Source of the DNA: a virus
Reading direction: 5' to 3' (one strand)
Virus record (IMG/VR): IMGVR_UViG_3300001472_000003
Span: 77,475-141,474 of that record
DNA: 64,000 nucleotides
Both the position numbers and the translations under genes were made by a program. Below are positions 1 to 64,000 of this stretch, one piece after another (the first letter of the stretch is position 1; the number at the start of each line of letters is the position of its first letter). The notes below the pieces were generated by a model. It was given only the letters and a program-made list of their open reading frames with translations. It was not told the origin of the DNA and did not search any database.

Positions 1-402
1 AGAAATCATAACATAGTCTATCCAATCTGCACTTATGGCATGATGGAAGCCATAAATTAAATCATCAAGATCACCTACCATACATTGAGGTGCATACATA
101 ATTTTAAATCCCATTCCTTTAAAAACCTTACCTAATTTCATAGATGCTTCTATTGTTTCCATTGTGTCATATGAAGGGTAGTTAGGCAATATTATACAAT
201 TGGCTTTTAATTTATTACATAACGTAATTAAATTGCCAAAGTCATCTACACCTTCAGAATTTAAAATAATCTCATAATTATTTTTATCAATAAAATAATT
301 TAAATATTTTTCATTTGATAAATGATTGGCATACACCATTTGTATTTTATTTTCATCAATAATAGGTAAAAGGTGTAATGGGGCTGTATGTATGAATTTC
401 AT
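1..402 (-). CDS. DpdA-like (TGT-fold) paralog, partial, cut by window edge
   Basis: Open reading frame from an ATG at 402, one base after the stop of the amidotransferase gene, running in frame off the left edge (134 residues visible). I recognise it only by comparing it with the DpdA gene at 2010-2813. ILNSEGVDDFG (residues 46-56) falls where DpdA has ILDNSCFELG, CIILPNYPSYD (69-79) where DpdA has IFVLPDVLGD, and YAPQCMVGDLDDL (103-115) where DpdA has AVIQGNTPDEF, with similar spacing. If the alignment holds, both acidic residues of DpdA (Asp59, Asp90) are Asn here, while the Gln is kept. That suggests a non-catalytic partner or a changed substrate, as in heterodimeric eukaryotic TGT. It is the last visible gene of the early operon. 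The function is inference; the C-terminal region that would carry the nucleophile is outside the window. Confidence 0.45.
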   Translation of the reverse strand, partial: MKFIHTAPLHLLPIIDENKIQMVYANHLSNEKYLNYFIDKNNYEIILNSEGVDDFGNLITLCNKLKANCIILPNYPSYDTMETIEASMKLGKVFKGMGFKIMYAPQCMVGDLDDLIYGFHHAISADWIDYVMIS

Positions 403-403
403 T

Positions 404-1030
404 TTACTCACCAAAATAATATGGATTCTCAACTGTATTAAAATCAGAATCTTCTTTGTTAATTACGTTTTTATTTTCTATATCTAATTTAAAAATACGA
501 TTAGCATCAATAGAATAACAATTTTTAAACATAGTAGAGGATATATTCATATCGCCATCAATAAATAATGGACTTATTTCATTTCTAAATATATTGATAT
601 TATGTTTATAATACCATACACAACTAAAAGATCCATCGATATTATTAGGTGTTTTTAATTCAATTAATTGCTTTAATAATAATTTAGTATCCCATGAATA
701 ATCAACATTATATAATGATTGTAATCTTTTAATTTCATATTCTTTTATTATACCATTATGCCATAACAATTGTCCTCCTATATCAGCAGGATGAATATTA
801 TCATTATAATTGTCAGCTGTAGGTGCTTGTTGATGTACAATACAATAATGATTATCTGGTATTGTTATGCAATCATAGGGTAATGGGCCTAATCCTGTCT
901 TAACCTCTCTTAGTAATGATGATGTATTATTAATATAAGTTATACTATGAGAGTAAGTACCTCTATATTCATTTAATTTAGCCAATTCAATTATTTTATC
1001 TGAGGAATATGATCCTACAATACTACACAT
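404..1030 (-). CDS. Class II glutamine amidotransferase (stand-alone Gat partner of QueC)
   Basis: 208 residues starting Met-Cys, with Cys2 as the expected N-terminal nucleophile of Ntn-type glutamine amidotransferases. Further family marks are an RGTYSHS stretch near residue 23, LWHNGII (glutamine-site Asn-Gly), GSFSCVW and RNEISPLF (the usual R-(D/N)-x-x-P-L element). It hydrolyses glutamine to release ammonia. The start has a GGGAGA ribosome site, and the gene overlaps the end of queC by 8 bp. Known context: in Crenarchaeota and in phage 9g a Gat domain is tied to QueC, and the product is archaeosine (G+). Here the Gat is a separate small protein with no synthetase domain, so ammonia transfer to a QueC/preQ0-linked step is the natural inference. 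A generic asparagine-synthase fragment is the alternative, but the neighbours argue against it. Confidence 0.8.
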   Translation of the reverse strand: MCSIVGSYSSDKIIELAKLNEYRGTYSHSITYINNTSSLLREVKTGLGPLPYDCITIPDNHYCIVHQQAPTADNYNDNIHPADIGGQLLWHNGIIKEYEIKRLQSLYNVDYSWDTKLLLKQLIELKTPNNIDGSFSCVWYYKHNINIFRNEISPLFIDGDMNISSTMFKNCYSIDANRIFKLDIENKNVINKEDSDFNTVENPYYFGE

Positions 1031-1778
1031 TAATCATTTTCTCCCATGGTATATGTATTTGATATGGTATTGGGTCCTTCATACCTGCTTTTGCAAAACC
1101 AGCTATTCTTTCAGCACATGAAGGACATACACTACATGATGACCCGAATTCATTCGGATTATAACATGTAAGTGTAGATTCAAGTAAATATGTACTATTC
1201 ATTTCTTTACATATTTCTATTTCTTGTGCTTTAGATAAAAGGCTAAACGGTGCCATTATTTCTACTTTATGTGTTCTATTTTGAATAGCTACAGCATTCA
1301 ATGAGTCAACAAATTTTTGTGATGTATCCCAATATCCATATTCATCATGTACTTGAAGGCCAGTAAAAAGGTATGAAGCATTAGAAGCTTCTGCTTGTGC
1401 CATAGTAAGACTTAGTAATATTAAATTACGAAATGGCACATAAGTCTTTGGTTGTGGATCTCCTAACACATCTTTAATAGTCGGCATTGCTACATTGCTA
1501 CCTGATATATTAGCTGATATAGGTTCAGCAATTTCTCCTAGTATACTGAGATCTAGAATCTTATGTCCTATGCCTAGTAACTCACAAAGTTTAGAAGCTT
1601 TAGTAAGTTCTATACTTTGTTTTTGTCCATAATTATATGATAATGCATATACATTTTCTTTACCATATCTTTCAACAAGCATCATAGTCATAATAGAAGA
1701 ATCTAATCCGCCTGATAATACAGCCAATACATTTTTATTTGTATCCGGCAACTTACTGAGTGCTTCTTTTAAATTCAT
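1023..1778 (-). CDS. queC: QueC, 7-cyano-7-deazaguanine (preQ0) synthase
   Basis: 251 residues, normal QueC length. The PP-loop ATP-pyrophosphatase motif SGGLDSS is at residues 22-28 and a C-terminal zinc site is formed by Cys205, Cys215, Cys218 and Cys221. The family converts 7-carboxy-7-deazaguanine to preQ0 with ATP and ammonia. The ATG at 1778 has an AAGGAA site eight bases upstream and overlaps the end of the DUF3310 gene by 4 bp. With folE, queD and queE at 6095-8131 it completes the route from GTP to preQ0. The gene lies between dpdA and the amidotransferase, so the product is most likely destined for DNA and not for tRNA. Confidence 0.95.
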   Translation of the reverse strand: MNLKEALSKLPDTNKNVLAVLSGGLDSSIMTMMLVERYGKENVYALSYNYGQKQSIELTKASKLCELLGIGHKILDLSILGEIAEPISANISGSNVAMPTIKDVLGDPQPKTYVPFRNLILLSLTMAQAEASNASYLFTGLQVHDEYGYWDTSQKFVDSLNAVAIQNRTHKVEIMAPFSLLSKAQEIEICKEMNSTYLLESTLTCYNPNEFGSSCSVCPSCAERIAGFAKAGMKDPIPYQIHIPWEKMINV

Positions 1779-2020
1779 TTTGATTCCTTAAGCTTAATTA
1801 ATCTTTCTTTTTCTCTTTGACAATACCATGCTGCTTTGTCTAGATCTTCTATTTCTTTATCAATTAAATCATATCCAATTTCTTCTTTACGTCCAGATCT
1901 TAACAAATACTTAATTGCATTACCTTTAGAAAAATTTAAATTAAAATACTCAATAATATCTATTACCTCATATCCAGCAATAGACTTATAATGATTAGGA
2001 TTAATTTTGTTATCTACCAT
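1775..2020 (-). CDS. DUF3310 small protein
   Basis: 81 residues from MVDNKINPNHYK. The N-terminal NPNHYK, then a helix with EVIDIIEYF, NAIKYLLRSGRK and a final DLDKAAWYCQRE, are the hallmarks of DUF3310, a small phage family often annotated as nucleotide-kinase-like but without a proven activity. An upstream extension to 2044 is possible, but the ATG at 2020 is preceded by a clear AAGGAG site, so I prefer it. That ribosome site lies within the last codons of dpdA, so the two genes overlap by 11 bp. Its place inside the modification operon may be incidental, because the family is common in phage early regions. Confidence 0.8.
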   Translation of the reverse strand: MVDNKINPNHYKSIAGYEVIDIIEYFNLNFSKGNAIKYLLRSGRKEEIGYDLIDKEIEDLDKAAWYCQREKERLIKLKESK

Positions 2021-2813
2021 TTTTAACAAGCTCCTTAAATACATCTACATTATACATTATACTATCAATATTGATTTTAGTCAACGGCAAATCAGCAAAA
2101 TTATCAAATTTAATTTTAGGTTTTTCAAATACTCCTGCTGATGTATATCTATTACCCTCAATGGCTGCAGCTATAGGATTAGATGTATCAACAGAATATA
2201 TCCAATTGTACTTATGATAAAATTTAAATTCTAATGCAGCCCATGTTCCTAGAAGGTGATGTAATGTATCTTTATTAATATGTCTCTCTAATTTATCTAT
2301 AAGTTTTACTCTTTCTAGTGCATGTTCTACAGGTGTTAAATTATTTTCAAATGCCCAATTAAAGCAAAATGGAATACCTATCATAGGCAAATGAGGAAAT
2401 TCATTATCATATGCTTTATAACATTCTATAAATTCATCAGGCGTATTTCCTTGAATAACAGCCATAGCTTTTGATTCAAGATGCGGATACATCTCCAGAA
2501 ATTCTCTTGTTCTTTTTAAAGTGGTTTGCATATCTCCAAGCACATCAGGCAATACAAATATCTGAGGATTAATTATATTTACATATTTTACAATAAGATC
2601 ATTTGATAATGCTTTACCTAATTCAAAACAAGAGTTGTCTAATATTGTAAATTGTTTATTCAATACATATTGATCTACAATATCTCTATATCTTTCATCA
2701 TTTATATAACGATGTAATAATATAAAGTTGTAATCATTTATTTTATAGTCACCTACTAACTCAGCTTCGGCTAGTGAGTGTGGTATCTCGTGGGATATTA
2801 TTGGTGTATTCAT
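2010..2813 (-). CDS. dpdA: DpdA, 7-deazaguanine DNA transglycosylase (TGT paralog)
   Basis: 267 residues. DpdA is the DNA-acting relative of tRNA-guanine transglycosylase and exchanges guanine for a 7-deazaguanine base. TGT-like elements occur in order: LDNSCFE at 58-64 (position of the TGT DSGGFQ base-binding motif), VLPDVLGD at 87-94 (position of the FDE motif), VIQG at 119-122 (VQG), LLGTW at 187-191 (MGVG-like) and SVDTSNP at 207-213, whose Asp209 is the likely nucleophile. It is shorter than tRNA TGT and has no C-terminal zinc-binding cysteine cluster, as expected for DpdA. An ATG at 2813 is preferred over a GTG at 2819. Its first 53 bases lie inside the 3' end of denV. Neighbouring queC and Gat genes support the DNA-modification role. 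Confidence 0.85.
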   Translation of the reverse strand: MNTPIISHEIPHSLAEAELVGDYKINDYNFILLHRYINDERYRDIVDQYVLNKQFTILDNSCFELGKALSNDLIVKYVNIINPQIFVLPDVLGDMQTTLKRTREFLEMYPHLESKAMAVIQGNTPDEFIECYKAYDNEFPHLPMIGIPFCFNWAFENNLTPVEHALERVKLIDKLERHINKDTLHHLLGTWAALEFKFYHKYNWIYSVDTSNPIAAAIEGNRYTSAGVFEKPKIKFDNFADLPLTKINIDSIMYNVDVFKELVKNGR

Positions 2814-3261
2814 AATCACTTATTCCATAATGTTTAATATTTTTAAAAAATACTTCTTTATCTTTATATAGCTGAGGTTTTTGAATTATACGCTCCGCTA
2901 TTCTATCAATAGCTATTTTATAGTCTCTGGGTGTTGGTATATATTCACACCAAAGTTCCTTTGTATATGCGCAGTATATGCGGTTTAAATGATGTTTAAA
3001 CCGCTCTACGTTAGTATTTATATCTCTTGAAATCATATTTTCATATAACAATTTATACCTATCATATACATATTTTCCTTTATTATAAAAGAATTTACAA
3101 TGACCACCATTCAATGTATATCTATCAGGTATATCATCCATCGCCACATTATTATCAATTCTGCGTTGAATAAGATGTAAAAACTGTGTCAGCTCTTTAT
3201 ACTCCGCTACTAAATGTACTCTAGTTAGATGTCCAGGTTCTATTAAATTTAACCTAGTCAT
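2761..3261 (-). CDS. denV: DenV-like pyrimidine-dimer DNA glycosylase/AP lyase
   Basis: 166 residues beginning MTRLNL. T4 endonuclease V begins MTRINL, and the catalytic Thr2 (alpha-amino nucleophile), Arg3, His16 and Glu23 (AEYKEL) are at identical positions. GGHCKFFYNKGK matches the T4 GAGHVTFFYDK segment, and DYKIAIDRIAERIIQKP matches the later helix. The enzyme cuts cyclobutane pyrimidine dimers, useful for a phage of sunlit water. T4 DenV has 138 residues. Here about 22 extra C-terminal residues follow the last recognisable helix, and most of that tail is coded over the start of dpdA. The start codon overlaps the stop of the upstream gene (ATGA), so translation is probably coupled. Confidence 0.9.
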   Translation of the reverse strand: MTRLNLIEPGHLTRVHLVAEYKELTQFLHLIQRRIDNNVAMDDIPDRYTLNGGHCKFFYNKGKYVYDRYKLLYENMISRDINTNVERFKHHLNRIYCAYTKELWCEYIPTPRDYKIAIDRIAERIIQKPQLYKDKEVFFKNIKHYGISDYEYTNNIPRDTTLTSRS

Positions 3262-3665
3262 TTTATTTTTAAAGCTTGTCTTAATTTATCCATAAAATCT
3301 ATATGTGCTTTAGGTGTTGTCTTATATTGAAATCCATATTTTCTTTTAGAAAGATCTTTATAAACCTTCATTAAATCGTCATGATTAACTTTTGTTAAAT
3401 CATTATCAACATCTTGTGTTGCGCCATATTTATTTTTATTCATTTCAATACCAGTTACTGCATCAACAAATTTTTGTCTTTTATCATCTTTATATGCAAC
3501 TCCAGTCATTTTTAACCAATTATGTACTCTACCATAATTATGAATATTTTTATTCTTATTTAAATAATTTATTACATATTTAATTTTAGCATCAATGTCC
3601 TTTATTGACCTTACATGTGTTCTTACGATTTGCCATCTTATATTAAATTTATTTGCAGTAGCCAT
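3258..3665 (-). CDS. Conserved-type hypothetical protein, WQIVR family
   Basis: 135 residues, basic, mostly helical, no recognised domain. It starts with a good AGGAGA ribosome site and ends in a 4-bp ATGA overlap with denV. Its N-terminus (RWQIVRTHVRS followed by an Asn-rich helix and a V-N-W-L/V-V-T-G-type stretch) resembles that of the 112-residue protein at 4850-5188 (EWQIVRKSL). The two may be distant paralogs within one early operon. Function unknown. Small basic early proteins of T4-like phages often act on the host, but nothing in the sequence shows that here. Confidence 0.7.
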   Translation of the reverse strand: MATANKFNIRWQIVRTHVRSIKDIDAKIKYVINYLNKNKNIHNYGRVHNWLKMTGVAYKDDKRQKFVDAVTGIEMNKNKYGATQDVDNDLTKVNHDDLMKVYKDLSKRKYGFQYKTTPKAHIDFMDKLRQALKIK

Positions 3666-3674
3666 TTAATTCTC

Positions 3675-4199
3675 CTACCATACACTTAAATTAGTTTTTG
3701 CAAATGATGGCAAATTATTAATTTTTAGTATATCACCATATGTATCAGAAATCAACATATTTTTATTTTCGGTTATCCAATTTTGCATCATTTTTTTATT
3801 ATACATAACATACAAATCACCTTTAGGACCTACATGAAAAATGTGTGTGTTTATTTTTCTTAAATCCCAAAAATTATCTTTTATAGTAATGTACCAATAC
3901 TTTTGATATTTATTATAATAAAGACCAGAACGGCCACCTTTTACATCGACAGTCCATGTGCGCTTACCCATTATAGTTAAATCAATACCAATTAATTGTT
4001 GTACAACATCTTCTGAGTGATCTATAATTTTATTAACACCGTCAACATTTTTATATATTAATTTAATCGCAGCTTCTTCACCACGAGTACCCACAGAGCC
4101 ATAAGTTCCATGCTTATCAGTAATACTTTGTTTAAATGTTGGCCATAATTTTTTCACTAGTGTAGCATCATATGCTACTTTATATATACTTAAATCCAT
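3675..4199 (-). CDS. PD-(D/E)XK nuclease-like protein
   Basis: 174 residues from the ATG at 4199; a GTG three codons earlier is a weaker option. A helix with GTRGEEAAIKLIY (Glu41/Glu42) is followed by IGIDLTI (Asp73) and TWTVDVKGG (Asp85, Lys87). The order E...D...D-x-K on two adjacent strands is the PD-(D/E)XK nuclease signature, and the sequence ends in a small helical/beta C-terminus. I cannot name the subfamily. It could be a Holliday-junction or very-short-patch-like nuclease, or an endonuclease against host DNA. It is in the same operon as dpdA, denV and queC, so one possibility is that it discriminates against unmodified DNA; this is speculation. ATG follows the upstream stop by one base. 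Confidence 0.6.
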   Translation of the reverse strand: MDLSIYKVAYDATLVKKLWPTFKQSITDKHGTYGSVGTRGEEAAIKLIYKNVDGVNKIIDHSEDVVQQLIGIDLTIMGKRTWTVDVKGGRSGLYYNKYQKYWYITIKDNFWDLRKINTHIFHVGPKGDLYVMYNKKMMQNWITENKNMLISDTYGDILKINNLPSFAKTNLSVW

Positions 4200-4200
4200 A

Positions 4201-4650
4201 CTATTCACTTATATTATTATCAATTAACCACTTTACGTTTGAATCCCAATCGTCTTTAAACTTATTATATTTCTCTAGCTCTATAAGTCTTTTCTTTTGT
4301 CTATAATTGTGTGATCCTGGTTTGGATTTCATACTCCAAAACGATTTACGATCTGGTCTTGGAAGATTAGCATCAGGATCTAACTTGCGTCCATATAATT
4401 TTGCTATAGTCTCCGGTGAGTGAAATCTTCCTTCTATAGACCAAGGTTCATGTTTAGGATCTTTCTTTACTCTAATATCATGATTCATTACAAATTTTGT
4501 ATCACCATTATCAGATTGCAATCCTATACTATATCTATTAATTCCTTTTCTAGATGTTGTTGTCACTGTCCATAATTTGCCCGTAGGATCTTTTAATTTT
4601 ATATCTTTTAAAACTTGTCCTGCATCATTCTTCAAAGGAACATAAACCAT
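4201..4650 (-). CDS. Hypothetical protein, 149 aa
   Basis: 149 residues, basic, not recognised. The N-terminal half reads like a small beta-barrel (KDPTGKLWTVTTTSRKGINRY, then SIGLQSDNGDTKFVM). The C-terminal half is rich in Lys/Arg/Pro and ends in a helix with Trp residues (FKDDWDSNVKWLID). Its start codon shares a base with the stop of the 66-residue gene upstream, so it belongs to the same tightly packed early operon. The sequence does not indicate a function. Confidence 0.65.
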   Translation of the reverse strand: MVYVPLKNDAGQVLKDIKLKDPTGKLWTVTTTSRKGINRYSIGLQSDNGDTKFVMNHDIRVKKDPKHEPWSIEGRFHSPETIAKLYGRKLDPDANLPRPDRKSFWSMKSKPGSHNYRQKKRLIELEKYNKFKDDWDSNVKWLIDNNISE

Positions 4651-4850
4651 TATTTACCTGCTTTTCTTCTTCCTGCTGCTGCTTTAGCATCAAATTTAGC
4701 TTTACCCATTCTCTTACGACCTGCTGCAGCTGCTATAGCGCCAGCATCCTTATAACTTACACCTGAGCTTTTAGCTATCTTTTTTACAAAGACAGATTTA
4801 CCAGATGCATCCTTAGGACCTTCATCTATATACTCTTTATACGATTTCAT
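4650..4850 (-). CDS. Small basic Lys/Ala-rich protein
   Basis: 66 residues with a net positive charge. After an acidic start it has an Ala-rich core (AGAIAAAAGRKRMGKAKF) and ends AAAGRRKAGK. Similar short proteins with an AAAGRKRxGKAKF core are common in marine T4-like phages, and I recall no demonstrated role. Charge and composition would suit nucleic-acid binding, but this is inference. The gene abuts both neighbours (one-base overlaps), so expression is coupled. Confidence 0.65.
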   Translation of the reverse strand: MKSYKEYIDEGPKDASGKSVFVKKIAKSSGVSYKDAGAIAAAAGRKRMGKAKFDAKAAAGRRKAGK

Positions 4851-5188
4851 TAGATACTCCCTATTTTATATCTTGGATCATTGTAATCAATATCCTCATC
4901 TAACATTTTTCTCCAAACAATACGAACATCCTTCCTTAAAGAATCCGTCTCTGCTTGACCTTTAGTATGACCAACTCTATGCACAGACCCAGTTAATACA
5001 TTTACTAGTCTTCTAATAGCTATTGGACTATCTTTATATTTATTAAAATATTTTCTTAATGTATTAACATTCTCTATATGGTTATTTTTCCAATTACCAA
5101 TAAGCGATTTTCTGACTATCTGCCATTCTGGATCATCGACAACTTTTTTAATATTCATAGCCTTAATAATTTTTGCATCTTCAATCAT
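4850..5188 (-). CDS. Hypothetical protein, WQIVR family, 112 aa
   Basis: 112 residues, helical and basic. EWQIVRKSLIGNW is near residue 21, followed by an Asn-rich helix and IRRLVNVLTGSV. This layout is similar to the 135-residue protein at 3258-3665, which suggests duplication and divergence. No enzymatic motif is visible. It lies in the early operon with 1-bp spacing to its downstream neighbour and 9 bp to its upstream neighbour. Confidence 0.65.
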   Translation of the reverse strand: MIEDAKIIKAMNIKKVVDDPEWQIVRKSLIGNWKNNHIENVNTLRKYFNKYKDSPIAIRRLVNVLTGSVHRVGHTKGQAETDSLRKDVRIVWRKMLDEDIDYNDPRYKIGSI

Positions 5189-5197
5189 AATAACCCC

Positions 5198-5428
5198 TTA
5201 TATATATCTATCAGCTAGTTCCAACATTTCTTCGTTTACTGCTTCATGCATAGCCATAGGATTATTATTCATTAATTCTGAGAGCTGATCATCATTTAAA
5301 GCTTTATTATTAAATTTAAAACGAGCCGCACTGATATAGGCATCACAAAAATCTGGATAATCTTTCATATCAATATTTTCTATTTCAACATTATCAACTT
5401 CTATTCCATTTAATTCAAATTTATACAT
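5198..5428 (-). CDS. Small acidic hypothetical protein
   Basis: About 76 residues from MYKFELNG, acidic, with clustered Asp/Glu and a C-terminal helix (MHEAVNEEMLELADRY). An upstream ATG at 5440 is in frame, but the GAGG ribosome-site-like sequence lies between the two, so the inner ATG at 5428 is favoured. No domain recognised. It is the second gene after the early-type promoter at 6033-6061. Confidence 0.55.
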   Translation of the reverse strand: MYKFELNGIEVDNVEIENIDMKDYPDFCDAYISAARFKFNNKALNDDQLSELMNNNPMAMHEAVNEEMLELADRYI

Positions 5429-5482
5429 CATATACCTCATTAATTAATTTATTATAATAATATTATATTACAGATTACTATA

Positions 5483-6001
5483 TTAAGCAACCTGTAATTG
5501 CATTACATTATCAAATTCTTTTATATAAGAAGAAGGTAGATTAAAATGATATGTAGCGTAACTACCACCATATGGAAGATTGTGGTCATCAAATTCTTCG
5601 ACCATCCATCTTAATGCTGTCTCTCGATCGCCAGCACCTGCAGATATAATGTTTTGAACATTGCGCTCAAAGTCATCAACATTGCGTTGAGTCTGTTTAG
5701 TCTCTTCTTCGAATTGTTGTTGAGCTAGAGAACTAAACTCTTTTATTTCTTTAGCTATATCCGCAGCTGGCATATCCCAGATACCCATACCACGAGCAAA
5801 GCTTTTGCTGTATACATGAGCTACAGTCTCATACAACATATTTCTATCATCATCTAATTTAAGATCTTCAGCGGTGTATATACCTTTATCGGCCCAATAA
5901 GAAAGATCTTCTGAATACATTCCTGTCCAACGACTTGGACCCGCATTAACCCATTCTTGCTTTTTCTTATTTTCGCTTTTGATATAATCTAATAATGTCA
6001 T
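5483..6001 (-). CDS. Hypothetical protein, first gene of early operon
   Basis: 172 residues, soluble, helix-rich and acidic. It contains WVNAGPSRWTGMYSEDLSYW, a central coiled-coil-like segment (about residues 90-115) and a C-terminal LPYGGSYATYHF stretch. I believe relatives occur in marine T4-like phages but know no function. It is the first gene after a near-consensus sigma70-type promoter (TTGACA, 17 bp, TATTAT), so it is probably transcribed immediately after infection. The strong position suggests a host-takeover role; that is inference. Confidence 0.65.
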   Translation of the reverse strand: MTLLDYIKSENKKKQEWVNAGPSRWTGMYSEDLSYWADKGIYTAEDLKLDDDRNMLYETVAHVYSKSFARGMGIWDMPAADIAKEIKEFSSLAQQQFEEETKQTQRNVDDFERNVQNIISAGAGDRETALRWMVEEFDDHNLPYGGSYATYHFNLPSSYIKEFDNVMQLQVA

Positions 6002-6032
6002 AATGTATTTCCCTTTATCTTTATTATAATTA

Positions 6033-6061
6033 ATAATACTATATTAAAAGATAAATGTCAA
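6033..6061 (-). promoter_or_regulatory. Sigma70-type early promoter for the 6001-1 operon
   Basis: On the minus strand TTGACA (6061-6056) and TATTAT (6038-6033) are separated by exactly 17 bp, about 30 bp before the ATG at 6001. It sits in the only sizeable gap of this region (6002-6094), which also holds A/T tracts. The -35 flank, TGACATTTATC, is nearly repeated at the uvsY promoter (TGACATTTACC), which supports a shared early-promoter class. Confidence 0.7.
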
Positions 6062-6094
6062 CACTTTTTTTATGAAAAAAACACTTTTTTTTAT

Positions 6095-6760
6095 TTAATT
6101 GATAATATTTGTAACTTCTTTGCGAAGACCGCTACTAGGTTCACCAAATGCACCTAAACAACAAGCAGTTACTGTTGTGCTATTTGTATCTTTAATACCT
6201 CTTTGTGAAACACATGTATGTCCTGCATCAACAACAACCATTACATCCTGTGACTCTGTAATAAAGGCTATAGCTTGTGCTATCTGTTGTGTCAATCTTT
6301 CTTGTACTTGTGGTCTTTGAGCAAAGTATTGTGTGATACGATTAAGTTTAGATAAACCTAATACTTTTTTCTTAGGAATATAAGCTATATGTGCTTTACC
6401 TATTATAGGTCTAAGATGATGCTCACAATCAGAATAAAGAGTAATATTTTTTTCTAATACAAATTCTTCTCCAATAGAAAACTTATTTTCAACCGTAGTA
6501 CATTTAGGAAATGTATCATTTCTTAATCCACTGAAGATTTCGTCAACATACATTTTAGCTACTCTTAATGGTGTCTCTTCTAATGAATCATCAGAAAGAT
6601 CAAGCCCAAGTACTTCTAACATTTCTTTTGTTAATTTTGTTATTTTGTTTATTTTTTCTTCTCTATTAGCTGCTACTTTAGATGTAACAGGAGTATTAAT
6701 GCCCATTGAAGTTAAATGATCATTGACAGCAATACCCAATTCTAAATTATTTTTTGACAT
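6095..6760 (-). CDS. folE: FolE, GTP cyclohydrolase I
   Basis: 221 residues, usual length. It converts GTP to 7,8-dihydroneopterin triphosphate, the first step towards tetrahydropterins and 7-deazaguanines. Zinc ligands Cys112 and His115 (CEHH) and Cys183 (HTCVSQRG) are present, as are the LGLSKLNRI and QERLTQQIA segments. It starts at 6760 with an AGAGGA site. It follows queD on the minus strand by 20 bp and, with queE, forms a compact queE-queD-folE transcription unit that feeds queC and dpdA at 1-2813. A folate role is possible, but the neighbours make the preQ0 pathway more likely. Confidence 0.95.
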   Translation of the reverse strand: MSKNNLELGIAVNDHLTSMGINTPVTSKVAANREEKINKITKLTKEMLEVLGLDLSDDSLEETPLRVAKMYVDEIFSGLRNDTFPKCTTVENKFSIGEEFVLEKNITLYSDCEHHLRPIIGKAHIAYIPKKKVLGLSKLNRITQYFAQRPQVQERLTQQIAQAIAFITESQDVMVVVDAGHTCVSQRGIKDTNSTTVTACCLGAFGEPSSGLRKEVTNIIN

Positions 6761-6780
6761 ATATTAATTCCTCTTTTACA

Positions 6781-7233
6781 CTATTTATCTTTTTTAACTA
6801 TAGCACTATTAGCCCCATGCTCGGCACATTCAACACTTTCAACCCAACATCTTCCATCAGTTAAATCTCTAATTAAGTCATCAGCATAATTAAAAGCATG
6901 CTCTGCAAATTTTTCAACTCCAACTCCATCAAATATTACAATCTCGCACAATCCATTATTTTCTAATTCATAAAAATGTTTAATCTGTGGATCCTTTCTA
7001 TCTAATACCATTTTATGATCAAAATTATCTTGTAGCCATTCTTTTAAAGGTTTTAATCCTCCAAAGTCCGCTACCCAATTTTTATTATCTAGACTACTAC
7101 ATCCAAATGTAAATGTAAATGCCAAAGCATAACCATGTAGGAAAGAACAATGTGAGTGTGATGCATTAGGTTGTCTAAATACAACGCTCAAGCCAGTCTC
7201 ATGACCATATTTTTTAGTTGATAAGTAAATCAA
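6781..7233 (-). CDS. queD: QueD, 6-carboxy-tetrahydropterin synthase
   Basis: 150 residues of the PTPS/QueD fold. SHSHCSFLHGYAL (residues 25-37) contains the catalytic Cys29 and zinc-binding His33. The usual second histidine of the HGH motif is Tyr35 here, as in a subset of PTPS-like proteins. ADFGGLK, FDHKMVL (His73) and VECAEHG (Glu135, His139) complete the active-site set. The start codon is TTG at 7233: a stop lies immediately upstream in frame and an AGGAG site is correctly spaced. It makes 6-carboxy-5,6,7,8-tetrahydropterin from the FolE product. The gene starts one base after the queE stop and is followed by folE. Confidence 0.92.
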   Translation of the reverse strand: MIYLSTKKYGHETGLSVVFRQPNASHSHCSFLHGYALAFTFTFGCSSLDNKNWVADFGGLKPLKEWLQDNFDHKMVLDRKDPQIKHFYELENNGLCEIVIFDGVGVEKFAEHAFNYADDLIRDLTDGRCWVESVECAEHGANSAIVKKDK

Positions 7234-7234
7234 A

Positions 7235-8131
7235 TTAAACTCCTATTAAATTGCCAAATAGATATGTATGCACTCTTGCAGCAACATTATATCCTCTTTT
7301 AAATGCCTCGTGGGCTACGTCAGCATCCAATATCTTTTGTCCTTCTACTGTAGCACCCACTGGCATAACCCAAACTGGATATAATACACCAAGTGCTCTG
7401 CAGTTATCTATAACATCTTCCATCTCTCGCCACGATTCTTTACTTCCATTAATAACAAATTTTATTTGTCCTTCATTAGACAATTTATAATATTGTGATA
7501 TAATATCTGGTCTAATTGATTTCTCAGCTTTTTCACCGGATACAGAAAATAATTTAGGCGATATAGAAAAGAATACTTCATTAAGCCTATCTCTTTGCCA
7601 TGTTTGGAAAAAATCCATAAAATCATTACTTAATAATTGTGTGCCATTTGTCTCATATGTTACTGATAAAGGTTCATCTTTTTGTTCTATAAATTCTTGT
7701 AATAGTTCTACTGATGCTAATTGTGCATGCTTCATAAGAGGTTCACCACCAGTAAAACACATATGTTGATTAGTATATCCAAAATTAAATAGTCCTTTAG
7801 GATTTTTATTACTAATCATACTTTCTCTTATTTTTGTAGCAATTTGTTCAATTGTTCCTTTACGCTGCAAATCCTTAAATTTTTTAGCCCAAGAATAAGA
7901 TGAATCACACCCATATTCAAATACTGGCAAATCTTCCATATGATCATAATCTTCTACATTAATCTCTGTATATGGAAGTTTATATGATTTAGGATCTGTA
8001 GGGTCATCTTGCCCGAAACCATTACATTGTAAATTGCATAAGAAGAATCTTAGCCACGATGTAGGAACTCCAGTATATTGTCCCTCTCCTTGAATAGAAT
8101 GAAATATTTCTGAATACAAATATTCTTTCAT
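7235..8131 (-). CDS. queE: QueE, 7-carboxy-7-deazaguanine synthase (radical SAM, expanded cluster loop)
   Basis: 298 residues, longer than typical QueE (about 210-240). It opens YSEIFHSIQGEGQYTGVP, the QueE N-terminus. The radical-SAM cysteines are Cys32 and Cys36 (LCNLQC), but the residue expected to be the third Cys is Phe39. The canonical CDxxYSW element appears only at Cys75, so the motif is CX3CX38C. The glycine-rich SAM motif FTGGEPL follows. The enzyme rearranges carboxytetrahydropterin to 7-carboxy-7-deazaguanine. The AAGGAG ribosome site lies in the last codons of the deformylase-like gene, with a 1-bp overlap. The identification is firm; the loop is the odd feature. Confidence 0.92.
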   Translation of the reverse strand: MKEYLYSEIFHSIQGEGQYTGVPTSWLRFFLCNLQCNGFGQDDPTDPKSYKLPYTEINVEDYDHMEDLPVFEYGCDSSYSWAKKFKDLQRKGTIEQIATKIRESMISNKNPKGLFNFGYTNQHMCFTGGEPLMKHAQLASVELLQEFIEQKDEPLSVTYETNGTQLLSNDFMDFFQTWQRDRLNEVFFSISPKLFSVSGEKAEKSIRPDIISQYYKLSNEGQIKFVINGSKESWREMEDVIDNCRALGVLYPVWVMPVGATVEGQKILDADVAHEAFKRGYNVAARVHTYLFGNLIGV

Positions 8132-8670
8132 TATGTCATCTCCTTCATTGAATTTATTTGATTTTCCCTAATAATATCTATTATACTATAATTTTTATTT
8201 TTAGTCCACCTTTTTATTGCGGCTTCTTTATGGAATCTATTAGCTCTTTTAAAAAAAGTTATACCTTCAATAAGATCATGTTGTTGCTGAAATACTCTAG
8301 CACTCATACCTGTAAATTTTTCTACATTAAAATTACCTGCAGGATCTTGAAATCTGACACGTATGTGTTTTGGTCTTTTAATTTTCATTATTATACCTGG
8401 ATGGGATAAACATGTCTCATCCAACACAATTAATTCATCTGATGATGATGTGATGATAGGATTAAAACATACAAATTTAGGATCTGTATTAAGAACAAAT
8501 ACTTTATATGGCAATCCTATTTGATTAGCAGATACACCATTACCTTCAAAATGTATAAGATTTTTAACTAACATATTGGCTAATTCTTTTGGATCTATTT
8601 GAGGCTCTTTAAAATTAAAAATATTAGTAGGATGACTTAGTAATTCATTATATTTAGCTAATTTTATCAT
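8131..8670 (-). CDS. Peptide deformylase homolog with degenerate active site
   Basis: 179 residues with the PDF fold motifs in order. Motif 1 is GNGVSANQIGL (43-53; family GxGxAAxQ). Motif 2 is DETCLSHPG (84-92; family EGCLS, zinc ligand Cys87). At the expected place of motif 3 (QHExDHLxG) the protein reads FQQQHDLIEG (127-136). Without gaps, HExDH becomes QQHDL, so two zinc histidines and the catalytic Glu are missing. Active PDF removes the formyl group from nascent N-termini, and marine phages often carry one. This copy may be inactive, may use the shifted His131, or may have a binding role. It overlaps gp46 by 4 bp (ATGA) and queE by 1 bp. Confidence 0.8.
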   Translation of the reverse strand: MIKLAKYNELLSHPTNIFNFKEPQIDPKELANMLVKNLIHFEGNGVSANQIGLPYKVFVLNTDPKFVCFNPIITSSSDELIVLDETCLSHPGIIMKIKRPKHIRVRFQDPAGNFNVEKFTGMSARVFQQQHDLIEGITFFKRANRFHKEAAIKRWTKNKNYSIIDIIRENQINSMKEMT

Positions 8671-10382
8671 GCCGCAATCCTCGAGAAATTTTTAATTTTT
8701 TCAAATTTAATAACATTATGAAATTTATCAAATAATGCATCACCTTTATGGCTTATAATAAATAGGTTTGTATCAGCAGTTAAATCATTTATTATTTTAA
8801 GAAATTCTTCAGTGCCACTATTGTCTAAAGATGAATCGAACACTTCATCCATCAATAATAAATTGGTACTTATACTATTTTTTATCTTAGCAATAGCTCT
8901 CCATGTAAATAATAATGCTAGGTCTATCCTCATCTTTTCACCTTCTGAAAACGAATCATAAGAAAAATCATCTCTATATCTAGATCGAATTTTTTCATTA
9001 AAATTTTCATCGAGCTCAAATTTAACAAAGAAATCCATTGCTGCTAAATACTTGTTAACAAGTTTATTAATAATAGGAACATATTGTTTAATAATTCTAG
9101 ACTTAATGCCAGAGTCTCTTAATATTTTAGATGCAGAATCAAGTAATATTTTTTTATCTATAAGATTATTTTTTTCTGTTCTTAAAAGTCCTAATTCTTT
9201 TTTTAATTCTTTAAGTGTTTTTTCCGCTGTATTATCTTCTTTAAGTTTACTTTTAATTGTATTATTGTCATTTTGAAATTCTTCGATTAGTCTATTACAC
9301 GCATTTATAGTAGATTGTATATTACTATACTCTCGTTGTTTATTATCTACTTGTTTAATAACATCTAACATTTCATTCATTGTTTTGTTAGTATTATTGG
9401 TTTCATCTTTTAATAGAGTTAAACCATTCTTTGATTCATCTAATTTTTCTTGTTTAGATAATACATGAGAGCATTTAAATTCTTCATCTATATCTTGGTG
9501 ACAAGTTGGACAATTTTCATGATTATCAAAGAACGAAATTTCTTTTTCTAAATTGATAATATTTTGTTCTATTTTTGTTTCTATTTTTGTTAGTTGATTT
9601 ATTTTTGCTTCAATTTTAGTTTTATCTTTTATTTGTTCTTGTAATATATCGATAGATTCCATAATATTTTTTTGTTCTATATTATATAAAGATATATTAT
9701 TAGTATTCTCTTTAATCTTAATATTATTAGATTCAAGACGTTCATTATTATTATCCGATAATGATTTGATATGATTCTCTTGCAATGCAATTTTATCTTC
9801 AGATGAATTTATTTTATAATCATTCTCTAATGTGTCATCACGATGTTGTTGGCTTTTTGATTTTAATAAAATATTCATAGTAGAAAATACTTGCAAGTCT
9901 AAAAGGTCTTCTATTACCTCTCTTCTATTAGAAGATGATAGTTGCATAAATGGTGTAAATGATGCACTACCTAATACTACAATTTGTGAAAAAGATTTAT
10001 GATTTAATTTTAATATTTGATTGGTTAATAAATCTTGATAGTCTCTAATAGCTGCATCTTGATTTATCATTTTACCATTTTGATATACTTCAAATATTGT
10101 AGGTTTAATTCCTCTTTTAATTATATAATTATGTTTACCTACTGCAAATTCAACCACTACTAAAGCATCCCGCCCATTTATAGTATTAACTAATTGTGCT
10201 TTGGTTATTTTTCTAAAAGCTCTACCATATAATGCTAAAGACAGAGCATCTAATAATGTAGACTTTCCTGCGCCATTCTCACCTACTATTAGTGTAGATT
10301 TAGATTTAATCAAATTAACTTCAGTCCACGTATCCCCAGTAGATAAGAAATTTTTCCATTTTATATATTTAAATTTTATCAT
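8667..10382 (-). CDS. 46: gp46-like recombination endonuclease subunit (Rad50/SbcC type)
   Basis: 571 residues, close to T4 gp46 (560). It is an SMC-like ATPase with Walker A GENGAGKST at 34-42, long coiled-coil arms, a zinc-hook CPTC at 291-294, the ABC signature SFSEGEKMR and Walker B LLLMDEVFD near the C-terminus. With gp47 it resects DNA ends for recombination-dependent replication and helps degrade host DNA. The gene overlaps gp47 by 4 bp, the usual coupling of this pair. Confidence 0.95.
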   Translation of the reverse strand: MIKFKYIKWKNFLSTGDTWTEVNLIKSKSTLIVGENGAGKSTLLDALSLALYGRAFRKITKAQLVNTINGRDALVVVEFAVGKHNYIIKRGIKPTIFEVYQNGKMINQDAAIRDYQDLLTNQILKLNHKSFSQIVVLGSASFTPFMQLSSSNRREVIEDLLDLQVFSTMNILLKSKSQQHRDDTLENDYKINSSEDKIALQENHIKSLSDNNNERLESNNIKIKENTNNISLYNIEQKNIMESIDILQEQIKDKTKIEAKINQLTKIETKIEQNIINLEKEISFFDNHENCPTCHQDIDEEFKCSHVLSKQEKLDESKNGLTLLKDETNNTNKTMNEMLDVIKQVDNKQREYSNIQSTINACNRLIEEFQNDNNTIKSKLKEDNTAEKTLKELKKELGLLRTEKNNLIDKKILLDSASKILRDSGIKSRIIKQYVPIINKLVNKYLAAMDFFVKFELDENFNEKIRSRYRDDFSYDSFSEGEKMRIDLALLFTWRAIAKIKNSISTNLLLMDEVFDSSLDNSGTEEFLKIINDLTADTNLFIISHKGDALFDKFHNVIKFEKIKNFSRIAA

Positions 10383-11443
10383 ATTGTATTAAGTGCTTCC
10401 GTATATAATTCTCTCATTAATTTTGATAATGCTATTTTATCTGTCTCATCATTAGTAATTGATTCGACATACTTGTCTAATATAGTTAATGTGTCTTCTG
10501 CTTCATCTATAAGACTATTATCATCTTCCATATCAAGATTTAAATGGTCTTCTACAACCTGTAGATGTGCTGGGTTTGACTTTTCTATTTGTTCTACATA
10601 CATATCAAACCAATATGGATTTGATTTTTCTTTTACAATAAGCTTAATGAAACAATCATTTAAATGGCTGAAATCTTCAGTTACTGAAGAGGTTGGATCA
10701 ATATCACTATCACTATACCATATTTTATGATATATTCTATGTGTATTTTCAATAAATGTTAATTCACGTGTATCTGTATCAAATATATGAAATCCTCTTT
10801 TATCATTCCAATCAGACCACGTCATTTCATATGGTGCACCTAGATATGATATATTGCCTTTAGTCGATTTATGATGGTAATGTCCTGTATATACAATATC
10901 AAATTTTTTAAAAATATCTGCTTCATATCCATGATCACTAACTGATCCTTTAAACCATTCAAATCCAATAAGTTCTAAATGACCCATAAGTACTTGTGCT
11001 TTTGTATTGTTTATATGGTCAAAGCATAATTGCTGATTGTCTGTTGCTATCCATGGCATTAAACAAATATCTAATCCATCAATATTAATATCAGTAGGAT
11101 TTTTATATGATATAATATTTTTATATCCAGACAATAATAAATCTACACTATTACAATCATTAGTATTTTTAAAATAATCATTGTGATTGCCAACTAATGA
11201 ATGTAATGTAATATTATTATTTTCTAACTTGTCGTAGAACATTTCTTTTGCAGACTGTAAAGAAAAATAATTAATATATTTTCTTCTATCAAATGAGTCG
11301 CCTAAGTCTATTACTGTATCTATATTATATGATTTTATTGTAGGAAAAAATATATTGTCATAAAATTTTTTATAATAATTAATAAACTTTACATTATCAT
11401 TTCTTACACCAAAATGTTGGTCAGTTATTAGCGCTATCTTCAT
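10379..11443 (-). CDS. 47: gp47-like recombination endonuclease subunit (Mre11/SbcD type)
   Basis: 354 residues (T4 gp47 has 339). The calcineurin-like phosphoesterase metal motifs occur in order: DQHFG (Asp8, His10), DLGDSFDRR, GNHNDY and GHYHHK. It is the nuclease partner of gp46. The start at 11443 lies 23 bp inside the end of the gp55 gene, and the gene ends in an ATGA overlap with gp46, so the three form one translational run. Confidence 0.95.
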   Translation of the reverse strand: MKIALITDQHFGVRNDNVKFINYYKKFYDNIFFPTIKSYNIDTVIDLGDSFDRRKYINYFSLQSAKEMFYDKLENNNITLHSLVGNHNDYFKNTNDCNSVDLLLSGYKNIISYKNPTDINIDGLDICLMPWIATDNQQLCFDHINNTKAQVLMGHLELIGFEWFKGSVSDHGYEADIFKKFDIVYTGHYHHKSTKGNISYLGAPYEMTWSDWNDKRGFHIFDTDTRELTFIENTHRIYHKIWYSDSDIDPTSSVTEDFSHLNDCFIKLIVKEKSNPYWFDMYVEQIEKSNPAHLQVVEDHLNLDMEDDNSLIDEAEDTLTILDKYVESITNDETDKIALSKLMRELYTEALNTI

Positions 11444-11981
11444 TTACTAAAACTCCACTGTCTTTAATTAATCTAACTCGTCTTTGTTCTTTTTTTTCTG
11501 CTTCTTTATCTTCATAATTTTTAATAAAGTCTGTCATGTATTCATTTTTCAAATCAACATAAGCAGGTTTTACCGCTTCGTCCATATGTTCAGATTGTGA
11601 GACTATTGTATTAAGTATCATACTATTTTCTACAAACTTATGTCTAACATACATTTGTTTCTTTTCTTTTTGTATTCGTCTAAGAAATGCAAAATATATT
11701 ATTTGTGTAAAATATGCAAACGGGTTTGATGATTTATCTGGGTTAAAATTATTTAAATAATTAATACAATTTTCGAGACCATCTGAAATCATTTCTTCTC
11801 TAAAGGTATAATTAATAAAATTAGGCTTCCTAGATAATCTATTTGCTATTTGATGTAGACACACTCCGACATATTCGGGTACCCTAGGAGCAGGCTTCTC
11901 AGCTTTCTCCGCTTCTAATCTTTTATTTCGATGTTCAACAAGAACAGCAAATAATTTTTTATTATCTACATAATGTGCCAT
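11421..11981 (-). CDS. 55: gp55-like late sigma factor
   Basis: 186 residues; T4 gp55 has 185. The core resembles sigma region 2: TFREEMISDGLENCINYLNN, then NPFAYFTQIIYFAFLRRIQKEKK. It directs host RNA polymerase to late promoters with a TATAAATA box and lacks regions for -35 recognition. Consistent with this, TATAAATA-like boxes precede many virion genes in this window. It lies between an unknown 142-residue gene and gp47, the same area as in other marine T4-like genomes. Confidence 0.9.
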   Translation of the reverse strand: MAHYVDNKKLFAVLVEHRNKRLEAEKAEKPAPRVPEYVGVCLHQIANRLSRKPNFINYTFREEMISDGLENCINYLNNFNPDKSSNPFAYFTQIIYFAFLRRIQKEKKQMYVRHKFVENSMILNTIVSQSEHMDEAVKPAYVDLKNEYMTDFIKNYEDKEAEKKEQRRVRLIKDSGVLVNEDSANN

Positions 11982-11989
11982 TTTATTTC

Positions 11990-12418
11990 CTAATTTAATT
12001 TATTCTTATCTATTTTTAATAATTCAAAGAATGCTTCGAGATCATTTTTATCTGGAGATGCACTTTTTTGTTTATTATTATTATTATAACCTTTTTCTTG
12101 ATTAGTGTCAACATAAATATCCGCATCATCAAATTCTTTATTTACAACAGTGTTATATTGATCTATTATAGTATCATGTATGTTAGTATAACTATTGATA
12201 ATAAATTTAGGATTTATAGTTACTGTATCGCCTTTTTTTATTTTACCAAATGCTTGCCAAGGACCAACTAAAGCATAGACAATTCTTTGACCATTATTGT
12301 TCAGTATATATAACCACGGGTCTTCTATGACAAGTAAATCGCCAGTATATGCTGGATTTTTAGCAATAATGTTCTCCCCATTGCTTAATTTTAAACAAAT
12401 ATATTTTTCATTTAACAT
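11990..12418 (-). CDS. Hypothetical protein with LSm/Hfq-like N-terminus
   Basis: 142 residues. The first half (KYICLKLSNGENIIAKN, VIEDPWLY, GPWQAF) reads like a small five-stranded Sm-like barrel: a strand, then NGE, then a strand, and later a hydrophobic core. The second half is Asn/Asp/Lys-rich and probably disordered, ending in a short helix. Relatives are found next to gp55 or uvsW in marine T4-like phages, from memory, with no proven role. An RNA-binding or transcription-linked function is a guess from fold impression and position only. Confidence 0.6.
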   Translation of the reverse strand: MLNEKYICLKLSNGENIIAKNPAYTGDLLVIEDPWLYILNNNGQRIVYALVGPWQAFGKIKKGDTVTINPKFIINSYTNIHDTIIDQYNTVVNKEFDDADIYVDTNQEKGYNNNNKQKSASPDKNDLEAFFELLKIDKNKLN

Positions 12419-12420
12419 TG

Positions 12421-13887
12421 TTATACCTTTATTTTTATTGTATAAATTTTATATTCAAACTTCTCTTCATTATAGGTTTTAATTCGTTCTGCGAAGTGTT
12501 GTATAGTATAATTGTGTTTACTCTTATGTGTTAAATCATCTGCTATATCATAAAGGGTTGCAGATGATTTTGAATCGCTTTTACGTAAACCTCTACCGAT
12601 TGATTGTAGATTTCGTATTCTTGATTTAGTTGGGCTAGCAAAAACAATATTATGAAGATTCTTAATATTTATACCTGTCGAAAAGGTGCCATATGATGCA
12701 ACTATTATCGCATCAGATTCTTCCTCAACTAATGCCCTTATGTCTTCTCTAATATTGGCTTTTATATCACCAGAGACATAATGTAATTGTCTTTGAAATA
12801 ATGCTTTATCTATTTCATCTTTAATATCTTTAAAAAGTATTTTACCATGTTTATCTACAAATTGAAATAGTAAAAGTGTATTACCTTTTAATGACATCAC
12901 AAGATTTTTAATAAATGTATTTCTTGCATTAAGCCTAACAATATAATCCATTTCTTCTGCATAAGTTGATTTGGATAATAACTTTCTTATCTCAGTAGGA
13001 TATTGTAATACTAAAGCTTTAATTTTAAAGTCAGCTAAATGCCCTTGACCAATTAATTCAGATGATGTAGTAACTTTTTTTACTGCACCAAATAATCCTT
13101 CTAATACAAGTTTATGAGTTTGAGTGCCATCTAGTGTTCCCGTAAATCCAAATCTATATTTACAATTTTCTAACTTTGTCATTATAGCTGTTAATGATTT
13201 TGATTTGAATAAATGAGCTTCATCGCCAACAACTACATCGAAATCTCTAAACCATGCTTTAGGTTGTTTAAATATTGATTGCCATGTTGTTATAACAATA
13301 GGTGTATTAATACTTTCTTTCCATTCTTTAGATTCTGTTCCTGTAATTACTGTGCATTCACCTTCATAACCATATTCTTTAAAATCAGTTTTCATTTGAT
13401 ATACTAAGGATGTTGTGGGAACTATAATTAGTTTAATACCATCATAATATTGTGTTAACAGATATATTATTAATGATTTACCGGATGCTGTGGGTGATAG
13501 TAATAATGATCTATTAAATCTAATAGCATGCATAAAAGCTTTTATTTGATAATCTCTTGGCATATATTTTAAATTTAATGATTGTATAAAGGTGCTAGCA
13601 TCACTTTCTGAGAAGGTATTGCCACCCAACATATCATCAAGTTCTACCGCATAATCTCTTTCTTTAGCAAATGTATATATGTAATACTGTAGACCTGCGT
13701 ATATTAATTGTGTGGCTGGGTTATATAATCTTATTTTTCCATCCCACATTTTATTACGGACTGATGGTATAAATTGTGCACCGGGAATTGTAAATGTAAA
13801 ATATTCACTTAATTCATATCCAAGACTTGGTTCTACGTCTAACTTAATAAAAACTTCATTATAATAATTTATTTTAATATCTATCAT
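12421..13887 (-). CDS. uvsW: UvsW-like superfamily 2 DNA helicase
   Basis: 488 residues (T4 UvsW 502). An N-terminal small domain (about 1-100) is followed by helicase motifs: Walker A SPTASGKS at 131-138, DEAH at 222-225, GFTGTL (motif III), and motif VI QSIGRGLRK in the second RecA domain. UvsW unwinds branched recombination intermediates and R-loops and turns off origin-primed replication late in infection. It is translationally coupled to uvsY (4-bp overlap). Confidence 0.93.
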   Translation of the reverse strand: MIDIKINYYNEVFIKLDVEPSLGYELSEYFTFTIPGAQFIPSVRNKMWDGKIRLYNPATQLIYAGLQYYIYTFAKERDYAVELDDMLGGNTFSESDASTFIQSLNLKYMPRDYQIKAFMHAIRFNRSLLLSPTASGKSLIIYLLTQYYDGIKLIIVPTTSLVYQMKTDFKEYGYEGECTVITGTESKEWKESINTPIVITTWQSIFKQPKAWFRDFDVVVGDEAHLFKSKSLTAIMTKLENCKYRFGFTGTLDGTQTHKLVLEGLFGAVKKVTTSSELIGQGHLADFKIKALVLQYPTEIRKLLSKSTYAEEMDYIVRLNARNTFIKNLVMSLKGNTLLLFQFVDKHGKILFKDIKDEIDKALFQRQLHYVSGDIKANIREDIRALVEEESDAIIVASYGTFSTGINIKNLHNIVFASPTKSRIRNLQSIGRGLRKSDSKSSATLYDIADDLTHKSKHNYTIQHFAERIKTYNEEKFEYKIYTIKIKV

Positions 13888-14318
13888 ATACCTACTTTAA
13901 ATTTTTCCCAATCAATTGCAGACTTAATATTAAATCCTCTATTAACAAGAGACTTAATAACATTCTCTAAAAAATCTACTTTCTCTTTAGCTAAAGCAGT
14001 TTTCATATTGTGTTCTATTATTTGATTGTCAGAATCAATATATAGTGAGAGATCTTGTTTTATTATTTTAAGTGGATTAGGTTCCCATCCAAGTTCATTC
14101 AATTCAGTATGATCCATATGGCCTTGAAAATAATCCCATTTTTGTTTATATAATCTTTTATAATCTATTTCTAATTTTCTTAATTTTAATCTTTCATAAG
14201 AAAACATTTTATAATATTTAGAATGTAGCTGTGGTATTTTTAATGATTCTTCACCTAACTCAGTTCTATCGATGTTAGAATCATTTGACCAAGCTTCCAT
14301 TATCTCTTCCATTGTCAT
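13884..14318 (-). CDS. uvsY: UvsY-like recombination mediator
   Basis: 144 residues (T4 UvsY 137). All-helical and charged. The layout LHSKYYKMFSYERLKLRKLE, a KxKWDYFxG turn, and a C-terminal VKSLVNRGFNIKSAIDWEKF parallel T4 UvsY (its RLDYYSG and KSRGFAIKHI segments). It loads UvsX onto gp32-coated single-stranded DNA. No uvsX is inside the window. The gene is directly downstream of a sigma70-type promoter and upstream of uvsW, as in other T4-like phages. Confidence 0.88.
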   Translation of the reverse strand: MTMEEIMEAWSNDSNIDRTELGEESLKIPQLHSKYYKMFSYERLKLRKLEIDYKRLYKQKWDYFQGHMDHTELNELGWEPNPLKIIKQDLSLYIDSDNQIIEHNMKTALAKEKVDFLENVIKSLVNRGFNIKSAIDWEKFKVGI

Positions 14319-14352
14319 AGAGGCTCCATTACGAAATTATACTTTTTAATTT

Positions 14353-14381
14353 ATAATAACATATTATGAGGTAAATGTCAC
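14353..14381 (-). promoter_or_regulatory. Sigma70-type early promoter for uvsY-uvsW-gp55-gp47-gp46
   Basis: On the minus strand GTGACA (14381-14376) and TATTAT (14358-14353) are separated by 17 bp, about 35 bp before the uvsY ATG. The -35 hexamer overlaps the stop codon of the preceding tail gene. The flank TGACATTTACC matches the operon promoter at 6033-6061 in ten of eleven positions. Confidence 0.6.
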
Positions 14382-14905
14382 GTTATTTTTTTGATTTCGA
14401 AAAGATTATATCTAAAAGATGCGGTTGCTTCAACATATGGAATATCTTGTGCTCTATTGTCAAATTGCAAGTCTCCTATACTGACTGGATATAATTGAGA
14501 GAATACAGCTGCTATATTTGAATTATTATGGCTAGTCATAATTGTTAAAGTACCATCTGCATATATTCCTTCTCCGGTACCATCTGCAGATTTTTGAATA
14601 GCTTTATATTGATCAAAGTTTTCAGGATATCCTACAGCAACTATCCAATTATATAACTCAAGATAATTTGTCATATCTTCGTCAACCATAAAGGTTATCA
14701 TCAACTCTCCGAATGTTATATGGTCACCTGGAATTGGTATTTTAAGAAATGGTGTATCTTGTCCTTGTGTTTCTCCTAATGACACACTAGGCAAATTAAC
14801 AGATTGACACATAAATGAAGTATATGGCAATTTTTTAATATCCAATCTATATTTTAAACTGGAAAGAAAATTTTTATTTGGTGGTGAGGAGGTTAACACA
14901 CTCAT
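14378..14905 (-). CDS. Tail-tube-fold virion protein (gp3- or gp19-family candidate)
   Basis: 175 residues. FGELMITFMVDEDMTNYLELYNWIVAVGYPENF is the pattern of T4 tail-tube-like proteins (beta strand, then acidic D-E-D, then an N-Y-x-E-x-x-x-W helix). The remainder is beta-rich and ends with a self-contained hairpin. Length and position, after gp23 and before uvsY, fit the tail completion/tube-terminator gene gp3 of marine T4-like phages (T4 gp3 has 176 residues). A minor gp19/gp54 relative is the alternative. I did not recognise a residue-level match to gp3, so the name is tentative. Confidence 0.55.
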   Translation of the reverse strand: MSVLTSSPPNKNFLSSLKYRLDIKKLPYTSFMCQSVNLPSVSLGETQGQDTPFLKIPIPGDHITFGELMITFMVDEDMTNYLELYNWIVAVGYPENFDQYKAIQKSADGTGEGIYADGTLTIMTSHNNSNIAAVFSQLYPVSIGDLQFDNRAQDIPYVEATASFRYNLFEIKKIT

Positions 14906-15150
14906 TATTGCAATTCCTTTATTTTATTATACAATTTTAAAGCATTCTCTTCATTTATACACTTTATCGAAATACTTGAAATACTTTCATGTGAGAAATT
15001 CTTTACTAATTGTAATTCTAAATTAGATTTATATTTTTCTAGATAATTATTACAATTCTCATTATTTGTGAATGTTAAACCCCCATGTATTTTTATATCG
15101 GGCGATGGTTTATTTGTATAAATTACTAGTGCTAATAAAAACCATTTCAT
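14905..15150 (-). CDS. Small protein with N-terminal signal/membrane segment
   Basis: 81 residues. MKWFLLALVIYTN is a short hydrophobic N-terminus resembling a signal peptide. A polar domain with two Cys (CNNYLEKY and IKCINEE) follows and ends in a helix. Unknown function. It lies just after the gp23 terminator and a CATAAATA late box, and its stop overlaps the start of the next gene by one base, so it is a late gene. A periplasmic or envelope role is inferred from the leader only. Confidence 0.6.
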   Translation of the reverse strand: MKWFLLALVIYTNKPSPDIKIHGGLTFTNNENCNNYLEKYKSNLELQLVKNFSHESISSISIKCINEENALKLYNKIKELQ

Positions 15151-15179
15151 ATTATAATTTCCTTGTATTTTTATACATA

Positions 15180-15187
15180 TATTTATG
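15180..15187 (-). promoter_or_regulatory. Late-promoter-like box CATAAATA
   Basis: CATAAATA on the minus strand (one mismatch to the T4 late TATAAATA), about 30 bp before the ATG at 15150 and immediately after the gp23 terminator. The placement after a terminator supports a real promoter; the short match could occur by chance in AT-rich DNA. Confidence 0.45.
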
Positions 15188-15190
15188 CAT

Positions 15191-15216
15191 AAAAAAAGGT
15201 GGCCAAAGCCACCCTT
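15191..15216 (-). terminator. Rho-independent terminator after gp23
   Basis: Stem GGTGGC/GCCACC (15198-15203 with 15208-15213), loop of four, followed on the minus strand by a run of seven T. It begins 21 bp past the major capsid stop, as expected for a highly expressed gene. Confidence 0.9.
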
Positions 15217-15236
15217 ATTTATTCTGTAATCAGAAA

Positions 15237-16550
15237 TTACATGATATTTGATACCATAACTCTTCTGTAATATACGTTAGAGTCTTTAGTCAATGCACCA
15301 TTACCGGCAGAGGCACCATCAGCAAAAGGATTAGCTACAACACCATAACGTGTTTTAAAGCCTATCTTAGGTTGAAATGTGTTCTCTCCAACTGCACGAA
15401 CCATTTGCAATGGAACGTATGGGCAATAGAATAAACCAGCATCAAATGCACTAGAACCTTTATATCCTAATGTATAATAGTTACCTGTTGTATACGGATC
15501 AATGTATACTCTATATCTACCATTAAGAACTCCAGCAAATGTATTTCCTGTGTCATCTATGTCTAAGTTGTTGCTATTTAAAGCAGGTGTGTAATCTAAA
15601 ACACCAGCCATTTGTAATGCAGAAGCTACATCAGAAGAACAAATTAATACGTTTCCTTTGCCTCTTCTTGTATCTTTAGCAATCTGGTTAGCATCTCTTT
15701 CAATATTGAACATTAGTCCTTTGAATTTTTCAACTGACCATCTACCATTTGAATCAGTATCAAGATCAAAAGTACCAGCAGTTGTTGTATCTGTCTGTGC
15801 ACCCTGCTTAGCAGTAATGTTGATAGTTCTAATGATTTCTCTATTGATTTCAGCTAAGATTTCTGTAGAAAGAATATTTGATAATTCTGTCTCAGCATCT
15901 AAACCATGGATAGCTTTTAAGTCTTGAGCTAATTCCATTGTATACTCAGCTTTAAGAGCTCTTGAACCTGCTGTTACGGATACCTTCTCAATTGAAAAAG
16001 CCATTTCAGCAAATGCAGCGTTTCCAGATGAACCTAATGCTTCAGCTTGTGCTGTAGGCATTGCATCTGCGAAGTTGTATAAACCAGCTTCTGCGTTATT
16101 AGCAGTTGCAGGTGCACTTCCAACATTTTTATCACCAAGTGTATTAGCACCTGCGGATACAGTTGAGAATGCTGAATCTGATTCATTATAGAAAACTTCA
16201 TTACCTGACTGATTAGTTTGTCTTGAACGCATTGCAAAGATTAATCCTGTTGGACCAGTCATTGGCTGTACGCCACATAAATCATATGCTACTAGGTTTG
16301 GCATAGCTCTTCTTACTAAGCTAATTAAAACTGGATCATATGTATCAATGCCAGAACCACCTACGCCAGCGTTGGCAGGTGTTTCATTTAAAAGTGATTG
16401 TGATGAAAAAGCAGACCCTTCCTTAAGAGCTACTTCAGTGTTCTCAAGTAGTTGAGCTGTAACAGACCTTTTATGGGCATCTTTGATCTCAGGTAGATCG
16501 GTATGCTCAATTATTGGCTGCCACTTTTTTGATAGTGTTTCTGTTAACAT
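15237..16550 (-). CDS. 23: Major capsid protein gp23
   Basis: 437 residues; T4 gp23 has 521 and marine relatives are shorter. SKKWQPIIEHTDLPEI near residue 8 and the block YDPVLISLVRRAMPNLVAYD with GVQPMTGPTGLIFAMR are the most conserved gp23 sequences. The first 55 or so residues should be removed by the gp21 protease; a likely site is near LLNET at about 53-57. It forms the hexamers of the head. It has its own GATAAATA late box, a GGGAGA ribosome site and a strong terminator, so it is a separate high-level transcript. No separate gp24 vertex gene is visible. Confidence 0.97.
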   Translation of the reverse strand: MLTETLSKKWQPIIEHTDLPEIKDAHKRSVTAQLLENTEVALKEGSAFSSQSLLNETPANAGVGGSGIDTYDPVLISLVRRAMPNLVAYDLCGVQPMTGPTGLIFAMRSRQTNQSGNEVFYNESDSAFSTVSAGANTLGDKNVGSAPATANNAEAGLYNFADAMPTAQAEALGSSGNAAFAEMAFSIEKVSVTAGSRALKAEYTMELAQDLKAIHGLDAETELSNILSTEILAEINREIIRTINITAKQGAQTDTTTAGTFDLDTDSNGRWSVEKFKGLMFNIERDANQIAKDTRRGKGNVLICSSDVASALQMAGVLDYTPALNSNNLDIDDTGNTFAGVLNGRYRVYIDPYTTGNYYTLGYKGSSAFDAGLFYCPYVPLQMVRAVGENTFQPKIGFKTRYGVVANPFADGASAGNGALTKDSNVYYRRVMVSNIM

Positions 16551-16589
16551 TTGTCTCTCCCTTAATTAACAGTTAAGTTTAACCGAAAT

Positions 16590-16597
16590 TATTTATC
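16590..16597 (-). promoter_or_regulatory. 23: Late-promoter-like box GATAAATA upstream of gp23
   Basis: GATAAATA on the minus strand overlaps the gp22 stop and lies about 40 bp before the gp23 ATG. One mismatch to TATAAATA. Position before the most abundant virion protein supports it. Confidence 0.5.
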
Positions 16598-17624
16598 TTT
16601 TTACGGTTCTTGTAATGGCGGCGGCATAATGTGACATTGTAGGATCACTAGATACCTTCACTGTCTCTTCTTCCAATTCGATAGGCTCTTCGTCTACTGA
16701 CTCAGTGACCAATTGCTTTTCACCAAAATAATTTTCTTTAATAATAGATACTTTTTTAGAAAAAGTCTCAACATCATCAGCTTCAATTCCTTCGACTAAT
16801 GATTGTAACTTTTCTTTTTGTGTATCAACTAAACCGTCTGCTGCTTCAATAACAATATCTTTTTTCTGATATGATTCAACAGTCTGTTGTAAAGAAATTT
16901 TATCTTCAATTTCTTTATTAAGTTTAGATTCTGTTTCTTCTAAAGTAGTAGCTAATTCTGCAGCTATATCTAACTTTTCATCAGAAACCTCAATATGGTT
17001 TTCAACGAAAAGTCTCTTTAAACCAGACATTAGACTTTCAGCTATTTCTACTTTAAAATTAGATTCTATTGCTACTTCATTTTGATTGACCCATTCTTCA
17101 GTAACATAGTTGAGATAATGATCTACTCTTGTAGCTGTATCTTCTTCTATTTCCTTTTTCATTTCATCAATCTTTGATTCGAATTCTTCTTCTACTCTAG
17201 CTGTTTCTGCAATTACTTTTGCATTAACTGCTGCAGCGAAAATGGTTTCAGCTTTATCTCTAAAATCTTCAGATAACTCTGTACCAAAAATGTCATCAAT
17301 ATCTTCTTTGTATGATACTGATTTTGCATCTCCTTTAGTTTTAATAGAACCTGCATTTTTACCCATCATAGCATCATATGCAGTCTTAAGAACAGTTTTG
17401 TTCATTTTGTTTAGATGCGACATTGCTGATGCTAGCATTTGTGATTTTGTTTGTCCAGGTGTCTTATCATCGATTTTAGGCGTAGATTTATCACCAGCAG
17501 ACTTATCAGCTTTTCTTGAATTGTTTTTTGTTGCAGTAGGCTCAGGCACTTCTGAAGGCTCACCAGTGGCCTTGAACTCGTCGAGCTGCTCGTCCTCTAC
17601 AATTTGCTCTTTTTCCTCAGACAT
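16593..17624 (-). CDS. 22: Prohead scaffold protein gp22
   Basis: 343 residues (T4 gp22 269), highly charged and Glu/Lys-rich with long predicted helices. A disordered N-terminal 60 residues (EEPTATKNNSRK-type) is followed by helical segments such as EFESKIDEMKKEIEEDTATRVDHYLNYVTEEW. It forms the internal core around which gp23 assembles and is degraded by gp21. The gene sits between gp21 and gp23 and is preceded by a perfect TATAAATA box. Confidence 0.88.
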   Translation of the reverse strand: MSEEKEQIVEDEQLDEFKATGEPSEVPEPTATKNNSRKADKSAGDKSTPKIDDKTPGQTKSQMLASAMSHLNKMNKTVLKTAYDAMMGKNAGSIKTKGDAKSVSYKEDIDDIFGTELSEDFRDKAETIFAAAVNAKVIAETARVEEEFESKIDEMKKEIEEDTATRVDHYLNYVTEEWVNQNEVAIESNFKVEIAESLMSGLKRLFVENHIEVSDEKLDIAAELATTLEETESKLNKEIEDKISLQQTVESYQKKDIVIEAADGLVDTQKEKLQSLVEGIEADDVETFSKKVSIIKENYFGEKQLVTESVDEEPIELEEETVKVSSDPTMSHYAAAITRTVKR

Positions 17625-17658
17625 TTAAAGACTCCCTTTTAAAGTAAATATCTCATAG

Positions 17659-17666
17659 TATTTATA
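17659..17666 (-). promoter_or_regulatory. 22: Late promoter TATAAATA upstream of gp22
   Basis: Exact TATAAATA on the minus strand in the short gp21-gp22 gap, 35-42 bp before the gp22 ATG, which is typical spacing for a T4-type late promoter recognised by gp55. Confidence 0.65.
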
Positions 17667-17669
17667 CAT

Positions 17670-18323
17670 TTATGAAATTAGCGATTTCAGAAACTTATCA
17701 AACAGTTTGAGCGATTGCTCGTTGAGCTCTTTTACAGAACGATTACCTGTCTCCAGAATTTCTTCAACTACTTGTTGTGCTTTCCAACTTCCATCTATAT
17801 TGATCCATTCTACACCTTCCATAATGCCCTTTACAAAGGCATCTGGCGCTGAAGGATCAGCAACGATATCAGCTGCTGTGGCAAGATGAAAATCACCTTG
17901 TACTTGCATGGTTCCATTTTTTTCTTTTAATGAACCCATTCCTCTTGAAGAGACTGCTAATTCGCAATCTTCCTTCATTAAATTTTTAACGATTGTGCCG
18001 TATGGTGTTTCCATTATTTTAGCTTTTCCAATAATATTTGACCCATCAGGCTTTAGAGAGGTTATTTTATGTGAAACTCTTTCTAAGTTAATGGTCGGTC
18101 CACTAGGATGCCCTAGTTCACCAAAGGCTCTATTTTTTAATACCATTTCTTTATTGTATCTGGCTGTCTCGTTCACCAACACTTCTGCTGGATACATCCT
18201 GCCATTACGATTTTTAATATCGCCTTGCATAAAGATACCTTCGATAAAAAAGCTTTTTTCACCTTGATCATTTTCTTCTTGAAGAACTTTTACATCTTCA
18301 ACACGCTCAGTAAAAAGTTTCAT
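17670..18323 (-). CDS. 21: Prohead core protease gp21
   Basis: 217 residues (T4 gp21 212). It is a herpesvirus-type serine protease: catalytic His72 in FGELGHPS and Ser125 in ELAVSSRGMGS, with NRNGRMYP near residue 38 also conserved. It cleaves the scaffold, gp67/68 and the N-terminus of gp23 during head maturation and then digests itself. Gene order between the prohead core genes and the scaffold gene is as in T4. Confidence 0.93.
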   Translation of the reverse strand: MKLFTERVEDVKVLQEENDQGEKSFFIEGIFMQGDIKNRNGRMYPAEVLVNETARYNKEMVLKNRAFGELGHPSGPTINLERVSHKITSLKPDGSNIIGKAKIMETPYGTIVKNLMKEDCELAVSSRGMGSLKEKNGTMQVQGDFHLATAADIVADPSAPDAFVKGIMEGVEWINIDGSWKAQQVVEEILETGNRSVKELNEQSLKLFDKFLKSLIS

Positions 18324-18332
18324 TATACTCTC

Positions 18333-18791
18333 CTATTGTATAACACTAGCAACGAAATCTAACATTTTATCAAATGATTCTTCGCTTTCTTCTAAATGAT
18401 TAATAAAAATTTCTTTATTATCATCAGTCAATTCTTCTGCTACTGCTATTAATTTAGCTGCTGTCTCAGAGTCTACTTCAATTGTCTCGCCATTTTTAAA
18501 TGTTAATTCTAAAGCTGAGTCTGATTCAGTAATTTGTTTTAATGATTCAATTATATTATCAGTTTCTAAATCATTATCTTCATATATTTTTGCATCATCA
18601 CCTTCTTTGTAACTGGCTATTTTGGAGTCATCTTTTTTAAGATTTCTACCATTCATAATATCCCATATACTTTTACCATCTTTAAATGGTAGGTCTGTTG
18701 CACCAACAATATGTTTATCCTTAAATTGTTTATCACCGGGGCTCTCAGGTTGAGACACCTCAGCAATTATATCTTTTAATAGTTTAGCCAT
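18333..18791 (-). CDS. Probable prohead core protein (gp68 position)
   Basis: 152 residues, acidic, with SIWDIMNGRNLKKDD in the middle and a C-terminal helical region containing LELTFKNGETIEVDSETAAKL. No motif that I can tie firmly to T4 gp68 (141 residues), but length and position between the gp67-like gene and gp21 match. It overlaps the gp67-like gene by 8 bp. Likely an internal core component removed by gp21. Moderate confidence in the role, high in the gene. Confidence 0.6.
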   Translation of the reverse strand: MAKLLKDIIAEVSQPESPGDKQFKDKHIVGATDLPFKDGKSIWDIMNGRNLKKDDSKIASYKEGDDAKIYEDNDLETDNIIESLKQITESDSALELTFKNGETIEVDSETAAKLIAVAEELTDDNKEIFINHLEESEESFDKMLDFVASVIQ

Positions 18792-19140
18792 CAGTCTTTT
18801 CCTCCGACTCTTGGTCTTCTGTTGTTGGCTGATCTTCTACATCGTCAGATGATTCATCTTCATCATTCTCATCTTCATCAGTATCTTCTTCTTCAGATTC
18901 TTCTTCTGGTGCGTCTTCGATTTCTTCATCTTCTTCAACATCCAAATTATCTTCTTCTTCAGATTCATCTTCTATCTCATCTGAGTTTGCAAATTTATTC
19001 ACAAACTCTGTTCTTTTACCAGCTATAGTATCCCTAACACGGTCTAACATAGCATTGTTAAAATCATCTATTACTCCAACAGGTTTTGCATTAACTGCAT
19101 TCTGTACTAACTTAAGAGCTTTTTCTGTATATTCAGCCAT
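18784..19140 (-). CDS. 67: Prohead core protein gp67-like
   Basis: 118 residues. An N-terminal helical part (ALKLVQNAVNAKPVG, then DRVRDTIAGKRTEF) is followed by a run of about 60 residues dominated by Glu and Asp, the design of T4 gp67. The ATG at 19140 is chosen because GGAGA lies 9-13 bases upstream; an in-frame ATG at 19155 overlaps that ribosome site. Required for prohead core shape in T4. Directly follows the portal gene. Confidence 0.75.
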   Translation of the reverse strand: MAEYTEKALKLVQNAVNAKPVGVIDDFNNAMLDRVRDTIAGKRTEFVNKFANSDEIEDESEEEDNLDVEEDEEIEDAPEEESEEEDTDEDENDEDESSDDVEDQPTTEDQESEEKTDG

Positions 19141-19157
19141 AATTAATTTCTCCAAAT

Positions 19158-19165
19158 TATTTATC
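19158..19165 (-). promoter_or_regulatory. Late-promoter-like box GATAAATA upstream of gp67
   Basis: GATAAATA on the minus strand at the portal stop codon, only about 18 bp before the gp67-like ATG. The distance is short for a promoter plus ribosome site, so this is a weaker candidate than the other boxes. Confidence 0.3.
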
Positions 19166-20694
19166 TAATTCGATTGTGGTAAATCGTTTTCATTAGCATT
19201 TTCGTCAGGTTCTCCTTTAATTTCTTTATCAATAGCTGCAATTTCTTCACTATTGAAATTAAGAACATGTTTTTTAACGTATGCTTCAGAAAAATATTTA
19301 CCTACATATTGATCAATATCATTAAGAGTTTGTAACCGTTCTCTTAATATTTCTGTCTTTTTTAATTCTGAAAAATGATTGTCAGAAACATAATCATATT
19401 TGATTTTATCTTTCATCATTTTCCATTCTTCAATTGTCATTATACCTTTTAGAGAGACTTGTTTTTGCATTACATTATCAAAAATTTCTGTAAATTTTAA
19501 ACGCAATCTACTAACAAATTTACTAAATTTTAATTCGTCTCTAGAAATTTCGGATGCTCTACCAAGGCTAAATCCGGATTCCGGTTCTAATCTTGATACA
19601 GGAACACTTAATGATTTGTATAATTTCTTTTGAAAATATAACACATCATCCATTTCTCCAAGGTTCGTTCCACCAGGCAATGTTGTTATTTCAGTACTTC
19701 TACCACCTTCTCTTCTAGGCAACCAAAAGTCTTCTAACATTGTCATAAATTTACGATCATCACGCACTTCTCCAGTACCTGCATCATAAACTAATCTATT
19801 TTTATGTTTGGTCATCATATCTCTGAGATGCTGTTCTGCTTTCATTTTAGGCAAATTGCCAACATCTATATAAAATATTCTTCTTTCTGGTGCTCTTGAT
19901 ATTCTATATATAACTGCAGCATCTTCTAAAACCTGAAGTTGATTTAGAGGTTTTATTGCTTTATGTAAATGTCCTATAACTAATTTGTTATTTTCATCCA
20001 TAATACCTGATGTTACATGGCATATAGAATCTTTAGCAATTTTCATACCACCTTTACCTGTTGATATACCTGGTTGCATATCAACGATTGTTTTTTTATT
20101 ATTAAATCCTTTATCATTGAATATAAAATATTCATTTTTAATTTGTGATAATACCGCATTTTTATTCGCAGATTTTTTTTGAATTTCTTTTACTTTTCTT
20201 ATTTTGCGAGGATCAATATATCTTAATTCTTTAACACCTGCTTTAGTGTCTGATTCATCAATGATAATATGAAAGTATATTCTACCATCAATATACCATC
20301 GTCTAAATAAATCATATGCTTTAGATTCCATTTTTAGTAATCTCATCATATGATCAAATTCATCTCTTACTTTCTTTTTAATTCCAGCAGAAAGATTAGT
20401 GAGGTCTAAATTAATATCAACAATTTTTTCATTTGTTGCATATACAATTGATTCATTAACAATGTCATCAACTGCTATTTCAACATCCGGATTCATAGAC
20501 ATTTTTCTATATCTAGAAACTAATTCTGCTTCATTTTTTGCTGCACCTTCTAAATCAACATATTGTCCATATGCACCACCTGCAGCAATAGACATAGCTC
20601 CGTCATCTTCTTCGGGAGCAACAAAGGATTTAAGTTGTTGTTGAGGTTGTTGTAAGTCTTTGCGTTTTATTTCAAAACCAAATAGTTCAGCCAT
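19165..20694 (-). CDS. 20: Portal vertex protein gp20
   Basis: 509 residues (T4 gp20 524). Conserved T4-type portal stretches: RYRKMSMNPDVEIAVDDIVNE near residue 61, DGRIYFHIIIDE, LRYIDPRKIRKV, and RRIFYIDVGNLPK with the following KHKNRLVYDAGTGE. It forms the dodecameric portal that starts head assembly and conducts DNA. It is separated from gp19 by a hairpin and a GATAAATA box. Confidence 0.96.
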   Translation of the reverse strand: MAELFGFEIKRKDLQQPQQQLKSFVAPEEDDGAMSIAAGGAYGQYVDLEGAAKNEAELVSRYRKMSMNPDVEIAVDDIVNESIVYATNEKIVDINLDLTNLSAGIKKKVRDEFDHMMRLLKMESKAYDLFRRWYIDGRIYFHIIIDESDTKAGVKELRYIDPRKIRKVKEIQKKSANKNAVLSQIKNEYFIFNDKGFNNKKTIVDMQPGISTGKGGMKIAKDSICHVTSGIMDENNKLVIGHLHKAIKPLNQLQVLEDAAVIYRISRAPERRIFYIDVGNLPKMKAEQHLRDMMTKHKNRLVYDAGTGEVRDDRKFMTMLEDFWLPRREGGRSTEITTLPGGTNLGEMDDVLYFQKKLYKSLSVPVSRLEPESGFSLGRASEISRDELKFSKFVSRLRLKFTEIFDNVMQKQVSLKGIMTIEEWKMMKDKIKYDYVSDNHFSELKKTEILRERLQTLNDIDQYVGKYFSEAYVKKHVLNFNSEEIAAIDKEIKGEPDENANENDLPQSN

Positions 20695-20713
20695 AATATC
20701 TCCTAAGTAGTTT

Positions 20714-20737
20714 AGAAGGGGTTTTTATACCCCTTCT
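20714..20737 (-). terminator. Hairpin between gp19 and gp20
   Basis: Perfect 8-bp stem AGAAGGGG/CCCCTTCT (20714-20721 with 20730-20737) with an 8-base T/A loop, in the 54-bp gp19-gp20 gap. It has no T run on the minus side, so it may be a weak terminator or an mRNA-end stabiliser for the tail-tube transcript. Confidence 0.6.
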
Positions 20738-20740
20738 TAC

Positions 20741-20748
20741 TATTTATC
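20741..20748 (-). promoter_or_regulatory. 20: Late-promoter-like box GATAAATA upstream of gp20
   Basis: GATAAATA on the minus strand directly after the gp19 stop and about 47 bp before the gp20 ATG. Transcripts from it would begin with the hairpin at 20714-20737. Confidence 0.4.
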
Positions 20749-21297
20749 TTATACTCCACCGGCGTTGCCAGTAGGTCCAGATACTGTCCAATAATCATAT
20801 TGAAACTCAATCTGAAATTCTTCAATTGCGTCGACAGTTTCCCAACTAACTTCAATTTCATTAATTAAGGTTGGAAACAATCCATTAAATTCATATGTTC
20901 TAATAGGATTGCCAGTTTTTGAATACTGTACAACTTGTGCTTGTGCTTTATATAATCCAGGAGCAGAACCCCCAGTGTTTCTTATATTTCCTTCTAGAGA
21001 GTTAATAGAATTAACCCATTGCTCCATAGCATTACGGATTAGGAAATCTTCGTCGTTTATTACTGTAACAGTCCATGGATTAAATGTTCTATCACCTGCT
21101 AGTCTAACTTTTCTTCCAAAGTATGGAACTTCGATTAAACCTAATGTTGATGCTGGTAATTGAGCTGTTTTAACCAAGAATGGTACTTTAAGATCAGCTG
21201 TAGCATTTGCTGGATTTTGAATAGTCACTTGGAATAATGACTGTCTAGCTCCACCAAGGGCTAATTGAGATCTTATTTCGTTTATATTAAATGCCAT
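20749..21297 (-). CDS. 19: Tail tube protein gp19
   Basis: 182 residues (T4 gp19 163). FNINEIRSQLALGGARQSLF is the N-terminus shared by marine gp19 proteins, and VPYFGRKVRLAGDRTF with PWTVTVINDEDFLIRNAMEQW is the conserved tube core. It polymerises into the inner tail tube. It is adjacent to the sheath gene, with a ribosome site GGAGAG upstream. Confidence 0.95.
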   Translation of the reverse strand: MAFNINEIRSQLALGGARQSLFQVTIQNPANATADLKVPFLVKTAQLPASTLGLIEVPYFGRKVRLAGDRTFNPWTVTVINDEDFLIRNAMEQWVNSINSLEGNIRNTGGSAPGLYKAQAQVVQYSKTGNPIRTYEFNGLFPTLINEIEVSWETVDAIEEFQIEFQYDYWTVSGPTGNAGGV

Positions 21298-21313
21298 TTC
21301 TCTCTCCTATCCC

Positions 21314-23224
21314 TTAGAACTTGCCAATGATTTCGGAGAACTCAACACCTGTTCTAACTGCGACAAAGTTAAGTTGAATAAAGTTGATAGATTTTGCTGG
21401 CTTAATATAAATATCAGCTAGAAATTCATTTCTATCAATAACTTCACCAGTATTGTTTGTTCCATCACAAACTACTGCGAAGTCATATATCCCCCTTCTT
21501 CCTTGTACATCTCTTAGGAATGGTTCAACTAAATTTTTAAATTGTGCTCTAGTAAATTCATCATTCAATTCAAACAATGAAAACTTAGCAGCAGTAGCAA
21601 TTGCTTTTTCAAGAACAATGAATAATCTTCTTACATTGATTCTATCGAATGCACTTGGCTTACCTAATAATGTCTTATCTCCAAACAGGATTGTGCCCTG
21701 GCCAGGAAAGTTTACTATTGGGTTTATGTCTGCTTTATAAAGCACGTCTCTATCTGCTTGTCTAGGATTATAAGGCAATTTAACAATGTTTTTAATAATA
21801 CCTCTATTATAACCAGCTGGTGAAAACCATGGATCTCTTAAATCATCAGTTCTTACTGCAAGTCCGGCTACATCACCGTTAAAAGGTACATATCTATATA
21901 CATCATTATACTTATCATATTGATATTTGTATCCTGAATCTAATACGGCATATGATGAAGCTGTTAATGAATTTCTAAATGCAACTGAATCTGTTGCTTC
22001 ATCACCAGCATTATTAATTACATCAGCTCTATCTGGTGAGATAAATGCGACGCAATCTTTTCTTGACTCACAAATATTATCAATAATATAATTAGCTAAA
22101 CCTGCATTATTAGTTCCATTAGTAGCTTTACCTTGTAATATCATTGATACATCAACATCTGCACCGTCTTTATATAAATCATAACCAACCGCTAAATCTG
22201 ATAAAGATATTGATGATTCACTTACTGAATCAACTCCGCCTTGTAGACTAGTTGTTAATGGTGTTGTTGTTCCTAAAGCAGCCATATTAATTGCTGTATT
22301 AACATATGAAGCACCACCTCTATGATTAATAGCATATATCCATGAGGATCTGTTATTAATCGCAGTGTTATAATAGATATAAGAGCCGTCTGGAGACTTT
22401 GCATCTGTGGCTCTTGATAATCCCTCAAAAACCTCTATGACTTGTCCAGTCGTGCCTGTTATAGACCCATCTTCATCAACAACAACTATATGAATCTCGT
22501 CTGCAGATCCACTTTTATTTGTAGTCCAAGCTGATGTAGCTGGTGCACCATTTACATTATTATAATATTCCCAATTTCTTATAGCATTGCCATTGAAGTC
22601 AGTACTTAATGTATATTTAGATGTGAATGTTATAACTGATGTATTAACTGCAGATACTTTCATATCTTGAATACCAATTGTGCTGTTACCCACAGGAATG
22701 ATATCACCTATATTTACTACAGTTGATTCATCATCTGTTGTATTTGCTGTTGTACTACCAACACCAATCACAATTGTATTAGCTAATGCAGATGAAAAAG
22801 CAGAGGTAGTATCACATGTGGATACTTTAATACTGTTACCTAATGTGCCTGGATACTTTGCTGCAAAAGTCAAAGCTGACTCTGCAAATGTTCCATTTTC
22901 AAATGCGTCTTCGTTTTTTATGGCTACCGCTGTTGCACCAGTGGCGGCCGCGTTTCTTGCGTTCGTATCAACAACTCTTGTTACATATAATGCATTACCA
23001 TATGCTAAAAAGTTGGCTGCTGTAAAAAATGTTTCGAAGGTGCTATTATTAGGCTTACCGAATCTTGCAACTAATGCTGCTTCAGAATCGATAAGTACAC
23101 GCTCTTCTACGCTCCCCCAGTTAAAAACGCCTGCAATAGCGCCTTCAGTCGTTGAGACTGCTGGGACAACTGTAGTAAGATCGATCTCACTAACTTTTAC
23201 ACCTGGGCTAACTTGGAATCCCAT
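21314..23224 (-). CDS. 18: Tail sheath protein gp18
   Basis: 636 residues (T4 gp18 659). The N-terminus GFQVSPGVKVSEIDLTTVVP, the following GAIAGVFNWGSVEE, and the C-terminal DVLYKADINPIVNFPGQGTILFGDKT and RRLFIVLEKAI blocks are standard for contractile sheaths. The second of two ATGs (23224) is preferred because AAGGAG lies at normal distance; the first (23230) is only two bases from it. A GATAAATA box precedes the gene at 23268-23275. Confidence 0.96.
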   Translation of the reverse strand: MGFQVSPGVKVSEIDLTTVVPAVSTTEGAIAGVFNWGSVEERVLIDSEAALVARFGKPNNSTFETFFTAANFLAYGNALYVTRVVDTNARNAAATGATAVAIKNEDAFENGTFAESALTFAAKYPGTLGNSIKVSTCDTTSAFSSALANTIVIGVGSTTANTTDDESTVVNIGDIIPVGNSTIGIQDMKVSAVNTSVITFTSKYTLSTDFNGNAIRNWEYYNNVNGAPATSAWTTNKSGSADEIHIVVVDEDGSITGTTGQVIEVFEGLSRATDAKSPDGSYIYYNTAINNRSSWIYAINHRGGASYVNTAINMAALGTTTPLTTSLQGGVDSVSESSISLSDLAVGYDLYKDGADVDVSMILQGKATNGTNNAGLANYIIDNICESRKDCVAFISPDRADVINNAGDEATDSVAFRNSLTASSYAVLDSGYKYQYDKYNDVYRYVPFNGDVAGLAVRTDDLRDPWFSPAGYNRGIIKNIVKLPYNPRQADRDVLYKADINPIVNFPGQGTILFGDKTLLGKPSAFDRINVRRLFIVLEKAIATAAKFSLFELNDEFTRAQFKNLVEPFLRDVQGRRGIYDFAVVCDGTNNTGEVIDRNEFLADIYIKPAKSINFIQLNFVAVRTGVEFSEIIGKF

Positions 23225-23267
23225 CTTCATGTCTCCTTTTAGTGTATAATCAAAAGAATTCTATACC

Positions 23268-23275
23268 TATTTATC
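23268..23275 (-). promoter_or_regulatory. 18: Late-promoter-like box GATAAATA upstream of gp18
   Basis: GATAAATA on the minus strand in the gp17-gp18 gap, about 45 bp before the sheath start. One mismatch to the T4 late consensus; position before an abundant virion protein supports function. Confidence 0.5.
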
Positions 23276-23286
23276 ATATTGAGTGA

Positions 23287-24918
23287 TTAGAAGACTCTAT
23301 CGCCTGATTCCCAATCAATAACCTCAATCCCACCTGATTCATTATGATAATCGTGTCCATCTGATATTATTCCAAATGGAGATACATCTTCTTCAATGTA
23401 TCTTAAATTTTGTTGTTCTATATTTCTTCTTATATCTATGTTAGTTAGTTCTTTAAAGTATTCTTGATTAGCTAACCACCCAAATAATACCATACACATC
23501 ATCAAATCATCATGGTAACCTTCTTCAGCTTGCCACGATTCACCCTTTGAAATAAATCTGGTCATTTCCTCTAATAAAGGATAATCAACAAATAATAATT
23601 TATTTCCTTCTATCAATGTTTTTAATTGTAAACACCCAACTCTTTTAACTTGCTTTGTTGTTCTTACACCTAGGTATTGTTGGCCAATTCCACCAAAACC
23701 TGAACTTAATACCTGACCTGCTCTACCTCTTGCAGCAGACATTAATATGTTAGGTGCTTCAAGATCAGATTGTAATACATTCGCAACTGCCATACCTATA
23801 TCATTTGATTCAATTAATATATAGGCTTCATTATACATTTTTTGATATTCAAATATTATATTAGGATATACCATCGGTGCTATTTCATTATTTTGATAAC
23901 ATGCTACTACTCTATACGGAATCTCAGAAACATCTAATATTAAGAAAGCAGAATAGTCTCCCATTGTGCCTCTTGCAGTATCAACTACAATAGTATATAT
24001 ATGGTTTTCAATTGATTTTTCATATATTCTCATATGATCATTTTGATGAATAGGATCTTTATATACAAGAGTTCTAAGTTTAGATGGACTTATTAATGTA
24101 TTACTAGAACCTATAAACTCACATTCAAATTCAATACGAAATTGCTCTTCTGATGTGTTGCGTATTGTTTCTTCTTTCCATTTTTCATCTCTTCCTGGAA
24201 CATCAGACCAATGCACATCTATTCTTTTGTAACTGTTTCTATTTTCTTCAGAATTAATCCATAATTTGTAAAATAAATTTAATCCATTAGGTGTCGATGT
24301 AACAAGTACTTTAGAACTTTGTCCTGAAGATATTGTTGGATATACTGATGAGAAAAATTCTTCTTGTATATGTGAGGGCACAAATGCAAATTCATCTAGA
24401 TATATTAGATTGTAAGATCCACCACGAACTGAACTAGCTGAGGTTGAAGCAGCTAATATTTTTGATCCGTTTTCTAATTCTATATTACCTTTATTCCATT
24501 CGACTATACCTAACTGCAACCATCTTGGCAAATGTTCGAATGCTAATTGTATTCTTGATAATATATCTCTTGATTGAGCTGATTTGTGTGCTAATATTGC
24601 TATATTAAAATTTTCATGAAACATTGCATACCATAATAAAGTAGCACCAACAGTTGTTGTTTTGCCTGATTGTCTTGGCATTTTACATATAACAAATCTT
24701 TCATTATTAACAAGTTTGACTATTTCTTCCTGGAAATCATATAAATCAAAACTAACAAGACCATCATCAATGTTTACAATCTTAATATATTTTCTGATAA
24801 AATAAACGGGATTCTTAGAACACTTAATAAATTCCTGAATTTGTTCTTCAGTAAACTCAACAGGAACATTGGCTCTTTTTAAATTTGGATTACCTAAGTA
24901 ATTTTCTCTATCACTCAT
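23287..24918 (-). CDS. 17: Terminase large subunit gp17
   Basis: 543 residues (T4 gp17 610). The ATPase domain has Walker A PRQSGKT at 81-87 and Walker B NLIYLDEFAF near 170. The nuclease domain is marked by IVVDTARG and later acidic residues (EEGYHDDLMMCM near the end). It packages DNA into proheads and cuts concatemers. It overlaps the gp16 gene by 8 bp. Confidence 0.97.
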   Translation of the reverse strand: MSDRENYLGNPNLKRANVPVEFTEEQIQEFIKCSKNPVYFIRKYIKIVNIDDGLVSFDLYDFQEEIVKLVNNERFVICKMPRQSGKTTTVGATLLWYAMFHENFNIAILAHKSAQSRDILSRIQLAFEHLPRWLQLGIVEWNKGNIELENGSKILAASTSASSVRGGSYNLIYLDEFAFVPSHIQEEFFSSVYPTISSGQSSKVLVTSTPNGLNLFYKLWINSEENRNSYKRIDVHWSDVPGRDEKWKEETIRNTSEEQFRIEFECEFIGSSNTLISPSKLRTLVYKDPIHQNDHMRIYEKSIENHIYTIVVDTARGTMGDYSAFLILDVSEIPYRVVACYQNNEIAPMVYPNIIFEYQKMYNEAYILIESNDIGMAVANVLQSDLEAPNILMSAARGRAGQVLSSGFGGIGQQYLGVRTTKQVKRVGCLQLKTLIEGNKLLFVDYPLLEEMTRFISKGESWQAEEGYHDDLMMCMVLFGWLANQEYFKELTNIDIRRNIEQQNLRYIEEDVSPFGIISDGHDYHNESGGIEVIDWESGDRVF

Positions 24919-25309
24919 CAGATACTGTCTTTTTTATAAGTTTTTGTAGATCATTTGTACTCCCAACAAACAAATTATTGTTTATTGTTTTAGGTCCTTT
25001 TATACCATCTAAATCTTTTTTACGTTTTTGTAACTCCAATAGATCTTTATTGGCATCTGATAATGCTCTTACTAAAACAGCTGCAACCTCGTATGTTCTT
25101 GGGTGTTGACTTTGTTGTGCTAATTCAACAATACCGTTTAATGCATCTTGACCTCTTTCAATAATGCCATATAAATTTTCTCTTGCATATTGAAAATCAT
25201 CATCAGATGAATTGGTAGATTGTTTTAACTTAGAACTTGCATCGTATAATTCAGTTTTAACATTATCTATATCATCAAGGTTTAATGCATCACTAATTTC
25301 TTTAGTCAT
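24911..25309 (-). CDS. 16: Terminase small subunit gp16
   Basis: 132 residues (T4 gp16 164), all-helical. The central YGIIERGQDALNGIVELA and YEVAAVLVRALSDANKDLLELQKR segments match the coiled-coil oligomerisation core of T4-like gp16. It recognises the DNA and stimulates gp17. It is coupled to gp15 upstream and gp17 downstream by 8-bp overlaps. Confidence 0.9.
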   Translation of the reverse strand: MTKEISDALNLDDIDNVKTELYDASSKLKQSTNSSDDDFQYARENLYGIIERGQDALNGIVELAQQSQHPRTYEVAAVLVRALSDANKDLLELQKRKKDLDGIKGPKTINNNLFVGSTNDLQKLIKKTVSDE

Positions 25310-26141
25310 TATCTATATCCGTTCTTGCAATTATTATGCCTGAATTTGCTTCTATATCAATTAATGATCTATCTACAGTTATTGAAGCATTTGTTGTTGC
25401 ATTATTATTTGCATCCATTCCTGGTGTTATCACAATACGGTCTCCGTCAATTGGATTTGCATTTGATGTATTGAATGCACTTGTAGTATTTATATCTTCA
25501 AATATATTAGTATTAGCAAGTGTAATTATATTAGCATTAGATGAAATAGGTCCAAATAAATAACCTTTAACACTAAAATCTAGTTTATGGACAAGAGCTC
25601 TTCTTGTCTCAAAATCACCTTCATATTGGTCATCAGTAGTAAATTGATTTAATATAACTGGTATATCAAAGGGATAGTCAAGATCTTCCATTAATTTCAT
25701 AGATACTGTGTATTCTGGTGTAAAGAATGGTATTATTTGTTCTATTATTCTTATTCCATCTTCTTCATTTTTTACCATAATACTTAATTCAAAGCTTATA
25801 TCAAATGGTGTTGGGGTATAAACAGATTTTATTTTGTTTATAGATCCTGGTGTAGCTTTTGCAAATTTGCGGGTTGGATTTAATCTGCGCGAAGCATCAT
25901 ATTGAAATCCTGTCATTTCAAAAGACATTCTTGGTAATTGTATTGCTACTTTTCTTCTAAGAGTTGGATCTTCCTGTGTTCTAACTAGGTATTTTTGAGA
26001 TGGGCCATAATTAACAGGCACTCTTAATGTTTGTTTAACTATACCATTTTGTTCTCTGTCTATCTCAATATCATTAAATAATGTGCCGAACATTACTATA
26101 TACTTACGCAGGATACCATTATAGAATTTTTGACCTAACAT
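25302..26141 (-). CDS. 15: Tail sheath stabiliser/terminator gp15
   Basis: 279 residues (T4 gp15 272). KFYNGILRKYIVMFGTLFNDIEI parallels the T4 N-terminus, followed by RVPVNYGPSQKYL, QLPRMSFEMTGFQYD, YTPTPFDISFELSI and IIEQIIPFFTPEY, all in T4 order. It forms the hexameric ring ending the tail. The C-terminal 60 residues are low-complexity and variable. Confidence 0.93.
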   Translation of the reverse strand: MLGQKFYNGILRKYIVMFGTLFNDIEIDREQNGIVKQTLRVPVNYGPSQKYLVRTQEDPTLRRKVAIQLPRMSFEMTGFQYDASRRLNPTRKFAKATPGSINKIKSVYTPTPFDISFELSIMVKNEEDGIRIIEQIIPFFTPEYTVSMKLMEDLDYPFDIPVILNQFTTDDQYEGDFETRRALVHKLDFSVKGYLFGPISSNANIITLANTNIFEDINTTSAFNTSNANPIDGDRIVITPGMDANNNATTNASITVDRSLIDIEANSGIIIARTDIDND

Positions 26142-26866
26142 TATTTAATTTCTCCGAACGGATTGGATTCACTAAAATCTATTATAGCTGCACCATCTAA
26201 TTCAAACTCAGATGATCTATCTGTTTTATCTGTATCTCTTAGAGAAAATCCATCGTTAATAATTTCAACACCACTTTCGGTTACTAATTGTGTATTGGCT
26301 TCTGTGGTTATTGATATTTTATCTAATGCATATGGAATAGATAATTTTTCTTCAATACCATCTATATCTCTAATGCCAGTGTTGAGTTGCTCATTGCTAT
26401 ACTCAAACAATTCACAAACAATATCATACGTTTGAAGGGAACCCATTTGATAAAATATAGATTCGTGCTCAACATATTTAACTTCATATAATTTTTGGTT
26501 CATATTAAAGTGAATAAGATCACCTTCATGGGGTAAATTTTGAAATGTTGTCTGAGATATATCTTGCTCAAATCGTCTTTTGGCTATAGTAAATGTTATT
26601 CTATCTCTATATTCTAAACCAAATCTACTAACAAAATCACCTTCGCCCTCAAACCCTTCGACATTCTTTATATAAACCTCAATTAAATATGTATCTTCAA
26701 ACTTAGTTAATGTATCCTCATTAAAAACATCATCTAAATCTACTACTGCTCTCGGTAAATAATAAACTTCATGACCATACATTTTAATTGATTCAATAAT
26801 TAAATCTTCAATTAAAGTCTGTTCTGATTGTGCATTAAAGTTATTAAAAAATACATTGGTAGGCAT
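26141..26866 (-). CDS. 14: Neck protein gp14
   Basis: 241 residues (T4 gp14 256). FFNNFNAQSEQTLIEDLIIESIKMYG with YYLPR at the N-terminus and RDRITFTIAKRRFEQD mid-protein are typical. It forms, with gp13, the neck joining head and tail. One-base overlap with gp15 and four bases from gp13. Confidence 0.92.
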   Translation of the reverse strand: MPTNVFFNNFNAQSEQTLIEDLIIESIKMYGHEVYYLPRAVVDLDDVFNEDTLTKFEDTYLIEVYIKNVEGFEGEGDFVSRFGLEYRDRITFTIAKRRFEQDISQTTFQNLPHEGDLIHFNMNQKLYEVKYVEHESIFYQMGSLQTYDIVCELFEYSNEQLNTGIRDIDGIEEKLSIPYALDKISITTEANTQLVTESGVEIINDGFSLRDTDKTDRSSEFELDGAAIIDFSESNPFGEIK

Positions 26867-26870
26867 ATAA

Positions 26871-27617
26871 TTATCCTATCATATCTGTCACTGGTAAACT
26901 ATAAGCTGACATCATTTCTTCTTCAAGTCTTCTAATCTCTTCATTAGCATCTGCTAATATTTGTGCACCATTAAATGTTACTCCTCCAGGAAGTTGTAAA
27001 CCTTCAAATTTTGTTAAATTAGAACCCCATTGATATTTAATCTTTGCTGTAGCATAATTTTGCAACCAACGATCTTTCCAAATATCAGCATATACAGATC
27101 CATCAACAACCTGATAAGCTTCAGCTATTATGGTGTCTCCAACATTAACCTTATTCCAATCCATATCAATATGTAATTTATTCATATGCCTGTTATATCT
27201 TAATGGTTGTTTACCAACAAGAAGTTCTTCCATAAATTGTATATTTTGCATGTTCATATAATAAGAGGTTAACATATAATCATGTTTACTTAGATCGTAT
27301 AAATCATTTAATGCGATTTGATATCTGATATTGAATAAATTATTTGTAGATAATCCATCACCAATATCAAATATATTAACTACGCCTATAATATTTTCTG
27401 GTACAGTTAAATACTTATTAGTTATGTCGTCTGATGTAACAGTAAATTTTGCAAATTCTTTTGAAGTTCCATCAAAATGATAATCTGCGTAATATGATAA
27501 TGATTCATCTATCCTATCATCTATTTGGTCATCATCTACATTTATTTCAATAACTGGTTTACCTAATTTACGTAAACAAAATTCAGCGAATGTTGTTTTA
27601 CTTGTTGGTTGTGCCAT
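26871..27617 (-). CDS. 13: Neck protein gp13
   Basis: 248 residues (T4 gp13 309). TFAEFCLRKLGKPVIEINVDDDQIDDRIDESL is the hallmark N-terminal helix pair, and GDTIIAEAYQ with a C-terminal QILADANEEIRRLEEEM helix completes it. It heads the gp13-14-15-16-17 run and is preceded by a terminator whose loop carries a CATAAATA box. Confidence 0.92.
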   Translation of the reverse strand: MAQPTSKTTFAEFCLRKLGKPVIEINVDDDQIDDRIDESLSYYADYHFDGTSKEFAKFTVTSDDITNKYLTVPENIIGVVNIFDIGDGLSTNNLFNIRYQIALNDLYDLSKHDYMLTSYYMNMQNIQFMEELLVGKQPLRYNRHMNKLHIDMDWNKVNVGDTIIAEAYQVVDGSVYADIWKDRWLQNYATAKIKYQWGSNLTKFEGLQLPGGVTFNGAQILADANEEIRRLEEEMMSAYSLPVTDMIG

Positions 27618-27631
27618 ATTTCATCTCCAAT

Positions 27632-27673
27632 AAAAAAGGGAAGTATATCTTACTACGTATTTATGCTTCCCTT
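27632..27673 (-). terminator. Terminator with an embedded late-promoter box
   Basis: Nine-base-pair stem with one G-U pair (27638-27646 with 27663-27671) followed on the minus strand by six T, after the adhesin gene ending at 27711. Its distal loop/stem contains CATAAATA (27658-27665), about 40 bp before the gp13 start, so it may both end the adhesin transcript and start the neck transcript. Confidence 0.75.
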
Positions 27674-27710
27674 ATTATATAGATTTATAACGATTTATCC
27701 TGCAAATTGT

Positions 27711-29627
27711 TTATGCTACAAATATATATGCAGCGCCTTTTGTAGAATTAAATTCATGACTACCTGCTACAGTTGTTTGACCATCTCCTGAAATTTCAAT
27801 ACCTCCCTTATTATAAACAAATCTATTAAGAGAAGCGTGATCACTATTAAATATAGGACCTCCTGTTACTGCCCATGATGTTCCGGTTCTCTCTGCCCAA
27901 TACAGTGCTCCTCTTCGTGTTGGATGTGGATTACCTTGATTAGGAGATGCTATTGCTACAATATTACCGTTATTAGAAATATCTAAAGCCCTGCCAAACT
28001 CTTGATCTTTATGTCTTACTGGCGCGTGGATAATAGCTTGTTCTGTCCATGTAGTACCTGATCTTACAAATATGTATACTTGCCCAGAAGTGTTCGTTGA
28101 ATCAAGATTTGAATCATCTCCACCTGAGGTTGCCGCAGGCCCGTCTTCATAAGGAGCTCCAAAAGCTACTGTACTTCCATCTTGGTCAATAGATACTGCA
28201 AAACCAGCACGATCACTTCCACTTCGATCTGACCCAAGTAATATTGCTTGTTCTGTCCATGCACCTGAATCATATTTATATACATAAACCTTAGATTTAT
28301 CATAAGCTCCGGATACAACATATAAACCGTTACCAGACATCGAAACATCGTGACCAAAATTTGCGCCAGATTCAGCATCTGATGCTGTTATTAAGGTACC
28401 ATTGTCCCATGAACTTCCTGTTCTCTTATGTATTATTGCATACCCAGCTCCAACATTAGATGACATTCCTCCTAGTGCTCCAATTATAAGTTCATCTCCA
28501 GTATCTGACATACCTAGAGAAGTACCATACCTAGTTGGGTTATTGCCACCATGACCAGACCAATTGAATGTAGCTTCATGTGCCCAAGATGATCCAGATT
28601 TAACGTAAACATGCACTCTTCCATTGCCACCACTTCTATAATAAGTTGGTTCTGATATAGCAATTGTTTCACCATTTGATGACATAGCAAATGCTCTTCC
28701 AAATCTACTATTATTTTCAACATTACCCCCATGTGATGGTGAATTAGCTGTTAGTGTTTGTACTAAAGACCATGTAGTGCCTGACCTTTCGTATATATTT
28801 GCAAATCCTTGAGTACTATTACCATTATTATTCTCAGGAGCTCCAACGATTGCTAGGTTACCATTTGTAGAAATTGCACAGGATTCACCAAAAGCTGCTC
28901 CACTAGATAAACCAGTCACTGGTAAAGATACTTGTTCAGATGCTGAGGTCCAAACACTATATGCTACATCTAGAGTCACAGCAGCCGTTCCTATATTAGT
29001 TCCATCTGTTACTGATATTGTTAATGTTCCTCCAGCCAATTCTGATGCTCCTGCTACAACTGTAACAGTATTGTTACCTGTGTGATGAGATATATCCACT
29101 TGAGATGTATTTGTTATATTTGTATTTGAGGTTGTAACAGTTACTGGTGTGCCTTCTGGTTCACTTGTAGTGTAAGTTATGTCAATTGACTCTCCAATTG
29201 TTCCAAAACTATGAGAAGATATACTTGCAGATATAGTTGGTGTTAGATTAATTGAATCGATTGATCTCCATTGTGTAGCTGTTCTGATATATAAATCATT
29301 AGTAGCAGTTACAAATGCATGATCTCCAGCTTGAATGCCAGATGAAGGTAAATCTGATTCATTAGCATATACTGTAACAGCTCCACCCGATAGTGATGTT
29401 AAAGATACGTTTGATGTGGATCCATCTGCTTTATTAAAAACCAATGTTGTTCCACTAACACTAACAGTAGAGACTGATGTATCAGTAGAAGGTACAATTT
29501 GTTCAAATCTAGTATTTAATGCTTGTCTAGTCCATACATTTTTAGAAGATGAATATATAAACTTTGTGTTTTCATGTGTAACTACCTGGCCATCTGATGG
29601 CGTAGTAGGTAAATTTAAGTCAGCCAT
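27711..29627 (-). CDS. FG-GAP beta-propeller tail adhesin (7 blades), module at N-terminus
   Basis: 638 residues. Residues 1-115 hold a module with LPTTPSDGQVVTHENTKFIY..W and a domain ending DLYIRTATQWRSIDS. About 100 residues of Ig-like/cadherin-like sequence follow (PEGTPVTVTTS). From about residue 235 there are seven copies of a 50-60-residue repeat, each with FG/YG, a SxNGxxxxxGAP strand and a V(Y/H)(I/V)xxRSGxxW strand: FG-GAP-type blades enough for one closed propeller. It is the last of four related consecutive genes. A surface-binding tail protein is inferred from repeats and position next to fibre genes. Confidence 0.75.
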   Translation of the reverse strand: MADLNLPTTPSDGQVVTHENTKFIYSSSKNVWTRQALNTRFEQIVPSTDTSVSTVSVSGTTLVFNKADGSTSNVSLTSLSGGAVTVYANESDLPSSGIQAGDHAFVTATNDLYIRTATQWRSIDSINLTPTISASISSHSFGTIGESIDITYTTSEPEGTPVTVTTSNTNITNTSQVDISHHTGNNTVTVVAGASELAGGTLTISVTDGTNIGTAAVTLDVAYSVWTSASEQVSLPVTGLSSGAAFGESCAISTNGNLAIVGAPENNNGNSTQGFANIYERSGTTWSLVQTLTANSPSHGGNVENNSRFGRAFAMSSNGETIAISEPTYYRSGGNGRVHVYVKSGSSWAHEATFNWSGHGGNNPTRYGTSLGMSDTGDELIIGALGGMSSNVGAGYAIIHKRTGSSWDNGTLITASDAESGANFGHDVSMSGNGLYVVSGAYDKSKVYVYKYDSGAWTEQAILLGSDRSGSDRAGFAVSIDQDGSTVAFGAPYEDGPAATSGGDDSNLDSTNTSGQVYIFVRSGTTWTEQAIIHAPVRHKDQEFGRALDISNNGNIVAIASPNQGNPHPTRRGALYWAERTGTSWAVTGGPIFNSDHASLNRFVYNKGGIEISGDGQTTVAGSHEFNSTKGAAYIFVA

Positions 29628-29653
29628 TGCTTTTTATTCCTTTTTATTTCATT

Positions 29654-32600
29654 TTATGTTGTAACAAAAGTATACACTGCACCAGCATCTGTTGTATTAG
29701 TATCTTCACGTGGTGCACCGACTATTACTGTTGATCCATCACCAGATATTTCTGAAGCTGAACCAAATTCGTCATTATTCTCTATATCTGTTGATGTTAA
29801 AGATTTTTGTAGACCCCATCCAGTATCATTAAAAATATAAGCAGCTCCTGAATTATTCATCGTTGTATCTTCTTCGGCAGCACCAAATATCACTGACTTA
29901 CCATCACCACTTAAAGCTATAGCTTGTCCAAAATTATCTCCAAGTGTTGGATTGTCGGGTACAAATTTTCTCAATTGTGTCCACGATGTATCTGTTCTTC
30001 CAAAAGCATATGCCACACCAGCAGTGGCTGATGTAGAATATAAAAGATTTGATCCTATTATTATAATATCACCACTATCATCAATATCAGCAGATGAACC
30101 AAATCCATTATTTTGAGTATCACTATTATCAGAATGTTGAATAGCCGCTTGTTGTGACCAAGTTGTACCACTTCTAACCCATACAAAACTCTTACCTTTT
30201 AACGAATCATGTTTCATAGAACCTACAACAACAGTATCACCATCTTCATCAATAGCTACAGAACAACCAAATCTATCTTGACTAGTTATTCCAGCTGATT
30301 GAATTTTTTGTTGTTGACTCCATGTACTTCCTGTCCTAACAAAAATAAAAGCCGTTCCAGCAAATGTACCATTATCATCATCGTATGGTGCACCTACAAT
30401 AGCATAATTAGCATCTCCAGAAATTCGTACACAGTTATCACCAGAAGAACCACCTCCACTCATCTGATCATGAGCTACTCCATCAGAAGCTAATAATCTC
30501 GCTTGTTGAGACCAAGATGTACCAGATCTATAATAAATGTAAGCTGCACCTTGCTGTTCTGAACTAACACCTTTAGCTTGAGGTGATCCTACTATAACAT
30601 AATTACCATCTTTAGATATATGAACACCTTTACCAAAATACCAAACATCATTATTTCCAGTATGATCGTCAGGAAGTAATTTTGCTTGTTGAGTCCAATT
30701 TGTTCCTGATCTAGTAAAAATATAAGCAGCACCAGGAGCGCCATTGTTACTAGATCCTCCTTTAAACCAAGCACCTACAACTAATGTATCTCCTGCATCG
30801 TTTAATGAAATAGACTGTCCAAATTTGTCACCATTTGCTATATCATTTGATTGTATCATTGCTTGCTCAACCCAAGTTGTGCCAGATTTAATATAAATGT
30901 ATACTTTTCCTCTATTACTTCCACCTGTATCTTCCAATGGTGCACCTACTGCTTTATAAGTACCATCATTTGAAATAGCAACAGAGTAACCATAATCATC
31001 ATCATTTTGAGGATCTGAAGCTTTTAACATTTGTAATTGATCGGTTGCTGCAGCCCAACCACTACTTTTTTGATAAACATATGCTCTGCCAGTTTGAACA
31101 GAATTAGGAGTACTATAGTGCCTTGAACCAGTTGCAATTATAGTACCATCATTTGATAAACTAACTCCACCATCCCCTAACTGTCTAATATTAGGAGGAC
31201 TACTATTATAACCAACTGGATCAGATGGTATTATTTTAGCTTGTTGAGACCATGTACTTCCTGATCTTGTATAAACAAATACAGCTCCCCCTTTAGCATT
31301 AGATCCATCGACAGGTGTTTTTGAATCATTATTTATGTCTATAACAGCTAAAGATGCTCCATCTGTCGATAAAGATATTCCTTTACCATAACCATGATTA
31401 CCTCTACCAATAGCATTGCCGCCGGATACAGTAAAATTAGTTTGTTCCGACCAAGTGGTTCCTGTTCTTGTATATACTAAGATTCTATTTTGTGAAGAAT
31501 GTGTTGCAACTAAATAACTACCATCCCCATTAAGAGCTAAGGAAGCAGCATATCCTTCACCACTCATATTTGAAGGCATCATTTTTTGTTGAAATGTAAA
31601 ATTATTTGAACCATCATTTTTATAAATAAATATTTCTTTTGATTGTTGCGCTCCAACTGCTATATAATTATTATCATCACTTATATCAAAATCAATAGCA
31701 TATTGCATATCATTTACAATTTCTCCACCTGTTGGGGCTAATACTGCATGTTGTGACCAATTAGCACCAGATCTTGTAAAGATATAAAGAACTCCTGTAT
31801 CCATTAAGTTTGATGGGTTGTCATCAGAGTAAGCACCAGCTAATGCAATAGTTCCATCAGCTGACATCACAACCTGTCTACCAAAACCTCTATTGTCACT
31901 TGGGTGACCACCAGTTCTGGACATCATTGTCAAATAATTCCATGTTGTTCCAATTCTTTTCCAAAAATGTACATGACCTCTATCGTGTTCTAGAGATCCT
32001 ATTATTGCATAATTCCCATCCTCACTTAAATCAACAGCTACACCAAAATTATCATTAGATCTTGCATTAAATGGTCTTAAAATTTTAGCTTGTTGGACTC
32101 CAGTAGACCAATCAAATGCGAATTGTATAGTCATTGTTAATGTATCAGCAATAGTGTTGACACCATCTGTGGCTGTTATAGTAATTGTCTCGGTTGTGTT
32201 CTGTACTGGTGTATCAAATGTTAAAGTATTATTTGCTTGATGTACGGTTATACTTGCATTGGATGTACTTGATGCTGTTATTGTGTAAGGAGTATCTTCT
32301 GGTTCATTTACTGTATAACTGACATCAACTGAATCACTTGAACCCATTGATATACTAGAGACACCTAAGGATAAAGAAGGTGATAGATTGACTGTTGCAA
32401 TCTTATACCAACCGGATCCATCAGTGATAAATAATGAATCAGTATCAGTTACATATACTTGAGTGCCTGATACTAAATTAGTTATAGGCAATTGAGAAGC
32501 ACTTGCATAATTTGTTAGTATATTACCTGCAAAAGCGGCTAAGCTAACATTAGCATGTGTACTATCATCTTTTTGTATTACTAAAGTATTGCCACTAATA

Positions 32601-32770
32601 GACATTGAAGATACTCCGACACTTTTGTTTTCAAAATCGGATATTTGAGAAGAAGACATCGTCGATACATGTCTCCATTTATTTTTATCACTGTTATACC
32701 GCATTGCTTTACCTTGAGCAATAAATAACTCATTATTGCTTGGATTGCTTGGAAAATCTATTACTGGCAT
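29654..32770 (-). CDS. FG-GAP beta-propeller tail adhesin (14 blades)
   Basis: 1038 residues. The N-terminal module FPSNPSNNELFIAQGKAMRY..W and a domain ending LFITDGSGWYKIATV are shared with its neighbours. An Ig-like stretch (PEDTPYTITASS) follows. I count 14 FG-GAP-type repeats from about residue 225 to the end, exactly two seven-bladed propellers in tandem, typically FGxSVxIxxDGxxxxVGAP...GxxYIFxRSGTxWxQQ. It differs from the 27711 gene mainly by the second propeller. Probable host-surface adhesin on the distal tail. Confidence 0.75.
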   Translation of the reverse strand: MPVIDFPSNPSNNELFIAQGKAMRYNSDKNKWRHVSTMSSSQISDFENKSVGVSSMSISGNTLVIQKDDSTHANVSLAAFAGNILTNYASASQLPITNLVSGTQVYVTDTDSLFITDGSGWYKIATVNLSPSLSLGVSSISMGSSDSVDVSYTVNEPEDTPYTITASSTSNASITVHQANNTLTFDTPVQNTTETITITATDGVNTIADTLTMTIQFAFDWSTGVQQAKILRPFNARSNDNFGVAVDLSEDGNYAIIGSLEHDRGHVHFWKRIGTTWNYLTMMSRTGGHPSDNRGFGRQVVMSADGTIALAGAYSDDNPSNLMDTGVLYIFTRSGANWSQHAVLAPTGGEIVNDMQYAIDFDISDDNNYIAVGAQQSKEIFIYKNDGSNNFTFQQKMMPSNMSGEGYAASLALNGDGSYLVATHSSQNRILVYTRTGTTWSEQTNFTVSGGNAIGRGNHGYGKGISLSTDGASLAVIDINNDSKTPVDGSNAKGGAVFVYTRSGSTWSQQAKIIPSDPVGYNSSPPNIRQLGDGGVSLSNDGTIIATGSRHYSTPNSVQTGRAYVYQKSSGWAAATDQLQMLKASDPQNDDDYGYSVAISNDGTYKAVGAPLEDTGGSNRGKVYIYIKSGTTWVEQAMIQSNDIANGDKFGQSISLNDAGDTLVVGAWFKGGSSNNGAPGAAYIFTRSGTNWTQQAKLLPDDHTGNNDVWYFGKGVHISKDGNYVIVGSPQAKGVSSEQQGAAYIYYRSGTSWSQQARLLASDGVAHDQMSGGGSSGDNCVRISGDANYAIVGAPYDDDNGTFAGTAFIFVRTGSTWSQQQKIQSAGITSQDRFGCSVAIDEDGDTVVVGSMKHDSLKGKSFVWVRSGTTWSQQAAIQHSDNSDTQNNGFGSSADIDDSGDIIIIGSNLLYSTSATAGVAYAFGRTDTSWTQLRKFVPDNPTLGDNFGQAIALSGDGKSVIFGAAEEDTTMNNSGAAYIFNDTGWGLQKSLTSTDIENNDEFGSASEISGDGSTVIVGAPREDTNTTDAGAVYTFVTT

Positions 32771-32786
32771 TTATTTTATTCCTTAT

Positions 32787-34457
32787 TTAAACTGGTTGTG
32801 AATTTGCTACTTTAAACCATCCTGATCCATCTGTAACATATAAATATCCGGTATCTAAGGCTATAGCTTGATCACCCGATTGTAAACTTGAGAATGGGAA
32901 TATAGAGGCATTGGCGTATGTTTCCGTTCTACCTGCAAATGCATCTACACTTACAGATACACCATCTATAACTAAATCATTATCTGATTCAAGTTGTGCG
33001 TTCTCAACACCTCTTGCTCTTTTTCTTGTTGATGATACGCCATCTAAATCTGAAGCTTTTTCTGGTCTCCATCTTCCTTTTCCAGCATTCCATTTGAAAC
33101 GTCTTCCTTCATGAGTGTGAACAGTTCCATCAGCTAAATTCGATGGTATAGTTCCAGTCGGGACCCAATATTCTACTGCACCTTCGTTAGAAAAGGCACC
33201 CCAGGCTGTTAGAATTAAATGTTTACCATCTGAAGATAATGCATTAGCATAGTTACCTGTCAGGCCTGGTGTCACAGCTTGTTTTTTCAAAAGAGACCAT
33301 GTTGATCCTGATCTTTCGAATGTATACCAATACTTATTTTCTCCAGCATTTCCAGATAGTATTAAAAGGGATCCATCATAATTAAATGACATTGACCTAC
33401 CTATTGTAGCACCATCATCAGATGCACCATCTGGTCCATTGACTACTGCTTGTTGATCCCACACATTTGTACTACTATTCCATTTTAATATTGCTACTCT
33501 ACCAGCATAGTCATCTGAGTCATGATGTCTGAAATATATACTTAAATAATTGCCATCTTTACTCATTCCTAAAGCCTGGCCGTCGGTTGCATATTGGCCT
33601 GATTGATCGTAGGTTTGGACAGCACTAATGTTCCATAAATTTGAACTGGTATTGTATCTCCCAGTAAAAATTTTAACTACTTTATCTGTAGTATTATTAC
33701 GCTGACCTGAATACTGGCTATCATTTAGAAGACAAAATTTTTCTCCAGCACCATCTAATACAATATTGCCCTTTATTCCAAAATTACCTCCCGTAGTAGG
33801 TGTATTTAATTGGCCAAAGTATGCCCATGTTGATCCAGTTTTATGGAAAATATAATTTAATGAACGCCCATTGGCAGAATTTTTTCCTGCTGCTATACAT
33901 CGAGTGCCATCCGCATTTAATACAATTCCATAATATCCAACAGCACCATTAGTTTGCCCACCGTTTCCAAAAACATTAGTCCAAGTTGATCCTGTTCTTT
34001 CAAATATTTCTATCCGTCCACCGTCCGGATGACCATAATTACCACCTGTTACAGCAATCGTCTCTCCAGCTTCATCAATAGCTACTGATCTATGATGTGG
34101 GTTATCATCATATGAACCAAAAGTGTCTGGACCATTACCATATTGACTGTAAACAGCATGATTAGTATTACTAGTTAATGTTGCTTGTGTTGTAAACGTA
34201 TTACCTGTTCTAGTTAGAACATATGGAAATCCACCAGAAGCGTGAGTATGAGCCACTGCACCAGGAGCTCTATTTCCTACTACTATATAATCGCCATTCG
34301 CTGAAACCGCAGAACCACCAATTCCTGATTTTTCTCCAGCCCCAGATTGAACTGTAAATTTAGCATCTCTGACAAAAGATGCATTTACATTAGCCCCTAC
34401 AGAAGATGAACTGAATGATCCTGTAATTGCTGTTGATGTTGGTAATGAAAGTGCCAT
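32787..34457 (-). CDS. FG-GAP beta-propeller tail adhesin (7 blades), module at C-terminus
   Basis: 556 residues. A short leader (LSLPTSTAITGSFSSSSVG) is followed by seven FG-GAP-like repeats to about residue 435. The C-terminus carries the module IPSNLADGTVHTHEGRRFKW..W and a final domain ending LYVTDGSGWFKVANSQ. That final 70-residue domain is almost identical to the end of the next paralog (34474-36198), so the pair is a recent duplication or is being homogenised. 16 bp separate it from each neighbour. Confidence 0.72.
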   Translation of the reverse strand: MALSLPTSTAITGSFSSSSVGANVNASFVRDAKFTVQSGAGEKSGIGGSAVSANGDYIVVGNRAPGAVAHTHASGGFPYVLTRTGNTFTTQATLTSNTNHAVYSQYGNGPDTFGSYDDNPHHRSVAIDEAGETIAVTGGNYGHPDGGRIEIFERTGSTWTNVFGNGGQTNGAVGYYGIVLNADGTRCIAAGKNSANGRSLNYIFHKTGSTWAYFGQLNTPTTGGNFGIKGNIVLDGAGEKFCLLNDSQYSGQRNNTTDKVVKIFTGRYNTSSNLWNISAVQTYDQSGQYATDGQALGMSKDGNYLSIYFRHHDSDDYAGRVAILKWNSSTNVWDQQAVVNGPDGASDDGATIGRSMSFNYDGSLLILSGNAGENKYWYTFERSGSTWSLLKKQAVTPGLTGNYANALSSDGKHLILTAWGAFSNEGAVEYWVPTGTIPSNLADGTVHTHEGRRFKWNAGKGRWRPEKASDLDGVSSTRKRARGVENAQLESDNDLVIDGVSVSVDAFAGRTETYANASIFPFSSLQSGDQAIALDTGYLYVTDGSGWFKVANSQPV

Positions 34458-34473
34458 GTTTTTTATTCCTTAT

Positions 34474-36198
34474 TTAAACTAGTTGTGAGTTTGCTACCTT
34501 GAACCATCCTGATCCATCAGTAACATATAAATATCCTGTATCTAATGCAATTGCTTGATCCCCAGATTGTAGACTAGAGAATGGGAATATAGAAGCATTA
34601 GCATATGTTTCTGTTCTGCCAGCAAAGGCATCTATACTTACTGTAACACCATCTATATTTAAATCTAAATCTGATTCAAGCTGAGCGTTCTGAACGCCTC
34701 TTGATCTTTTTCTTGATGAAGATATTCCATCTAAATCAGATGCTTTTGCTGGTCTCCATCTACCTTTAGCAGCATTATATTTGAATTTTCTACCTTGATG
34801 TGTATGTATGTCTCCATCTGCCAGAGAAGATGCAATTTCTCCTGTTGGCTTAAAATATTCTACTGATCCTTGGTTAATTTCATTACCTAATCCACCTGCC
34901 AGGCCATAACCTGTACTAGAATATCTTGCATTTGGAGCGGAGACTAATATGTGCTTGCCATCTGAAGATAATTCTATATCTCCTATTGAATTTAAACCAT
35001 TTACATGAGTATGTTTTGCTTTAAATGTCCATGTAGAACCAGTTCTTTCATAAATATACCATGCCTGTTGAGTTTGAGTTCTACCATTATGGTTTGGATT
35101 TCCTTGTGAACCATTAGTATTACCTATTGCTACCAATACTGATCCATCATAATTAAGTCTAAAATGTCTACCTATATACATACCATTATTTGTAGTAGCT
35201 CCACCTGCAGTAGCATTATCGATAACTGATTCTTCGACATAAGCGTTGCTACCATTCCATTTAAATACATGGAATCGTCCAGTGAAATCTACTGTTCCAT
35301 CTCGAAATGATACTATAACATATATACCATCGTTGCTTATTTCTATGTGATATGCTTGACTTTCAGCAGAAGAGTGTCCAGTCTGGTCAATAATTTGAAG
35401 ATGACTTTGCCATGCTGATCCATCATAGTAAAAAGTTTGTAGTCTTGCTCTCTTTCCTATATTAAAATCATTATCGTTCCGTTGTAAATCTAAACATGCA
35501 ATACGTGTGCCATCATTGTTTATAGATATACTTCCTATACCAACTGCGTATCCTCCAGGACCAATTCCAGACCCACCATTAGTTCCAGTATAAAGGTCTG
35601 ATTGCTGACTCCAAGAAGAACCTGATTTGGTCCACATAGCAAGTCTTTGATCATTACCACAACTAGCAATAATTGTATTTCCATCTCCGGATATAGCAAC
35701 ACCATGTTCACCTAGTCTTTGTCCACCATCATCTAGGAATGCATTGTGAGACCAAGATGCTCCTGAACGAGTCCATACATCTATAGCACCATCAGTTGTT
35801 CCTGCGGAACAACCTACAATAGCTGTTTCACCCGCTTCATCTATATCTACACCTTTCTTTTGGACTTCTGCAAAATCACCATACCGATCATTAGCACCCA
35901 TACGAAACATATATGATGGTATAAAGGTTGTATCTATAGTCCAGACATCTCCAGTCTTTTTATATATTATAGGTCGTCCAGTACATCCATTACCAGTATT
36001 TGCTCTATTTGCAATTATTGCATAGTCGCCATTTGCTGACATACGCATTCCATGACCTTGAAAGTCATTATTTCCAACACTTGATTGTAAATTAGAATGT
36101 CGACCGGCGCCAACTATTAAAGGTGTTAAGTTAGCAGTGTTTGTTGTTGTGACGAAAGACCCGACTACGTTTGCTGCGCTTGGTAATGAAAGTGCCAT
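34474..36198 (-). CDS. FG-GAP beta-propeller tail adhesin (7 blades), first of four
   Basis: 574 residues, same plan as the 32787 gene: leader LSLPSAANVVGSFVTT, seven blades (for example GVDIDEAGETAIVGCS and GVAISGDGNTIIASC), then the DGDIHTHQGRKFKY..W module and the domain ending LYVTDGSGWFKVANSQ. It is the promoter-proximal gene of the propeller cluster and follows a terminator and an exact TATAAATA late box. The blades have diverged from the 32787 gene far more than the C-terminal domain, consistent with selection for different receptors. Confidence 0.72.
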   Translation of the reverse strand: MALSLPSAANVVGSFVTTTNTANLTPLIVGAGRHSNLQSSVGNNDFQGHGMRMSANGDYAIIANRANTGNGCTGRPIIYKKTGDVWTIDTTFIPSYMFRMGANDRYGDFAEVQKKGVDIDEAGETAIVGCSAGTTDGAIDVWTRSGASWSHNAFLDDGGQRLGEHGVAISGDGNTIIASCGNDQRLAMWTKSGSSWSQQSDLYTGTNGGSGIGPGGYAVGIGSISINNDGTRIACLDLQRNDNDFNIGKRARLQTFYYDGSAWQSHLQIIDQTGHSSAESQAYHIEISNDGIYVIVSFRDGTVDFTGRFHVFKWNGSNAYVEESVIDNATAGGATTNNGMYIGRHFRLNYDGSVLVAIGNTNGSQGNPNHNGRTQTQQAWYIYERTGSTWTFKAKHTHVNGLNSIGDIELSSDGKHILVSAPNARYSSTGYGLAGGLGNEINQGSVEYFKPTGEIASSLADGDIHTHQGRKFKYNAAKGRWRPAKASDLDGISSSRKRSRGVQNAQLESDLDLNIDGVTVSIDAFAGRTETYANASIFPFSSLQSGDQAIALDTGYLYVTDGSGWFKVANSQLV

Positions 36199-36217
36199 GT
36201 TTATATTTCCTTAAAAT

Positions 36218-36225
36218 TATTTATA
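36218..36225 (-). promoter_or_regulatory. Late promoter TATAAATA for the propeller cluster
   Basis: Exact TATAAATA on the minus strand, about 20-27 bp before the ATG at 36198 and directly after the terminator at 36227-36261. No other such box lies in the gaps between the four propeller genes, so it probably serves all of them. Confidence 0.6.
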
Positions 36226-36226
36226 T

Positions 36227-36261
36227 TAAAATAGGTAGAGATCGCATGGACCCCTACCTAT
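36227..36261 (-). terminator. Terminator after the repeat fibre gene
   Basis: Eight-base-pair stem ATAGGTAG/CTACCTAT (36231-36238 with 36254-36261) with a 15-base loop, followed on the minus strand by four T. It lies 13 bp past the stop of the 36274 gene. Confidence 0.75.
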
Positions 36262-36273
36262 AATATTTTTTTA

Positions 36274-37917
36274 TTAAGCAGAAACGTTTGTACGCTTAAT
36301 CTTAATAGTACCACTATTATTGGCTGGTGTAGCTAATAATGATAAGGTGCCTGCTGATAATGATGCATCTAATGCCATTAATGAAGCATTAGTTATTAAT
36401 GTACCATATTCAGTTAAGTAAACATCTGTACCATCTTGTGTTACGTTAACCATTGTAAAATGCTTATCTGTTCCTGATGTACATTCAACAATATACTGAG
36501 CTGCACTATATGTTGCAATTGCAAATGAATCAACAGTTATTTGATTTGTTGATGAAACAGTTGTTGTTGCTGTTGTAGGCAATTTGTCTAATGTTACATC
36601 AAATGTTGAAGCATCATCTCTAGTAAATGTAAGAGTATTGTTACTTGATGTCCATCCTGCTCCTTGTGTTGATGTATTTGCTCTTAGAGCTACATCAAAC
36701 GTAGAAGCATCTGCTCTTGTAATAGTTAAAGTACTATTGGCTGAGGCAAAGGCTGCACTTGATGAAGATGTGTTAGCAGGTGTTGGAACAACAGCTACAA
36801 AAGCACCATCATAGTAGATGTAAAGATCAGCGTCATCACTGTCATACCATAAATCACCTTCTAGTGGTGATGATGGAGCAGTATTAGAAACTGTAGTTGC
36901 AGATGTTATAATTGACATATCAAATGTAGAACCATCTGCTCTTGTCATTGTTAATGTACTATTAGCAACTGTATATGCACCAGATGATGTAGATGTATTA
37001 GCAATAAGGGTTGTGTTTGCAACGCCTGTCATGACAACATCAAATGTACTTGCATCATCTCTTGTTATTGTTAAAGTGTTATTAGCAACAGTATATGCAC
37101 CAGAAGCAGCTGATGTATTAGCAATATTTGTTAAATCAGTACCTGTTGCAATATTAATATAGGTAGTACCATCTTCGGTTACTTGCCATTTGTCTGTTGA
37201 TTCATTCCATCTTAATGCTACGTTTGCGCTTGATCCACGCTCGATTTCAATACCAGCATTTAATGAAGGAGTTCCAGTTTGACCTGAAGCTAAAGTAATG
37301 ATAGCATCATTTACAACTAAATTGTTTGTATCAATATTTGTTGTTGTTCCCTGAACAGTTAAGTTACCGGAAATTGTAAGATCATCAATTGTTAGATCAG
37401 ACATTGCTACATCAAATGTACTTGCATCATCTCTTGTAAATACAAATGTACCGTTAGATCCTGTAAATGCAGCACTTGATACAGATGTGTTTGCTCTTAA
37501 AGCTACATCTGTATCTGTTCCATCATCTCTTGTAAATGTAAGAGTTGAGTTAGCAGCAGTAAAAGCAGCACTTGCTAAAGATGTATTAGCTCTTAAAGCT
37601 ACATCTAAAGTTGTACTATCAGCTCTTGTTAATGTTAATGTACTATTAGCAGCAGCAAAAGCAGCGGATTGTGTTTGTGATCCAATGTCTACAGCTGTTG
37701 TAGTTGAATCTGCTCTAGTAAATACAATCGTATTGTTACCGGCTGTAAAAGCAGCAGATGCTAATGATGTGTTAGAAGCAGATGCAACTAATTGATCATC
37801 AACGTATTTTTTAGTGGCTGCATCAGTATTTGCAGTCGGTGTAGCAAGATTGATAATCTTGTTAGCATTTGAGTTAACGCCATACTGGGCGAGAAATTCT
37901 TTATTAATGGTCGCCAT
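36274..37917 (-). CDS. Tail fibre protein with ~30-residue tandem repeats
   Basis: 547 residues. The N-terminal NKIINLATPTANTDAATKKYVDDQL is a common phage-fibre element that leads into a trimeric coiled coil. It is followed by at least nine copies of a repeat of the form ANTSxSSAAFTxANSTLTFTRDDASTFDVAL, in two blocks separated by a spacer with LTVQGTTTNIDTNNLVVNDAIITL. The C-terminal 95 residues (QYIVECTSGTDKHFTMVNV..IKIKRTNVSA) resemble the end of the 38090 protein. Function: fibre shaft with a distal domain, inferred from composition. Upstream are two exact TATAAATA boxes. Confidence 0.75.
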   Translation of the reverse strand: MATINKEFLAQYGVNSNANKIINLATPTANTDAATKKYVDDQLVASASNTSLASAAFTAGNNTIVFTRADSTTTAVDIGSQTQSAAFAAANSTLTLTRADSTTLDVALRANTSLASAAFTAANSTLTFTRDDGTDTDVALRANTSVSSAAFTGSNGTFVFTRDDASTFDVAMSDLTIDDLTISGNLTVQGTTTNIDTNNLVVNDAIITLASGQTGTPSLNAGIEIERGSSANVALRWNESTDKWQVTEDGTTYINIATGTDLTNIANTSAASGAYTVANNTLTITRDDASTFDVVMTGVANTTLIANTSTSSGAYTVANSTLTMTRADGSTFDMSIITSATTVSNTAPSSPLEGDLWYDSDDADLYIYYDGAFVAVVPTPANTSSSSAAFASANSTLTITRADASTFDVALRANTSTQGAGWTSSNNTLTFTRDDASTFDVTLDKLPTTATTTVSSTNQITVDSFAIATYSAAQYIVECTSGTDKHFTMVNVTQDGTDVYLTEYGTLITNASLMALDASLSAGTLSLLATPANNSGTIKIKRTNVSA

Positions 37918-37991
37918 TATTTTTCTCCAGAACTAGTTATTAGAAAATCTTCCGTTTTTACAATATAATATAAGCATTGTGCACATACATT

Positions 37992-37999
37992 TATTTATA
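37992..37999 (-). promoter_or_regulatory. Late promoter TATAAATA upstream of the repeat fibre gene
   Basis: Exact TATAAATA on the minus strand about 75 bp before the ATG at 37917, in a 172-bp gap (37918-38089). A second exact copy lies at 38078-38085. The gap shows no gene and otherwise only AT-rich sequence. Confidence 0.5.
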
Positions 38000-38077
38000 A
38001 TAATTTATGTATCAAATGGATATATTAGTATCAAATTTTTAAAAATATTTTTATGTATAATCAATTGTTATACACGG

Positions 38078-38085
38078 ATATTTAT
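38078..38085 (-). promoter_or_regulatory. Second TATAAATA box in the same gap
   Basis: Exact TATAAATA on the minus strand just past the stop of the 38090 gene, about 160 bp before the next start. It may be a second late promoter or a chance match. Confidence 0.35.
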
Positions 38086-38089
38086 AATT

Positions 38090-39061
38090 CTACATTGTTA
38101 CAGCTGTGCGATATATTTTTATATCCATCGATGTAGATATGGTTGGTGTTACTATTAAATTTATGTGTGAACCAGACATATTAGCTGAAAAAATACCTAA
38201 ATCTGAGTTGGTAGATATTTTGCCAAATTCAGATATATATACATCATTAGTATCATATACAATGTTTATTTGAGTAAATTGTTTACTAGATGGGGAATTT
38301 ATTTCTACTAAATATTGAGAAGAAGAATATAAACTTTTAGAATAAGAATCTATAACTGTTGATGACAATGACGATGTTGTTGCAGAATTACTAGTTTTTA
38401 TTACATTATTTCCAATATTAACTATATTTAATTCTACTGTGTTTGCAACAATATTATTAGCTTCAATAGTTGTGTGAGCTATATTATTTGCTTCTAGTAC
38501 ATCTTCTAATCCAGTAAATATTTTAATATAATTTGATCCATTGTTGGTGAATTTCCATGAATCATCTGTCTCATCAAAATATAATGATGTATTAGGCAGA
38601 GCACCTCTATTAATGTTAATACCTGAATCAAATGGCGAATTTGTGTTTGCATCTACTCTAGTATTTAAATTAATAAAATTAGTACCAATATTAAGTTCAG
38701 TACTGTTAATATATGTTATATTGCCTGTTACAGTTAAATCACCCTCAATAATGAGATTGTTTGCTACTGTATCATCAGCTAGTTGACCAAGGTCAGCAAA
38801 TGACAAAACTCCATTACCATTTGTAATAATAGTTTGTCCATTAGCACCGTCTAATGTTGGTAATAGATATTGACTGTTAACAGATATAGAATTGGCTGAT
38901 AATAAAGAAACATTTGCGCCGATTTCAAATACATTTGAGCCATTAGAACTAAACATGACTCCATCTGGCATATTTAATGCTAATTCACCAGTACCCAGAT
39001 TAGTAGTATTTGGCGTACGCCCACTAACGGACGTCCGTTTGATATAAATCTTTGACGACAT
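38090..39061 (-). CDS. Short tail fibre protein with virion-anchor N-terminus
   Basis: 323 residues. The N-terminus IYIKRTSVSGRTPNTTNLGTGELALNMPDGVMF is the anchor-like motif (K-R-x..P....L..GELAxNxxDxxLF) that also starts the 39524 protein. A middle section with NLIIEGDLTVTGNITYINS and NTSLYFDETDDSWKF is a beta-structured fibre pattern. The C-terminal 95 residues parallel those of the 36274 protein (SQYLVEINSPSSKQFTQIN..IKIYRTAVTM). Probably a fibre subunit exchanging tip domains with its neighbour. Confidence 0.7.
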   Translation of the reverse strand: MSSKIYIKRTSVSGRTPNTTNLGTGELALNMPDGVMFSSNGSNVFEIGANVSLLSANSISVNSQYLLPTLDGANGQTIITNGNGVLSFADLGQLADDTVANNLIIEGDLTVTGNITYINSTELNIGTNFINLNTRVDANTNSPFDSGININRGALPNTSLYFDETDDSWKFTNNGSNYIKIFTGLEDVLEANNIAHTTIEANNIVANTVELNIVNIGNNVIKTSNSATTSSLSSTVIDSYSKSLYSSSQYLVEINSPSSKQFTQINIVYDTNDVYISEFGKISTNSDLGIFSANMSGSHINLIVTPTISTSMDIKIYRTAVTM

Positions 39062-39078
39062 ATGCGTTCCTTATTCAA

Positions 39079-39120
39079 CCTCTATATAGAGGGATAACAA
39101 TAAAACCTCTATATAGAGGT
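39079..39120. repeat. Two identical palindromes CCTCTATATAGAGG
   Basis: A perfect 14-bp palindrome occurs at 39079-39092 and again at 39106-39119, with 13 bp between the copies. The second extends to a 16-bp palindrome (39105-39120). They lie in the gap before the 38090-39061 fibre gene. They could be a paired operator, or, as RNA, two short stems (CCTCT/AGAGG, loop ATAT), the upstream one followed by four T on the minus strand. Confidence 0.7.
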
Positions 39121-39157
39121 GATACTAAATACTTATATATTTAGGATATTTAAAAGT

Positions 39158-39445
39158 TTATTTTTTTGAACGTGATTTAGATAGTGAATTGTTTTTTGCT
39201 TTAGGATTTAATGCAACCTTTTTAGCTTCATATGTTTCAATTTGTTTTTCTAATGATGCAATTTTTTGTTTTTGAAGTGTATTTTGTTCCATCAAAGTAG
39301 CATTACTTTTAGAGCTCTCAGCAGTACTATTTTGTAAAACAGTAACTTGAGCTTTATATTTTATTAACTCTAATGATAAAGTTTGTACTTCGTTCGTAAG
39401 ATATTGGAGATATGTTTGATTTAATTGTTCGTCTAAAGATGACAT
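39158..39445 (-). CDS. Small coiled-coil protein
   Basis: 95 residues. A helix with heptad-like hydrophobics runs from about residue 5 to 75 (LQYLTNEVQTLSLELIKYKAQV and QKQKIASLEKQIETYEA), followed by a basic Ser/Lys-rich tail. No catalytic motif. Set among fibre genes and after a terminator, it may be a fibre assembly chaperone or a minor virion component; this is inference from position. Confidence 0.6.
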   Translation of the reverse strand: MSSLDEQLNQTYLQYLTNEVQTLSLELIKYKAQVTVLQNSTAESSKSNATLMEQNTLQKQKIASLEKQIETYEAKKVALNPKAKNNSLSKSRSKK

Positions 39446-39481
39446 GATATAATAACCTCATAATTATTAATAATAAATTGT

Positions 39482-39511
39482 AAAAAAAAGAAGGAGAAAC
39501 CCCTTCTTTTT
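39482..39511. terminator. Bidirectional rho-independent terminator
   Basis: Stem GAAGG/CCTTC extended by A/T pairs (about ten pairs), loop of about seven, with eight A on one side and six T on the other. On the minus strand it lies 13 bp past the stop of the 39524 fibre gene and is followed by eight T. Confidence 0.85.
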
Positions 39512-39523
39512 TGTTTTGTTTTT

Positions 39524-40951
39524 TTAGAATGCGCCGCCGTCGATGATAGCATCGAATTGTGCTAAATTAGACGCAGTATATGTTACTTCTCCTGCAGGAG
39601 CTGCACCTAAATTTGTTGTAGCGGCATATACGTTTTCTGATGCATCCCAGAATATACCTCTGAATTTATCAACTCCGCCGACATCATATGTGCCATAAAA
39701 ACCGACATCAACTGCATCAGTATCATTTCCGGTTTGGTCATATGCTAAAGCTAACATATTATCTGTAACAGAAACTGTTGTTGATTGTACTGTTGTAGTT
39801 GTTCCTTGGACAGTTAAGTTACCTGCAATAACTGCACTACCGCCAATTTCTAAATCACCACCTGCATGAATAGCTCCACCTACTCCTACTCCACCTGATA
39901 CTTGGATAGCTCCGGTAGAAGTATTTGAAGATGCTGTTGAATCATTAACATCAACTACACCGCCAACTGTTAATGCATTTGTGATAGATGCTGCATCGGA
40001 CATAGTTACGTTGCCAGTTAAAGTTGATGTGCCTTCTACAGTAAGACCTTGACCAACAGTAACATTTTTTCTACTTGCAATACCACCAGCTGTTATAATT
40101 GAACCAGTAGTGTTTGATGTTGATTGAGTATCATCGGTAATTTCTAACGCACCAGAGATACCTAATCCACCTGTTGTAGATAACGTTCCTGTTATATTAG
40201 TATTACCAAATTCTGCTGTTGTTGCATTTACTTCGCCAGTAATTGTTGTATTGCCAGCTGCTAATGTGTTATTAATAACTATTGCTTGAGATGTTGTTGC
40301 ACCTCTTGTAGTAACAGTTTCTAATGTTGATTGGTTTACTGCTGTAATCTGTGTGCTGTTACCAGACATACCAATATCAGTTCCACCTACAAAGTTAACT
40401 GTTTCTGTGGAACTATCACCACCACCTGCGGGTGTAAGTGATACTTGACCAATAGATGAGTTACCTGTTGTTGATAATTCGTATGTGCTTGTATCAACGG
40501 TTATTTGTGTACTATTACCACTAACAACTGCTGCTCCAGTTCCAACGATTTTAGAAATGTCAGTTCCTACACCAGCATCTCCACCACCTGTTCCAGTTAA
40601 TGTAATATTACCTTGAATTGTATTACCACCCGTTCCAACTGCATATGTTGTCCCGGTTACAGTTACTTCTGAGGAGTTGCCTGAAACAAGAGAAGCACCA
40701 CTACCAGCTATTGTAATACTATCATTTGATAGTGTTAAATTATCTACAGTTAAAGTTACTGTAGCAGCTGATGAGTTACCGCTTTGTTCTAGATTGTATT
40801 GATCTCCACTTACTGAAAAAACTGATGTTCCGTTAGACGAGAAAAGTTTCTTGTCTACGACGTTGATGGCTAATTCACCTTCAGCTAATGCGCTGTTAGC
40901 TGGCACACCACCTGGGGTGGTACTCCTTTTTAATTTAATAATTGACGCCAT
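39524..40951 (-). CDS. Tail fibre protein with anchor motif and Gly/Ser/Thr-rich repeats
   Basis: 475 residues. N-terminal KLKRSTTPGGVPANSALAEGELAINVVDKKLF anchor motif, then three degenerate 40-residue repeats around SGNSSxxTV and GTGGGD, then a region with TTGGLGISGALEITDDTQ and SVTDNMLALAYDQTGNDTDAVDVGFYG. The last is typical of phage structural proteins with a trimeric beta-helix tip. It ends before a strong terminator, so the transcript from the 45833 promoter region likely stops here. Confidence 0.7.
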   Translation of the reverse strand: MASIIKLKRSTTPGGVPANSALAEGELAINVVDKKLFSSNGTSVFSVSGDQYNLEQSGNSSAATVTLTVDNLTLSNDSITIAGSGASLVSGNSSEVTVTGTTYAVGTGGNTIQGNITLTGTGGGDAGVGTDISKIVGTGAAVVSGNSTQITVDTSTYELSTTGNSSIGQVSLTPAGGGDSSTETVNFVGGTDIGMSGNSTQITAVNQSTLETVTTRGATTSQAIVINNTLAAGNTTITGEVNATTAEFGNTNITGTLSTTGGLGISGALEITDDTQSTSNTTGSIITAGGIASRKNVTVGQGLTVEGTSTLTGNVTMSDAASITNALTVGGVVDVNDSTASSNTSTGAIQVSGGVGVGGAIHAGGDLEIGGSAVIAGNLTVQGTTTTVQSTTVSVTDNMLALAYDQTGNDTDAVDVGFYGTYDVGGVDKFRGIFWDASENVYAATTNLGAAPAGEVTYTASNLAQFDAIIDGGAF

Positions 40952-40955
40952 TTAT

Positions 40956-41612
40956 TTACTCCTTAGATATTTTAGACAGGCCTTGTCTTTTAACCTCTAC
41001 CACTTTCGGTTTAAAATGATATAATTCTTCAGTTTTAATTGGTTTTGGTTTCTTCTGTTTATTTATATTTTCTTCTTGTTTAGGTTTTTCTCTTAATTGT
41101 GCTATTCGTTTTTTAACTAATGGTCTAAACATATATTTATCATAATTATCTACAGGGGTTTCTTTTAAAAGTTTTTCTTTTAAAAGTTCATCTGCTTTTT
41201 GTTTAGCTACCATAACCTCTTTTTTTGTGTCTTCTACCTGCTTCTCTGCTATTGTCTTCATTTGGCTTTTAAATTCACTAGCTGTTGTTGATATGTTAAT
41301 TTTAGTTTCTTGTAATTCTAATAATCCTTGTAGTCGTTGCATCTCAGTGTTAAGCAACATATTTTTTTTAACAAGATCACTTATTATTTCTTGTTGATTA
41401 ATTATATACCGTCGCCAGAAATCATCATCAAAATTATCTGCATCATCACCCGGAAAAGAATTCTCATGATTTGCTTGTTGTGAACTTATATAATTATTAC
41501 TATACTCTATTTTAGGTGTAGTGTCAACAAGATTCTCTTCAGGAATTGTTTTTTCTTTAGTAACTATTTCTTTTTTTATAACCGGTCTTTTAATTCTCTT
41601 TTTTGAAGCCAT
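40956..41612 (-). CDS. Lys/Glu-rich coiled-coil protein
   Basis: 218 residues, very basic at both ends. The middle (IINQQEIISDLVKKNMLLNTEMQRLQ and EKQVEDTKKEVMVAKQKADELLKEK) has long predicted helices. No recognised domain. Four bases from the 39524 gene and preceded by a GATAAATA box at 41652-41659. Possibly a fibre-assembly factor or internal virion component, unproven. Confidence 0.6.
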   Translation of the reverse strand: MASKKRIKRPVIKKEIVTKEKTIPEENLVDTTPKIEYSNNYISSQQANHENSFPGDDADNFDDDFWRRYIINQQEIISDLVKKNMLLNTEMQRLQGLLELQETKINISTTASEFKSQMKTIAEKQVEDTKKEVMVAKQKADELLKEKLLKETPVDNYDKYMFRPLVKKRIAQLREKPKQEENINKQKKPKPIKTEELYHFKPKVVEVKRQGLSKISKE

Positions 41613-41651
41613 AATAATATCACCTTATTTTTTTATAATTATATTATACCA

Positions 41652-41659
41652 TATTTATC
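41652..41659 (-). promoter_or_regulatory. Late-promoter-like box GATAAATA
   Basis: GATAAATA on the minus strand at the stop of the 41659 gene, about 40 bp before the ATG at 41612. One mismatch to the late consensus. Confidence 0.35.
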
Positions 41660-42471
41660 TAATAATTGCCACCATCAATATCATCTGCAATTGGTGCACC
41701 ATTAACATCGTATTGTAATATCTGTCCTTGGCTTCCTGTTGTAAATGCCACTGTTGTTGTATTAGCTCCTGACATTACACCTCTTTCAACCAATTCTCTA
41801 ATCCCCGTACCACCATCTTTTACTTCTAAAGGATTCGAAAGACTATTAATTGTAACATTATTTAATGTGCCATCTGTAATATTTGTATTAGATATATTAC
41901 TATCGGTTAATGAAGCATTGCTTATTACAGCATCTGATAATCCTACACCTGATAGCCCCAATTGTCCTGTATACACAGCACCAGATAAAAATATGCCCTT
42001 TCCCGATGTTACAGATGTAGGCAAATTAGAACCTATAAAATTTAAAACACCTGACTGATAGTCAAAATACCATTCATCATTGTTGCCAGAACCAGTCTCA
42101 AATAACTGTGTTCCTGATGATGCTGGATTTGCTGCTGCTGATGACGCAGAATATACTTTTAATTGATATGTGGAACCAAAAACTGGAGGTATCCAATTTA
42201 CTATGCTTGTAGTCCATGTTCTTCTGGTTGTAGAGGTTAAATCTTCTGTTGTTTGTATTGTTGTATATACTTTGACAATACTTGTATTAGATGTAGGAAT
42301 AACATTAGGAATTGATGCGGCATCACTCCAAATAGCTAATGGATCAATAATAGGTTTAGATACAAATACTTCGTTAGGTGCTTTTTTAAGATCATTAGTA
42401 TCAGTTTTTACTCTACCAAAACCTATTTTTTTCCAAAGTAAATCAACTTTTTGTGAATCTGATATGGTCAT
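41659..42471 (-). CDS. Virion structural protein, marine myovirus fibre-connector type
   Basis: 270 residues. The N-terminal KIGFGRVKTDTNDLKKAPNEVFVSKP and IWSDAASIP pattern occurs at the start of many cyanophage and pelagiphage structural proteins. WYFDYQSGVLNFIGSNLP is a recurrent beta element, and the end has short repeats (NASLTDSNISNTNITDGTLNN) of a pentapeptide-like beta-helix. It shares its last base with the start of the next gene upstream. Probably a tail or fibre component. Confidence 0.68.
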   Translation of the reverse strand: MTISDSQKVDLLWKKIGFGRVKTDTNDLKKAPNEVFVSKPIIDPLAIWSDAASIPNVIPTSNTSIVKVYTTIQTTEDLTSTTRRTWTTSIVNWIPPVFGSTYQLKVYSASSAAANPASSGTQLFETGSGNNDEWYFDYQSGVLNFIGSNLPTSVTSGKGIFLSGAVYTGQLGLSGVGLSDAVISNASLTDSNISNTNITDGTLNNVTINSLSNPLEVKDGGTGIRELVERGVMSGANTTTVAFTTGSQGQILQYDVNGAPIADDIDGGNY

Positions 42472-45194
42472 TATGATATACTCAAAGCTGATATAGATTG
42501 GCCTGATGATAGACCAATAGAAATTAATATTTGATTTCCAAACGCATTGGTACCATTTTGGCTTCCAAGTGTTAATAGAAAACTACTATTGTTATATGTA
42601 GTATTTGAAAGAATTCTATCACCTGATGTAAATGCGCATCCATCAGATCCATTGCCTCCACTTCCTGTATTGCCGCCTGGTATACCACTACCAGCATATG
42701 TATCTCCTGCATTTAACCATCCATTTAAGGTTGATGCAGAATCTATGCCTGTTCCAGGAGCAGCTATATGAAATGAGGAAACAATTCCACTTAATGTAAC
42801 GTTAAAGTTAGCTACCTGAGTCCTTCTAAATGCTATTATTATTTTTTGTGTGCCTGATCGACCTGAACTAAGATTGGGGCCAGCAGGTAAAAATCCAGTG
42901 CTTAAATCCGAGGCAAAGTGTTGTAGAGATCCATATCTAATTACAGCTTCATCAGTGCCAATAATGGTTTGTGCACCAGTCCATGTTGAACTTGTATAGT
43001 AATTTGTTGAACTTGAGAATGTGGGATTAACACCAGTAAATCCGGTTATTCTTACCGCATCATCGTTATAAGTTGCTCCTAATGAATCACTAACAGGTAT
43101 AGCTAATTCATTTATGCCAGAAGATGATCCATTCATTACAGATATTTTTGTATTACTAAAATTTACTGTGGTGCCTGTTCCATTTACATTCTTAACATTC
43201 ATATTAAAACCTTGAGTTCTTTTTCCTCCTCCATTGATATTTAACTGAAATGTTTCTAATGTTATAGGAGATGAAATTCCAGTATTAGCTATTGGATAAT
43301 TTGAATTTAATTGTGATGGTGGTAAAATAGTATATGTTTTACTTTGGGAATTTATTATTGATCCAGATTCCCCTTCAAATGTTTGTCCGCTACCAAAAGT
43401 AAAAGGTGTTGTTGTATTCCTATATGTCTGTCCTGTTAGATTTGTTATTTTTGTGCCTATAACATTAATTTTAGCATTGTTTGTATAATATGGAATGCCT
43501 GAAATATATGCTAATGTTCCGGCTGTATTTTCTGTGATGGTTGTTGTTGAAAAATCTATACTTGGAGTTGATGTTAAGTTATCTTTTATAAAATCTAACT
43601 GACTTGTATTACCTGTTGTACTATGAGATAATTTATATGTATGAGCTCCAATAGATAAATTATTTTTACTTATTCTCGATTTAAATCCTGAATACAATCC
43701 TGAAGCATATATTTTTTGAATATTAGAAACACTAGTTCCTGTATTACTAAATTGATTGAAATCATTTTCATCAATTATAATTAACGAGTTGTATGTGCCT
43801 GAATTATCATTTGAGTCAAATACAACACTTCCATCGACAGAATTATCTATTAAAGATGATAGTGTGCCATTATTAGCATCGTGAGTAAATTGGGTAGTAA
43901 CAGAACCAGATGTTTGAATGTTTCCTGTGGTGGTGTATCTTATAGGTGTATCACCAATATTTAATGTTGTTCCGCTTGAGTTGTCTATAAATCCTGATGC
44001 TACTCTTGGCGAAGAACCAACAGAACTTGAAGATAAAGTAAATGTTTTATTGGCTAAACCTTGAGGAGCAGCAATACTTGTATCAAATATTTTTATAACA
44101 CTTGTTATACTATCAGGTAAAGAAGCAGGATTAGCTGTTGAATGAGTATTGATTGATAATGTTATAGTGTTAGTACTAAAACCAGTATCTGATGTATAGA
44201 TATGATCTATTCTAGATCCTTCTGTCCCGCCTTCTACTGATGTATTGGATATTGAGTCTGATGTTCCATCTCCCCAATTAATATGGAATGTAGCAATGAC
44301 TCCATTAGCATTAGTAGTATTATTATCAAGAAATATTTGATCTCCTGTATTAGCTTCAATAATATTACTTCCATTAGTTAATGCATCGTGTATAGTAAAT
44401 GCTGCAGCAGGATCTGGTGTAAAAACAACTATAGCATTATTTACTATTATCTGTGCATTATTACCTTCTCCAAGACCATTATCATTTCTTGCAATTACTG
44501 TTATATTATATGATCCACCAGATGTGTTTGTATATGTATGGTTTGGTGTTGAATCACTTGTATTATTGGAAAAAGATCCATCACCCCAATTTATATCAAA
44601 TCTGTTTGGATTGCCTGTTGTAGATATTGTTAATTGTGTATCTAATGGTGCACCTCCTGAAGTGTTGCTTATTGCAAATGATACATCTCTTACATACGTA
44701 TTATTATATACATTTAAAACAACCTCATTTAATTTATCAACTGCATCTGATACTTTTGTGTTCGCAGTTATTGATGTAACTGCACCTTCTGCAGTAACTC
44801 CTGCACCATTAGAATATATACCGTCTTCAACTGGAATTCCCATAGGTATTGAGTTTGCTATTCCAGATATTCCAGTGACTGCACTATCAACATATTGTTT
44901 AGTAGCAGCATGTGTATCTTCAGTAGGGTCAGATGTTAAAATTAATGTAGGAAATGTTGCAGTATTTGATACTGTTAAATCAGTTGCTTGAACATTAGCA
45001 ATTGTTTCTCCAAAATTTAATTTGGCAGTATCATTTCCTCGTGCAACTAAAACAGGAACATTACCTGATACTGATCCTATAAATAAATCATTAGATGTGA
45101 ATGAATATGCAAGCTCTCCACTTGACAATATACCATTTGCTGGTGTATCATTTGTGTTACTCGTTCTAATTTGAATAACATTATATTCAGACAT
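42471..45194 (-). CDS. Large tail fibre/adhesin with PKD domains
   Basis: 907 residues. The N-terminal RTSNTNDTPANGILSSGELAYSFTSNDLF is a variant of the virion-anchor motif. Next is LTSDPTEDTHAATKQYVDS, and then two PKD-type Ig folds with the diagnostic WGDGS (about 205) and WGDGT (about 310) loops. The remaining 500 residues are Ser/Thr/Asn-rich beta sequence, ending in a glycine-rich tip (GSGIPGGNTGSGGNGSDG). PKD domains mediate carbohydrate or protein binding in many surface proteins. Likely a receptor-binding fibre. Confidence 0.75.
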   Translation of the reverse strand: MSEYNVIQIRTSNTNDTPANGILSSGELAYSFTSNDLFIGSVSGNVPVLVARGNDTAKLNFGETIANVQATDLTVSNTATFPTLILTSDPTEDTHAATKQYVDSAVTGISGIANSIPMGIPVEDGIYSNGAGVTAEGAVTSITANTKVSDAVDKLNEVVLNVYNNTYVRDVSFAISNTSGGAPLDTQLTISTTGNPNRFDINWGDGSFSNNTSDSTPNHTYTNTSGGSYNITVIARNDNGLGEGNNAQIIVNNAIVVFTPDPAAAFTIHDALTNGSNIIEANTGDQIFLDNNTTNANGVIATFHINWGDGTSDSISNTSVEGGTEGSRIDHIYTSDTGFSTNTITLSINTHSTANPASLPDSITSVIKIFDTSIAAPQGLANKTFTLSSSSVGSSPRVASGFIDNSSGTTLNIGDTPIRYTTTGNIQTSGSVTTQFTHDANNGTLSSLIDNSVDGSVVFDSNDNSGTYNSLIIIDENDFNQFSNTGTSVSNIQKIYASGLYSGFKSRISKNNLSIGAHTYKLSHSTTGNTSQLDFIKDNLTSTPSIDFSTTTITENTAGTLAYISGIPYYTNNAKINVIGTKITNLTGQTYRNTTTPFTFGSGQTFEGESGSIINSQSKTYTILPPSQLNSNYPIANTGISSPITLETFQLNINGGGKRTQGFNMNVKNVNGTGTTVNFSNTKISVMNGSSSGINELAIPVSDSLGATYNDDAVRITGFTGVNPTFSSSTNYYTSSTWTGAQTIIGTDEAVIRYGSLQHFASDLSTGFLPAGPNLSSGRSGTQKIIIAFRRTQVANFNVTLSGIVSSFHIAAPGTGIDSASTLNGWLNAGDTYAGSGIPGGNTGSGGNGSDGCAFTSGDRILSNTTYNNSSFLLTLGSQNGTNAFGNQILISIGLSSGQSISALSIS

Positions 45195-45454
45195 TAGAAA
45201 AATCCGCCATGCACGCCAACTTTTTGAACGATGAAAGTATTAGAATCAACATCATAAACTAAACTGACAGCTGCTTCATTAGATATTGTGGCATCACTTT
45301 GGAAAACCACTTGTTGTTTTATACCAGCACTTCCAAACATTATTCTTGATACTTGTTCTGGTGTGGCTGTTTGAACTTTTGCAATCGCAGTTTTACCACT
45401 TCTGAATACGGTAGTGGTATTAGCATTTATTCCTGTGCTTGTATCTATAGCCAT
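45194..45454 (-). CDS. Small virion-associated protein, 86 aa
   Basis: 86 residues, soluble and beta-rich (KTAIAKVQTATPEQVSRIMFGSAG, VVFQSDATISN, FIVQKVGVHGGFF). Its stop shares a base with the start of the large PKD fibre, and its start is one base from the stop of the 45456 gene, so all three are co-translated. I recall similar small proteins next to fibres in marine T4-like phages, with no assigned role. Confidence 0.65.
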   Translation of the reverse strand: MAIDTSTGINANTTTVFRSGKTAIAKVQTATPEQVSRIMFGSAGIKQQVVFQSDATISNEAAVSLVYDVDSNTFIVQKVGVHGGFF

Positions 45455-45455
45455 T

Positions 45456-45800
45456 TTAGCTTCCTCTTGTTACACCGGGTGTGACAGTTACTAAACCTTC
45501 TAATACACGTGTTGCATTATTACTATTTAACGTATTATAAACCTCAACATCATATACATATCTTCCAGCAGGAACGATATTAGTTTCTGCTGATGTCATA
45601 CTTAATTCCATGATACCGCCGGTTGGATTTGTAATATTCGTTGATATTATATGAAATATGCTAGATGAATGTGTTTTTCTAAAATGACATGCTGATGTAT
45701 GATCTGTTAAATTAAAAATATCTCCGCTCATGTCTGTAATATTTACTACGATATTAAATTTACTTCCTTGATCTATAATAAGATTAGCTTTTGCTGCCAT
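45456..45800 (-). CDS. Small Ig-like virion protein, 114 aa
   Basis: 114 residues. A compact beta-sandwich pattern (NLIIDQGSKFNIVVNITD, FNLTDHTSACHFRKTHSS, IMELSMTSAETNIVPAGRYVYDVEVY, RVLEGLVTVTPGVTR) resembles the N-terminal domain of baseplate upper proteins (BppU type) and similar Ig-like phage connectors. First gene of a late operon with an exact TATAAATA box 33-40 bp upstream. Confidence 0.68.
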   Translation of the reverse strand: MAAKANLIIDQGSKFNIVVNITDMSGDIFNLTDHTSACHFRKTHSSSIFHIISTNITNPTGGIMELSMTSAETNIVPAGRYVYDVEVYNTLNSNNATRVLEGLVTVTPGVTRGS

Positions 45801-45832
45801 CGTACAATCCTCTTTATATTATTAATTATATA

Positions 45833-45840
45833 TATTTATA
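45833..45840 (-). promoter_or_regulatory. Late promoter TATAAATA, back-to-back with a plus-strand promoter
   Basis: Exact TATAAATA on the minus strand, 33-40 bp before the ATG at 45800. The preceding gene is on the opposite strand, so a promoter is needed here; this makes it one of the best-supported late boxes of the window. Confidence 0.75.
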
Positions 45841-45864
45841 CTAGTTAAAATCCTTAAAAAACCG

Positions 45865-45893
45865 TTGACTCTTTCATATTTTTATGTTATAAT
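45865..45893 (+). promoter_or_regulatory. Sigma70-type promoter for the plus-strand gene
   Basis: TTGACT (45865-45870), a 17-bp spacer and a perfect TATAAT (45888-45893), about 38 bp before the ATG at 45932. An AGAGG ribosome-site-like stretch follows at 45918-45922. It is the only plus-strand promoter I can support. Confidence 0.8.
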
Positions 45894-45931
45894 AATTATT
45901 GTATGATTAGCTAAGATAGAGGGCCCTACTA

Positions 45932-46615
45932 ATGAATTTTGTTTGTGTTAATTTTGGCAACATGTACCATAATGCATATGTAGACGCTCTTTATTATATG
46001 ATATTTATGCGTAATAAAATAAACAGCTTTACATGTATTACTGATAGAAAAAGAAATATTAGAAAAGAGATTAACCAAATAATAATTAGTGATGACGAAT
46101 ACGAAGGCGCATGGAATAAACTTTATTGCTTTCATGATATAGATTTGCCGAATGAATTTGTATTATTGGATTTAGATATTGTATTGCAATCTAAATTTAA
46201 ATTTAATGAACTAAAAGAAATAATTGATAACAATAAGTTATTATTTGTTAATGCAGATTGGGCTATAGATAGTAGACCTTATCAGCCTACCCAAATAAAT
46301 TCATCTTTACTGTATATTAATAAAAATTTAAAATCCTATAATAAAATTAGAAAATCTATAGACAAGGGAGATTGGTATCCATATGCTACTATGGATAGAT
46401 ATTTATTTAATATACTTAATAAAAAAGAAATAGGTTATTTTGATTCATTAAAAATATATTCATATATGGATAATGAATATATGGAAAAAAATTATGATGT
46501 ATGTCTTTTAAATAAATTTGATGGCAAAATATTCGATTATATTATAAGTAGTAACTGGATATTTAAATACTACCCAATTCATCTTTCATATCCATCCACA
46601 TATCATATTGATTAA
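45932..46615 (+). CDS. Glycosyltransferase-like protein, only plus-strand gene
   Basis: 227 residues. FVLLDLDIVL near residue 75 is a DxD motif of the GT-A fold (nucleotide-sugar and metal binding), NADWAIDS and INSSLLYINKN fit the acceptor and N-S-G/S loops, and ATMDRYLFNIL fits the later (D/E)Q-like helix. It would transfer a sugar to an unknown acceptor. It is transcribed against the surrounding late genes from its own sigma70-type promoter, so it can be expressed early by host polymerase. Its 3' end overlaps the oxygenase gene tail-to-tail by 53 bp. This is the layout of an independently acquired gene (moron). Confidence 0.75.
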   Translation: MNFVCVNFGNMYHNAYVDALYYMIFMRNKINSFTCITDRKRNIRKEINQIIISDDEYEGAWNKLYCFHDIDLPNEFVLLDLDIVLQSKFKFNELKEIIDNNKLLFVNADWAIDSRPYQPTQINSSLLYINKNLKSYNKIRKSIDKGDWYPYATMDRYLFNILNKKEIGYFDSLKIYSYMDNEYMEKNYDVCLLNKFDGKIFDYIISSNWIFKYYPIHLSYPSTYHID

Positions 46616-47225
46616 TAATATATGATATAGTTATTCTGCTGCCAGATTTATTAGCCGCACAATGCCAAACTTTTTTATTGCCCTCATCATGACCACCAAA
46701 ATACCCAGTTTTTACATTCCAACCAATACTATCTTTATGTATAATATATTTTTTAGCACTTAAATCATATTCTTCAAAATATCCACCACCACAATCACTA
46801 TATGTAAATAATACATTATATCCTCTAGCATTAGCATTATGATGCCATCCTATATATCCATTTACGGGGTAATATGTTAGCAAAGAATTGTTAGATGCAC
46901 CTAATTCCGATGTCATATTATTAGCAAGACTCATGACTTTATCTCTATTATTTAATTTATGAGCACCTACACTTGTTCTATAGTCTATAAGTAATGAACA
47001 TTCAGGAAAGCCTTCGTGCTTATTGCCATTCATAAGCCATTGATGGTAATCATAACTTGTTCCACTTGTAATATCCATTCCATCATTATACTCTTTACCA
47101 TCTCTACCTAATCTTTCATCATATGCTATATCATATAATGTTTTAGTGTCTTCAGATAAAATATTATCTTTAATATCATTTAAAATATGTAATATACTTT
47201 TATTTTTAATCTCTATCTTGTCCAT
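46563..47225 (-). CDS. 2-oxoglutarate/Fe(II) oxygenase-like protein
   Basis: 220 residues. LLTYYPVNGYIGWHHNANARGYNVLFTYS contains the proximal H-x-N-type metal motif (GWHHN). GGGYFEEYD is the typical turn, VWHCA carries the distal His, and SRITISYII supplies the Arg that binds 2-oxoglutarate. Proteins of this pattern are frequent in marine T4-like phages; the substrate is unknown (protein, sugar or nucleobase hydroxylation are possible). It overlaps the upstream glycosyltransferase by 20 bp and the plus-strand glycosyltransferase by 53 bp tail-to-tail. Confidence 0.75.
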   Translation of the reverse strand: MDKIEIKNKSILHILNDIKDNILSEDTKTLYDIAYDERLGRDGKEYNDGMDITSGTSYDYHQWLMNGNKHEGFPECSLLIDYRTSVGAHKLNNRDKVMSLANNMTSELGASNNSLLTYYPVNGYIGWHHNANARGYNVLFTYSDCGGGYFEEYDLSAKKYIIHKDSIGWNVKTGYFGGHDEGNKKVWHCAANKSGSRITISYIINQYDMWMDMKDELGSI

Positions 47226-47940
47226 CTATCCACTCTTTCTTTAAAGTATGATGCATTATAACTATATCAGATTTAACTTCAGATTTTTTATATGTATTAA
47301 CATAATTCCATCTTGCATCGTCTTCCATTATATCTATTTTCATTTTATGATTTTTTATATTTAAAAGGAACCACCATGCGAATTGGTCCCATTGTTTAAC
47401 ACTATTTAAATATTCAGGATATTTAATAGTAAATTCTTTAGATGATTGATACTTAAATTGTTTATACCAAATATCTAAAAATTTTAAAATATGGGGCCTT
47501 TTCCAATACCCGAATATACCACAATGATGAATCATTTTTGCATTGTCATTTTTTTCTTTTGTTAAAAATACTTCTGCTGCAGCATATTTACGAATTGAGG
47601 TAGTACATATATCTGCTTCATCCGATAATTGATCAAAGATTAAGGATATATCTTCATGCATAATTTCCGTATCTGCATCTATATAAAATGTTTTATCATA
47701 TGGAGTCTTAGATAACATGTACAGTTTAGTACGAATATTATATGGACAATCAGTTATAATAGAATCAAATACACCAGAGTTATTGGCTATTGTCCTCCAT
47801 CGTTCCTCAGTATATAAAGTAATATTTGCTTCAGGGTAATAATCTTTTAAAGATTCTGCAGAATATATTGCACTATGAAGATATGGTATTTTGCACGTAG
47901 CAGCATACATAAACCCATTTTTATTTTTTATTTCGTTCAT
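47206..47940 (-). CDS. Glycosyltransferase, GT-A fold
   Basis: 244 residues. The N-terminus GFMYAATCKIPYLHSAIYSAESLKDYYP resembles GT8/GT-A nucleotide-binding starts, and FYIDADTEI near residue 92 is the DxD motif. HCGIFGYWKRP and VKQWDQFAWWFLL fit acceptor-side elements, and a late His-rich VIMHHTLKK fits a metal-binding end. It overlaps both neighbours by 20 bp, so it is coupled with the oxygenase and the 137-residue gene. It may decorate a fibre protein or another phage or host molecule. Confidence 0.78.
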   Translation of the reverse strand: MNEIKNKNGFMYAATCKIPYLHSAIYSAESLKDYYPEANITLYTEERWRTIANNSGVFDSIITDCPYNIRTKLYMLSKTPYDKTFYIDADTEIMHEDISLIFDQLSDEADICTTSIRKYAAAEVFLTKEKNDNAKMIHHCGIFGYWKRPHILKFLDIWYKQFKYQSSKEFTIKYPEYLNSVKQWDQFAWWFLLNIKNHKMKIDIMEDDARWNYVNTYKKSEVKSDIVIMHHTLKKEWIDGQDRD

Positions 47941-48334
47941 TAATTATACCAACAATTGTGTTTACTAAAACTTCCATTTTATTTTTGGATTTTCGTATAG
48001 AACGTTTAAATTCTTTGTTGGTTGTATTTTTTACTTCATCCATCTCAAATGCTTCAAGTTTTGCCATAAACAATTCTTCACCATCTATTCTTGCTTTATT
48101 TTCAACATCACGTTGATTTTTTCTGCTTTGCATTTCTCTAAATATGCGCAAAGATTCATCAGTATTTTTATCTATTTGTTGGATTGTATATTGTGATATA
48201 AGTGATTTATAATCACTATTTCTTTCATCTCTAGGTATAATAATTTTTACCTTATTACCATTATCATCAACACTATTAACTTCTATTTGTTTTTTTTCTT
48301 CTGGTATTAACCATTTGGGTTCTATATATCTCAT
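47921..48334 (-). CDS. Hypothetical charged protein, 137 aa
   Basis: 137 residues starting MRYIEPKWLIPEEKKQIEV. After a short beta part (NKVKIIIPRD) it is mostly charged helix (LRIFREMQSRKNQRDVENKAR, RSIRKSKNKMEVLV). No domain recognised. Four bases after the Y-T-G repeat gene and 20 bp overlap with the glycosyltransferase. It may be a virion or assembly protein; position only. Confidence 0.6.
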   Translation of the reverse strand: MRYIEPKWLIPEEKKQIEVNSVDDNGNKVKIIIPRDERNSDYKSLISQYTIQQIDKNTDESLRIFREMQSRKNQRDVENKARIDGEELFMAKLEAFEMDEVKNTTNKEFKRSIRKSKNKMEVLVNTIVGIINERNKK

Positions 48335-48337
48335 AAT

Positions 48338-49741
48338 CTATGCTATCCTCAACCATAATGCAATTGTTGTAATACTGTTTTTAGAACTTGATACAGTATC
48401 ACTTGTGAAATTACCTGTATAATTACCACTATATTCTGCTGTAAAATCCCTAGAATATGACCCAGTAAACATACGTGTATACTCTCTATTATATATGCCT
48501 GTAAAACTACCAGTATATTGCCTATTATAAGATCCTGTATATTGCCTATTATACGATCCAGTATACTGTCTATTATATGTTCCCGCATAATAGCCAATAT
48601 ATGATCCTACATATGAACCTGTAAATCCAACTGGGCCAACTCTAGTATAACTTCCAGTATAATAATTGTAATGATAGCTAGGCCTTCCATTAAAATATGA
48701 AGTACCTACATGACGGGCATATGTTCCGGTAAAATATCCAGTTATTTGTTGTGATGTATAAGTTCCAGTATAACTTCCAGAATAACTCCCCGAAAAATTT
48801 GTTGTTAATGCACCTGTATATTGTCCTGTATATTGGCCGGTATATTGGCCACTATAACTTGCTGTAAAATCTCTATTATATACTCCTGTATATTGTCCAG
48901 TAAAGCTTCCTTGATATTGACCAGTAAATAATCCAGTATATTGTCTATTATATGTTCCTGTAAATGATCCTATGTATGTATTTGCCGCAACTTGTTGCCT
49001 TGTATCAATAAATGTATCACCTACTTGAACCCATGTTCCAGTTGTTGGTGGTATTGTGGCTAACGAATATCTACCCACTTCTGTAGATGCAATTCTATTT
49101 CTATATCTATCTGTTAATGTTTCTATTTCAACATCAGTCATTTCTTGCATTGTGCCATCTATACCAAGCTTTAATGGTCTTATTACTGTTGGTAAAGAAT
49201 CATTTGTTTTTTTCCAAAGATAAGATGTGTTAGAAGAACTACCCCCACTACCTCCAAATGTATCTGTTAATGATGCAACTGATACCCAAGTGCCTGAAAA
49301 TATTGTAGCGGGAGTTGCTGTAGAAAGATAATATTGACTTATAGATGGTGTTGATGTATTAGCTAAATTAGATGAAATATAATTCATAATATTGTTATCT
49401 AAATTATTACTAGACATTGGTCTAGGTTTTTTATTATCTAATTCTAAAGGACTAACAGTTGTTTCTGATACTGAGACAAGATTCTGTGATAAAGTTGTAG
49501 TAGTTGTAGTTATTTGACCATTTGCTGGATGTGTGCCAATAGACTCCACTCTTGCAGTATCTGAAAAATAACCTATTGTAGTACCAACACCTGCTATATT
49601 TAATGCACCTGTACTATTATCAGACTCTAATGATACTTTTCTTAATACTAAGTGTGTGATATAATCCATATCTGTATTAGACATTTCTTGAATATCAACT
49701 GAAGTATTTCCAGTTCGTATTAATTTTAAAGGGTTGCCCAT
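48338..49741 (-). CDS. Tail protein with tetrapeptide Y-T-G-x repeats
   Basis: 467 residues. Residues 1-235 form an ordinary virion-protein head (LKLIRTGNTSVDIQEMSNTDMDY, a Ser/Thr-rich segment, VIRPLKLGIDGTMQEMTD). From about 256 to 448 an aromatic residue recurs every four positions, usually as Y/F-T/S-G-x (YTGQYTGQYTGA), sometimes Y-N-R-Q, including three exact copies of YNRQYTGS. The repeat is visible in DNA as 24-bp units near 48520-48600. Similar Tyr/Gly repeats occur in cyanophage structural proteins. Probably a fibrous or adhesive surface element; function unknown. Confidence 0.72.
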   Translation of the reverse strand: MGNPLKLIRTGNTSVDIQEMSNTDMDYITHLVLRKVSLESDNSTGALNIAGVGTTIGYFSDTARVESIGTHPANGQITTTTTTLSQNLVSVSETTVSPLELDNKKPRPMSSNNLDNNIMNYISSNLANTSTPSISQYYLSTATPATIFSGTWVSVASLTDTFGGSGGSSSNTSYLWKKTNDSLPTVIRPLKLGIDGTMQEMTDVEIETLTDRYRNRIASTEVGRYSLATIPPTTGTWVQVGDTFIDTRQQVAANTYIGSFTGTYNRQYTGLFTGQYQGSFTGQYTGVYNRDFTASYSGQYTGQYTGQYTGALTTNFSGSYSGSYTGTYTSQQITGYFTGTYARHVGTSYFNGRPSYHYNYYTGSYTRVGPVGFTGSYVGSYIGYYAGTYNRQYTGSYNRQYTGSYNRQYTGSFTGIYNREYTRMFTGSYSRDFTAEYSGNYTGNFTSDTVSSSKNSITTIALWLRIA

Positions 49742-49753
49742 TATATATTTTCC

Positions 49754-52108
49754 TTATTGTGGCCAAGCCACATCGCCATTTGCATATAAAATTTCTAATT
49801 TAGCACCAGTACTATCAACAATACGCGCTGCAGTGCTTAAAACAATATTAGCATTAAAATTGGTTACCGCATCAAATGTGTCAATAGTCTCTTTTAATGT
49901 AGTTCCACTTGATAATCCTATTTCTAATGTATTATTACTATTTTTCCAATCAAGAGAAGCAACACCAGCTACAGAAACATCAGATACACTTGTTATTCTG
50001 CCTTTATTATCTACTGTAAATTGAGGCACAGCAGATGCACTACCATATGTTCCTGCAACAACTCCCGAAGTAGCTAACCTTGCTGCAACTAAAGTACCAG
50101 AAGATATATTTGATGCATTTCTATAATATGAACCTTCTTGACCATCTAATAAATCTGCATCTAATCCACTAGTAGCACCGTCATTATTCTCATGCCATAT
50201 TTGATAAGAATGTGTAGCATTAGAACTAATTACTAATCCACTATTACCAATACCAGTATTAGCTACTCTTATATTTATTGGCGTAGTACTATCTGCATCT
50301 GTGTCAGCAATATGGACAGTACCATTACCAGAAATATGTAAAGTATTAGCTTGAACGTTCCATCTTTTAGTAGATGATCCTAATGATATTGCATTTGTAG
50401 TAGGAATAACATTGTTAGCAAAATAACCTTTTGTATCTATAATATCTCCATTATTATCACCTAAAACTGTGTTTCCGGCAACAGAAAAATCACTTGTTAC
50501 AGAAATTTCTTCGATAGTGGCATTGGAAGATATAATTGATTGTGCGTGCACATTTTGCCAATTTTTTGCAGATGATCCCAAATCATAAGTAACATCCTCG
50601 GTTGGTATTATATTAGTATTTACAGTGGCATTAATAGTTACTACACTATCTGTATTTGCTCCAATTTGTGTATCGTTTAGAATTGTAAAATCTTGTGCAC
50701 TTGTATTAGAAATAAAATTAATATTTCCAACAACTTCCATATCTTGCTCTACTCTTAAATGGCCTTGGATTACTGTATTAGACCCACCTATTGTTACATT
50801 AGCACCAATATTAGCAGCCCCATCCACTTCTAAAGATCCAATCGTATCAATATTGCCAGTCGTAGCTGATACTTCAAATGCATTAGCAGTACTATTAGCT
50901 GACACAGATATACCATTATTTGCATTTATTGATCCACTAGCACCAATGTTGCCACCACTAACATTAACACCATTTGCTGATATTTGTCTGGTTGTTAAAT
51001 AATTAATAAAGCCATTAGCATATGCTTTAGATGAGGTGCCAATGTTATATGTATTAGTAGCACTAGGAGCTACTTGTCTAGTAGTTGTATTAGATGTAAT
51101 AGTAACAACACCAGTTACTGATAAAGCAGAACTTAAAGCAACATTATTTGTTACTGTTAATTGATCAGAAATACTGACATTTCCAGAAGTATCAAGTGTA
51201 CTGGACATAGTAACTGCCCCAACTATGTTTGCCGTGTTAGAGAGCGTTAAAGCGCCAGTAACTGCTAATTTATCGCCAATACTTACATTTCCTGTTGCAG
51301 TAGTTATGCCTGTAATACTAAGATCCCCACCAACAGATAAATCATTAGATAAAGCTACATTAGAGGTTATATTAACTTCGCCTCCAGCAATTGAGACATT
51401 AGCAGATGTAATATCAACCTGTGTGGATGATATACTTGTATTAGAATTAGTTATATCTACATTTGCAGATGTTATAGTTACATTGGAGCCTACTGCAAAT
51501 TCGCCACCAGTGATTTCTGTGTTTGATGATGTGACACTTACATTACTTGTTGTCACTAAATTGCCAGAATCAACTATTAAATCACCAGAGATAAATGTAT
51601 CAGATGTTATATCTACTGTTGTGGATATGATATGTATATTAGCTCCAGATAAACTAACATTTGATGTTGATGTAATTTGTTTGCCCACAATATGGGTATT
51701 TGTATTATTAATTGTTATATTAGCTGTAATGGTACTATTAGCACCACCTATAACAGTATTGTCTGTTGTAGTTACTCTTTTGTTAAATAAAACAGTGTTA
51801 CCTACAATAGTATTAGAATTTATATTTAATGTTGAATTAGAAGCAAAAGTAGCATTTGATCCTATAGTTAATAAACCACTTGAATCTACAGTACCACCTC
51901 TTATTATATCTTTAGCAATTAAAGTATTGGCACTAAAAAAACCATTAACATGAGCATTGCCTGTAGTTTGACCTCCTGTACTATTTGCAAATGTTGTTAT
52001 AACAACAGTGCTCATATCATATACTATTTGATTAGTACGTTCAATCCACGATGCGAAGGTATCTGTTTGGGTAGCTACATTAGCACCTATATATTTTGAC
52101 TCTGACAT
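49754..52108 (-). CDS. Large beta-solenoid tail fibre protein
   Basis: 784 residues. N-terminus SESKYIGANVATQTDTFASWIERTNQIVYDMSTVVIT is a recurrent start of marine phage structural proteins. From about residue 75 to 430 short repeats (SNVSLSGANIHIIS, TSANVDITNSNTSISS) point to a beta-solenoid or triple-stranded shaft rich in Asn/Ser/Thr. The C-terminal 250 residues contain YDLGSSAKNWQNVHAQSI, ADLLDGQEGSYYRNASNISSGTL and VDNKGRITSVSDV, typical of fibre tips. Probably a long or short tail fibre attached to the baseplate. Confidence 0.78.
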   Translation of the reverse strand: MSESKYIGANVATQTDTFASWIERTNQIVYDMSTVVITTFANSTGGQTTGNAHVNGFFSANTLIAKDIIRGGTVDSSGLLTIGSNATFASNSTLNINSNTIVGNTVLFNKRVTTTDNTVIGGANSTITANITINNTNTHIVGKQITSTSNVSLSGANIHIISTTVDITSDTFISGDLIVDSGNLVTTSNVSVTSSNTEITGGEFAVGSNVTITSANVDITNSNTSISSTQVDITSANVSIAGGEVNITSNVALSNDLSVGGDLSITGITTATGNVSIGDKLAVTGALTLSNTANIVGAVTMSSTLDTSGNVSISDQLTVTNNVALSSALSVTGVVTITSNTTTRQVAPSATNTYNIGTSSKAYANGFINYLTTRQISANGVNVSGGNIGASGSINANNGISVSANSTANAFEVSATTGNIDTIGSLEVDGAANIGANVTIGGSNTVIQGHLRVEQDMEVVGNINFISNTSAQDFTILNDTQIGANTDSVVTINATVNTNIIPTEDVTYDLGSSAKNWQNVHAQSIISSNATIEEISVTSDFSVAGNTVLGDNNGDIIDTKGYFANNVIPTTNAISLGSSTKRWNVQANTLHISGNGTVHIADTDADSTTPINIRVANTGIGNSGLVISSNATHSYQIWHENNDGATSGLDADLLDGQEGSYYRNASNISSGTLVAARLATSGVVAGTYGSASAVPQFTVDNKGRITSVSDVSVAGVASLDWKNSNNTLEIGLSSGTTLKETIDTFDAVTNFNANIVLSTAARIVDSTGAKLEILYANGDVAWPQ

Positions 52109-52299
52109 TATTTACCCTTAAATATTTTGTTAATTAAATCTTTTAACTCTCGCATTTCATTACCTAAACATTCTATTTTCTTCTCAAGAGAACAAACTTT
52201 TTTATTTTCTTTTCTTTTAACTTTATATTCTTCATATGACATTCTATTAGTATTTAGTATCGCTTTTGAATGTAAATCTTTTTCAAATTTATTTATCAT
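52108..52299 (-). CDS. Small coiled-coil protein, 63 aa
   Basis: 63 residues, basic; the second half (VCSLEKKIECLGNEMRELKDLINKIF) is an amphipathic helix with heptad spacing. It shares a base with the start of the fibre gene and lies 12 bp after the giant baseplate gene. Candidate small trimerisation or assembly factor; no direct evidence. Confidence 0.5.
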   Translation of the reverse strand: MINKFEKDLHSKAILNTNRMSYEEYKVKRKENKKVCSLEKKIECLGNEMRELKDLINKIFKGK

Positions 52300-52311
52300 A
52301 ATTATAATCCC

Positions 52312-55300
52312 TTATACAGATAGTGCTAGTGCTCTATAATCATTTACTTTAGGAATAATATTACTACTAGTAGTTGTTAATACAATTTTTATTGCAAATG
52401 ATTTATATTCATCATATTTAACACCATTATCATCAAAATAAGAAGCTACAAATTCATTTTGAGGGTCTTTAAATATAGCATGATCATGAGATAAAATTTC
52501 TAACTGTGTTCCTGCTTTAGTGAATCCAAGTTCCTGGTCAACAATAATTACTGATGTGTTAACTGAGGCAACTCTAGTTATTTGATAATCTGTATTAGAA
52601 TCAGAATTAACAATTTTCAATAATGTTCCTGTTCCAACAAGATTGGCAGATCCATTAGAGAATCCAGGAGTATTACCAGATACACTTATTGTTGATACAC
52701 CATTTGATGTAGATCCAACACCAACAAGAGGTGTTGTATTGGGACTATTTGGAAGATCATATTCATATTCTATAACATCAAATTCATTTGATGTTGAACT
52801 AAAAACGTCATTACCTAAATTTGTTAATTTAGTCCATTTTTTATTATTAAATTCCTGATTATCAGCTGAATTTAATCCTTTTAAAAATACATGTACATCT
52901 GTTCCTGCAGGTCTATATGCAGATACAAATATTTTCAAATCTTCAGCATCTAATCCTTCTTTTAAATTTACAGTTCTAGAAATATATTTACAAACAGATG
53001 ACCCATTAGCATATGCTTCATTACTAATTGTATTATTAATGTCTGATTTAAATGCCAATAAACTTGTTGATTGGGTATCTAATGCAGGAGATAGTGTAAT
53101 TTTACCAGTTGATAAATTCATCGTAGTTGTTAATGTTTTATTGCCTGAATTGTCAACAATTTCATTACTTTTACTATATACTGCTGGTTCAAACGATAAT
53201 ATTCTGTTATTATCATTAAATTTCATATCTACTATTGTTGTGTTAGATACACTGTCTGCAGCTGTTAATGTAGATGTACCATTATTTGTAATATTACCAG
53301 CAAATGATAATCTATACATTAAAGGTTGGAAATAACTTACAATTTGATTATCAACCGTTGTTATAACTGCATTAGCATTTGAATCAGCTGCGATTAATGT
53401 ATCACTATTTGCAAATAAATATGTTGAATTTGATGCATTACTATTAGTTAAATGTAAAACACCATCATTATTGTTGTAGTAACTTACGCTACCTGAAGGT
53501 GTTATTTGGTAATTAGCTATAGTATTAGAAAATAATGGTTGCCCCTTTATTGAAAGTTGTGTATTATTCGCTATACTGTTTACAGATAATACTTGAGATC
53601 TAATAGACCCATTAGAATCCGCACCGACAACCACAATTCTATCACCAACACTAAAATCCGTTGTGAATGTAGTACTTGTTCCAACTAAATTACTACTTGT
53701 TGCGGACATACTTATCGTTTGTGCACTAACATTAGCTCCAGATTTATATACTAATTCACCATTAAAAAATGATCCACTTATATCTTGGATCTTTAAAAAT
53801 TCTATATCAGGGTTATTGAATATTGCTGTTCCAGATGTAGAAGAAAAATCACATCTATATATGTTTACTTTTAAATTTTCATCTTGTGTAGCTGTCCATG
53901 TTCTATTATTTGTTGAAAGAAATAAAACACCATCAAAGCTATCTTGTGTTATATTATCTGATCCTGTTGTTAAATCAGATTGTCCAATTTTTGACACCCA
54001 TAATTTATAACTTGGGTTATTGCCATCTGGTTTTATGATTACAGCATATTCATTACCTTGCCTCATAAACAATGGAGAGTCAAATGTTACAGTAGTGGAT
54101 ATAGATCCATTATTACTTGTGCTAACTTCAGCTGAAGTTAAATGTTTTATTCCAAAAGGTAATATTTCTTGAGCAGGTGTTCCATTAAATACTGTTCTCA
54201 TTTCTATAGTAACACCTTCAACTGCATCTTTTTCTGCAAAAAATAAATCTATTTTAGGTACAAAGATACCTTCTTCATCTTGTGAAATACTAGGTCCAAT
54301 ATAAAATGTTTGAGCTAGTGGGTCATCTACACCGGCACCTGGATCACCTCCATTACCTACACCACCAGTTTCTCCACCTCCTCCACCATCGTCACCACCA
54401 TCATCTTGTTGCTGTTGCCATGTCACCTGTCTACTTCTACGGGATTCTACTGATCTTGATGTCTCAATTGTTGTGTTTGACCATCCTATTCTATTAAAAG
54501 TTGGTTGTCTTGTACTAATAGACGAACTACCTTTTTCGATAGAAAAGTTATATGCATTATATGCGGTTAAGCTTATTGATGTTGCATCTTTCAATGAGGT
54601 AGAAAATACTTCATCAGCTACTGTTAATATTCTCTCACCTACAAAGAATGTTTGTGATGGAATTCTGAAGCTACCTGCAACAACACCAGCACCATCTGCG
54701 GTTATTGTTCCTCCAAATTCACCTATTTCTTCTATATCATTTTCTGTTATATCTGCACCAGTTCCTGTAATTATAGCAGCTCTGCAATGTTGATCTACAG
54801 CTGTGTCATCAAAATATATGTAGTGTCTAGTATTAGGTCTTAAACCGTGTACTACAAATTTTACAATTCTTGATCTCATATATGGTTGCATAGCCATATC
54901 AGTCATATATTCGCCAACTTCTACTGTTGATATATTACTATCTGATATATTCAGAAGTTGTCTTGTTTCTCTAATTGTTCTATCTCTTATAACTTCAAAT
55001 GTATTTGTGGTCTCAGTTCCGCCACTATTGCCATTATTCCAACCGGTAGTTGTTGAATTCAATAAAACATCTCGTGAAACATCATTTATAATATCAAATC
55101 TTCTTTGGTTTATTACGTCTATTTTATTTAATTCTCCAATTAAACTTTCAAATCCAGATGTCATATCAATTACTACATTATTAACTTTTTCTGGGTTTAT
55201 AGTAGTATCATAGAAATTATCATAGTTTGGAAATAATGTCATTGTGCCATTATATCGATGAAATAACTCAGTAGCATTTCTGGATTTTGTAGCATATGGA

Positions 55301-58300
55301 TTAGATAATACTAAATTAGCAGAATAATCATTTGTTATAAGATCACCTGTCTTTGTAACATTTGAACTCAATGAACTATTAAATGATAAATCTAAATTTA
55401 CTTGTTCAACTTTTGGAATTAATTGAGCTGCAGCTTTATCAACACCTGCTTTATATTCTAAGCTATTAATATTACCAATACTTAAATCTTTAAATGCATC
55501 TACCAATATACCATTTTTAAATCTATCTAATCCATTAGAACCCTTTATTATTAAATCGGTGGTTTGTTTTTCTAATAAATTTAAAGAAGTATAATATTCA
55601 AGTCTTGATAATCTTTCTTCCATATCACCAATATCAGACATTGTATATCTTCTAATTTGCCTTACACTTGTTTTAATACCATATGATGGTCGTTTACTTG
55701 TAATAGCATCTGTTATACTTAATGATGGATATACTGGCACAGATACTGTAGCTATTATCATACCTGTATCTGGTTTTGTTGGAGGAACAGGAGATTCTGA
55801 TGCTAATCCTTTAATAACACCTATTTGTCCAGTAGATTCAATATGCAGCATATCAATCCTAGAAAGATAATGTTTAAAATCAGCTACAAATTCTCTTCCA
55901 GGAGCTACAAATTTGTCATTGCTAAATGATATTGTATTTGATGGATTTACTGTCGCTGATACAATTGTATTCGCATATACTCCAGTATTAGCTGTCATAG
56001 GTCTAAAATCTATTGAGTCCCTTAAATCATATTGTTTGCCTGATGTAGGAGAATTAAATAAAGGAATGTCTTCAGTCCTAAATTGGGTATTATCAATACT
56101 ACCTGAATCTGTCGGAGCATATGAATCTATTGAAAAAAATCCGGAGCCTCCACCAGTACTATCTTTTTGAAATGCATTAAAGTGAACCAATAACTTATCT
56201 GAAGCAGATATTGTTAAAGATGAACTTGATTTTTGTTCTAATGTAGATATACCATAATATGCATCTTTTTGACCTGGATTTATAGCAAAATGAGAAGTTA
56301 CATCTGTTTCCGTATTTGCATATGTAGAACCTTTATATACGGCTATTAATTGTAAAGCATCTGGCACACCCAGAGACCATGGACCAGATGTGCTATTTAC
56401 ATTATTAGAAGTATCAATTTTTGTAAACACTTCTCTTAAATTTTTATTTACTTGAACAGCACTGTCTATTTTGACAGGATATATTACCGCAGCATTAATA
56501 GTTGATGATAATGACTCATCTAAATTAATTGTCATTTTTTGTTGGCTTTGTGATATTACAACATTTGCAGATCTACTAGACAATGGTATTGCGGTATCTT
56601 TTGGAAAATTTCTATAATGTGCAGCATTATTAAGAGTAGAACCAAATGCAGATTCGAGAACTATATGAGTCGTGTTTGTTATAGCAGCAATTCTAGAAGA
56701 TGATGATTCTCCTGATATTGATATATAGTCACCTACATTATATTCTGATACAAAATTAGTTCCATTACCTTCGATTGTAGTATTGGAATGTGAGGTTGCT
56801 GTGCCAGTTCGCGCTACAGTATTAGCTCCTGTCAATGATGTAACAACAATTTGGCGTTCTTGTACACTGTTAAGTGTTGAATCATCTGTAAACGGAAATT
56901 TGCTATTTCCAGATAATACTATTTCTAAAGAACCGTTACTTGCAAATGTTATAGCATCATTCATATCTCTGTGTATAAATGTTGTATTATTAATACCTTG
57001 AGAATTGCGTATAGTTGATACTCCGGTAGATCCTAGCGGATGTACACTAACTGCTAAACCACTATCTTTTAATACAGCTTTATTTGATTCCAGTAATATA
57101 TCAGCTACAAAATCATAGGTAGAGGTAAAATGGATTGATCTAACACTACTAAATTGTTTTCCTGCAGTCATTGATATATCAAACAAATATACTCTATATG
57201 TTGCTGTGGGAGTGCCAGGAACACCTTCATGATTCTCTACTGCTCTAACTCTAGCAGTCCCTATTGAATTAGGCAACGATGATGGTGCTTCTGCATATTC
57301 ACTAGTTATACCTTGATAAGCCGCTGAATGTAATGTTATTTGACTTCCTGATGTATAATTTAACGAACCAAGCAATTCATTTACTATTATATAATTGCCA
57401 AAATTTGGAGTTATTGTTTGATTTAATTTATCTACTTGAGTTGTAGCTTTTTCTACAGGAATTCTTGTTGCGTCATGTAATTGAACTCTATATCCATCAA
57501 CATATGCCAGACCTGCACCAACAACCATACTTGTATGTGTTGTATTACTGACAATATTCTCTGATCTTATAGCAAAAGGTTTAACAACATAATCACCACT
57601 TTCATCATTAGTTCTTGATGCCAACTCTTGACCTAATCTATTATATTGTGTAGTTTGATTTCTAGTTATGGTTTGTCCACTTTCAAAATCAACAAGAGAA
57701 AAGAAGTTATTAGCAGTAGTTTTTTGTGCTTTAGTTTTAACAACTAATTTAGGTTCTAATTTTAATCTAAATGCGCCTGGAGCATTTTCATTATTAAATC
57801 CTTGGGCATTATCAAGTAATGATGTATCAATAGAATTATTAACTACACTTTCTACTACCTCAAAGCCAACTGATAATTCATGAGCATTGGCAGTATATTT
57901 AGATACAATTATATCTTGTGGTGCGACGGATACAAAATGCCCTTTTTGGAATATTATACCATCATTAATTTTAAACATATATGAGTTACCGATTGCACTA
58001 TGAGTAGAATTAGCTACAGTAACATTAGCTATAGGATCATTATTAGCATACAAAACCTGAAGTACTTCATTATTAGCAAATTTCTTTTCGCCACCAGTTC
58101 CAGTATTTCGATATTTTATATAAAGAGTATTTAAATCAGGTGTTTGTGACTCAAAACCAGATGATTCATTTATAATAGTCGCGGTTAAATTAGATGCTGC
58201 AGATACTAACACCTGGTTAGCATAGTTAGATACTATAGTGTTTTGTCCATCAGCTTGTAAATCATTTATTTTAATATAATCAATGCCTTTGTCAAAATTA

Positions 58301-58503
58301 AATGTACAACCCTTTACAATAGTACCGTCAATTAAAATATTAGCACCAAATTTTTCTATTTGATCTTGCAATATTGTTTGTAATTGGGTAAGTTCCCTTG
58401 CTTGTACAGCTACGCCCGGTCTAAATAAAACTTTATGAAAATTTTTAGTTTGATCGAAATCTTCATAATACGGACTAATGTTTAAATCTGTTTGTATTGG
58501 CAT
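52312..58503 (-). CDS. Giant baseplate/tail structural protein (DUF4815-like)
   Basis: 2063 residues, by far the largest gene. The N-terminus PYYEDFDQTKNFHKVLFRPGVAVQARELTQLQ with GANILIDGTIVKG is the DUF4815 pattern of phage baseplate-anchored proteins. Regions such as DLRDSIDFRPMT and RLEYYTSLNLLEKQT are found in relatives from marine T4-like phages. Near residue 1370 a hinge of Gln, Asp and Gly (QQQDDGGDDGGGGGETGG) divides it, followed by DPLAQTFYI and VPKIDLFFAEKDAVEGVTI, a second conserved half. It lies directly after the gp8-like gene, so a peripheral baseplate or fibre-attachment role is likely. Confidence 0.78.
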   Translation of the reverse strand: MPIQTDLNISPYYEDFDQTKNFHKVLFRPGVAVQARELTQLQTILQDQIEKFGANILIDGTIVKGCTFNFDKGIDYIKINDLQADGQNTIVSNYANQVLVSAASNLTATIINESSGFESQTPDLNTLYIKYRNTGTGGEKKFANNEVLQVLYANNDPIANVTVANSTHSAIGNSYMFKINDGIIFQKGHFVSVAPQDIIVSKYTANAHELSVGFEVVESVVNNSIDTSLLDNAQGFNNENAPGAFRLKLEPKLVVKTKAQKTTANNFFSLVDFESGQTITRNQTTQYNRLGQELASRTNDESGDYVVKPFAIRSENIVSNTTHTSMVVGAGLAYVDGYRVQLHDATRIPVEKATTQVDKLNQTITPNFGNYIIVNELLGSLNYTSGSQITLHSAAYQGITSEYAEAPSSLPNSIGTARVRAVENHEGVPGTPTATYRVYLFDISMTAGKQFSSVRSIHFTSTYDFVADILLESNKAVLKDSGLAVSVHPLGSTGVSTIRNSQGINNTTFIHRDMNDAITFASNGSLEIVLSGNSKFPFTDDSTLNSVQERQIVVTSLTGANTVARTGTATSHSNTTIEGNGTNFVSEYNVGDYISISGESSSSRIAAITNTTHIVLESAFGSTLNNAAHYRNFPKDTAIPLSSRSANVVISQSQQKMTINLDESLSSTINAAVIYPVKIDSAVQVNKNLREVFTKIDTSNNVNSTSGPWSLGVPDALQLIAVYKGSTYANTETDVTSHFAINPGQKDAYYGISTLEQKSSSSLTISASDKLLVHFNAFQKDSTGGGSGFFSIDSYAPTDSGSIDNTQFRTEDIPLFNSPTSGKQYDLRDSIDFRPMTANTGVYANTIVSATVNPSNTISFSNDKFVAPGREFVADFKHYLSRIDMLHIESTGQIGVIKGLASESPVPPTKPDTGMIIATVSVPVYPSLSITDAITSKRPSYGIKTSVRQIRRYTMSDIGDMEERLSRLEYYTSLNLLEKQTTDLIIKGSNGLDRFKNGILVDAFKDLSIGNINSLEYKAGVDKAAAQLIPKVEQVNLDLSFNSSLSSNVTKTGDLITNDYSANLVLSNPYATKSRNATELFHRYNGTMTLFPNYDNFYDTTINPEKVNNVVIDMTSGFESLIGELNKIDVINQRRFDIINDVSRDVLLNSTTTGWNNGNSGGTETTNTFEVIRDRTIRETRQLLNISDSNISTVEVGEYMTDMAMQPYMRSRIVKFVVHGLRPNTRHYIYFDDTAVDQHCRAAIITGTGADITENDIEEIGEFGGTITADGAGVVAGSFRIPSQTFFVGERILTVADEVFSTSLKDATSISLTAYNAYNFSIEKGSSSISTRQPTFNRIGWSNTTIETSRSVESRRSRQVTWQQQQDDGGDDGGGGGETGGVGNGGDPGAGVDDPLAQTFYIGPSISQDEEGIFVPKIDLFFAEKDAVEGVTIEMRTVFNGTPAQEILPFGIKHLTSAEVSTSNNGSISTTVTFDSPLFMRQGNEYAVIIKPDGNNPSYKLWVSKIGQSDLTTGSDNITQDSFDGVLFLSTNNRTWTATQDENLKVNIYRCDFSSTSGTAIFNNPDIEFLKIQDISGSFFNGELVYKSGANVSAQTISMSATSSNLVGTSTTFTTDFSVGDRIVVVGADSNGSIRSQVLSVNSIANNTQLSIKGQPLFSNTIANYQITPSGSVSYYNNNDGVLHLTNSNASNSTYLFANSDTLIAADSNANAVITTVDNQIVSYFQPLMYRLSFAGNITNNGTSTLTAADSVSNTTIVDMKFNDNNRILSFEPAVYSKSNEIVDNSGNKTLTTTMNLSTGKITLSPALDTQSTSLLAFKSDINNTISNEAYANGSSVCKYISRTVNLKEGLDAEDLKIFVSAYRPAGTDVHVFLKGLNSADNQEFNNKKWTKLTNLGNDVFSSTSNEFDVIEYEYDLPNSPNTTPLVGVGSTSNGVSTISVSGNTPGFSNGSANLVGTGTLLKIVNSDSNTDYQITRVASVNTSVIIVDQELGFTKAGTQLEILSHDHAIFKDPQNEFVASYFDDNGVKYDEYKSFAIKIVLTTTSSNIIPKVNDYRALALSV

Positions 58504-58513
58504 CTTTTATCCT

Positions 58514-60325
58514 TTAAAACTCGATAATAAGTTTAATTGTCTCACTTTGAGTATTTGATCTGGATACAGGGATAATATTCTCAACATATAATATTTCTCC
58601 TGATCCTGATATTAAGTCTGGAATTGTCACTGCTGATAAACTGGCTACCGCACCAGATGATATTCCTTCAAATGTATTTAGGTCATCTACATCAGATACA
58701 TTTACTATCCCTAATTGGTTGGTTACTGATATACTTGTTGTATTTACAGAAAATAAATCAGCATTGGCAACTAAAGCGGTATTTGGACTTTGTGTAACCA
58801 CTTCATCTATAATAAAGCCACCGAAAGCACTGCCACTACCAGTAGTAATTACATTAGCAGTATACTTATGTCGTTGATCAAAAACCGTAGTTGGTTGTAT
58901 TGTTGATGTTACTTCACCTGTATTATTAGAAACGGACCCTCTAACTGTCTCTGCTGTCTGAAAAAAACCTATGGCATCAGTCAATGATATTTGACTTGAA
59001 TTTGATCCTGTGATTACACCAGTTGCATTAGATGTATCACCAGATAAAGTTTCACCTACAGTAACAACTCCAACAGATGATGTTATATCAATAACTACAT
59101 TTGCAAATCTAGGATCTTTTATTATAGAAATTTGTCTAAAATCATTTTCAGTAGATAAAATACCATTTTCTGTATTTGCTTGTGTTGTGGTTATACAAAC
59201 ATAATGGCCGTCTAATTCTTTAACAATATCAGATCCATGACCATATTTGGGGCTTATTATAGGCCTAATTGAAGCACTATTGGCGGTTATAGAAGTATTT
59301 GTTGCAACATTTACTATACCAGTATTTCCAATAACTGTTGCATTAGCCCATGTATAATTAGTACCTACATTAACAATATGTATATTACTTACTGTATTAG
59401 TTGTTGTATTTACTAATGCTCTTGCTAATGTTCCAGTTCCATCACCAGTCACAGAGACGGATGGAGATATAACAAATGTAGACGTTAAATCAGGTATAAC
59501 ATTAAAAGGCTGATTCACTACAATTCTTCGTGTATTTCCAGAAACTATATATTCACTTACAGTTCTTAATTGCCCAATTCCTACACCTGAACTTATATAA
59601 AGTGCGGAACCTTTATAAAAATCAGTATTAGATGATAATACATCAGAACTACTTTCAATTGCAAATATTAAATTGTTGCCGCCAATAGAAGCTTGGGATA
59701 TAGCACCGTTTGCTCTAGCATTATATTTTTCACCTCCGGTATTAACAATTATTGTTTGTATTGATCCTGGTGTTGCATTTCCAGCAACATTATTATCAGG
59801 AATAATAGGTATGTATTCGTCAGTAGCAAATTTATCCCAATTAGCGGTTGATATTGTATATAGATATTTCCATTGATATCCATCAACCGTTTTAACATAA
59901 ATTGAATCATTAGCTGATGTTTCTGACAATAAAGGTGCAGATAAAGAGATTGAATCATTATTATTATCTAAACACACAAATACATTATATTCAGAACTTT
60001 CCTCATTAACAACAAAAAACTGCTCACCACTCAATTCCTTTTTATCATCATACATTGTATATTTGGTGTTTGCTGTCCAATTATATCTATGAGCCATTGA
60101 TTTAATATCTGCAGCGGTAATTTGTTTACCTCCAATTAAATTTCTATATATTTGAAAATGACTATTACTCAATGCATCATGTGGTGTATCTGGAATAGAA
60201 TCATCTTCAAATGGTGTATGTTTACCATAACCAACATATAATATTGTATTTGCTGGTTCGTCTATAGCTTCAATAAATTGTTTTGCGCTATGTATATTAA
60301 AATCTTTACGTATTATTTTTGCCAT
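58514..60325 (-). CDS. 8: Baseplate wedge protein gp8-like, with insertions
   Basis: 603 residues (T4 gp8 334). The N-terminal region NTILYVGYGKHTPFEDDSIPDTP, IYRNLIGGKQI, DGYQWKYLYTI and EYIPIIP parallels T4 gp8. FRQISIIKDPRFAN near residue 395 matches the T4 FRQISIITNP segment, and the last 25 residues (YVENIIPVSRSNTQSETIKLI) match the T4 end. About 150 residues of Ser/Thr/Val-rich beta sequence lie between these last two anchors, and more lies before them. It is part of the wedge that joins gp6/gp7 with the outer baseplate. Confidence 0.85.
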   Translation of the reverse strand: MAKIIRKDFNIHSAKQFIEAIDEPANTILYVGYGKHTPFEDDSIPDTPHDALSNSHFQIYRNLIGGKQITAADIKSMAHRYNWTANTKYTMYDDKKELSGEQFFVVNEESSEYNVFVCLDNNNDSISLSAPLLSETSANDSIYVKTVDGYQWKYLYTISTANWDKFATDEYIPIIPDNNVAGNATPGSIQTIIVNTGGEKYNARANGAISQASIGGNNLIFAIESSSDVLSSNTDFYKGSALYISSGVGIGQLRTVSEYIVSGNTRRIVVNQPFNVIPDLTSTFVISPSVSVTGDGTGTLARALVNTTTNTVSNIHIVNVGTNYTWANATVIGNTGIVNVATNTSITANSASIRPIISPKYGHGSDIVKELDGHYVCITTTQANTENGILSTENDFRQISIIKDPRFANVVIDITSSVGVVTVGETLSGDTSNATGVITGSNSSQISLTDAIGFFQTAETVRGSVSNNTGEVTSTIQPTTVFDQRHKYTANVITTGSGSAFGGFIIDEVVTQSPNTALVANADLFSVNTTSISVTNQLGIVNVSDVDDLNTFEGISSGAVASLSAVTIPDLISGSGEILYVENIIPVSRSNTQSETIKLIIEF

Positions 60326-60329
60326 ATGA

Positions 60330-63089
60330 TTAACCTATTGTCACACTACTATTAGCTACAGATAATTGTAACCCAACTGCTTCTTGAACTTTTATTACTT
60401 CGCCAAATAACTTTGTACCTGAGACGTGAAGAATATCTTTTAGTACTTTAGAATATTTATCTAACGATAATCCTGACTGAATTACATAGGACAATTCTTG
60501 ATAATAAAAATTATCGTGCAATTTTGAACTATCACTTAAAAAACTTTGCTTTGTTCTCCAACGTCCTGTACCAACACCATAATGCAATACATTAGCTGTA
60601 CCGGTAATAACAAAATTAGAATTTCCAGATAGAGTAAGATCTCCACCATTGATATATCCAAATCCACTATCAATTACTTCAACCCCTGTAGCAACTCCAT
60701 TAGCTGTTTGTGCGGCCGCACCTATTATAGCATTGTCACCCATTCTTTTAGAATTCTCATCAGTTATAACTGATAATATATCTGCTGTTGCTCCACTATT
60801 AACACCAGTAATTCCAAAACTATTTTCAAATGAAGTATTAAATGATGTTCTTTTCATTGCAATATGAGTACCATTTGAACTTTTAACTATACCTTTTGCA
60901 TTAAATATATTATTTATTGATGTGTTAGATGATACATTAGCCGTTGCATTACTATTCAATCCAGATACTGAATTAGTAGAAGTAAACGTGCCGTTAGTAT
61001 TTGCAATATTAATTACAGTAGAATTTGCAAATGAAATTATACCTGTTGCATTAGATGTTGATTGTATAATACCTTCACCAGTATTGAATGATCCTGTGAG
61101 ATCAAGTATATTCATTGATATACCAGCTTGCTGTATAGTTTGTGTTATTGCTTCACCAACAGCAAAACCACCTGATACATTATCTAATTCTAATATTAAA
61201 TCTCTTCTATTAAATCCTGCTATATATGGATTAAATGCAAATGTAAGTGGAGCTAAATTATAATTTTCACCTGGGTTAATACCACTTAATGAATTTATAG
61301 ATCCTATTACAAATGTATTTGATGATAACATATTATCTAGTATAGTATTAAGATCGCCGTGTCTATCTTTTGGAAATCCATATCCATAATCAAAATTGGG
61401 ATTTATATTAGCCCCTGTACCACCAGATGTTATTACTGTTGATACACCATTTGAATAATAACCTCCACCAGGAATAGTTACTGTTATAGTATTAATAGTT
61501 CCATTTGCAAATGTTTGAACATTAGCTACAGCATTAGTCGATGCAGCACCTCCTGAAAATGTTACTGTATCAGAATTACTATAACCAGAACCACCATCAT
61601 TAACAGTAATTGAATCTAAAAAACCTATACCTGAATTACTAGCATCTAATTTAACATCTAAATATGCTTGATTAGCTATATTAATATCTTTTATAAAATC
61701 AGTATAAAGAGATATTGTTTCTGTATTGCCTATGGTACCAACATTAAAGTCCGCTCCTTGACCAGATCCAGCTGAAATAATATTCGCTATACTATTTGAA
61801 CTATCTCCAACAACGAATGCATTATTAGTTGTATAAAAAGATAAATTATTTGCTGCTATGCCAAGATATGTTGTATTTGAATTTACTAGATTGCCTGTAA
61901 TGTGTGTATTAGTAGTTATATCAATAACTGCATTTACAGTTGATACACCTTCTAAATATAAATCAGACGAATCACTAAAGCTGCCTGTATTTACTATAAT
62001 TATTAATGATCCTGATGCACCATTAGCAGAAGTGCTTGCAACTATTCCATTTGCTACAATACCCCCAGATGAATTTGCACCATTAATATAATTTCCTATC
62101 TCTATATTATTTGATATATCTGAGCCACTTAAATATGTCACTGTCTGATTAGGTTGTCTTATTGTTTCAAATCTAAAAAAATTTGTTATGTTTGGATCAC
62201 TATTTGTGTGGTTATTATATTCAATAGTAGCAGAACTTACACCAGTATTTGTAGCATCAGTGAGCGTATAACCACTTCCTCCATCGATAGCTGATTGAGC
62301 AAATGTTAAAGAAGCTAACTCAAAAAGAACTCTTCCGGTTGCATTCTCAATAGATATCACTCTAGCTTTACCACCTTTACCTTCTGATGAGATTATATCA
62401 AATGTATCACCAATTTCAAAATCCTGACCACCATTTGTTAAGTCAATATTTGTTAATGATCCAGTAACAACTGGACAATCAGCAGTATCTCCATCACTTG
62501 TTATTAATTCATTTAATAAAAATAAGCCTCTAACATTAGATAATGTTAATACAATTATCTCTTTACCACTAATTAATCTGGTTGATATTGATTCAACAAA
62601 AGCTTTACTATTACTAGATGATCCTACAATTTCTTTTCCTAGAAATGTTAATACTTTATCTGTGTAAGATGTTTCTAAATATTGTGGTTTAAAATAATCA
62701 GAGTCTGATGCTCTAAATATTGATTTGCTCGGATACTTAACCTGTATCTCTTCATCAAATAATAATCTAAACAATAATTTAAAGGATCTTGGTGACCCTT
62801 TAGATGTGTATAAATCCTTGATATGTTTAACTAAAAATTTGGTATCTACCTTTGTATTGAGTGGCAAATTTTGCAAATATGTATTTTTAAAATGTATTAA
62901 AAAATCATCAACAGTGTTATCTATATCTCTATTTTGTGCTAATAATCTATTTACATTTATTGTTTCATTATTACTTTCTAAAAATTTAAAATATTCAGTA
63001 ACAAATGCAACAAAAGGTTTTGCTTCAGACTGATATATTTCCGGAAATTGTTCCGATATAAAATTAGATATATTTAAATTGCCATCCAT
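60330..63089 (-). CDS. 7: Baseplate wedge protein gp7-like
   Basis: 919 residues (T4 gp7 1032). Residues 1-120, including SEQFPEIYQSEAKPFVAFVTEYFKFLESNN and LYTSKGSPRSFKLLFRLLFDEE, resemble a segment near residues 720-850 of T4 gp7 (the FCEAYIQYLSDG and YSTKGIEASYKFLFKVLYNEEVEIE area). Most of the T4 N-terminus is therefore absent. The rest is a long Gly/Ser/Asn-rich beta region with repeats of GGSGYSNSD and GGGYYSNGVST type and a short helical end. It shares a base with gp6 and is followed by gp8, as in T4. Confidence 0.8.
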   Translation of the reverse strand: MDGNLNISNFISEQFPEIYQSEAKPFVAFVTEYFKFLESNNETINVNRLLAQNRDIDNTVDDFLIHFKNTYLQNLPLNTKVDTKFLVKHIKDLYTSKGSPRSFKLLFRLLFDEEIQVKYPSKSIFRASDSDYFKPQYLETSYTDKVLTFLGKEIVGSSSNSKAFVESISTRLISGKEIIVLTLSNVRGLFLLNELITSDGDTADCPVVTGSLTNIDLTNGGQDFEIGDTFDIISSEGKGGKARVISIENATGRVLFELASLTFAQSAIDGGSGYTLTDATNTGVSSATIEYNNHTNSDPNITNFFRFETIRQPNQTVTYLSGSDISNNIEIGNYINGANSSGGIVANGIVASTSANGASGSLIIIVNTGSFSDSSDLYLEGVSTVNAVIDITTNTHITGNLVNSNTTYLGIAANNLSFYTTNNAFVVGDSSNSIANIISAGSGQGADFNVGTIGNTETISLYTDFIKDINIANQAYLDVKLDASNSGIGFLDSITVNDGGSGYSNSDTVTFSGGAASTNAVANVQTFANGTINTITVTIPGGGYYSNGVSTVITSGGTGANINPNFDYGYGFPKDRHGDLNTILDNMLSSNTFVIGSINSLSGINPGENYNLAPLTFAFNPYIAGFNRRDLILELDNVSGGFAVGEAITQTIQQAGISMNILDLTGSFNTGEGIIQSTSNATGIISFANSTVINIANTNGTFTSTNSVSGLNSNATANVSSNTSINNIFNAKGIVKSSNGTHIAMKRTSFNTSFENSFGITGVNSGATADILSVITDENSKRMGDNAIIGAAAQTANGVATGVEVIDSGFGYINGGDLTLSGNSNFVITGTANVLHYGVGTGRWRTKQSFLSDSSKLHDNFYYQELSYVIQSGLSLDKYSKVLKDILHVSGTKLFGEVIKVQEAVGLQLSVANSSVTIG

Positions 63090-64000
63090 TATACGCGCTC
63101 TTGTGATACATTAATTGTTATATCTTCTCCGTTTAATTGAAGAATAGTATTTTGGTTTGTTACTATATCGGAACCTGATATTCTAGCTTTTAATTTTATT
63201 GAATCACCTAAGTAACTATCTACAATTAATCCATCGATAGTAACAATACCATTATTGTAATCTACTGTTCCAATATTGTTATTTAAAACTTGGTATATCC
63301 CATTAGTATTAGTTACTATATTTAAAAAACCTACAGAGTTGTCAATTATAAACGCACTAATAGAGTCATATGTAAAACTTGAACTCTCTATCGCAGGCAA
63401 ATGCGTACTAATGCTAGTATTAGAACCCAATATACCGTCTACAATTAAACTATTGTGGAAATGATAAGAAGACGAGAAAGAAGAATTAATTGTAGGTATA
63501 ACCTTTTTAAAAGGATGAATAGTAGTTTTATTACTTAATATATTAGGATTTGATTCATCAATAGTTGACGAGAATTTTGATTTTCTTAGAGGCTTATCAA
63601 ATGTATTAATATTAGAATTTGCAAATTTAATCATAGCAGATGAAACTATACTTGTTATTTGAGAAGGTGTAGCATTGGTTGTATTAATATTATAATTAAC
63701 ATCGGTAGATACACTTAAATATGTAAAATCTGGGTTAACAACATCTACATTTATTGCAACTGGTGTTCTTTGTTCTAAAAACGATTTGATCAATGTCTTT
63801 TTTGATTCAGGAATTCCGTCTGCATCAGTCAAATCAACAGACAATATAACTCTACCATATTTTGGTGGATTAGCTTCTTCACCACCATATACAGCAATTG
63901 ATTGTACTTCAGGAAATTCTGTTTGTACAATTATTTTATAATCATTAGGAGTAACAGCTCTATCTTGTATTTGAAATGACTTAGGAGCATTAAATCTTAT
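63089..64000 (-). CDS. 6: Baseplate wedge protein gp6, C-terminal part (cut by window edge)
   Basis: The frame is open from 64000 (codon boundary at the edge) to the stop at 63089, 303 residues visible. RAVTPNDYKIIVQTEFPEVQSIAVYGGEEANPPKYGRVILSV is the conserved gp6/baseplate-J-like segment; T4 gp6 has the similar VQSVSAWGGENNDPPKYGKV. The following TPVAINVDVVNPDFTYLSVSTDVNYN continues the gp6 core. gp6 dimers form the inner ring of the baseplate around the hub. Its N-terminal half is outside the window. One-base overlap with the gp7-like gene. Confidence 0.9.
   Translation of the reverse strand: MRFNAPKSFQIQDRAVTPNDYKIIVQTEFPEVQSIAVYGGEEANPPKYGRVILSVDLTDADGIPESKKTLIKSFLEQRTPVAINVDVVNPDFTYLSVSTDVNYNINTTNATPSQITSIVSSAMIKFANSNINTFDKPLRKSKFSSTIDESNPNILSNKTTIHPFKKVIPTINSSFSSSYHFHNSLIVDGILGSNTSISTHLPAIESSSFTYDSISAFIIDNSVGFLNIVTNTNGIYQVLNNNIGTVDYNNGIVTIDGLIVDSYLGDSIKLKARISGSDIVTNQNTILQLNGEDITINVSQERV

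Follow-up and report, generated by a model that had tools for sequence, protein, structure and literature searches.

A preQ0-type 7-deazaguanine gene set and a remodelled second transglycosylase-fold protein in a T4-like phage

The window analysed here is a stretch of 64,000 nucleotides from the virus record IMGVR_UViG_3300001472_000003. It encodes a preQ0 gene set and a compact guanine transglycosylase (TGT) of the DpdA type, and a second TGT-fold protein with altered active-site motifs (P0001) lies across its left edge. Our model combines a deazaguanine pathway, an imported gene block and P0001 kept in a new role, and as a whole it is considered fairly probable. The model builds on the genes, their predicted folds and motifs, the mosaic, the divergence rate and the constraint between two strains, and from these it proposes a chemistry, a product and a role for P0001. 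The T4-like marine phage would exchange guanine in its DNA for a preQ0-level 7-deazaguanine. Such a swap is already known as a phage strategy; the remodelled twin transglycosylase is what is added here. The six pathway genes are as follows.

6095..6760, minus strand: FolE, GTP cyclohydrolase I (TIGR00063, E 5.7e-65, and PRK09347.1-1, both over cut-off)
6781..7233, minus strand: QueD, 6-carboxytetrahydropterin synthase, TTG start (phrog_2389, 8.5e-39; PF01242, 9e-13)
7235..8131, minus strand: QueE, 7-carboxy-7-deazaguanine synthase, radical SAM (phrog_2076, E 8.9e-51)
1023..1778, minus strand: QueC, preQ0 synthase with zinc motif (PF06508, E 5e-50, and TIGR00364, both over cut-off)
404..1030, minus strand: Gat, free-standing class II glutamine amidotransferase (phrog_12378, E 8.2e-43)
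2010..2813, minus strand: DpdA-like compact guanine transglycosylase, clade A (phrog_19058, E 9.5e-28)

The initial annotation had placed these genes in the same two loci, 404-2813 and 6095-8131, with recognisable motifs, and both points were borne out. The catalytic motifs that we take to be typical of their families were found in all six proteins. The one oddity is the HGY of QueD, where the QueD of Enterobacteria phage 9g has HGH; HGY occurs in 58 of the 67 QueD sequences compared. QueD was over the cut-off with PF01242 and below it with TIGR03367, and for QueE the Pfam and NCBIfam matches were both below cut-off. Cys32, Cys36 and Cys75 of QueE are near-invariant among 64 sequences, with an insertion preceding the third Cys. 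QueC contains SGGLDS and a CxxCxxC motif with a further Cys nine residues before it. The profile matches and motifs support the earlier claim of a complete FolE-QueD-QueE-QueC set for preQ0. FolE, QueD and QueE would yield carboxy-deazaguanine, and QueC would convert it to preQ0 with ammonia from glutamine, probably supplied by Gat. No QueF match over cut-off was found in the whole virus record.

The DpdA protein had no Pfam or NCBIfam match, and phrog_19058 is annotated as 'unknown function'. Its AlphaFold2 model (pLDDT 93) matched TGT enzymes in all of the best 50 PDB matches listed, with Z 17.1 and 3.2 A over 240 residues to the archaeosine TGT 1iq8_A, and Z 16.4 to the DpdA structure 7ui4. 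Asp59, Asp90 and Asp209 are each present in 83/83 clade A sequences. The enzyme would remove guanine through an aspartate-linked intermediate and insert the new base. The protein is not close to 9g DpdA; its assignment as a TGT-fold transglycosylase candidate with catalytic Asp residues was supported. Against the single 9g DpdA (DpdA1) sequence, the hhalign probability was 0.8% and the HMM score 0.8 bits; against the DpdA2 of Vibrio phage nt-1 the probability was 27%, over 29 columns only. An iterated DpdA2 search returned only the nt-1 and pf16 proteins. With a limit of E 1, PF01702 (TGT) matched nothing in the record, despite the two TGT folds, and profiles A3 and A4 found no match below E 0.4 among PDB sequences. 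When DpdA and P0001 were each searched as single sequences in IMG/VR, the sister contig L002 was the sole confirmed hit; wider relatives of both needed alignment-based searches.

The TGT alignment holds 159 sequences (161 before ORFs below 200 aa were left out), and 93 were kept in the midpoint-rooted tree after those more than 95% identical were removed. Clade A (43 tips, support 1.0) contains the window DpdA, CPT_0056 of Campylobacter phage CP220 (30.5% identity to the window DpdA, E 7e-24) and the DpdA of Flavobacterium phage immuto. The window DpdA falls among 23 tips (0.988), and CP220 and immuto among the other 20 (0.966). The CP220 and immuto group is presumably the 'DpdA3' of a 2023 paper. 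CP220 also has a zinc-type QueC and a QueD; unlike the window phage, it belongs to the sister branch, has neither Gat nor a second compact TGT, and keeps its QueC 46 kb away from its transglycosylase. An excerpt of PMC8306585 reports that 100% of dG in CP220 is replaced by dADG. The window DpdA shares this clade, though on its sister branch, and the phage may replace more of its guanine than the 'part' suggested earlier.

Which base is made depends on Gat. The protein had no Pfam or NCBIfam match, and phrog_12378 is likewise annotated as 'unknown function'. Cys2, HNG and Asp114, presumably the defining residues of class II glutaminases, are present. Cys2 and WHNG were found in 53/53 family members of at least 180 aa, a limit that excludes the Gat of loci L024 and L034. 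These two B-type loci contain a Cys-less Gat relic. Gat was present in 53 of 55 loci with a zinc-type QueC, the remaining two contigs ending at QueC, and in 0/11 loci with a QueC without the zinc motif, one of these cut by the contig end. The zinc-type QueC of CP220 has no Gat, and Gat is therefore not always required.

The initial annotation had likened Gat and QueC to the pair of 9g, a phage with dG+ DNA that shares FolE, QueD, QueE, QueC, Gat and a TGT-family DpdA. This likeness was not upheld: the 9g Gat is fused to QueC, whereas here Gat is a separate gene, and the Gat and DpdA of 9g belong to other subfamilies. The Gat HMM scored 0.0 bits against 9g Gat-QueC, and hhalign with this single sequence gave a probability of 35%; by these comparisons the window Gat and the Gat domain of 9g are only distant relatives. 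The same Gat family lies directly behind QueC in Vibrio phages nt-1 and 6E35.1a (KVP40 is similar). Unlike the window phage, both have a long DpdA2-type transglycosylase (nt-1, PMC6884629; 6E35.1a, by size and annotation), 6E35.1a also has QueF, and no compact TGT was found in either record.

It is quite possible that Gat and QueC act like the fused 9g protein, so that the DNA carries dG+ (2'-deoxyarchaeosine). The glutaminase motif (Cys2 in 53/53), the association with zinc-type QueC (53/55 loci) and a record without a QueF over cut-off that would draw off preQ0 are consistent with this. Moreover, DpdA with Gat-QueC of 9g yields dG+ in E. coli, and some dG+ occurs in nt-1 DNA (PMC6884629). 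However, apart from the remote kinship to the 9g domain, nt-1 DNA contains more dPreQ0 (232 per 10^6 nt) than dADG (72) or dG+ (44), all at trace level (PMC6884629). An excerpt of PMC12028318 gives 15% of dG as modified in 6E351A, with a mass that fits dPreQ1; this is presumably phage 6E35.1a, which carries QueC, QueF and a Gat of the window family. Gat and QueF also occur together in pf16, phage 2.275.O, L157 and L158, which would be odd if Gat consumed preQ0. Gat as proof of dG+ was dropped in view of nt-1 (mainly dPreQ0) and 6E35.1a (apparently dPreQ1). With Gat, a halt at preQ0 and a further step to the amidine (dG+) are considered about equally likely, each at somewhat less than even odds.

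The neighbouring genes indicate a mosaic origin, with loci assigned to the A or B clade by nearest relative.

4850..5188, minus strand: ORF4850, outermost gene of the A-type-like block (76% identity to L087)
3258..3665, minus strand: ORF3258, in the A-type-like block (75% to L087)
2761..3261, minus strand: pyrimidine-dimer glycosylase, DenV-like, overlapping dpdA (PF03013, 5.7e-9; phrog_1183, 5e-34)
1775..2020, minus strand: DUF3310 protein (PF11753, 1.8e-11)
1..402, minus strand: 5' part of P0001, TGT-fold (whole gene G000:C1:77079-77876, 265 aa)

Identities to contig L014 are 82% for gp46, 77% for QueD, 78% for Dcd, 95% for the phrog_1574 protein, 79% for the clamp and 88% for UvsX. ORF4850, ORF4201, ORF3258, DpdA, DUF3310 and QueC have no match in L014, and are 76%, 72%, 75%, 67%, 73% and 80% identical to those of contig L087. 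By these identities, DpdA, DUF3310 and QueC are like those of a different type of phage. P0001 descends from the lineage's own transglycosylase, with that of L014 as sister. The second half of the pathway, from ORF4850 to Gat, appears to have come, at least largely, from an A-type phage. Some genes blur the picture of an import: the identity of FolE is 37% to L014 and 53% to L095, that of QueE only 55% to L014, and that of Gat 37% with L087 and 48% with L102. DenV is 57% identical to L090 without a match in L087 or L014, and ORF3675, ORF5198 and ORF5483 have no match in any of the six contigs compared. The recipient lineage would already have had a B-type transglycosylase, with QueC and Gat absent as far as seen; neither was found in L014, which is a 34-kb fragment and so gives no proof of their absence.

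The gene run continues past the left window edge into P0001, of which only the first 402 bases are inside and which lay outside the view of the initial annotation. It begins one base behind gat, in the same orientation. The predicted model of the L002 copy (pLDDT 86, Z 16.5 to 1iq8_A), together with an ancestry shared with compact TGTs whose active sites are complete, places P0001 in the TGT superfamily. The DNSxFE motif is lost, and Asn74 replaces the second active-site Asp; among the 159 aligned sequences, loss of DN[S/G]xFE or Asn at the second Asp was seen only in P0001 and its L002 copy, with two rows gapped at each of the two places. Two broad alignments put D39-KNN-Y43-E44 opposite DNSxFE, which would spare one Asp; near-relative alignments put Asn48 there, and the B-only HMM a gap. 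The pLDDT of the L002 model averages only 67 over residues 41-50. Besides the nucleophile, a catalytic TGT has two active-site Asp residues, and P0001 does not retain both. The nucleophile Asp204 and its WDSS surroundings are retained, and some catalysis is therefore possible.

P0001 has diverged fast. It groups with L014 (support 0.994) on a branch of 1.36 versus 0.10 in the midpoint-rooted tree, and the two share 39% identity, versus 55-95% for most shared genes. Between the window and L002, it differs by 13 changes, 10 of them synonymous and 3 nonsynonymous (two strains; P = 1.5e-5 at the site-count expectation and 0.0025 at a lenient 0.65). Compared with the pool of 16 neighbouring genes, no looser constraint could be detected (Fisher P 0.38). 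These changes suggest that P0001 looks to be under constraint now. The two transglycosylase types occur together in 2/158 loci, from one species, and among 24 records searched whole only in this one (G000). A search for more P0001-like proteins returned only L002, L014 (as L167) and L168, the last being B-type with intact motifs. Among the matches listed, which covered few subscription papers, no title or abstract opening describes a further TGT in altered form next to the DpdA of a phage.

The best reading of this pattern is a repurposed, perhaps non-catalytic, transglycosylase beside a known pathway. The resident enzyme would have lost its base-exchange residues and diverged fast, yet was kept; because it diverged, was kept and looks conserved today, a new role is probable, the likeliest being that of a non-catalytic DpdA partner or of a helper that binds DNA. 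In the more specific form, the imported catalytic DpdA and the lineage's former enzyme would make up a two-subunit DNA guanine transglycosylase, which we regard as somewhat unlikely. It would be, equally tentatively, a phage counterpart of eukaryotic QTRT1/QTRT2 soon after its origin. In that pair, too, a catalytic TGT is joined by a TGT-fold protein whose active-site residues are altered, as described in an excerpt of PMC6165067; unlike it, P0001 keeps the nucleophile Asp, its pairing with DpdA is hypothetical and the origin would be independent.

Two other readings of P0001 were weighed. ArcS is a repurposed TGT relative, and P0001 could be an active enzyme with a putative new specificity, for instance one that acts on the modified base like an archaeosine synthase or a glycosylase. 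It could also be a binder like Cap10 of type IV CBASS, a remodelled TGT-family protein according to an excerpt of PMC11996544. The nucleophile Asp and WDSS, kept while other active-site residues changed, favour this unlikely reading. Slightly less likely is a functionless, decaying relic of the replaced transglycosylase. The lost motif, the long branch and the place at the border of the imported block would fit, and the Cys-less Gat of L024 and L034 is a comparable relic; however, the frame is open in two strains, only 3/13 changes are nonsynonymous, the gene is not measurably looser than its 16 pooled neighbours (Fisher P 0.38) and it begins directly behind gat on the same strand.

The last alternative concerns DpdA and its surroundings.

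6061-6033, minus strand: sigma70-like site, TTGACA-17-TATTAT, 11/12 consensus bases

This promoter-like site is present as had been claimed, but dpdA follows 3.2 kb further downstream, after eight other ORFs, and its start overlaps the end of the preceding gene. Promoter-like matches in 1-9000 number 63 versus a shuffle mean of 65.3, and the claim of an early promoter for dpdA is weak. The interpretation in the initial annotation is partly supported: it stands for the preQ0 gene set and the TGT-fold candidate, less so for a dG+ product and for a dpdA behind an early promoter. Of the 158 plus-strand compact TGT genes in the loci, 97 have DUF3310 as the nearest following gene of the listed families, at a distance of up to 1.5 kb, and both are fused in one protein of RHph_I1_18. 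For 17/158 the follower is a P-loop, kinase-like gene from the family of CP220 CPT_0057, to which the annotated thymidylate kinase of immuto belongs. These associations, the HD phosphohydrolase and CPT_0057 flanking the CP220 transglycosylase, and the 100% replacement given for CP220 (excerpt of PMC8306585) would fit an exchange at the nucleotide level before replication, with DpdA acting on dGMP together with a kinase, hence complete replacement. This is quite improbable, as the kinase activity of DUF3310 is suggested by PHROG names only and the loci are related rather than independent. DUF3310- and kinase-like genes are common in phages, and a 2023 paper reportedly argues for post-replication insertion of the modified base.

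These results suggest that a phage swapped one DNA-modification module for another and gained preQ0 synthesis, the displaced enzyme being kept in altered form. The nitrogen source and the enzyme substrate become testable through two pairings, zinc-type QueC with free-standing Gat and DUF3310 with compact TGT. If P0001 is indeed a partner of DpdA, it would be a small and recent case of the origin of a pseudo-enzyme subunit.

The virus record around the window is 149.5 kb long and appears to be that of a T4-like phage. Left of the window, the translations alone pointed to UvsX, clamp, clamp loader and RegA-like proteins; inside the window are DNA matches to capsid and portal genes of cyanophage and Pelagibacter phage. 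All genes of the 7-deazaguanine pathway proposed in the initial annotation were confirmed, all on the minus strand, in this reading-direction order:

minus strand: PDF
within 6095-8131, minus strand: QueE, QueD (6781-7233) and FolE
minus strand: seven ORFs, then a DenV-like gene
2010-2813, minus strand: DpdA, a compact TGT-fold guanine transglycosylase
1775-2020, minus strand: DUF3310
1023-1778, minus strand: QueC
404-1030, minus strand: Gat, a class II glutamine amidotransferase
across the left edge, minus strand: P0001, a second TGT-fold protein
beyond the edge: dCTP deaminase (Dcd), a protein assigned to phrog_1574 (function unknown), and clamp

The QueD reads HGY where that of phage 9g reads HGH, at what is presumably the zinc site; HGY is common to 58 of the 67 QueD sequences compared.

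The dpdA gene had been placed behind a sigma70-type promoter, in a transcription unit separate from FolE-QueD-QueE. Between the halves, the strongest promoter-like candidate on the minus strand is at 6061-6033, with eight ORFs between it and dpdA. Another site with 11 of 12 consensus bases falls within dpdA, and shuffled sequences contain promoter-like matches at least as often. Terminator-like matches number 4 (2.5 expected); one of them, on the minus strand (3935-3923), lies between the halves within an ORF. Separate transcription of the halves may thus occur.

IMG/VR searches yielded 72 and 80 loci, the second set being the best 80 of 429. The TGT proteins split into clades A and B in the tree. 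Clade A alone occurs in 81 of the 158 TGT loci (QueC seen in 64), and clade B alone in 75 (QueC in none, Gat-like genes in two). Both occur only in the window and its sister contig L002, whose copies of these proteins are about 99% identical to those of the window; the two were taken as the same species. In a search of 24 whole records, only the window's own contained both types (record coordinates: profile A3 at DpdA, 79493-80275; profile A4 at P0001, 77106-77879); in the other 23, where both profiles match, they match the same single place. Among the eight B-alone records searched whole, Gat was found in none and QueC was absent from seven; Vibrio phage D479 gave a partial, weak QueC match over the cut-off (32.8 bits). 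In four B-type records (behind L050, L058, L007 and L009), the stretch examined has TGT_B, FolE and either QueE or QueD, and the record as a whole gave no match to QueC or Gat; these phages may draw on preQ0 from the host, or insert a base formed at a step ahead of QueC.

The window DpdA gave no match in a Pfam search, and its link to the queuine transferase PHROG 887 is no more than weak (E 1.9e-4). Its structure model (pLDDT 93) matched TGT enzymes in all 50 PDB matches listed, with Z 17.1 against archaeosine TGT. Relatives in annotated phages at E 0.01 comprise 24 records (14 Campylobacter, 5 Bacillus, 4 Flavobacterium, 1 Chryseobacterium), and those of the Flavobacterium immuto phages are already annotated as DNA guanine transglycosylase. 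The CP220/immuto group was reportedly named DpdA3 in a later paper. In the tree, the window DpdA and CP220 share one 43-tip clade, each in a different half. In CP220 (L006:8865-11358), the compact DpdA homologue CPT_0056 is annotated as hypothetical and lies between an HD phosphohydrolase gene and a P-loop NTPase kinase-like gene. Campylobacter phages were placed among those without known DpdA (PMC6884629); all dG of CP220 is reported to be replaced by dADG (PMC8306585).

For 158 plus-strand TGT genes, the next listed family gene within 1.5 kb was DUF3310 in 97, the family of the P-loop, kinase-like CP220 protein CPT_0057 in 17, another family in 15 and none in 29. In Rhizobium phage RHph_I1_18, a clade B transglycosylase and DUF3310 form one protein (L007:10001-11269), annotated only as DUF3310. 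These neighbours and the fusion offer a lead, not evidence, towards base exchange at the nucleotide level.

The free-standing Gat family was found in 55 phage records at E 0.01 (49 Vibrio), including KVP40-type Vibrio phages and pf16; among 14 control genomes, its PHROG also matches one, that of Sulfolobus acidocaldarius. Gat is present in 53 of the 55 loci with zinc-type QueC and compact TGT, the two exceptions being contigs that stop at QueC, and in none of 11 loci with the other QueC type, one being cut at QueC. CP220 has a zinc-type QueC and no Gat. QueC and Gat are adjacent in both nt-1 and 6E35.1a. Traces of dPreQ0, dADG and dG+ were measured in nt-1 DNA, and nt-1 was credited with an ArcS (PMC6884629); for 6E351A, taken to be 6E35.1a, 15% of dG is modified, with the mass of dPreQ1 (PMC12028318). 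For the window phage, the proposed dG+ is about as likely a product as dPreQ0. Elsewhere, two Gat-like proteins (L034:6382-6861 and L024:2141-2617; dN/dS 0.18 between their genes) lack the catalytic Cys and have an altered HNG; they belong to B-type loci without QueC in the stretches examined. In L090 (11013-11819), L088, L089, L091 and L142, the QueC-like protein behind the relative of the window DpdA lacks the zinc Cys motif; the stretches examined contain no Gat, and two of them stop less than 0.4 kb from QueC.

The structure model of the L002 copy of P0001 (pLDDT 86) has TGT enzymes as its eight best PDB matches, followed by other TIM-barrel enzymes (Z 16.5 against archaeosine TGT). P0001 groups with the B-type relative L014 (support 0.994). 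Among 159 aligned TGT sequences, which are related and not independent, the DN[S/G]xFE motif is missing only in P0001, in its L002 copy and in two rows with gaps. Only P0001 and that copy have Asn in place of the second Asp, where two rows are gapped; all 159 retain the nucleophile Asp. Two broad alignments place D39 to E44 of P0001 opposite the first motif; the site holds Asn48 in near-relative alignments and a gap in the B-only HMM. QTRT2, the non-catalytic subunit in eukaryotes, has Cys at the equivalent first Asp and Glu at the nucleophile (PMC6165067). Between the window and L002, P0001 shows 10 synonymous and 3 nonsynonymous changes (141 and 20 in 16 other genes pooled). P0001, on a long branch (1.36 versus 0.10), thus went through rapid evolution earlier and seems to be under constraint today; it is probably a repurposed resident transglycosylase.

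The locus is a mosaic. The flanking genes that were compared with L014, a contig whose metagenome also yielded L002, show 55-95% identity to it, FolE (37%) being the exception; L014 has no match to any of the genes compared from ORF5483 through Gat. ORF4850, ORF4201, ORF3258, DpdA, DUF3310 and QueC are 67-80% identical to the A-type contig L087; Gat is 37% identical to L087 and nearer to L102 (48%). The gene order is TGT_B, DUF3310, Dcd in L014, and Gat followed by a Dcd-like gene in L087; in the window phage P0001 sits between Gat and Dcd, at the block junction. FolE (nearest to L095, 53%) and the DenV-like gene (nearest to L090, 57%) do not fit this pattern, and ORF5483, ORF5198 and ORF3675 have no match in the six contigs compared. 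The compact DpdA and free Gat were apparently imported largely as one block. The pathway itself is of a known kind; what is new is this combination beside an apparently repurposed resident transglycosylase.

Follow-up and report, generated by a model that had tools for sequence, protein, structure and literature searches.

Beta-propeller heads on shared adapter domains as probable receptor-binding proteins of an uncultured T4-like phage

In T4-like marine phages, a host recognition cluster has been described between VrlC and the neck gene (PMC7029224). In the pelagimyophages and cyanomyophages of that study the cluster is non-syntenic and filled with tail-fibre and carbohydrate-binding genes, and its divergence is read as gradual in the pair that was compared. 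It is also already known, from work on metaviromic islands, that host-recognition genes are replaced between near-identical marine phages (PMC3909814). Those islands carry C1q, tail-fibre and lectin-like genes, propellers are absent from the paper's table of frequent genes, and the tail fibres combine a conserved N-terminal part with a variable C-terminal part. Beta-propellers have precedents among phage receptor binders in phi11 Gp45 and PRD1 P2, with PhiKZ gp131C as a proposal (PMC4901313). Here we describe a locus that resembles each of these systems in part.

The DNA analysed, hereafter the window, is a 64,000-nucleotide stretch covering positions 77475-141474 of a 149.5 kb virus record (IMG/VR IMGVR_UViG_3300001472_000003). 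Its source is a contractile-tailed phage of the T4 superfamily that is known only from metagenomes. Stenotrophomonas phage DLP6 is the closest isolate by both the neck protein (61%) and the major capsid protein (74%), the Sinorhizobium phages phiN3 and phiM12 are also near by these two proteins, and high-ranking capsid matches include Methylophilales and pelagiphage capsids. On the strength of these relatives, rather than of sample data, we call the phage presumably marine. Its structural genes are read from the minus strand, with baseplate wedge and VrlC followed by tail-fibre-like genes, then A-B-C-D, and finally neck genes and terminase. Genes A to D are transcribed in that order, with intergenic gaps of 16 (A/B), 16 (B/C) and 26 nt (C/D), and all four open reading frames stand where a preliminary description of this DNA had placed them. 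The island and its parts are as follows.

52312..58503, minus strand: VrlC homologue, upstream border of the island
36274..37917, minus strand: repetitive tail-fibre-like protein (phrog_9729), adjoining the cluster
34474..36198, minus strand: gene A, 574 aa, N-terminal seven-bladed propeller and C-terminal class-3 adapter
34846..36057, minus strand: propeller of A, residues 48-451, from the blade HMM and AlphaFold2
34477..34830, minus strand: class-3 adapter of A, last 118 residues
32787..34457, minus strand: gene B, 556 aa, N-terminal seven-bladed propeller (blade 4 weak) and C-terminal class-3 adapter
32790..33143, minus strand: class-3 adapter of B, last 118 residues
29654..32770, minus strand: gene C, 1038 aa, class-1 adapter, Ig-like domain and 14 blades
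32375..32770, minus strand: class-1 adapter of C, residues 1-132
32096..32374, minus strand: Ig-like domain of C, residues 133-225, a weak Pfam fn3_6 match that is Ig-like by strand pattern
30881..32095, minus strand: first propeller of C, blades 1-7, with a presumed boundary to the second propeller
29657..30880, minus strand: second propeller of C, blades 8-14, from the blade HMM and AlphaFold2
27711..29627, minus strand: gene D, 638 aa, class-2 adapter, Ig-like domain and seven-bladed propeller
29235..29627, minus strand: class-2 adapter of D, residues 1-131
27714..28967, minus strand: propeller of D, residues 221-638, from the blade HMM
26871..27617, minus strand: neck protein, downstream border of the island

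A blade HMM, together with AlphaFold2 models of A and C, gives 7, 7, 14 and 7 blades in A, B, C and D, confirming the preliminary description of four consecutive propeller genes with these counts. Two of the proteins pass the gathering cut-off of Pfam FG-GAP_2 (PF14312; 23 bits), C with 266 bits (E=1e-80) and D with 88 bits (E=5e-25); B reaches 11 bits and A has no match. The blade HMM, built from 21 hand-delimited repeats of C and D only, gives 108 bits for A and about 74 bits for B, and shuffled controls peak at 8.6 bits for A (246 of 300 scored) and 14.6 bits for B (254 of 300 scored). Blade 4 of B is very weak, appearing with 1 bit and only after one retraining of the HMM. A and B are very divergent, being recognised only through the model built on C and D and by their fold.

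Structure prediction, which the preliminary description had proposed as a check, yields propellers for both A and C. The models are of modest confidence, with pTM values of 0.65 (A) and 0.49 (C) from alignments three sequences deep; they cover these two among the four proteins and do not resolve the adapter region. In the model of A, six sheets have four strands and a seventh has three, and residues 18-23 form an additional strand at the N-terminus. In that of C, 13 sheets are four-stranded and the fourteenth is three-stranded, and there is one N-terminal strand, at residues 225-231, whose sequence, VQQAKIL, resembles the outer strand of other blades, WxQQAKL. This predicted arrangement reads as a velcro closure, in which an N-terminal outer strand, six full repeats and one repeat without its own outer strand would complete the ring, comparable to the N-terminal strand that closes the propeller of phi11 Gp45. 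The same frame fits twice in C, where the assignment of strands to the two halves is provisional. Foldseek matches A to seven-bladed WD40 and lactonase propellers, and its best PDB match for C is Pwp2, a tandem-propeller WD protein, which fits a 7+7 organization; the 14 blades of C are thus read as two seven-bladed propellers. A sequence search of solved structures with C returned nothing at E<=1. Within the modest confidence of the models, sheet counts in A and C and the Foldseek matches indicate closed seven-bladed propellers and, with the blade HMM, support blade numbers in multiples of seven.

Expansion by whole-propeller duplication, as proposed in the preliminary description, found no support: pairing each blade i of C with blade i+7 was no better than random (permutation p=0.50), and three rotations scored above it. 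Either C was therefore duplicated too long ago for detection, or it is a fusion of two propellers; the test would have little power against an old duplication. The likeness to eukaryotic integrins extends only to the fold: A-G contain no strict match to the integrin Ca2+ motif DxDxDGxxD, and the family matched is FG-GAP_2.

Three features had been missed: the adapter domains, a second gene cluster, and head exchange between near-identical phages. Each of A-D carries an adapter of ~120-132 aa, which forms the C-terminus of A and B; in C and D it is at the N-terminus and precedes an Ig-like domain. The adapter is common to these four genes, to genes E-H elsewhere in the genome and to genes of a sister phage, and it falls into three classes. 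Class 1 comprises C, E, F and sister genes at 75-91% identity, class 2 comprises D, G, H and sister genes at 54-92%, and class 3 comprises A, B and sister genes at 82-92%. Between the classes that we compared, adapter identity is about 28-37%. The heads share about 22-36%, with exceptions in D and G and their sister counterparts (D/D' and G/G'). These adapter and head identities display the combination of conserved module and variable part that characterizes phage receptor-binding proteins, and the conserved adapter would be the attachment module. One class-3 adapter of the sister phage stands free, as a 125-aa open reading frame beginning with MANLNLP; A and B begin with the similar MALSLP, and their propeller may thus be an insertion after the adapter's first strand. 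A tblastn search of 50,697 phage records detected no relatives of the adapter.

Because A-D lie between VrlC and the neck gene, they occupy what is defined as the host recognition cluster in T4-like phages. The same place in phiN3 holds a tail fibre and its assembly chaperone, and in related phage contigs it is rich in tail-fibre, tail-fibre-assembly, LamG and S74 (endosialidase-chaperone) proteins; the blade HMM found no credible propeller in this slot in 80 related contigs. In contrast to the cluster of pelagimyophages and cyanomyophages, the island here holds propeller genes on shared adapters. PHROGs gave A-D no match to a named tail, tail-fibre or receptor-binding family at a meaningful E; the sole tail match, of C to a major-tail family, is at chance level (E=0.56). 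Location in a tail-fibre and host-recognition island is supported, and the earlier statement that the propellers sit on a phage tail is only suggested by that position. Elsewhere in the island, a 907-aa protein (window 42471-45194) combines a PKD domain with an N-terminal similarity to the major tropism determinant (Mtd_N) that stays below threshold.

A-D are, in our view, probably receptor-binding proteins of the virion that consist of adapters and exchangeable propeller heads swapped by recombination. We infer that they are present in the virion, attach through the adapter and bind receptors by the propeller. The adapter, in one of its three classes, would dock at a constant position on the tail or baseplate of the virion, and a seven-bladed head (two in C) would bind a glycan or protein of the host surface. 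Ig-like domains are frequent in capsid decoration proteins, and the propellers could instead decorate the capsid or tail and make the phage adhere to surfaces other than receptors, such as particles or mucus-like polymers, thereby influencing encounter rate rather than host choice. Such a role recalls the FG-GAP protein of cyanophage S-TIM5, which is annotated as virion structural yet sits outside the neck-fibre module, but A-D lie within the VrlC-neck island beside tail-fibre-like genes, and we regard decoration as improbable.

The four genes are present as first described, but they are not the whole set. Four more adapter genes, E-H, lie side by side at record positions 28389-37901 (locus L095), about 70 kb from A-D and outside the structural module.

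Gene E, second cluster: 656 aa, propeller repeats, FG-GAP_2 70 bits
Gene F, second cluster: 689 aa, propeller repeats, FG-GAP_2 29 bits
Gene G, second cluster: 693 aa, propeller repeats, Ig domain
Gene H, second cluster: 1107 aa, LamG head (lectin fold)

The blade HMM identified seven repeats in E and in F, several of them weak, and five in G, whose repeat spacing suggests seven blades. With this cluster, the genome probably encodes eight propellers on seven propeller proteins, in addition to the LamG-headed H. Since at least eight adapter proteins are present in two clusters, several heads are probably displayed at once or kept as a reserve to be drawn upon. A separate cluster outside the structural module is also what might be expected if the proteins were not part of the virion and acted at the surface of the infected cell, for example against superinfection, or were secreted. 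This seems very unlikely to us, as no N-terminal signal peptide is apparent by eye in A-D, the adapter is shared, and operon spacing is tight within the structural module. Directly downstream of the second cluster (L095:7828-8349) is a cell-wall-hydrolase-like open reading frame with a signal-like N-terminus, SleB-like by eye.

The LamG head of H also bears on whether the heads hold or cut. Depolymerases are common among phage surface proteins, and the propellers might be virion-borne enzymes that break down a polymer of the host surface instead of holding it, as glycan hydrolases or lyases or in a lactonase-like manner. The Foldseek matches do include a lactonase-type propeller for A and a xyloglucan-degrading one for C, but no enzyme family rises above its Pfam cut-off in A-D. 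Heads on the same adapter also diverge down to ~30% identity, and a LamG lectin fold serves as one alternative head; this agrees better with binding than with a single conserved activity. We judge the enzymatic role to be unlikely.

Evidence for exchangeable heads comes from the sister phage, a very close relative. It consists of three contigs from one metagenome (L002, L096 and L098), on which the whole comparison rests; L002 and L096 share a terminal overlap of 91 bp at 99%. In IMG/VR, relatives of A, C and D were found only on contigs of one metagenome. DNA of the sister matches that of the source at 96.5% over 8.7 kb, stopping at window position 36215, just upstream of A, and identity picks up again at 29654, by the start of D, from where it is 97.6% across the neck and terminase genes. 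Protein identity is 100% for TerL and the neck proteins, 98-99% for the tail genes upstream and 95% for the conserved D.

29654..36215, no strand assigned: A-B-C block exchanged in the sister phage, between flanks of 96.5-97.6% DNA identity

Within this block the sister adapters are 82-91% identical to those of A-C, whereas the heads are 28-36% identical. It contains a free adapter, a B-like gene, a C-like gene whose head differs by combining FG-GAP with LamG-like and SGL-type parts, and an extra class-1 gene with a new propeller. Because the adapters of the swapped block are less alike than its flanks, the cassettes probably arrived with their own adapters from other lineages. This is replacement between otherwise near-identical genomes, as in metaviromic islands, where host-recognition genes likewise distinguish uncultured phages. 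The entire A-C block has been exchanged here between flanks of ~97%, in contrast to the gradual divergence described for the pelagimyophage and cyanomyophage cluster, and in A and B it is the N-terminal part that varies, unlike in the tail fibres of metaviromic islands. In the second cluster, G and G' share 93% of the head and 90% of the Ig domain but only 60% of the adapter, which places a break between adapter and head.

These comparisons support a set of alternative adhesin-like heads, a possibility raised in the preliminary description, and suggest that the phage may change what it grips by swapping them. Recombination at adapter/head boundaries would replace heads, so that near-identical phages would differ in their binding target. 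A diversity-generating retroelement of the Mtd-like kind is not indicated as a source of head diversity; the 149.5 kb record, which may be incomplete, yielded no RVT_1 match and hence no reverse transcriptase. A more elaborate version of this reading, a combinatorial multivalent system, is less likely than not. It would have three socket classes on one virion, at least 8 parallel receptor specificities and boundary recombination without a diversity-generating retroelement, with propellers, tandem propellers, LamG lectins and propellers within propellers as its interchangeable heads.

In the C-like sister protein (L002:11069-13840, continuing in L096:1-687), LamG-like and SGL/YVTN-type segments are inserted after the fifth FG-GAP blade. 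A 914-aa sister protein (L098:7231-9975) has YVTN/SLTTPYDIS-type repeats that appear nested after the first FG-GAP blade and is possibly a propeller within a propeller. The protein at 36274-37917, with its repeated modules of NTS..SAAF..ANSTLTxTRxDxSTFDVAL, is highly conserved in the sister, just outside the swapped block.

The phi11 and PRD1 proteins resemble our reading in using a propeller as the receptor-binding domain, but they are five-bladed, have other architectures and are single genes. PhiKZ gp131C (PDB 4GBF; PMC4901313) is closer, being a seven-bladed propeller at the baseplate periphery of a contractile-tailed phage and a speculated receptor binder, although our PDB search, made with C, detected no sequence relation, and it is one propeller protein rather than a set of exchangeable heads. 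FG-GAP-type propellers with 6-7 repeats detected also occur in other tailed phages, namely Vibrio phage nt-1 and S-TIM5 (seven each), Sinorhizobium phage Phosso and the uncultured phage UFOVP1367. These lack the adapter, share 24-32% identity over part of the propeller, and form no comparable multi-gene set on adapters; the jumbo phage Phosso does have two adjacent propeller genes (L100:7896-10304), annotated as hypothetical. A literature search, limited to one library, found no paper joining FG-GAP, phage, tail fiber and propeller.

If our reading is correct, an uncultured T4-like phage can change its receptor specificity through propeller and lectin heads on a few fixed adapters. The defined set of homologous heads, seven-bladed, 14-bladed and LamG, permits direct comparison of binding, and the adapter signature could reveal such proteins in phages where they are now called hypothetical. 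Synechococcus phage S-MbCM6 (L099, record 50779-71847) encodes a virion structural protein of about 7000 aa that adjoins baseplate wedge genes and contains a weak FG-GAP-like run.
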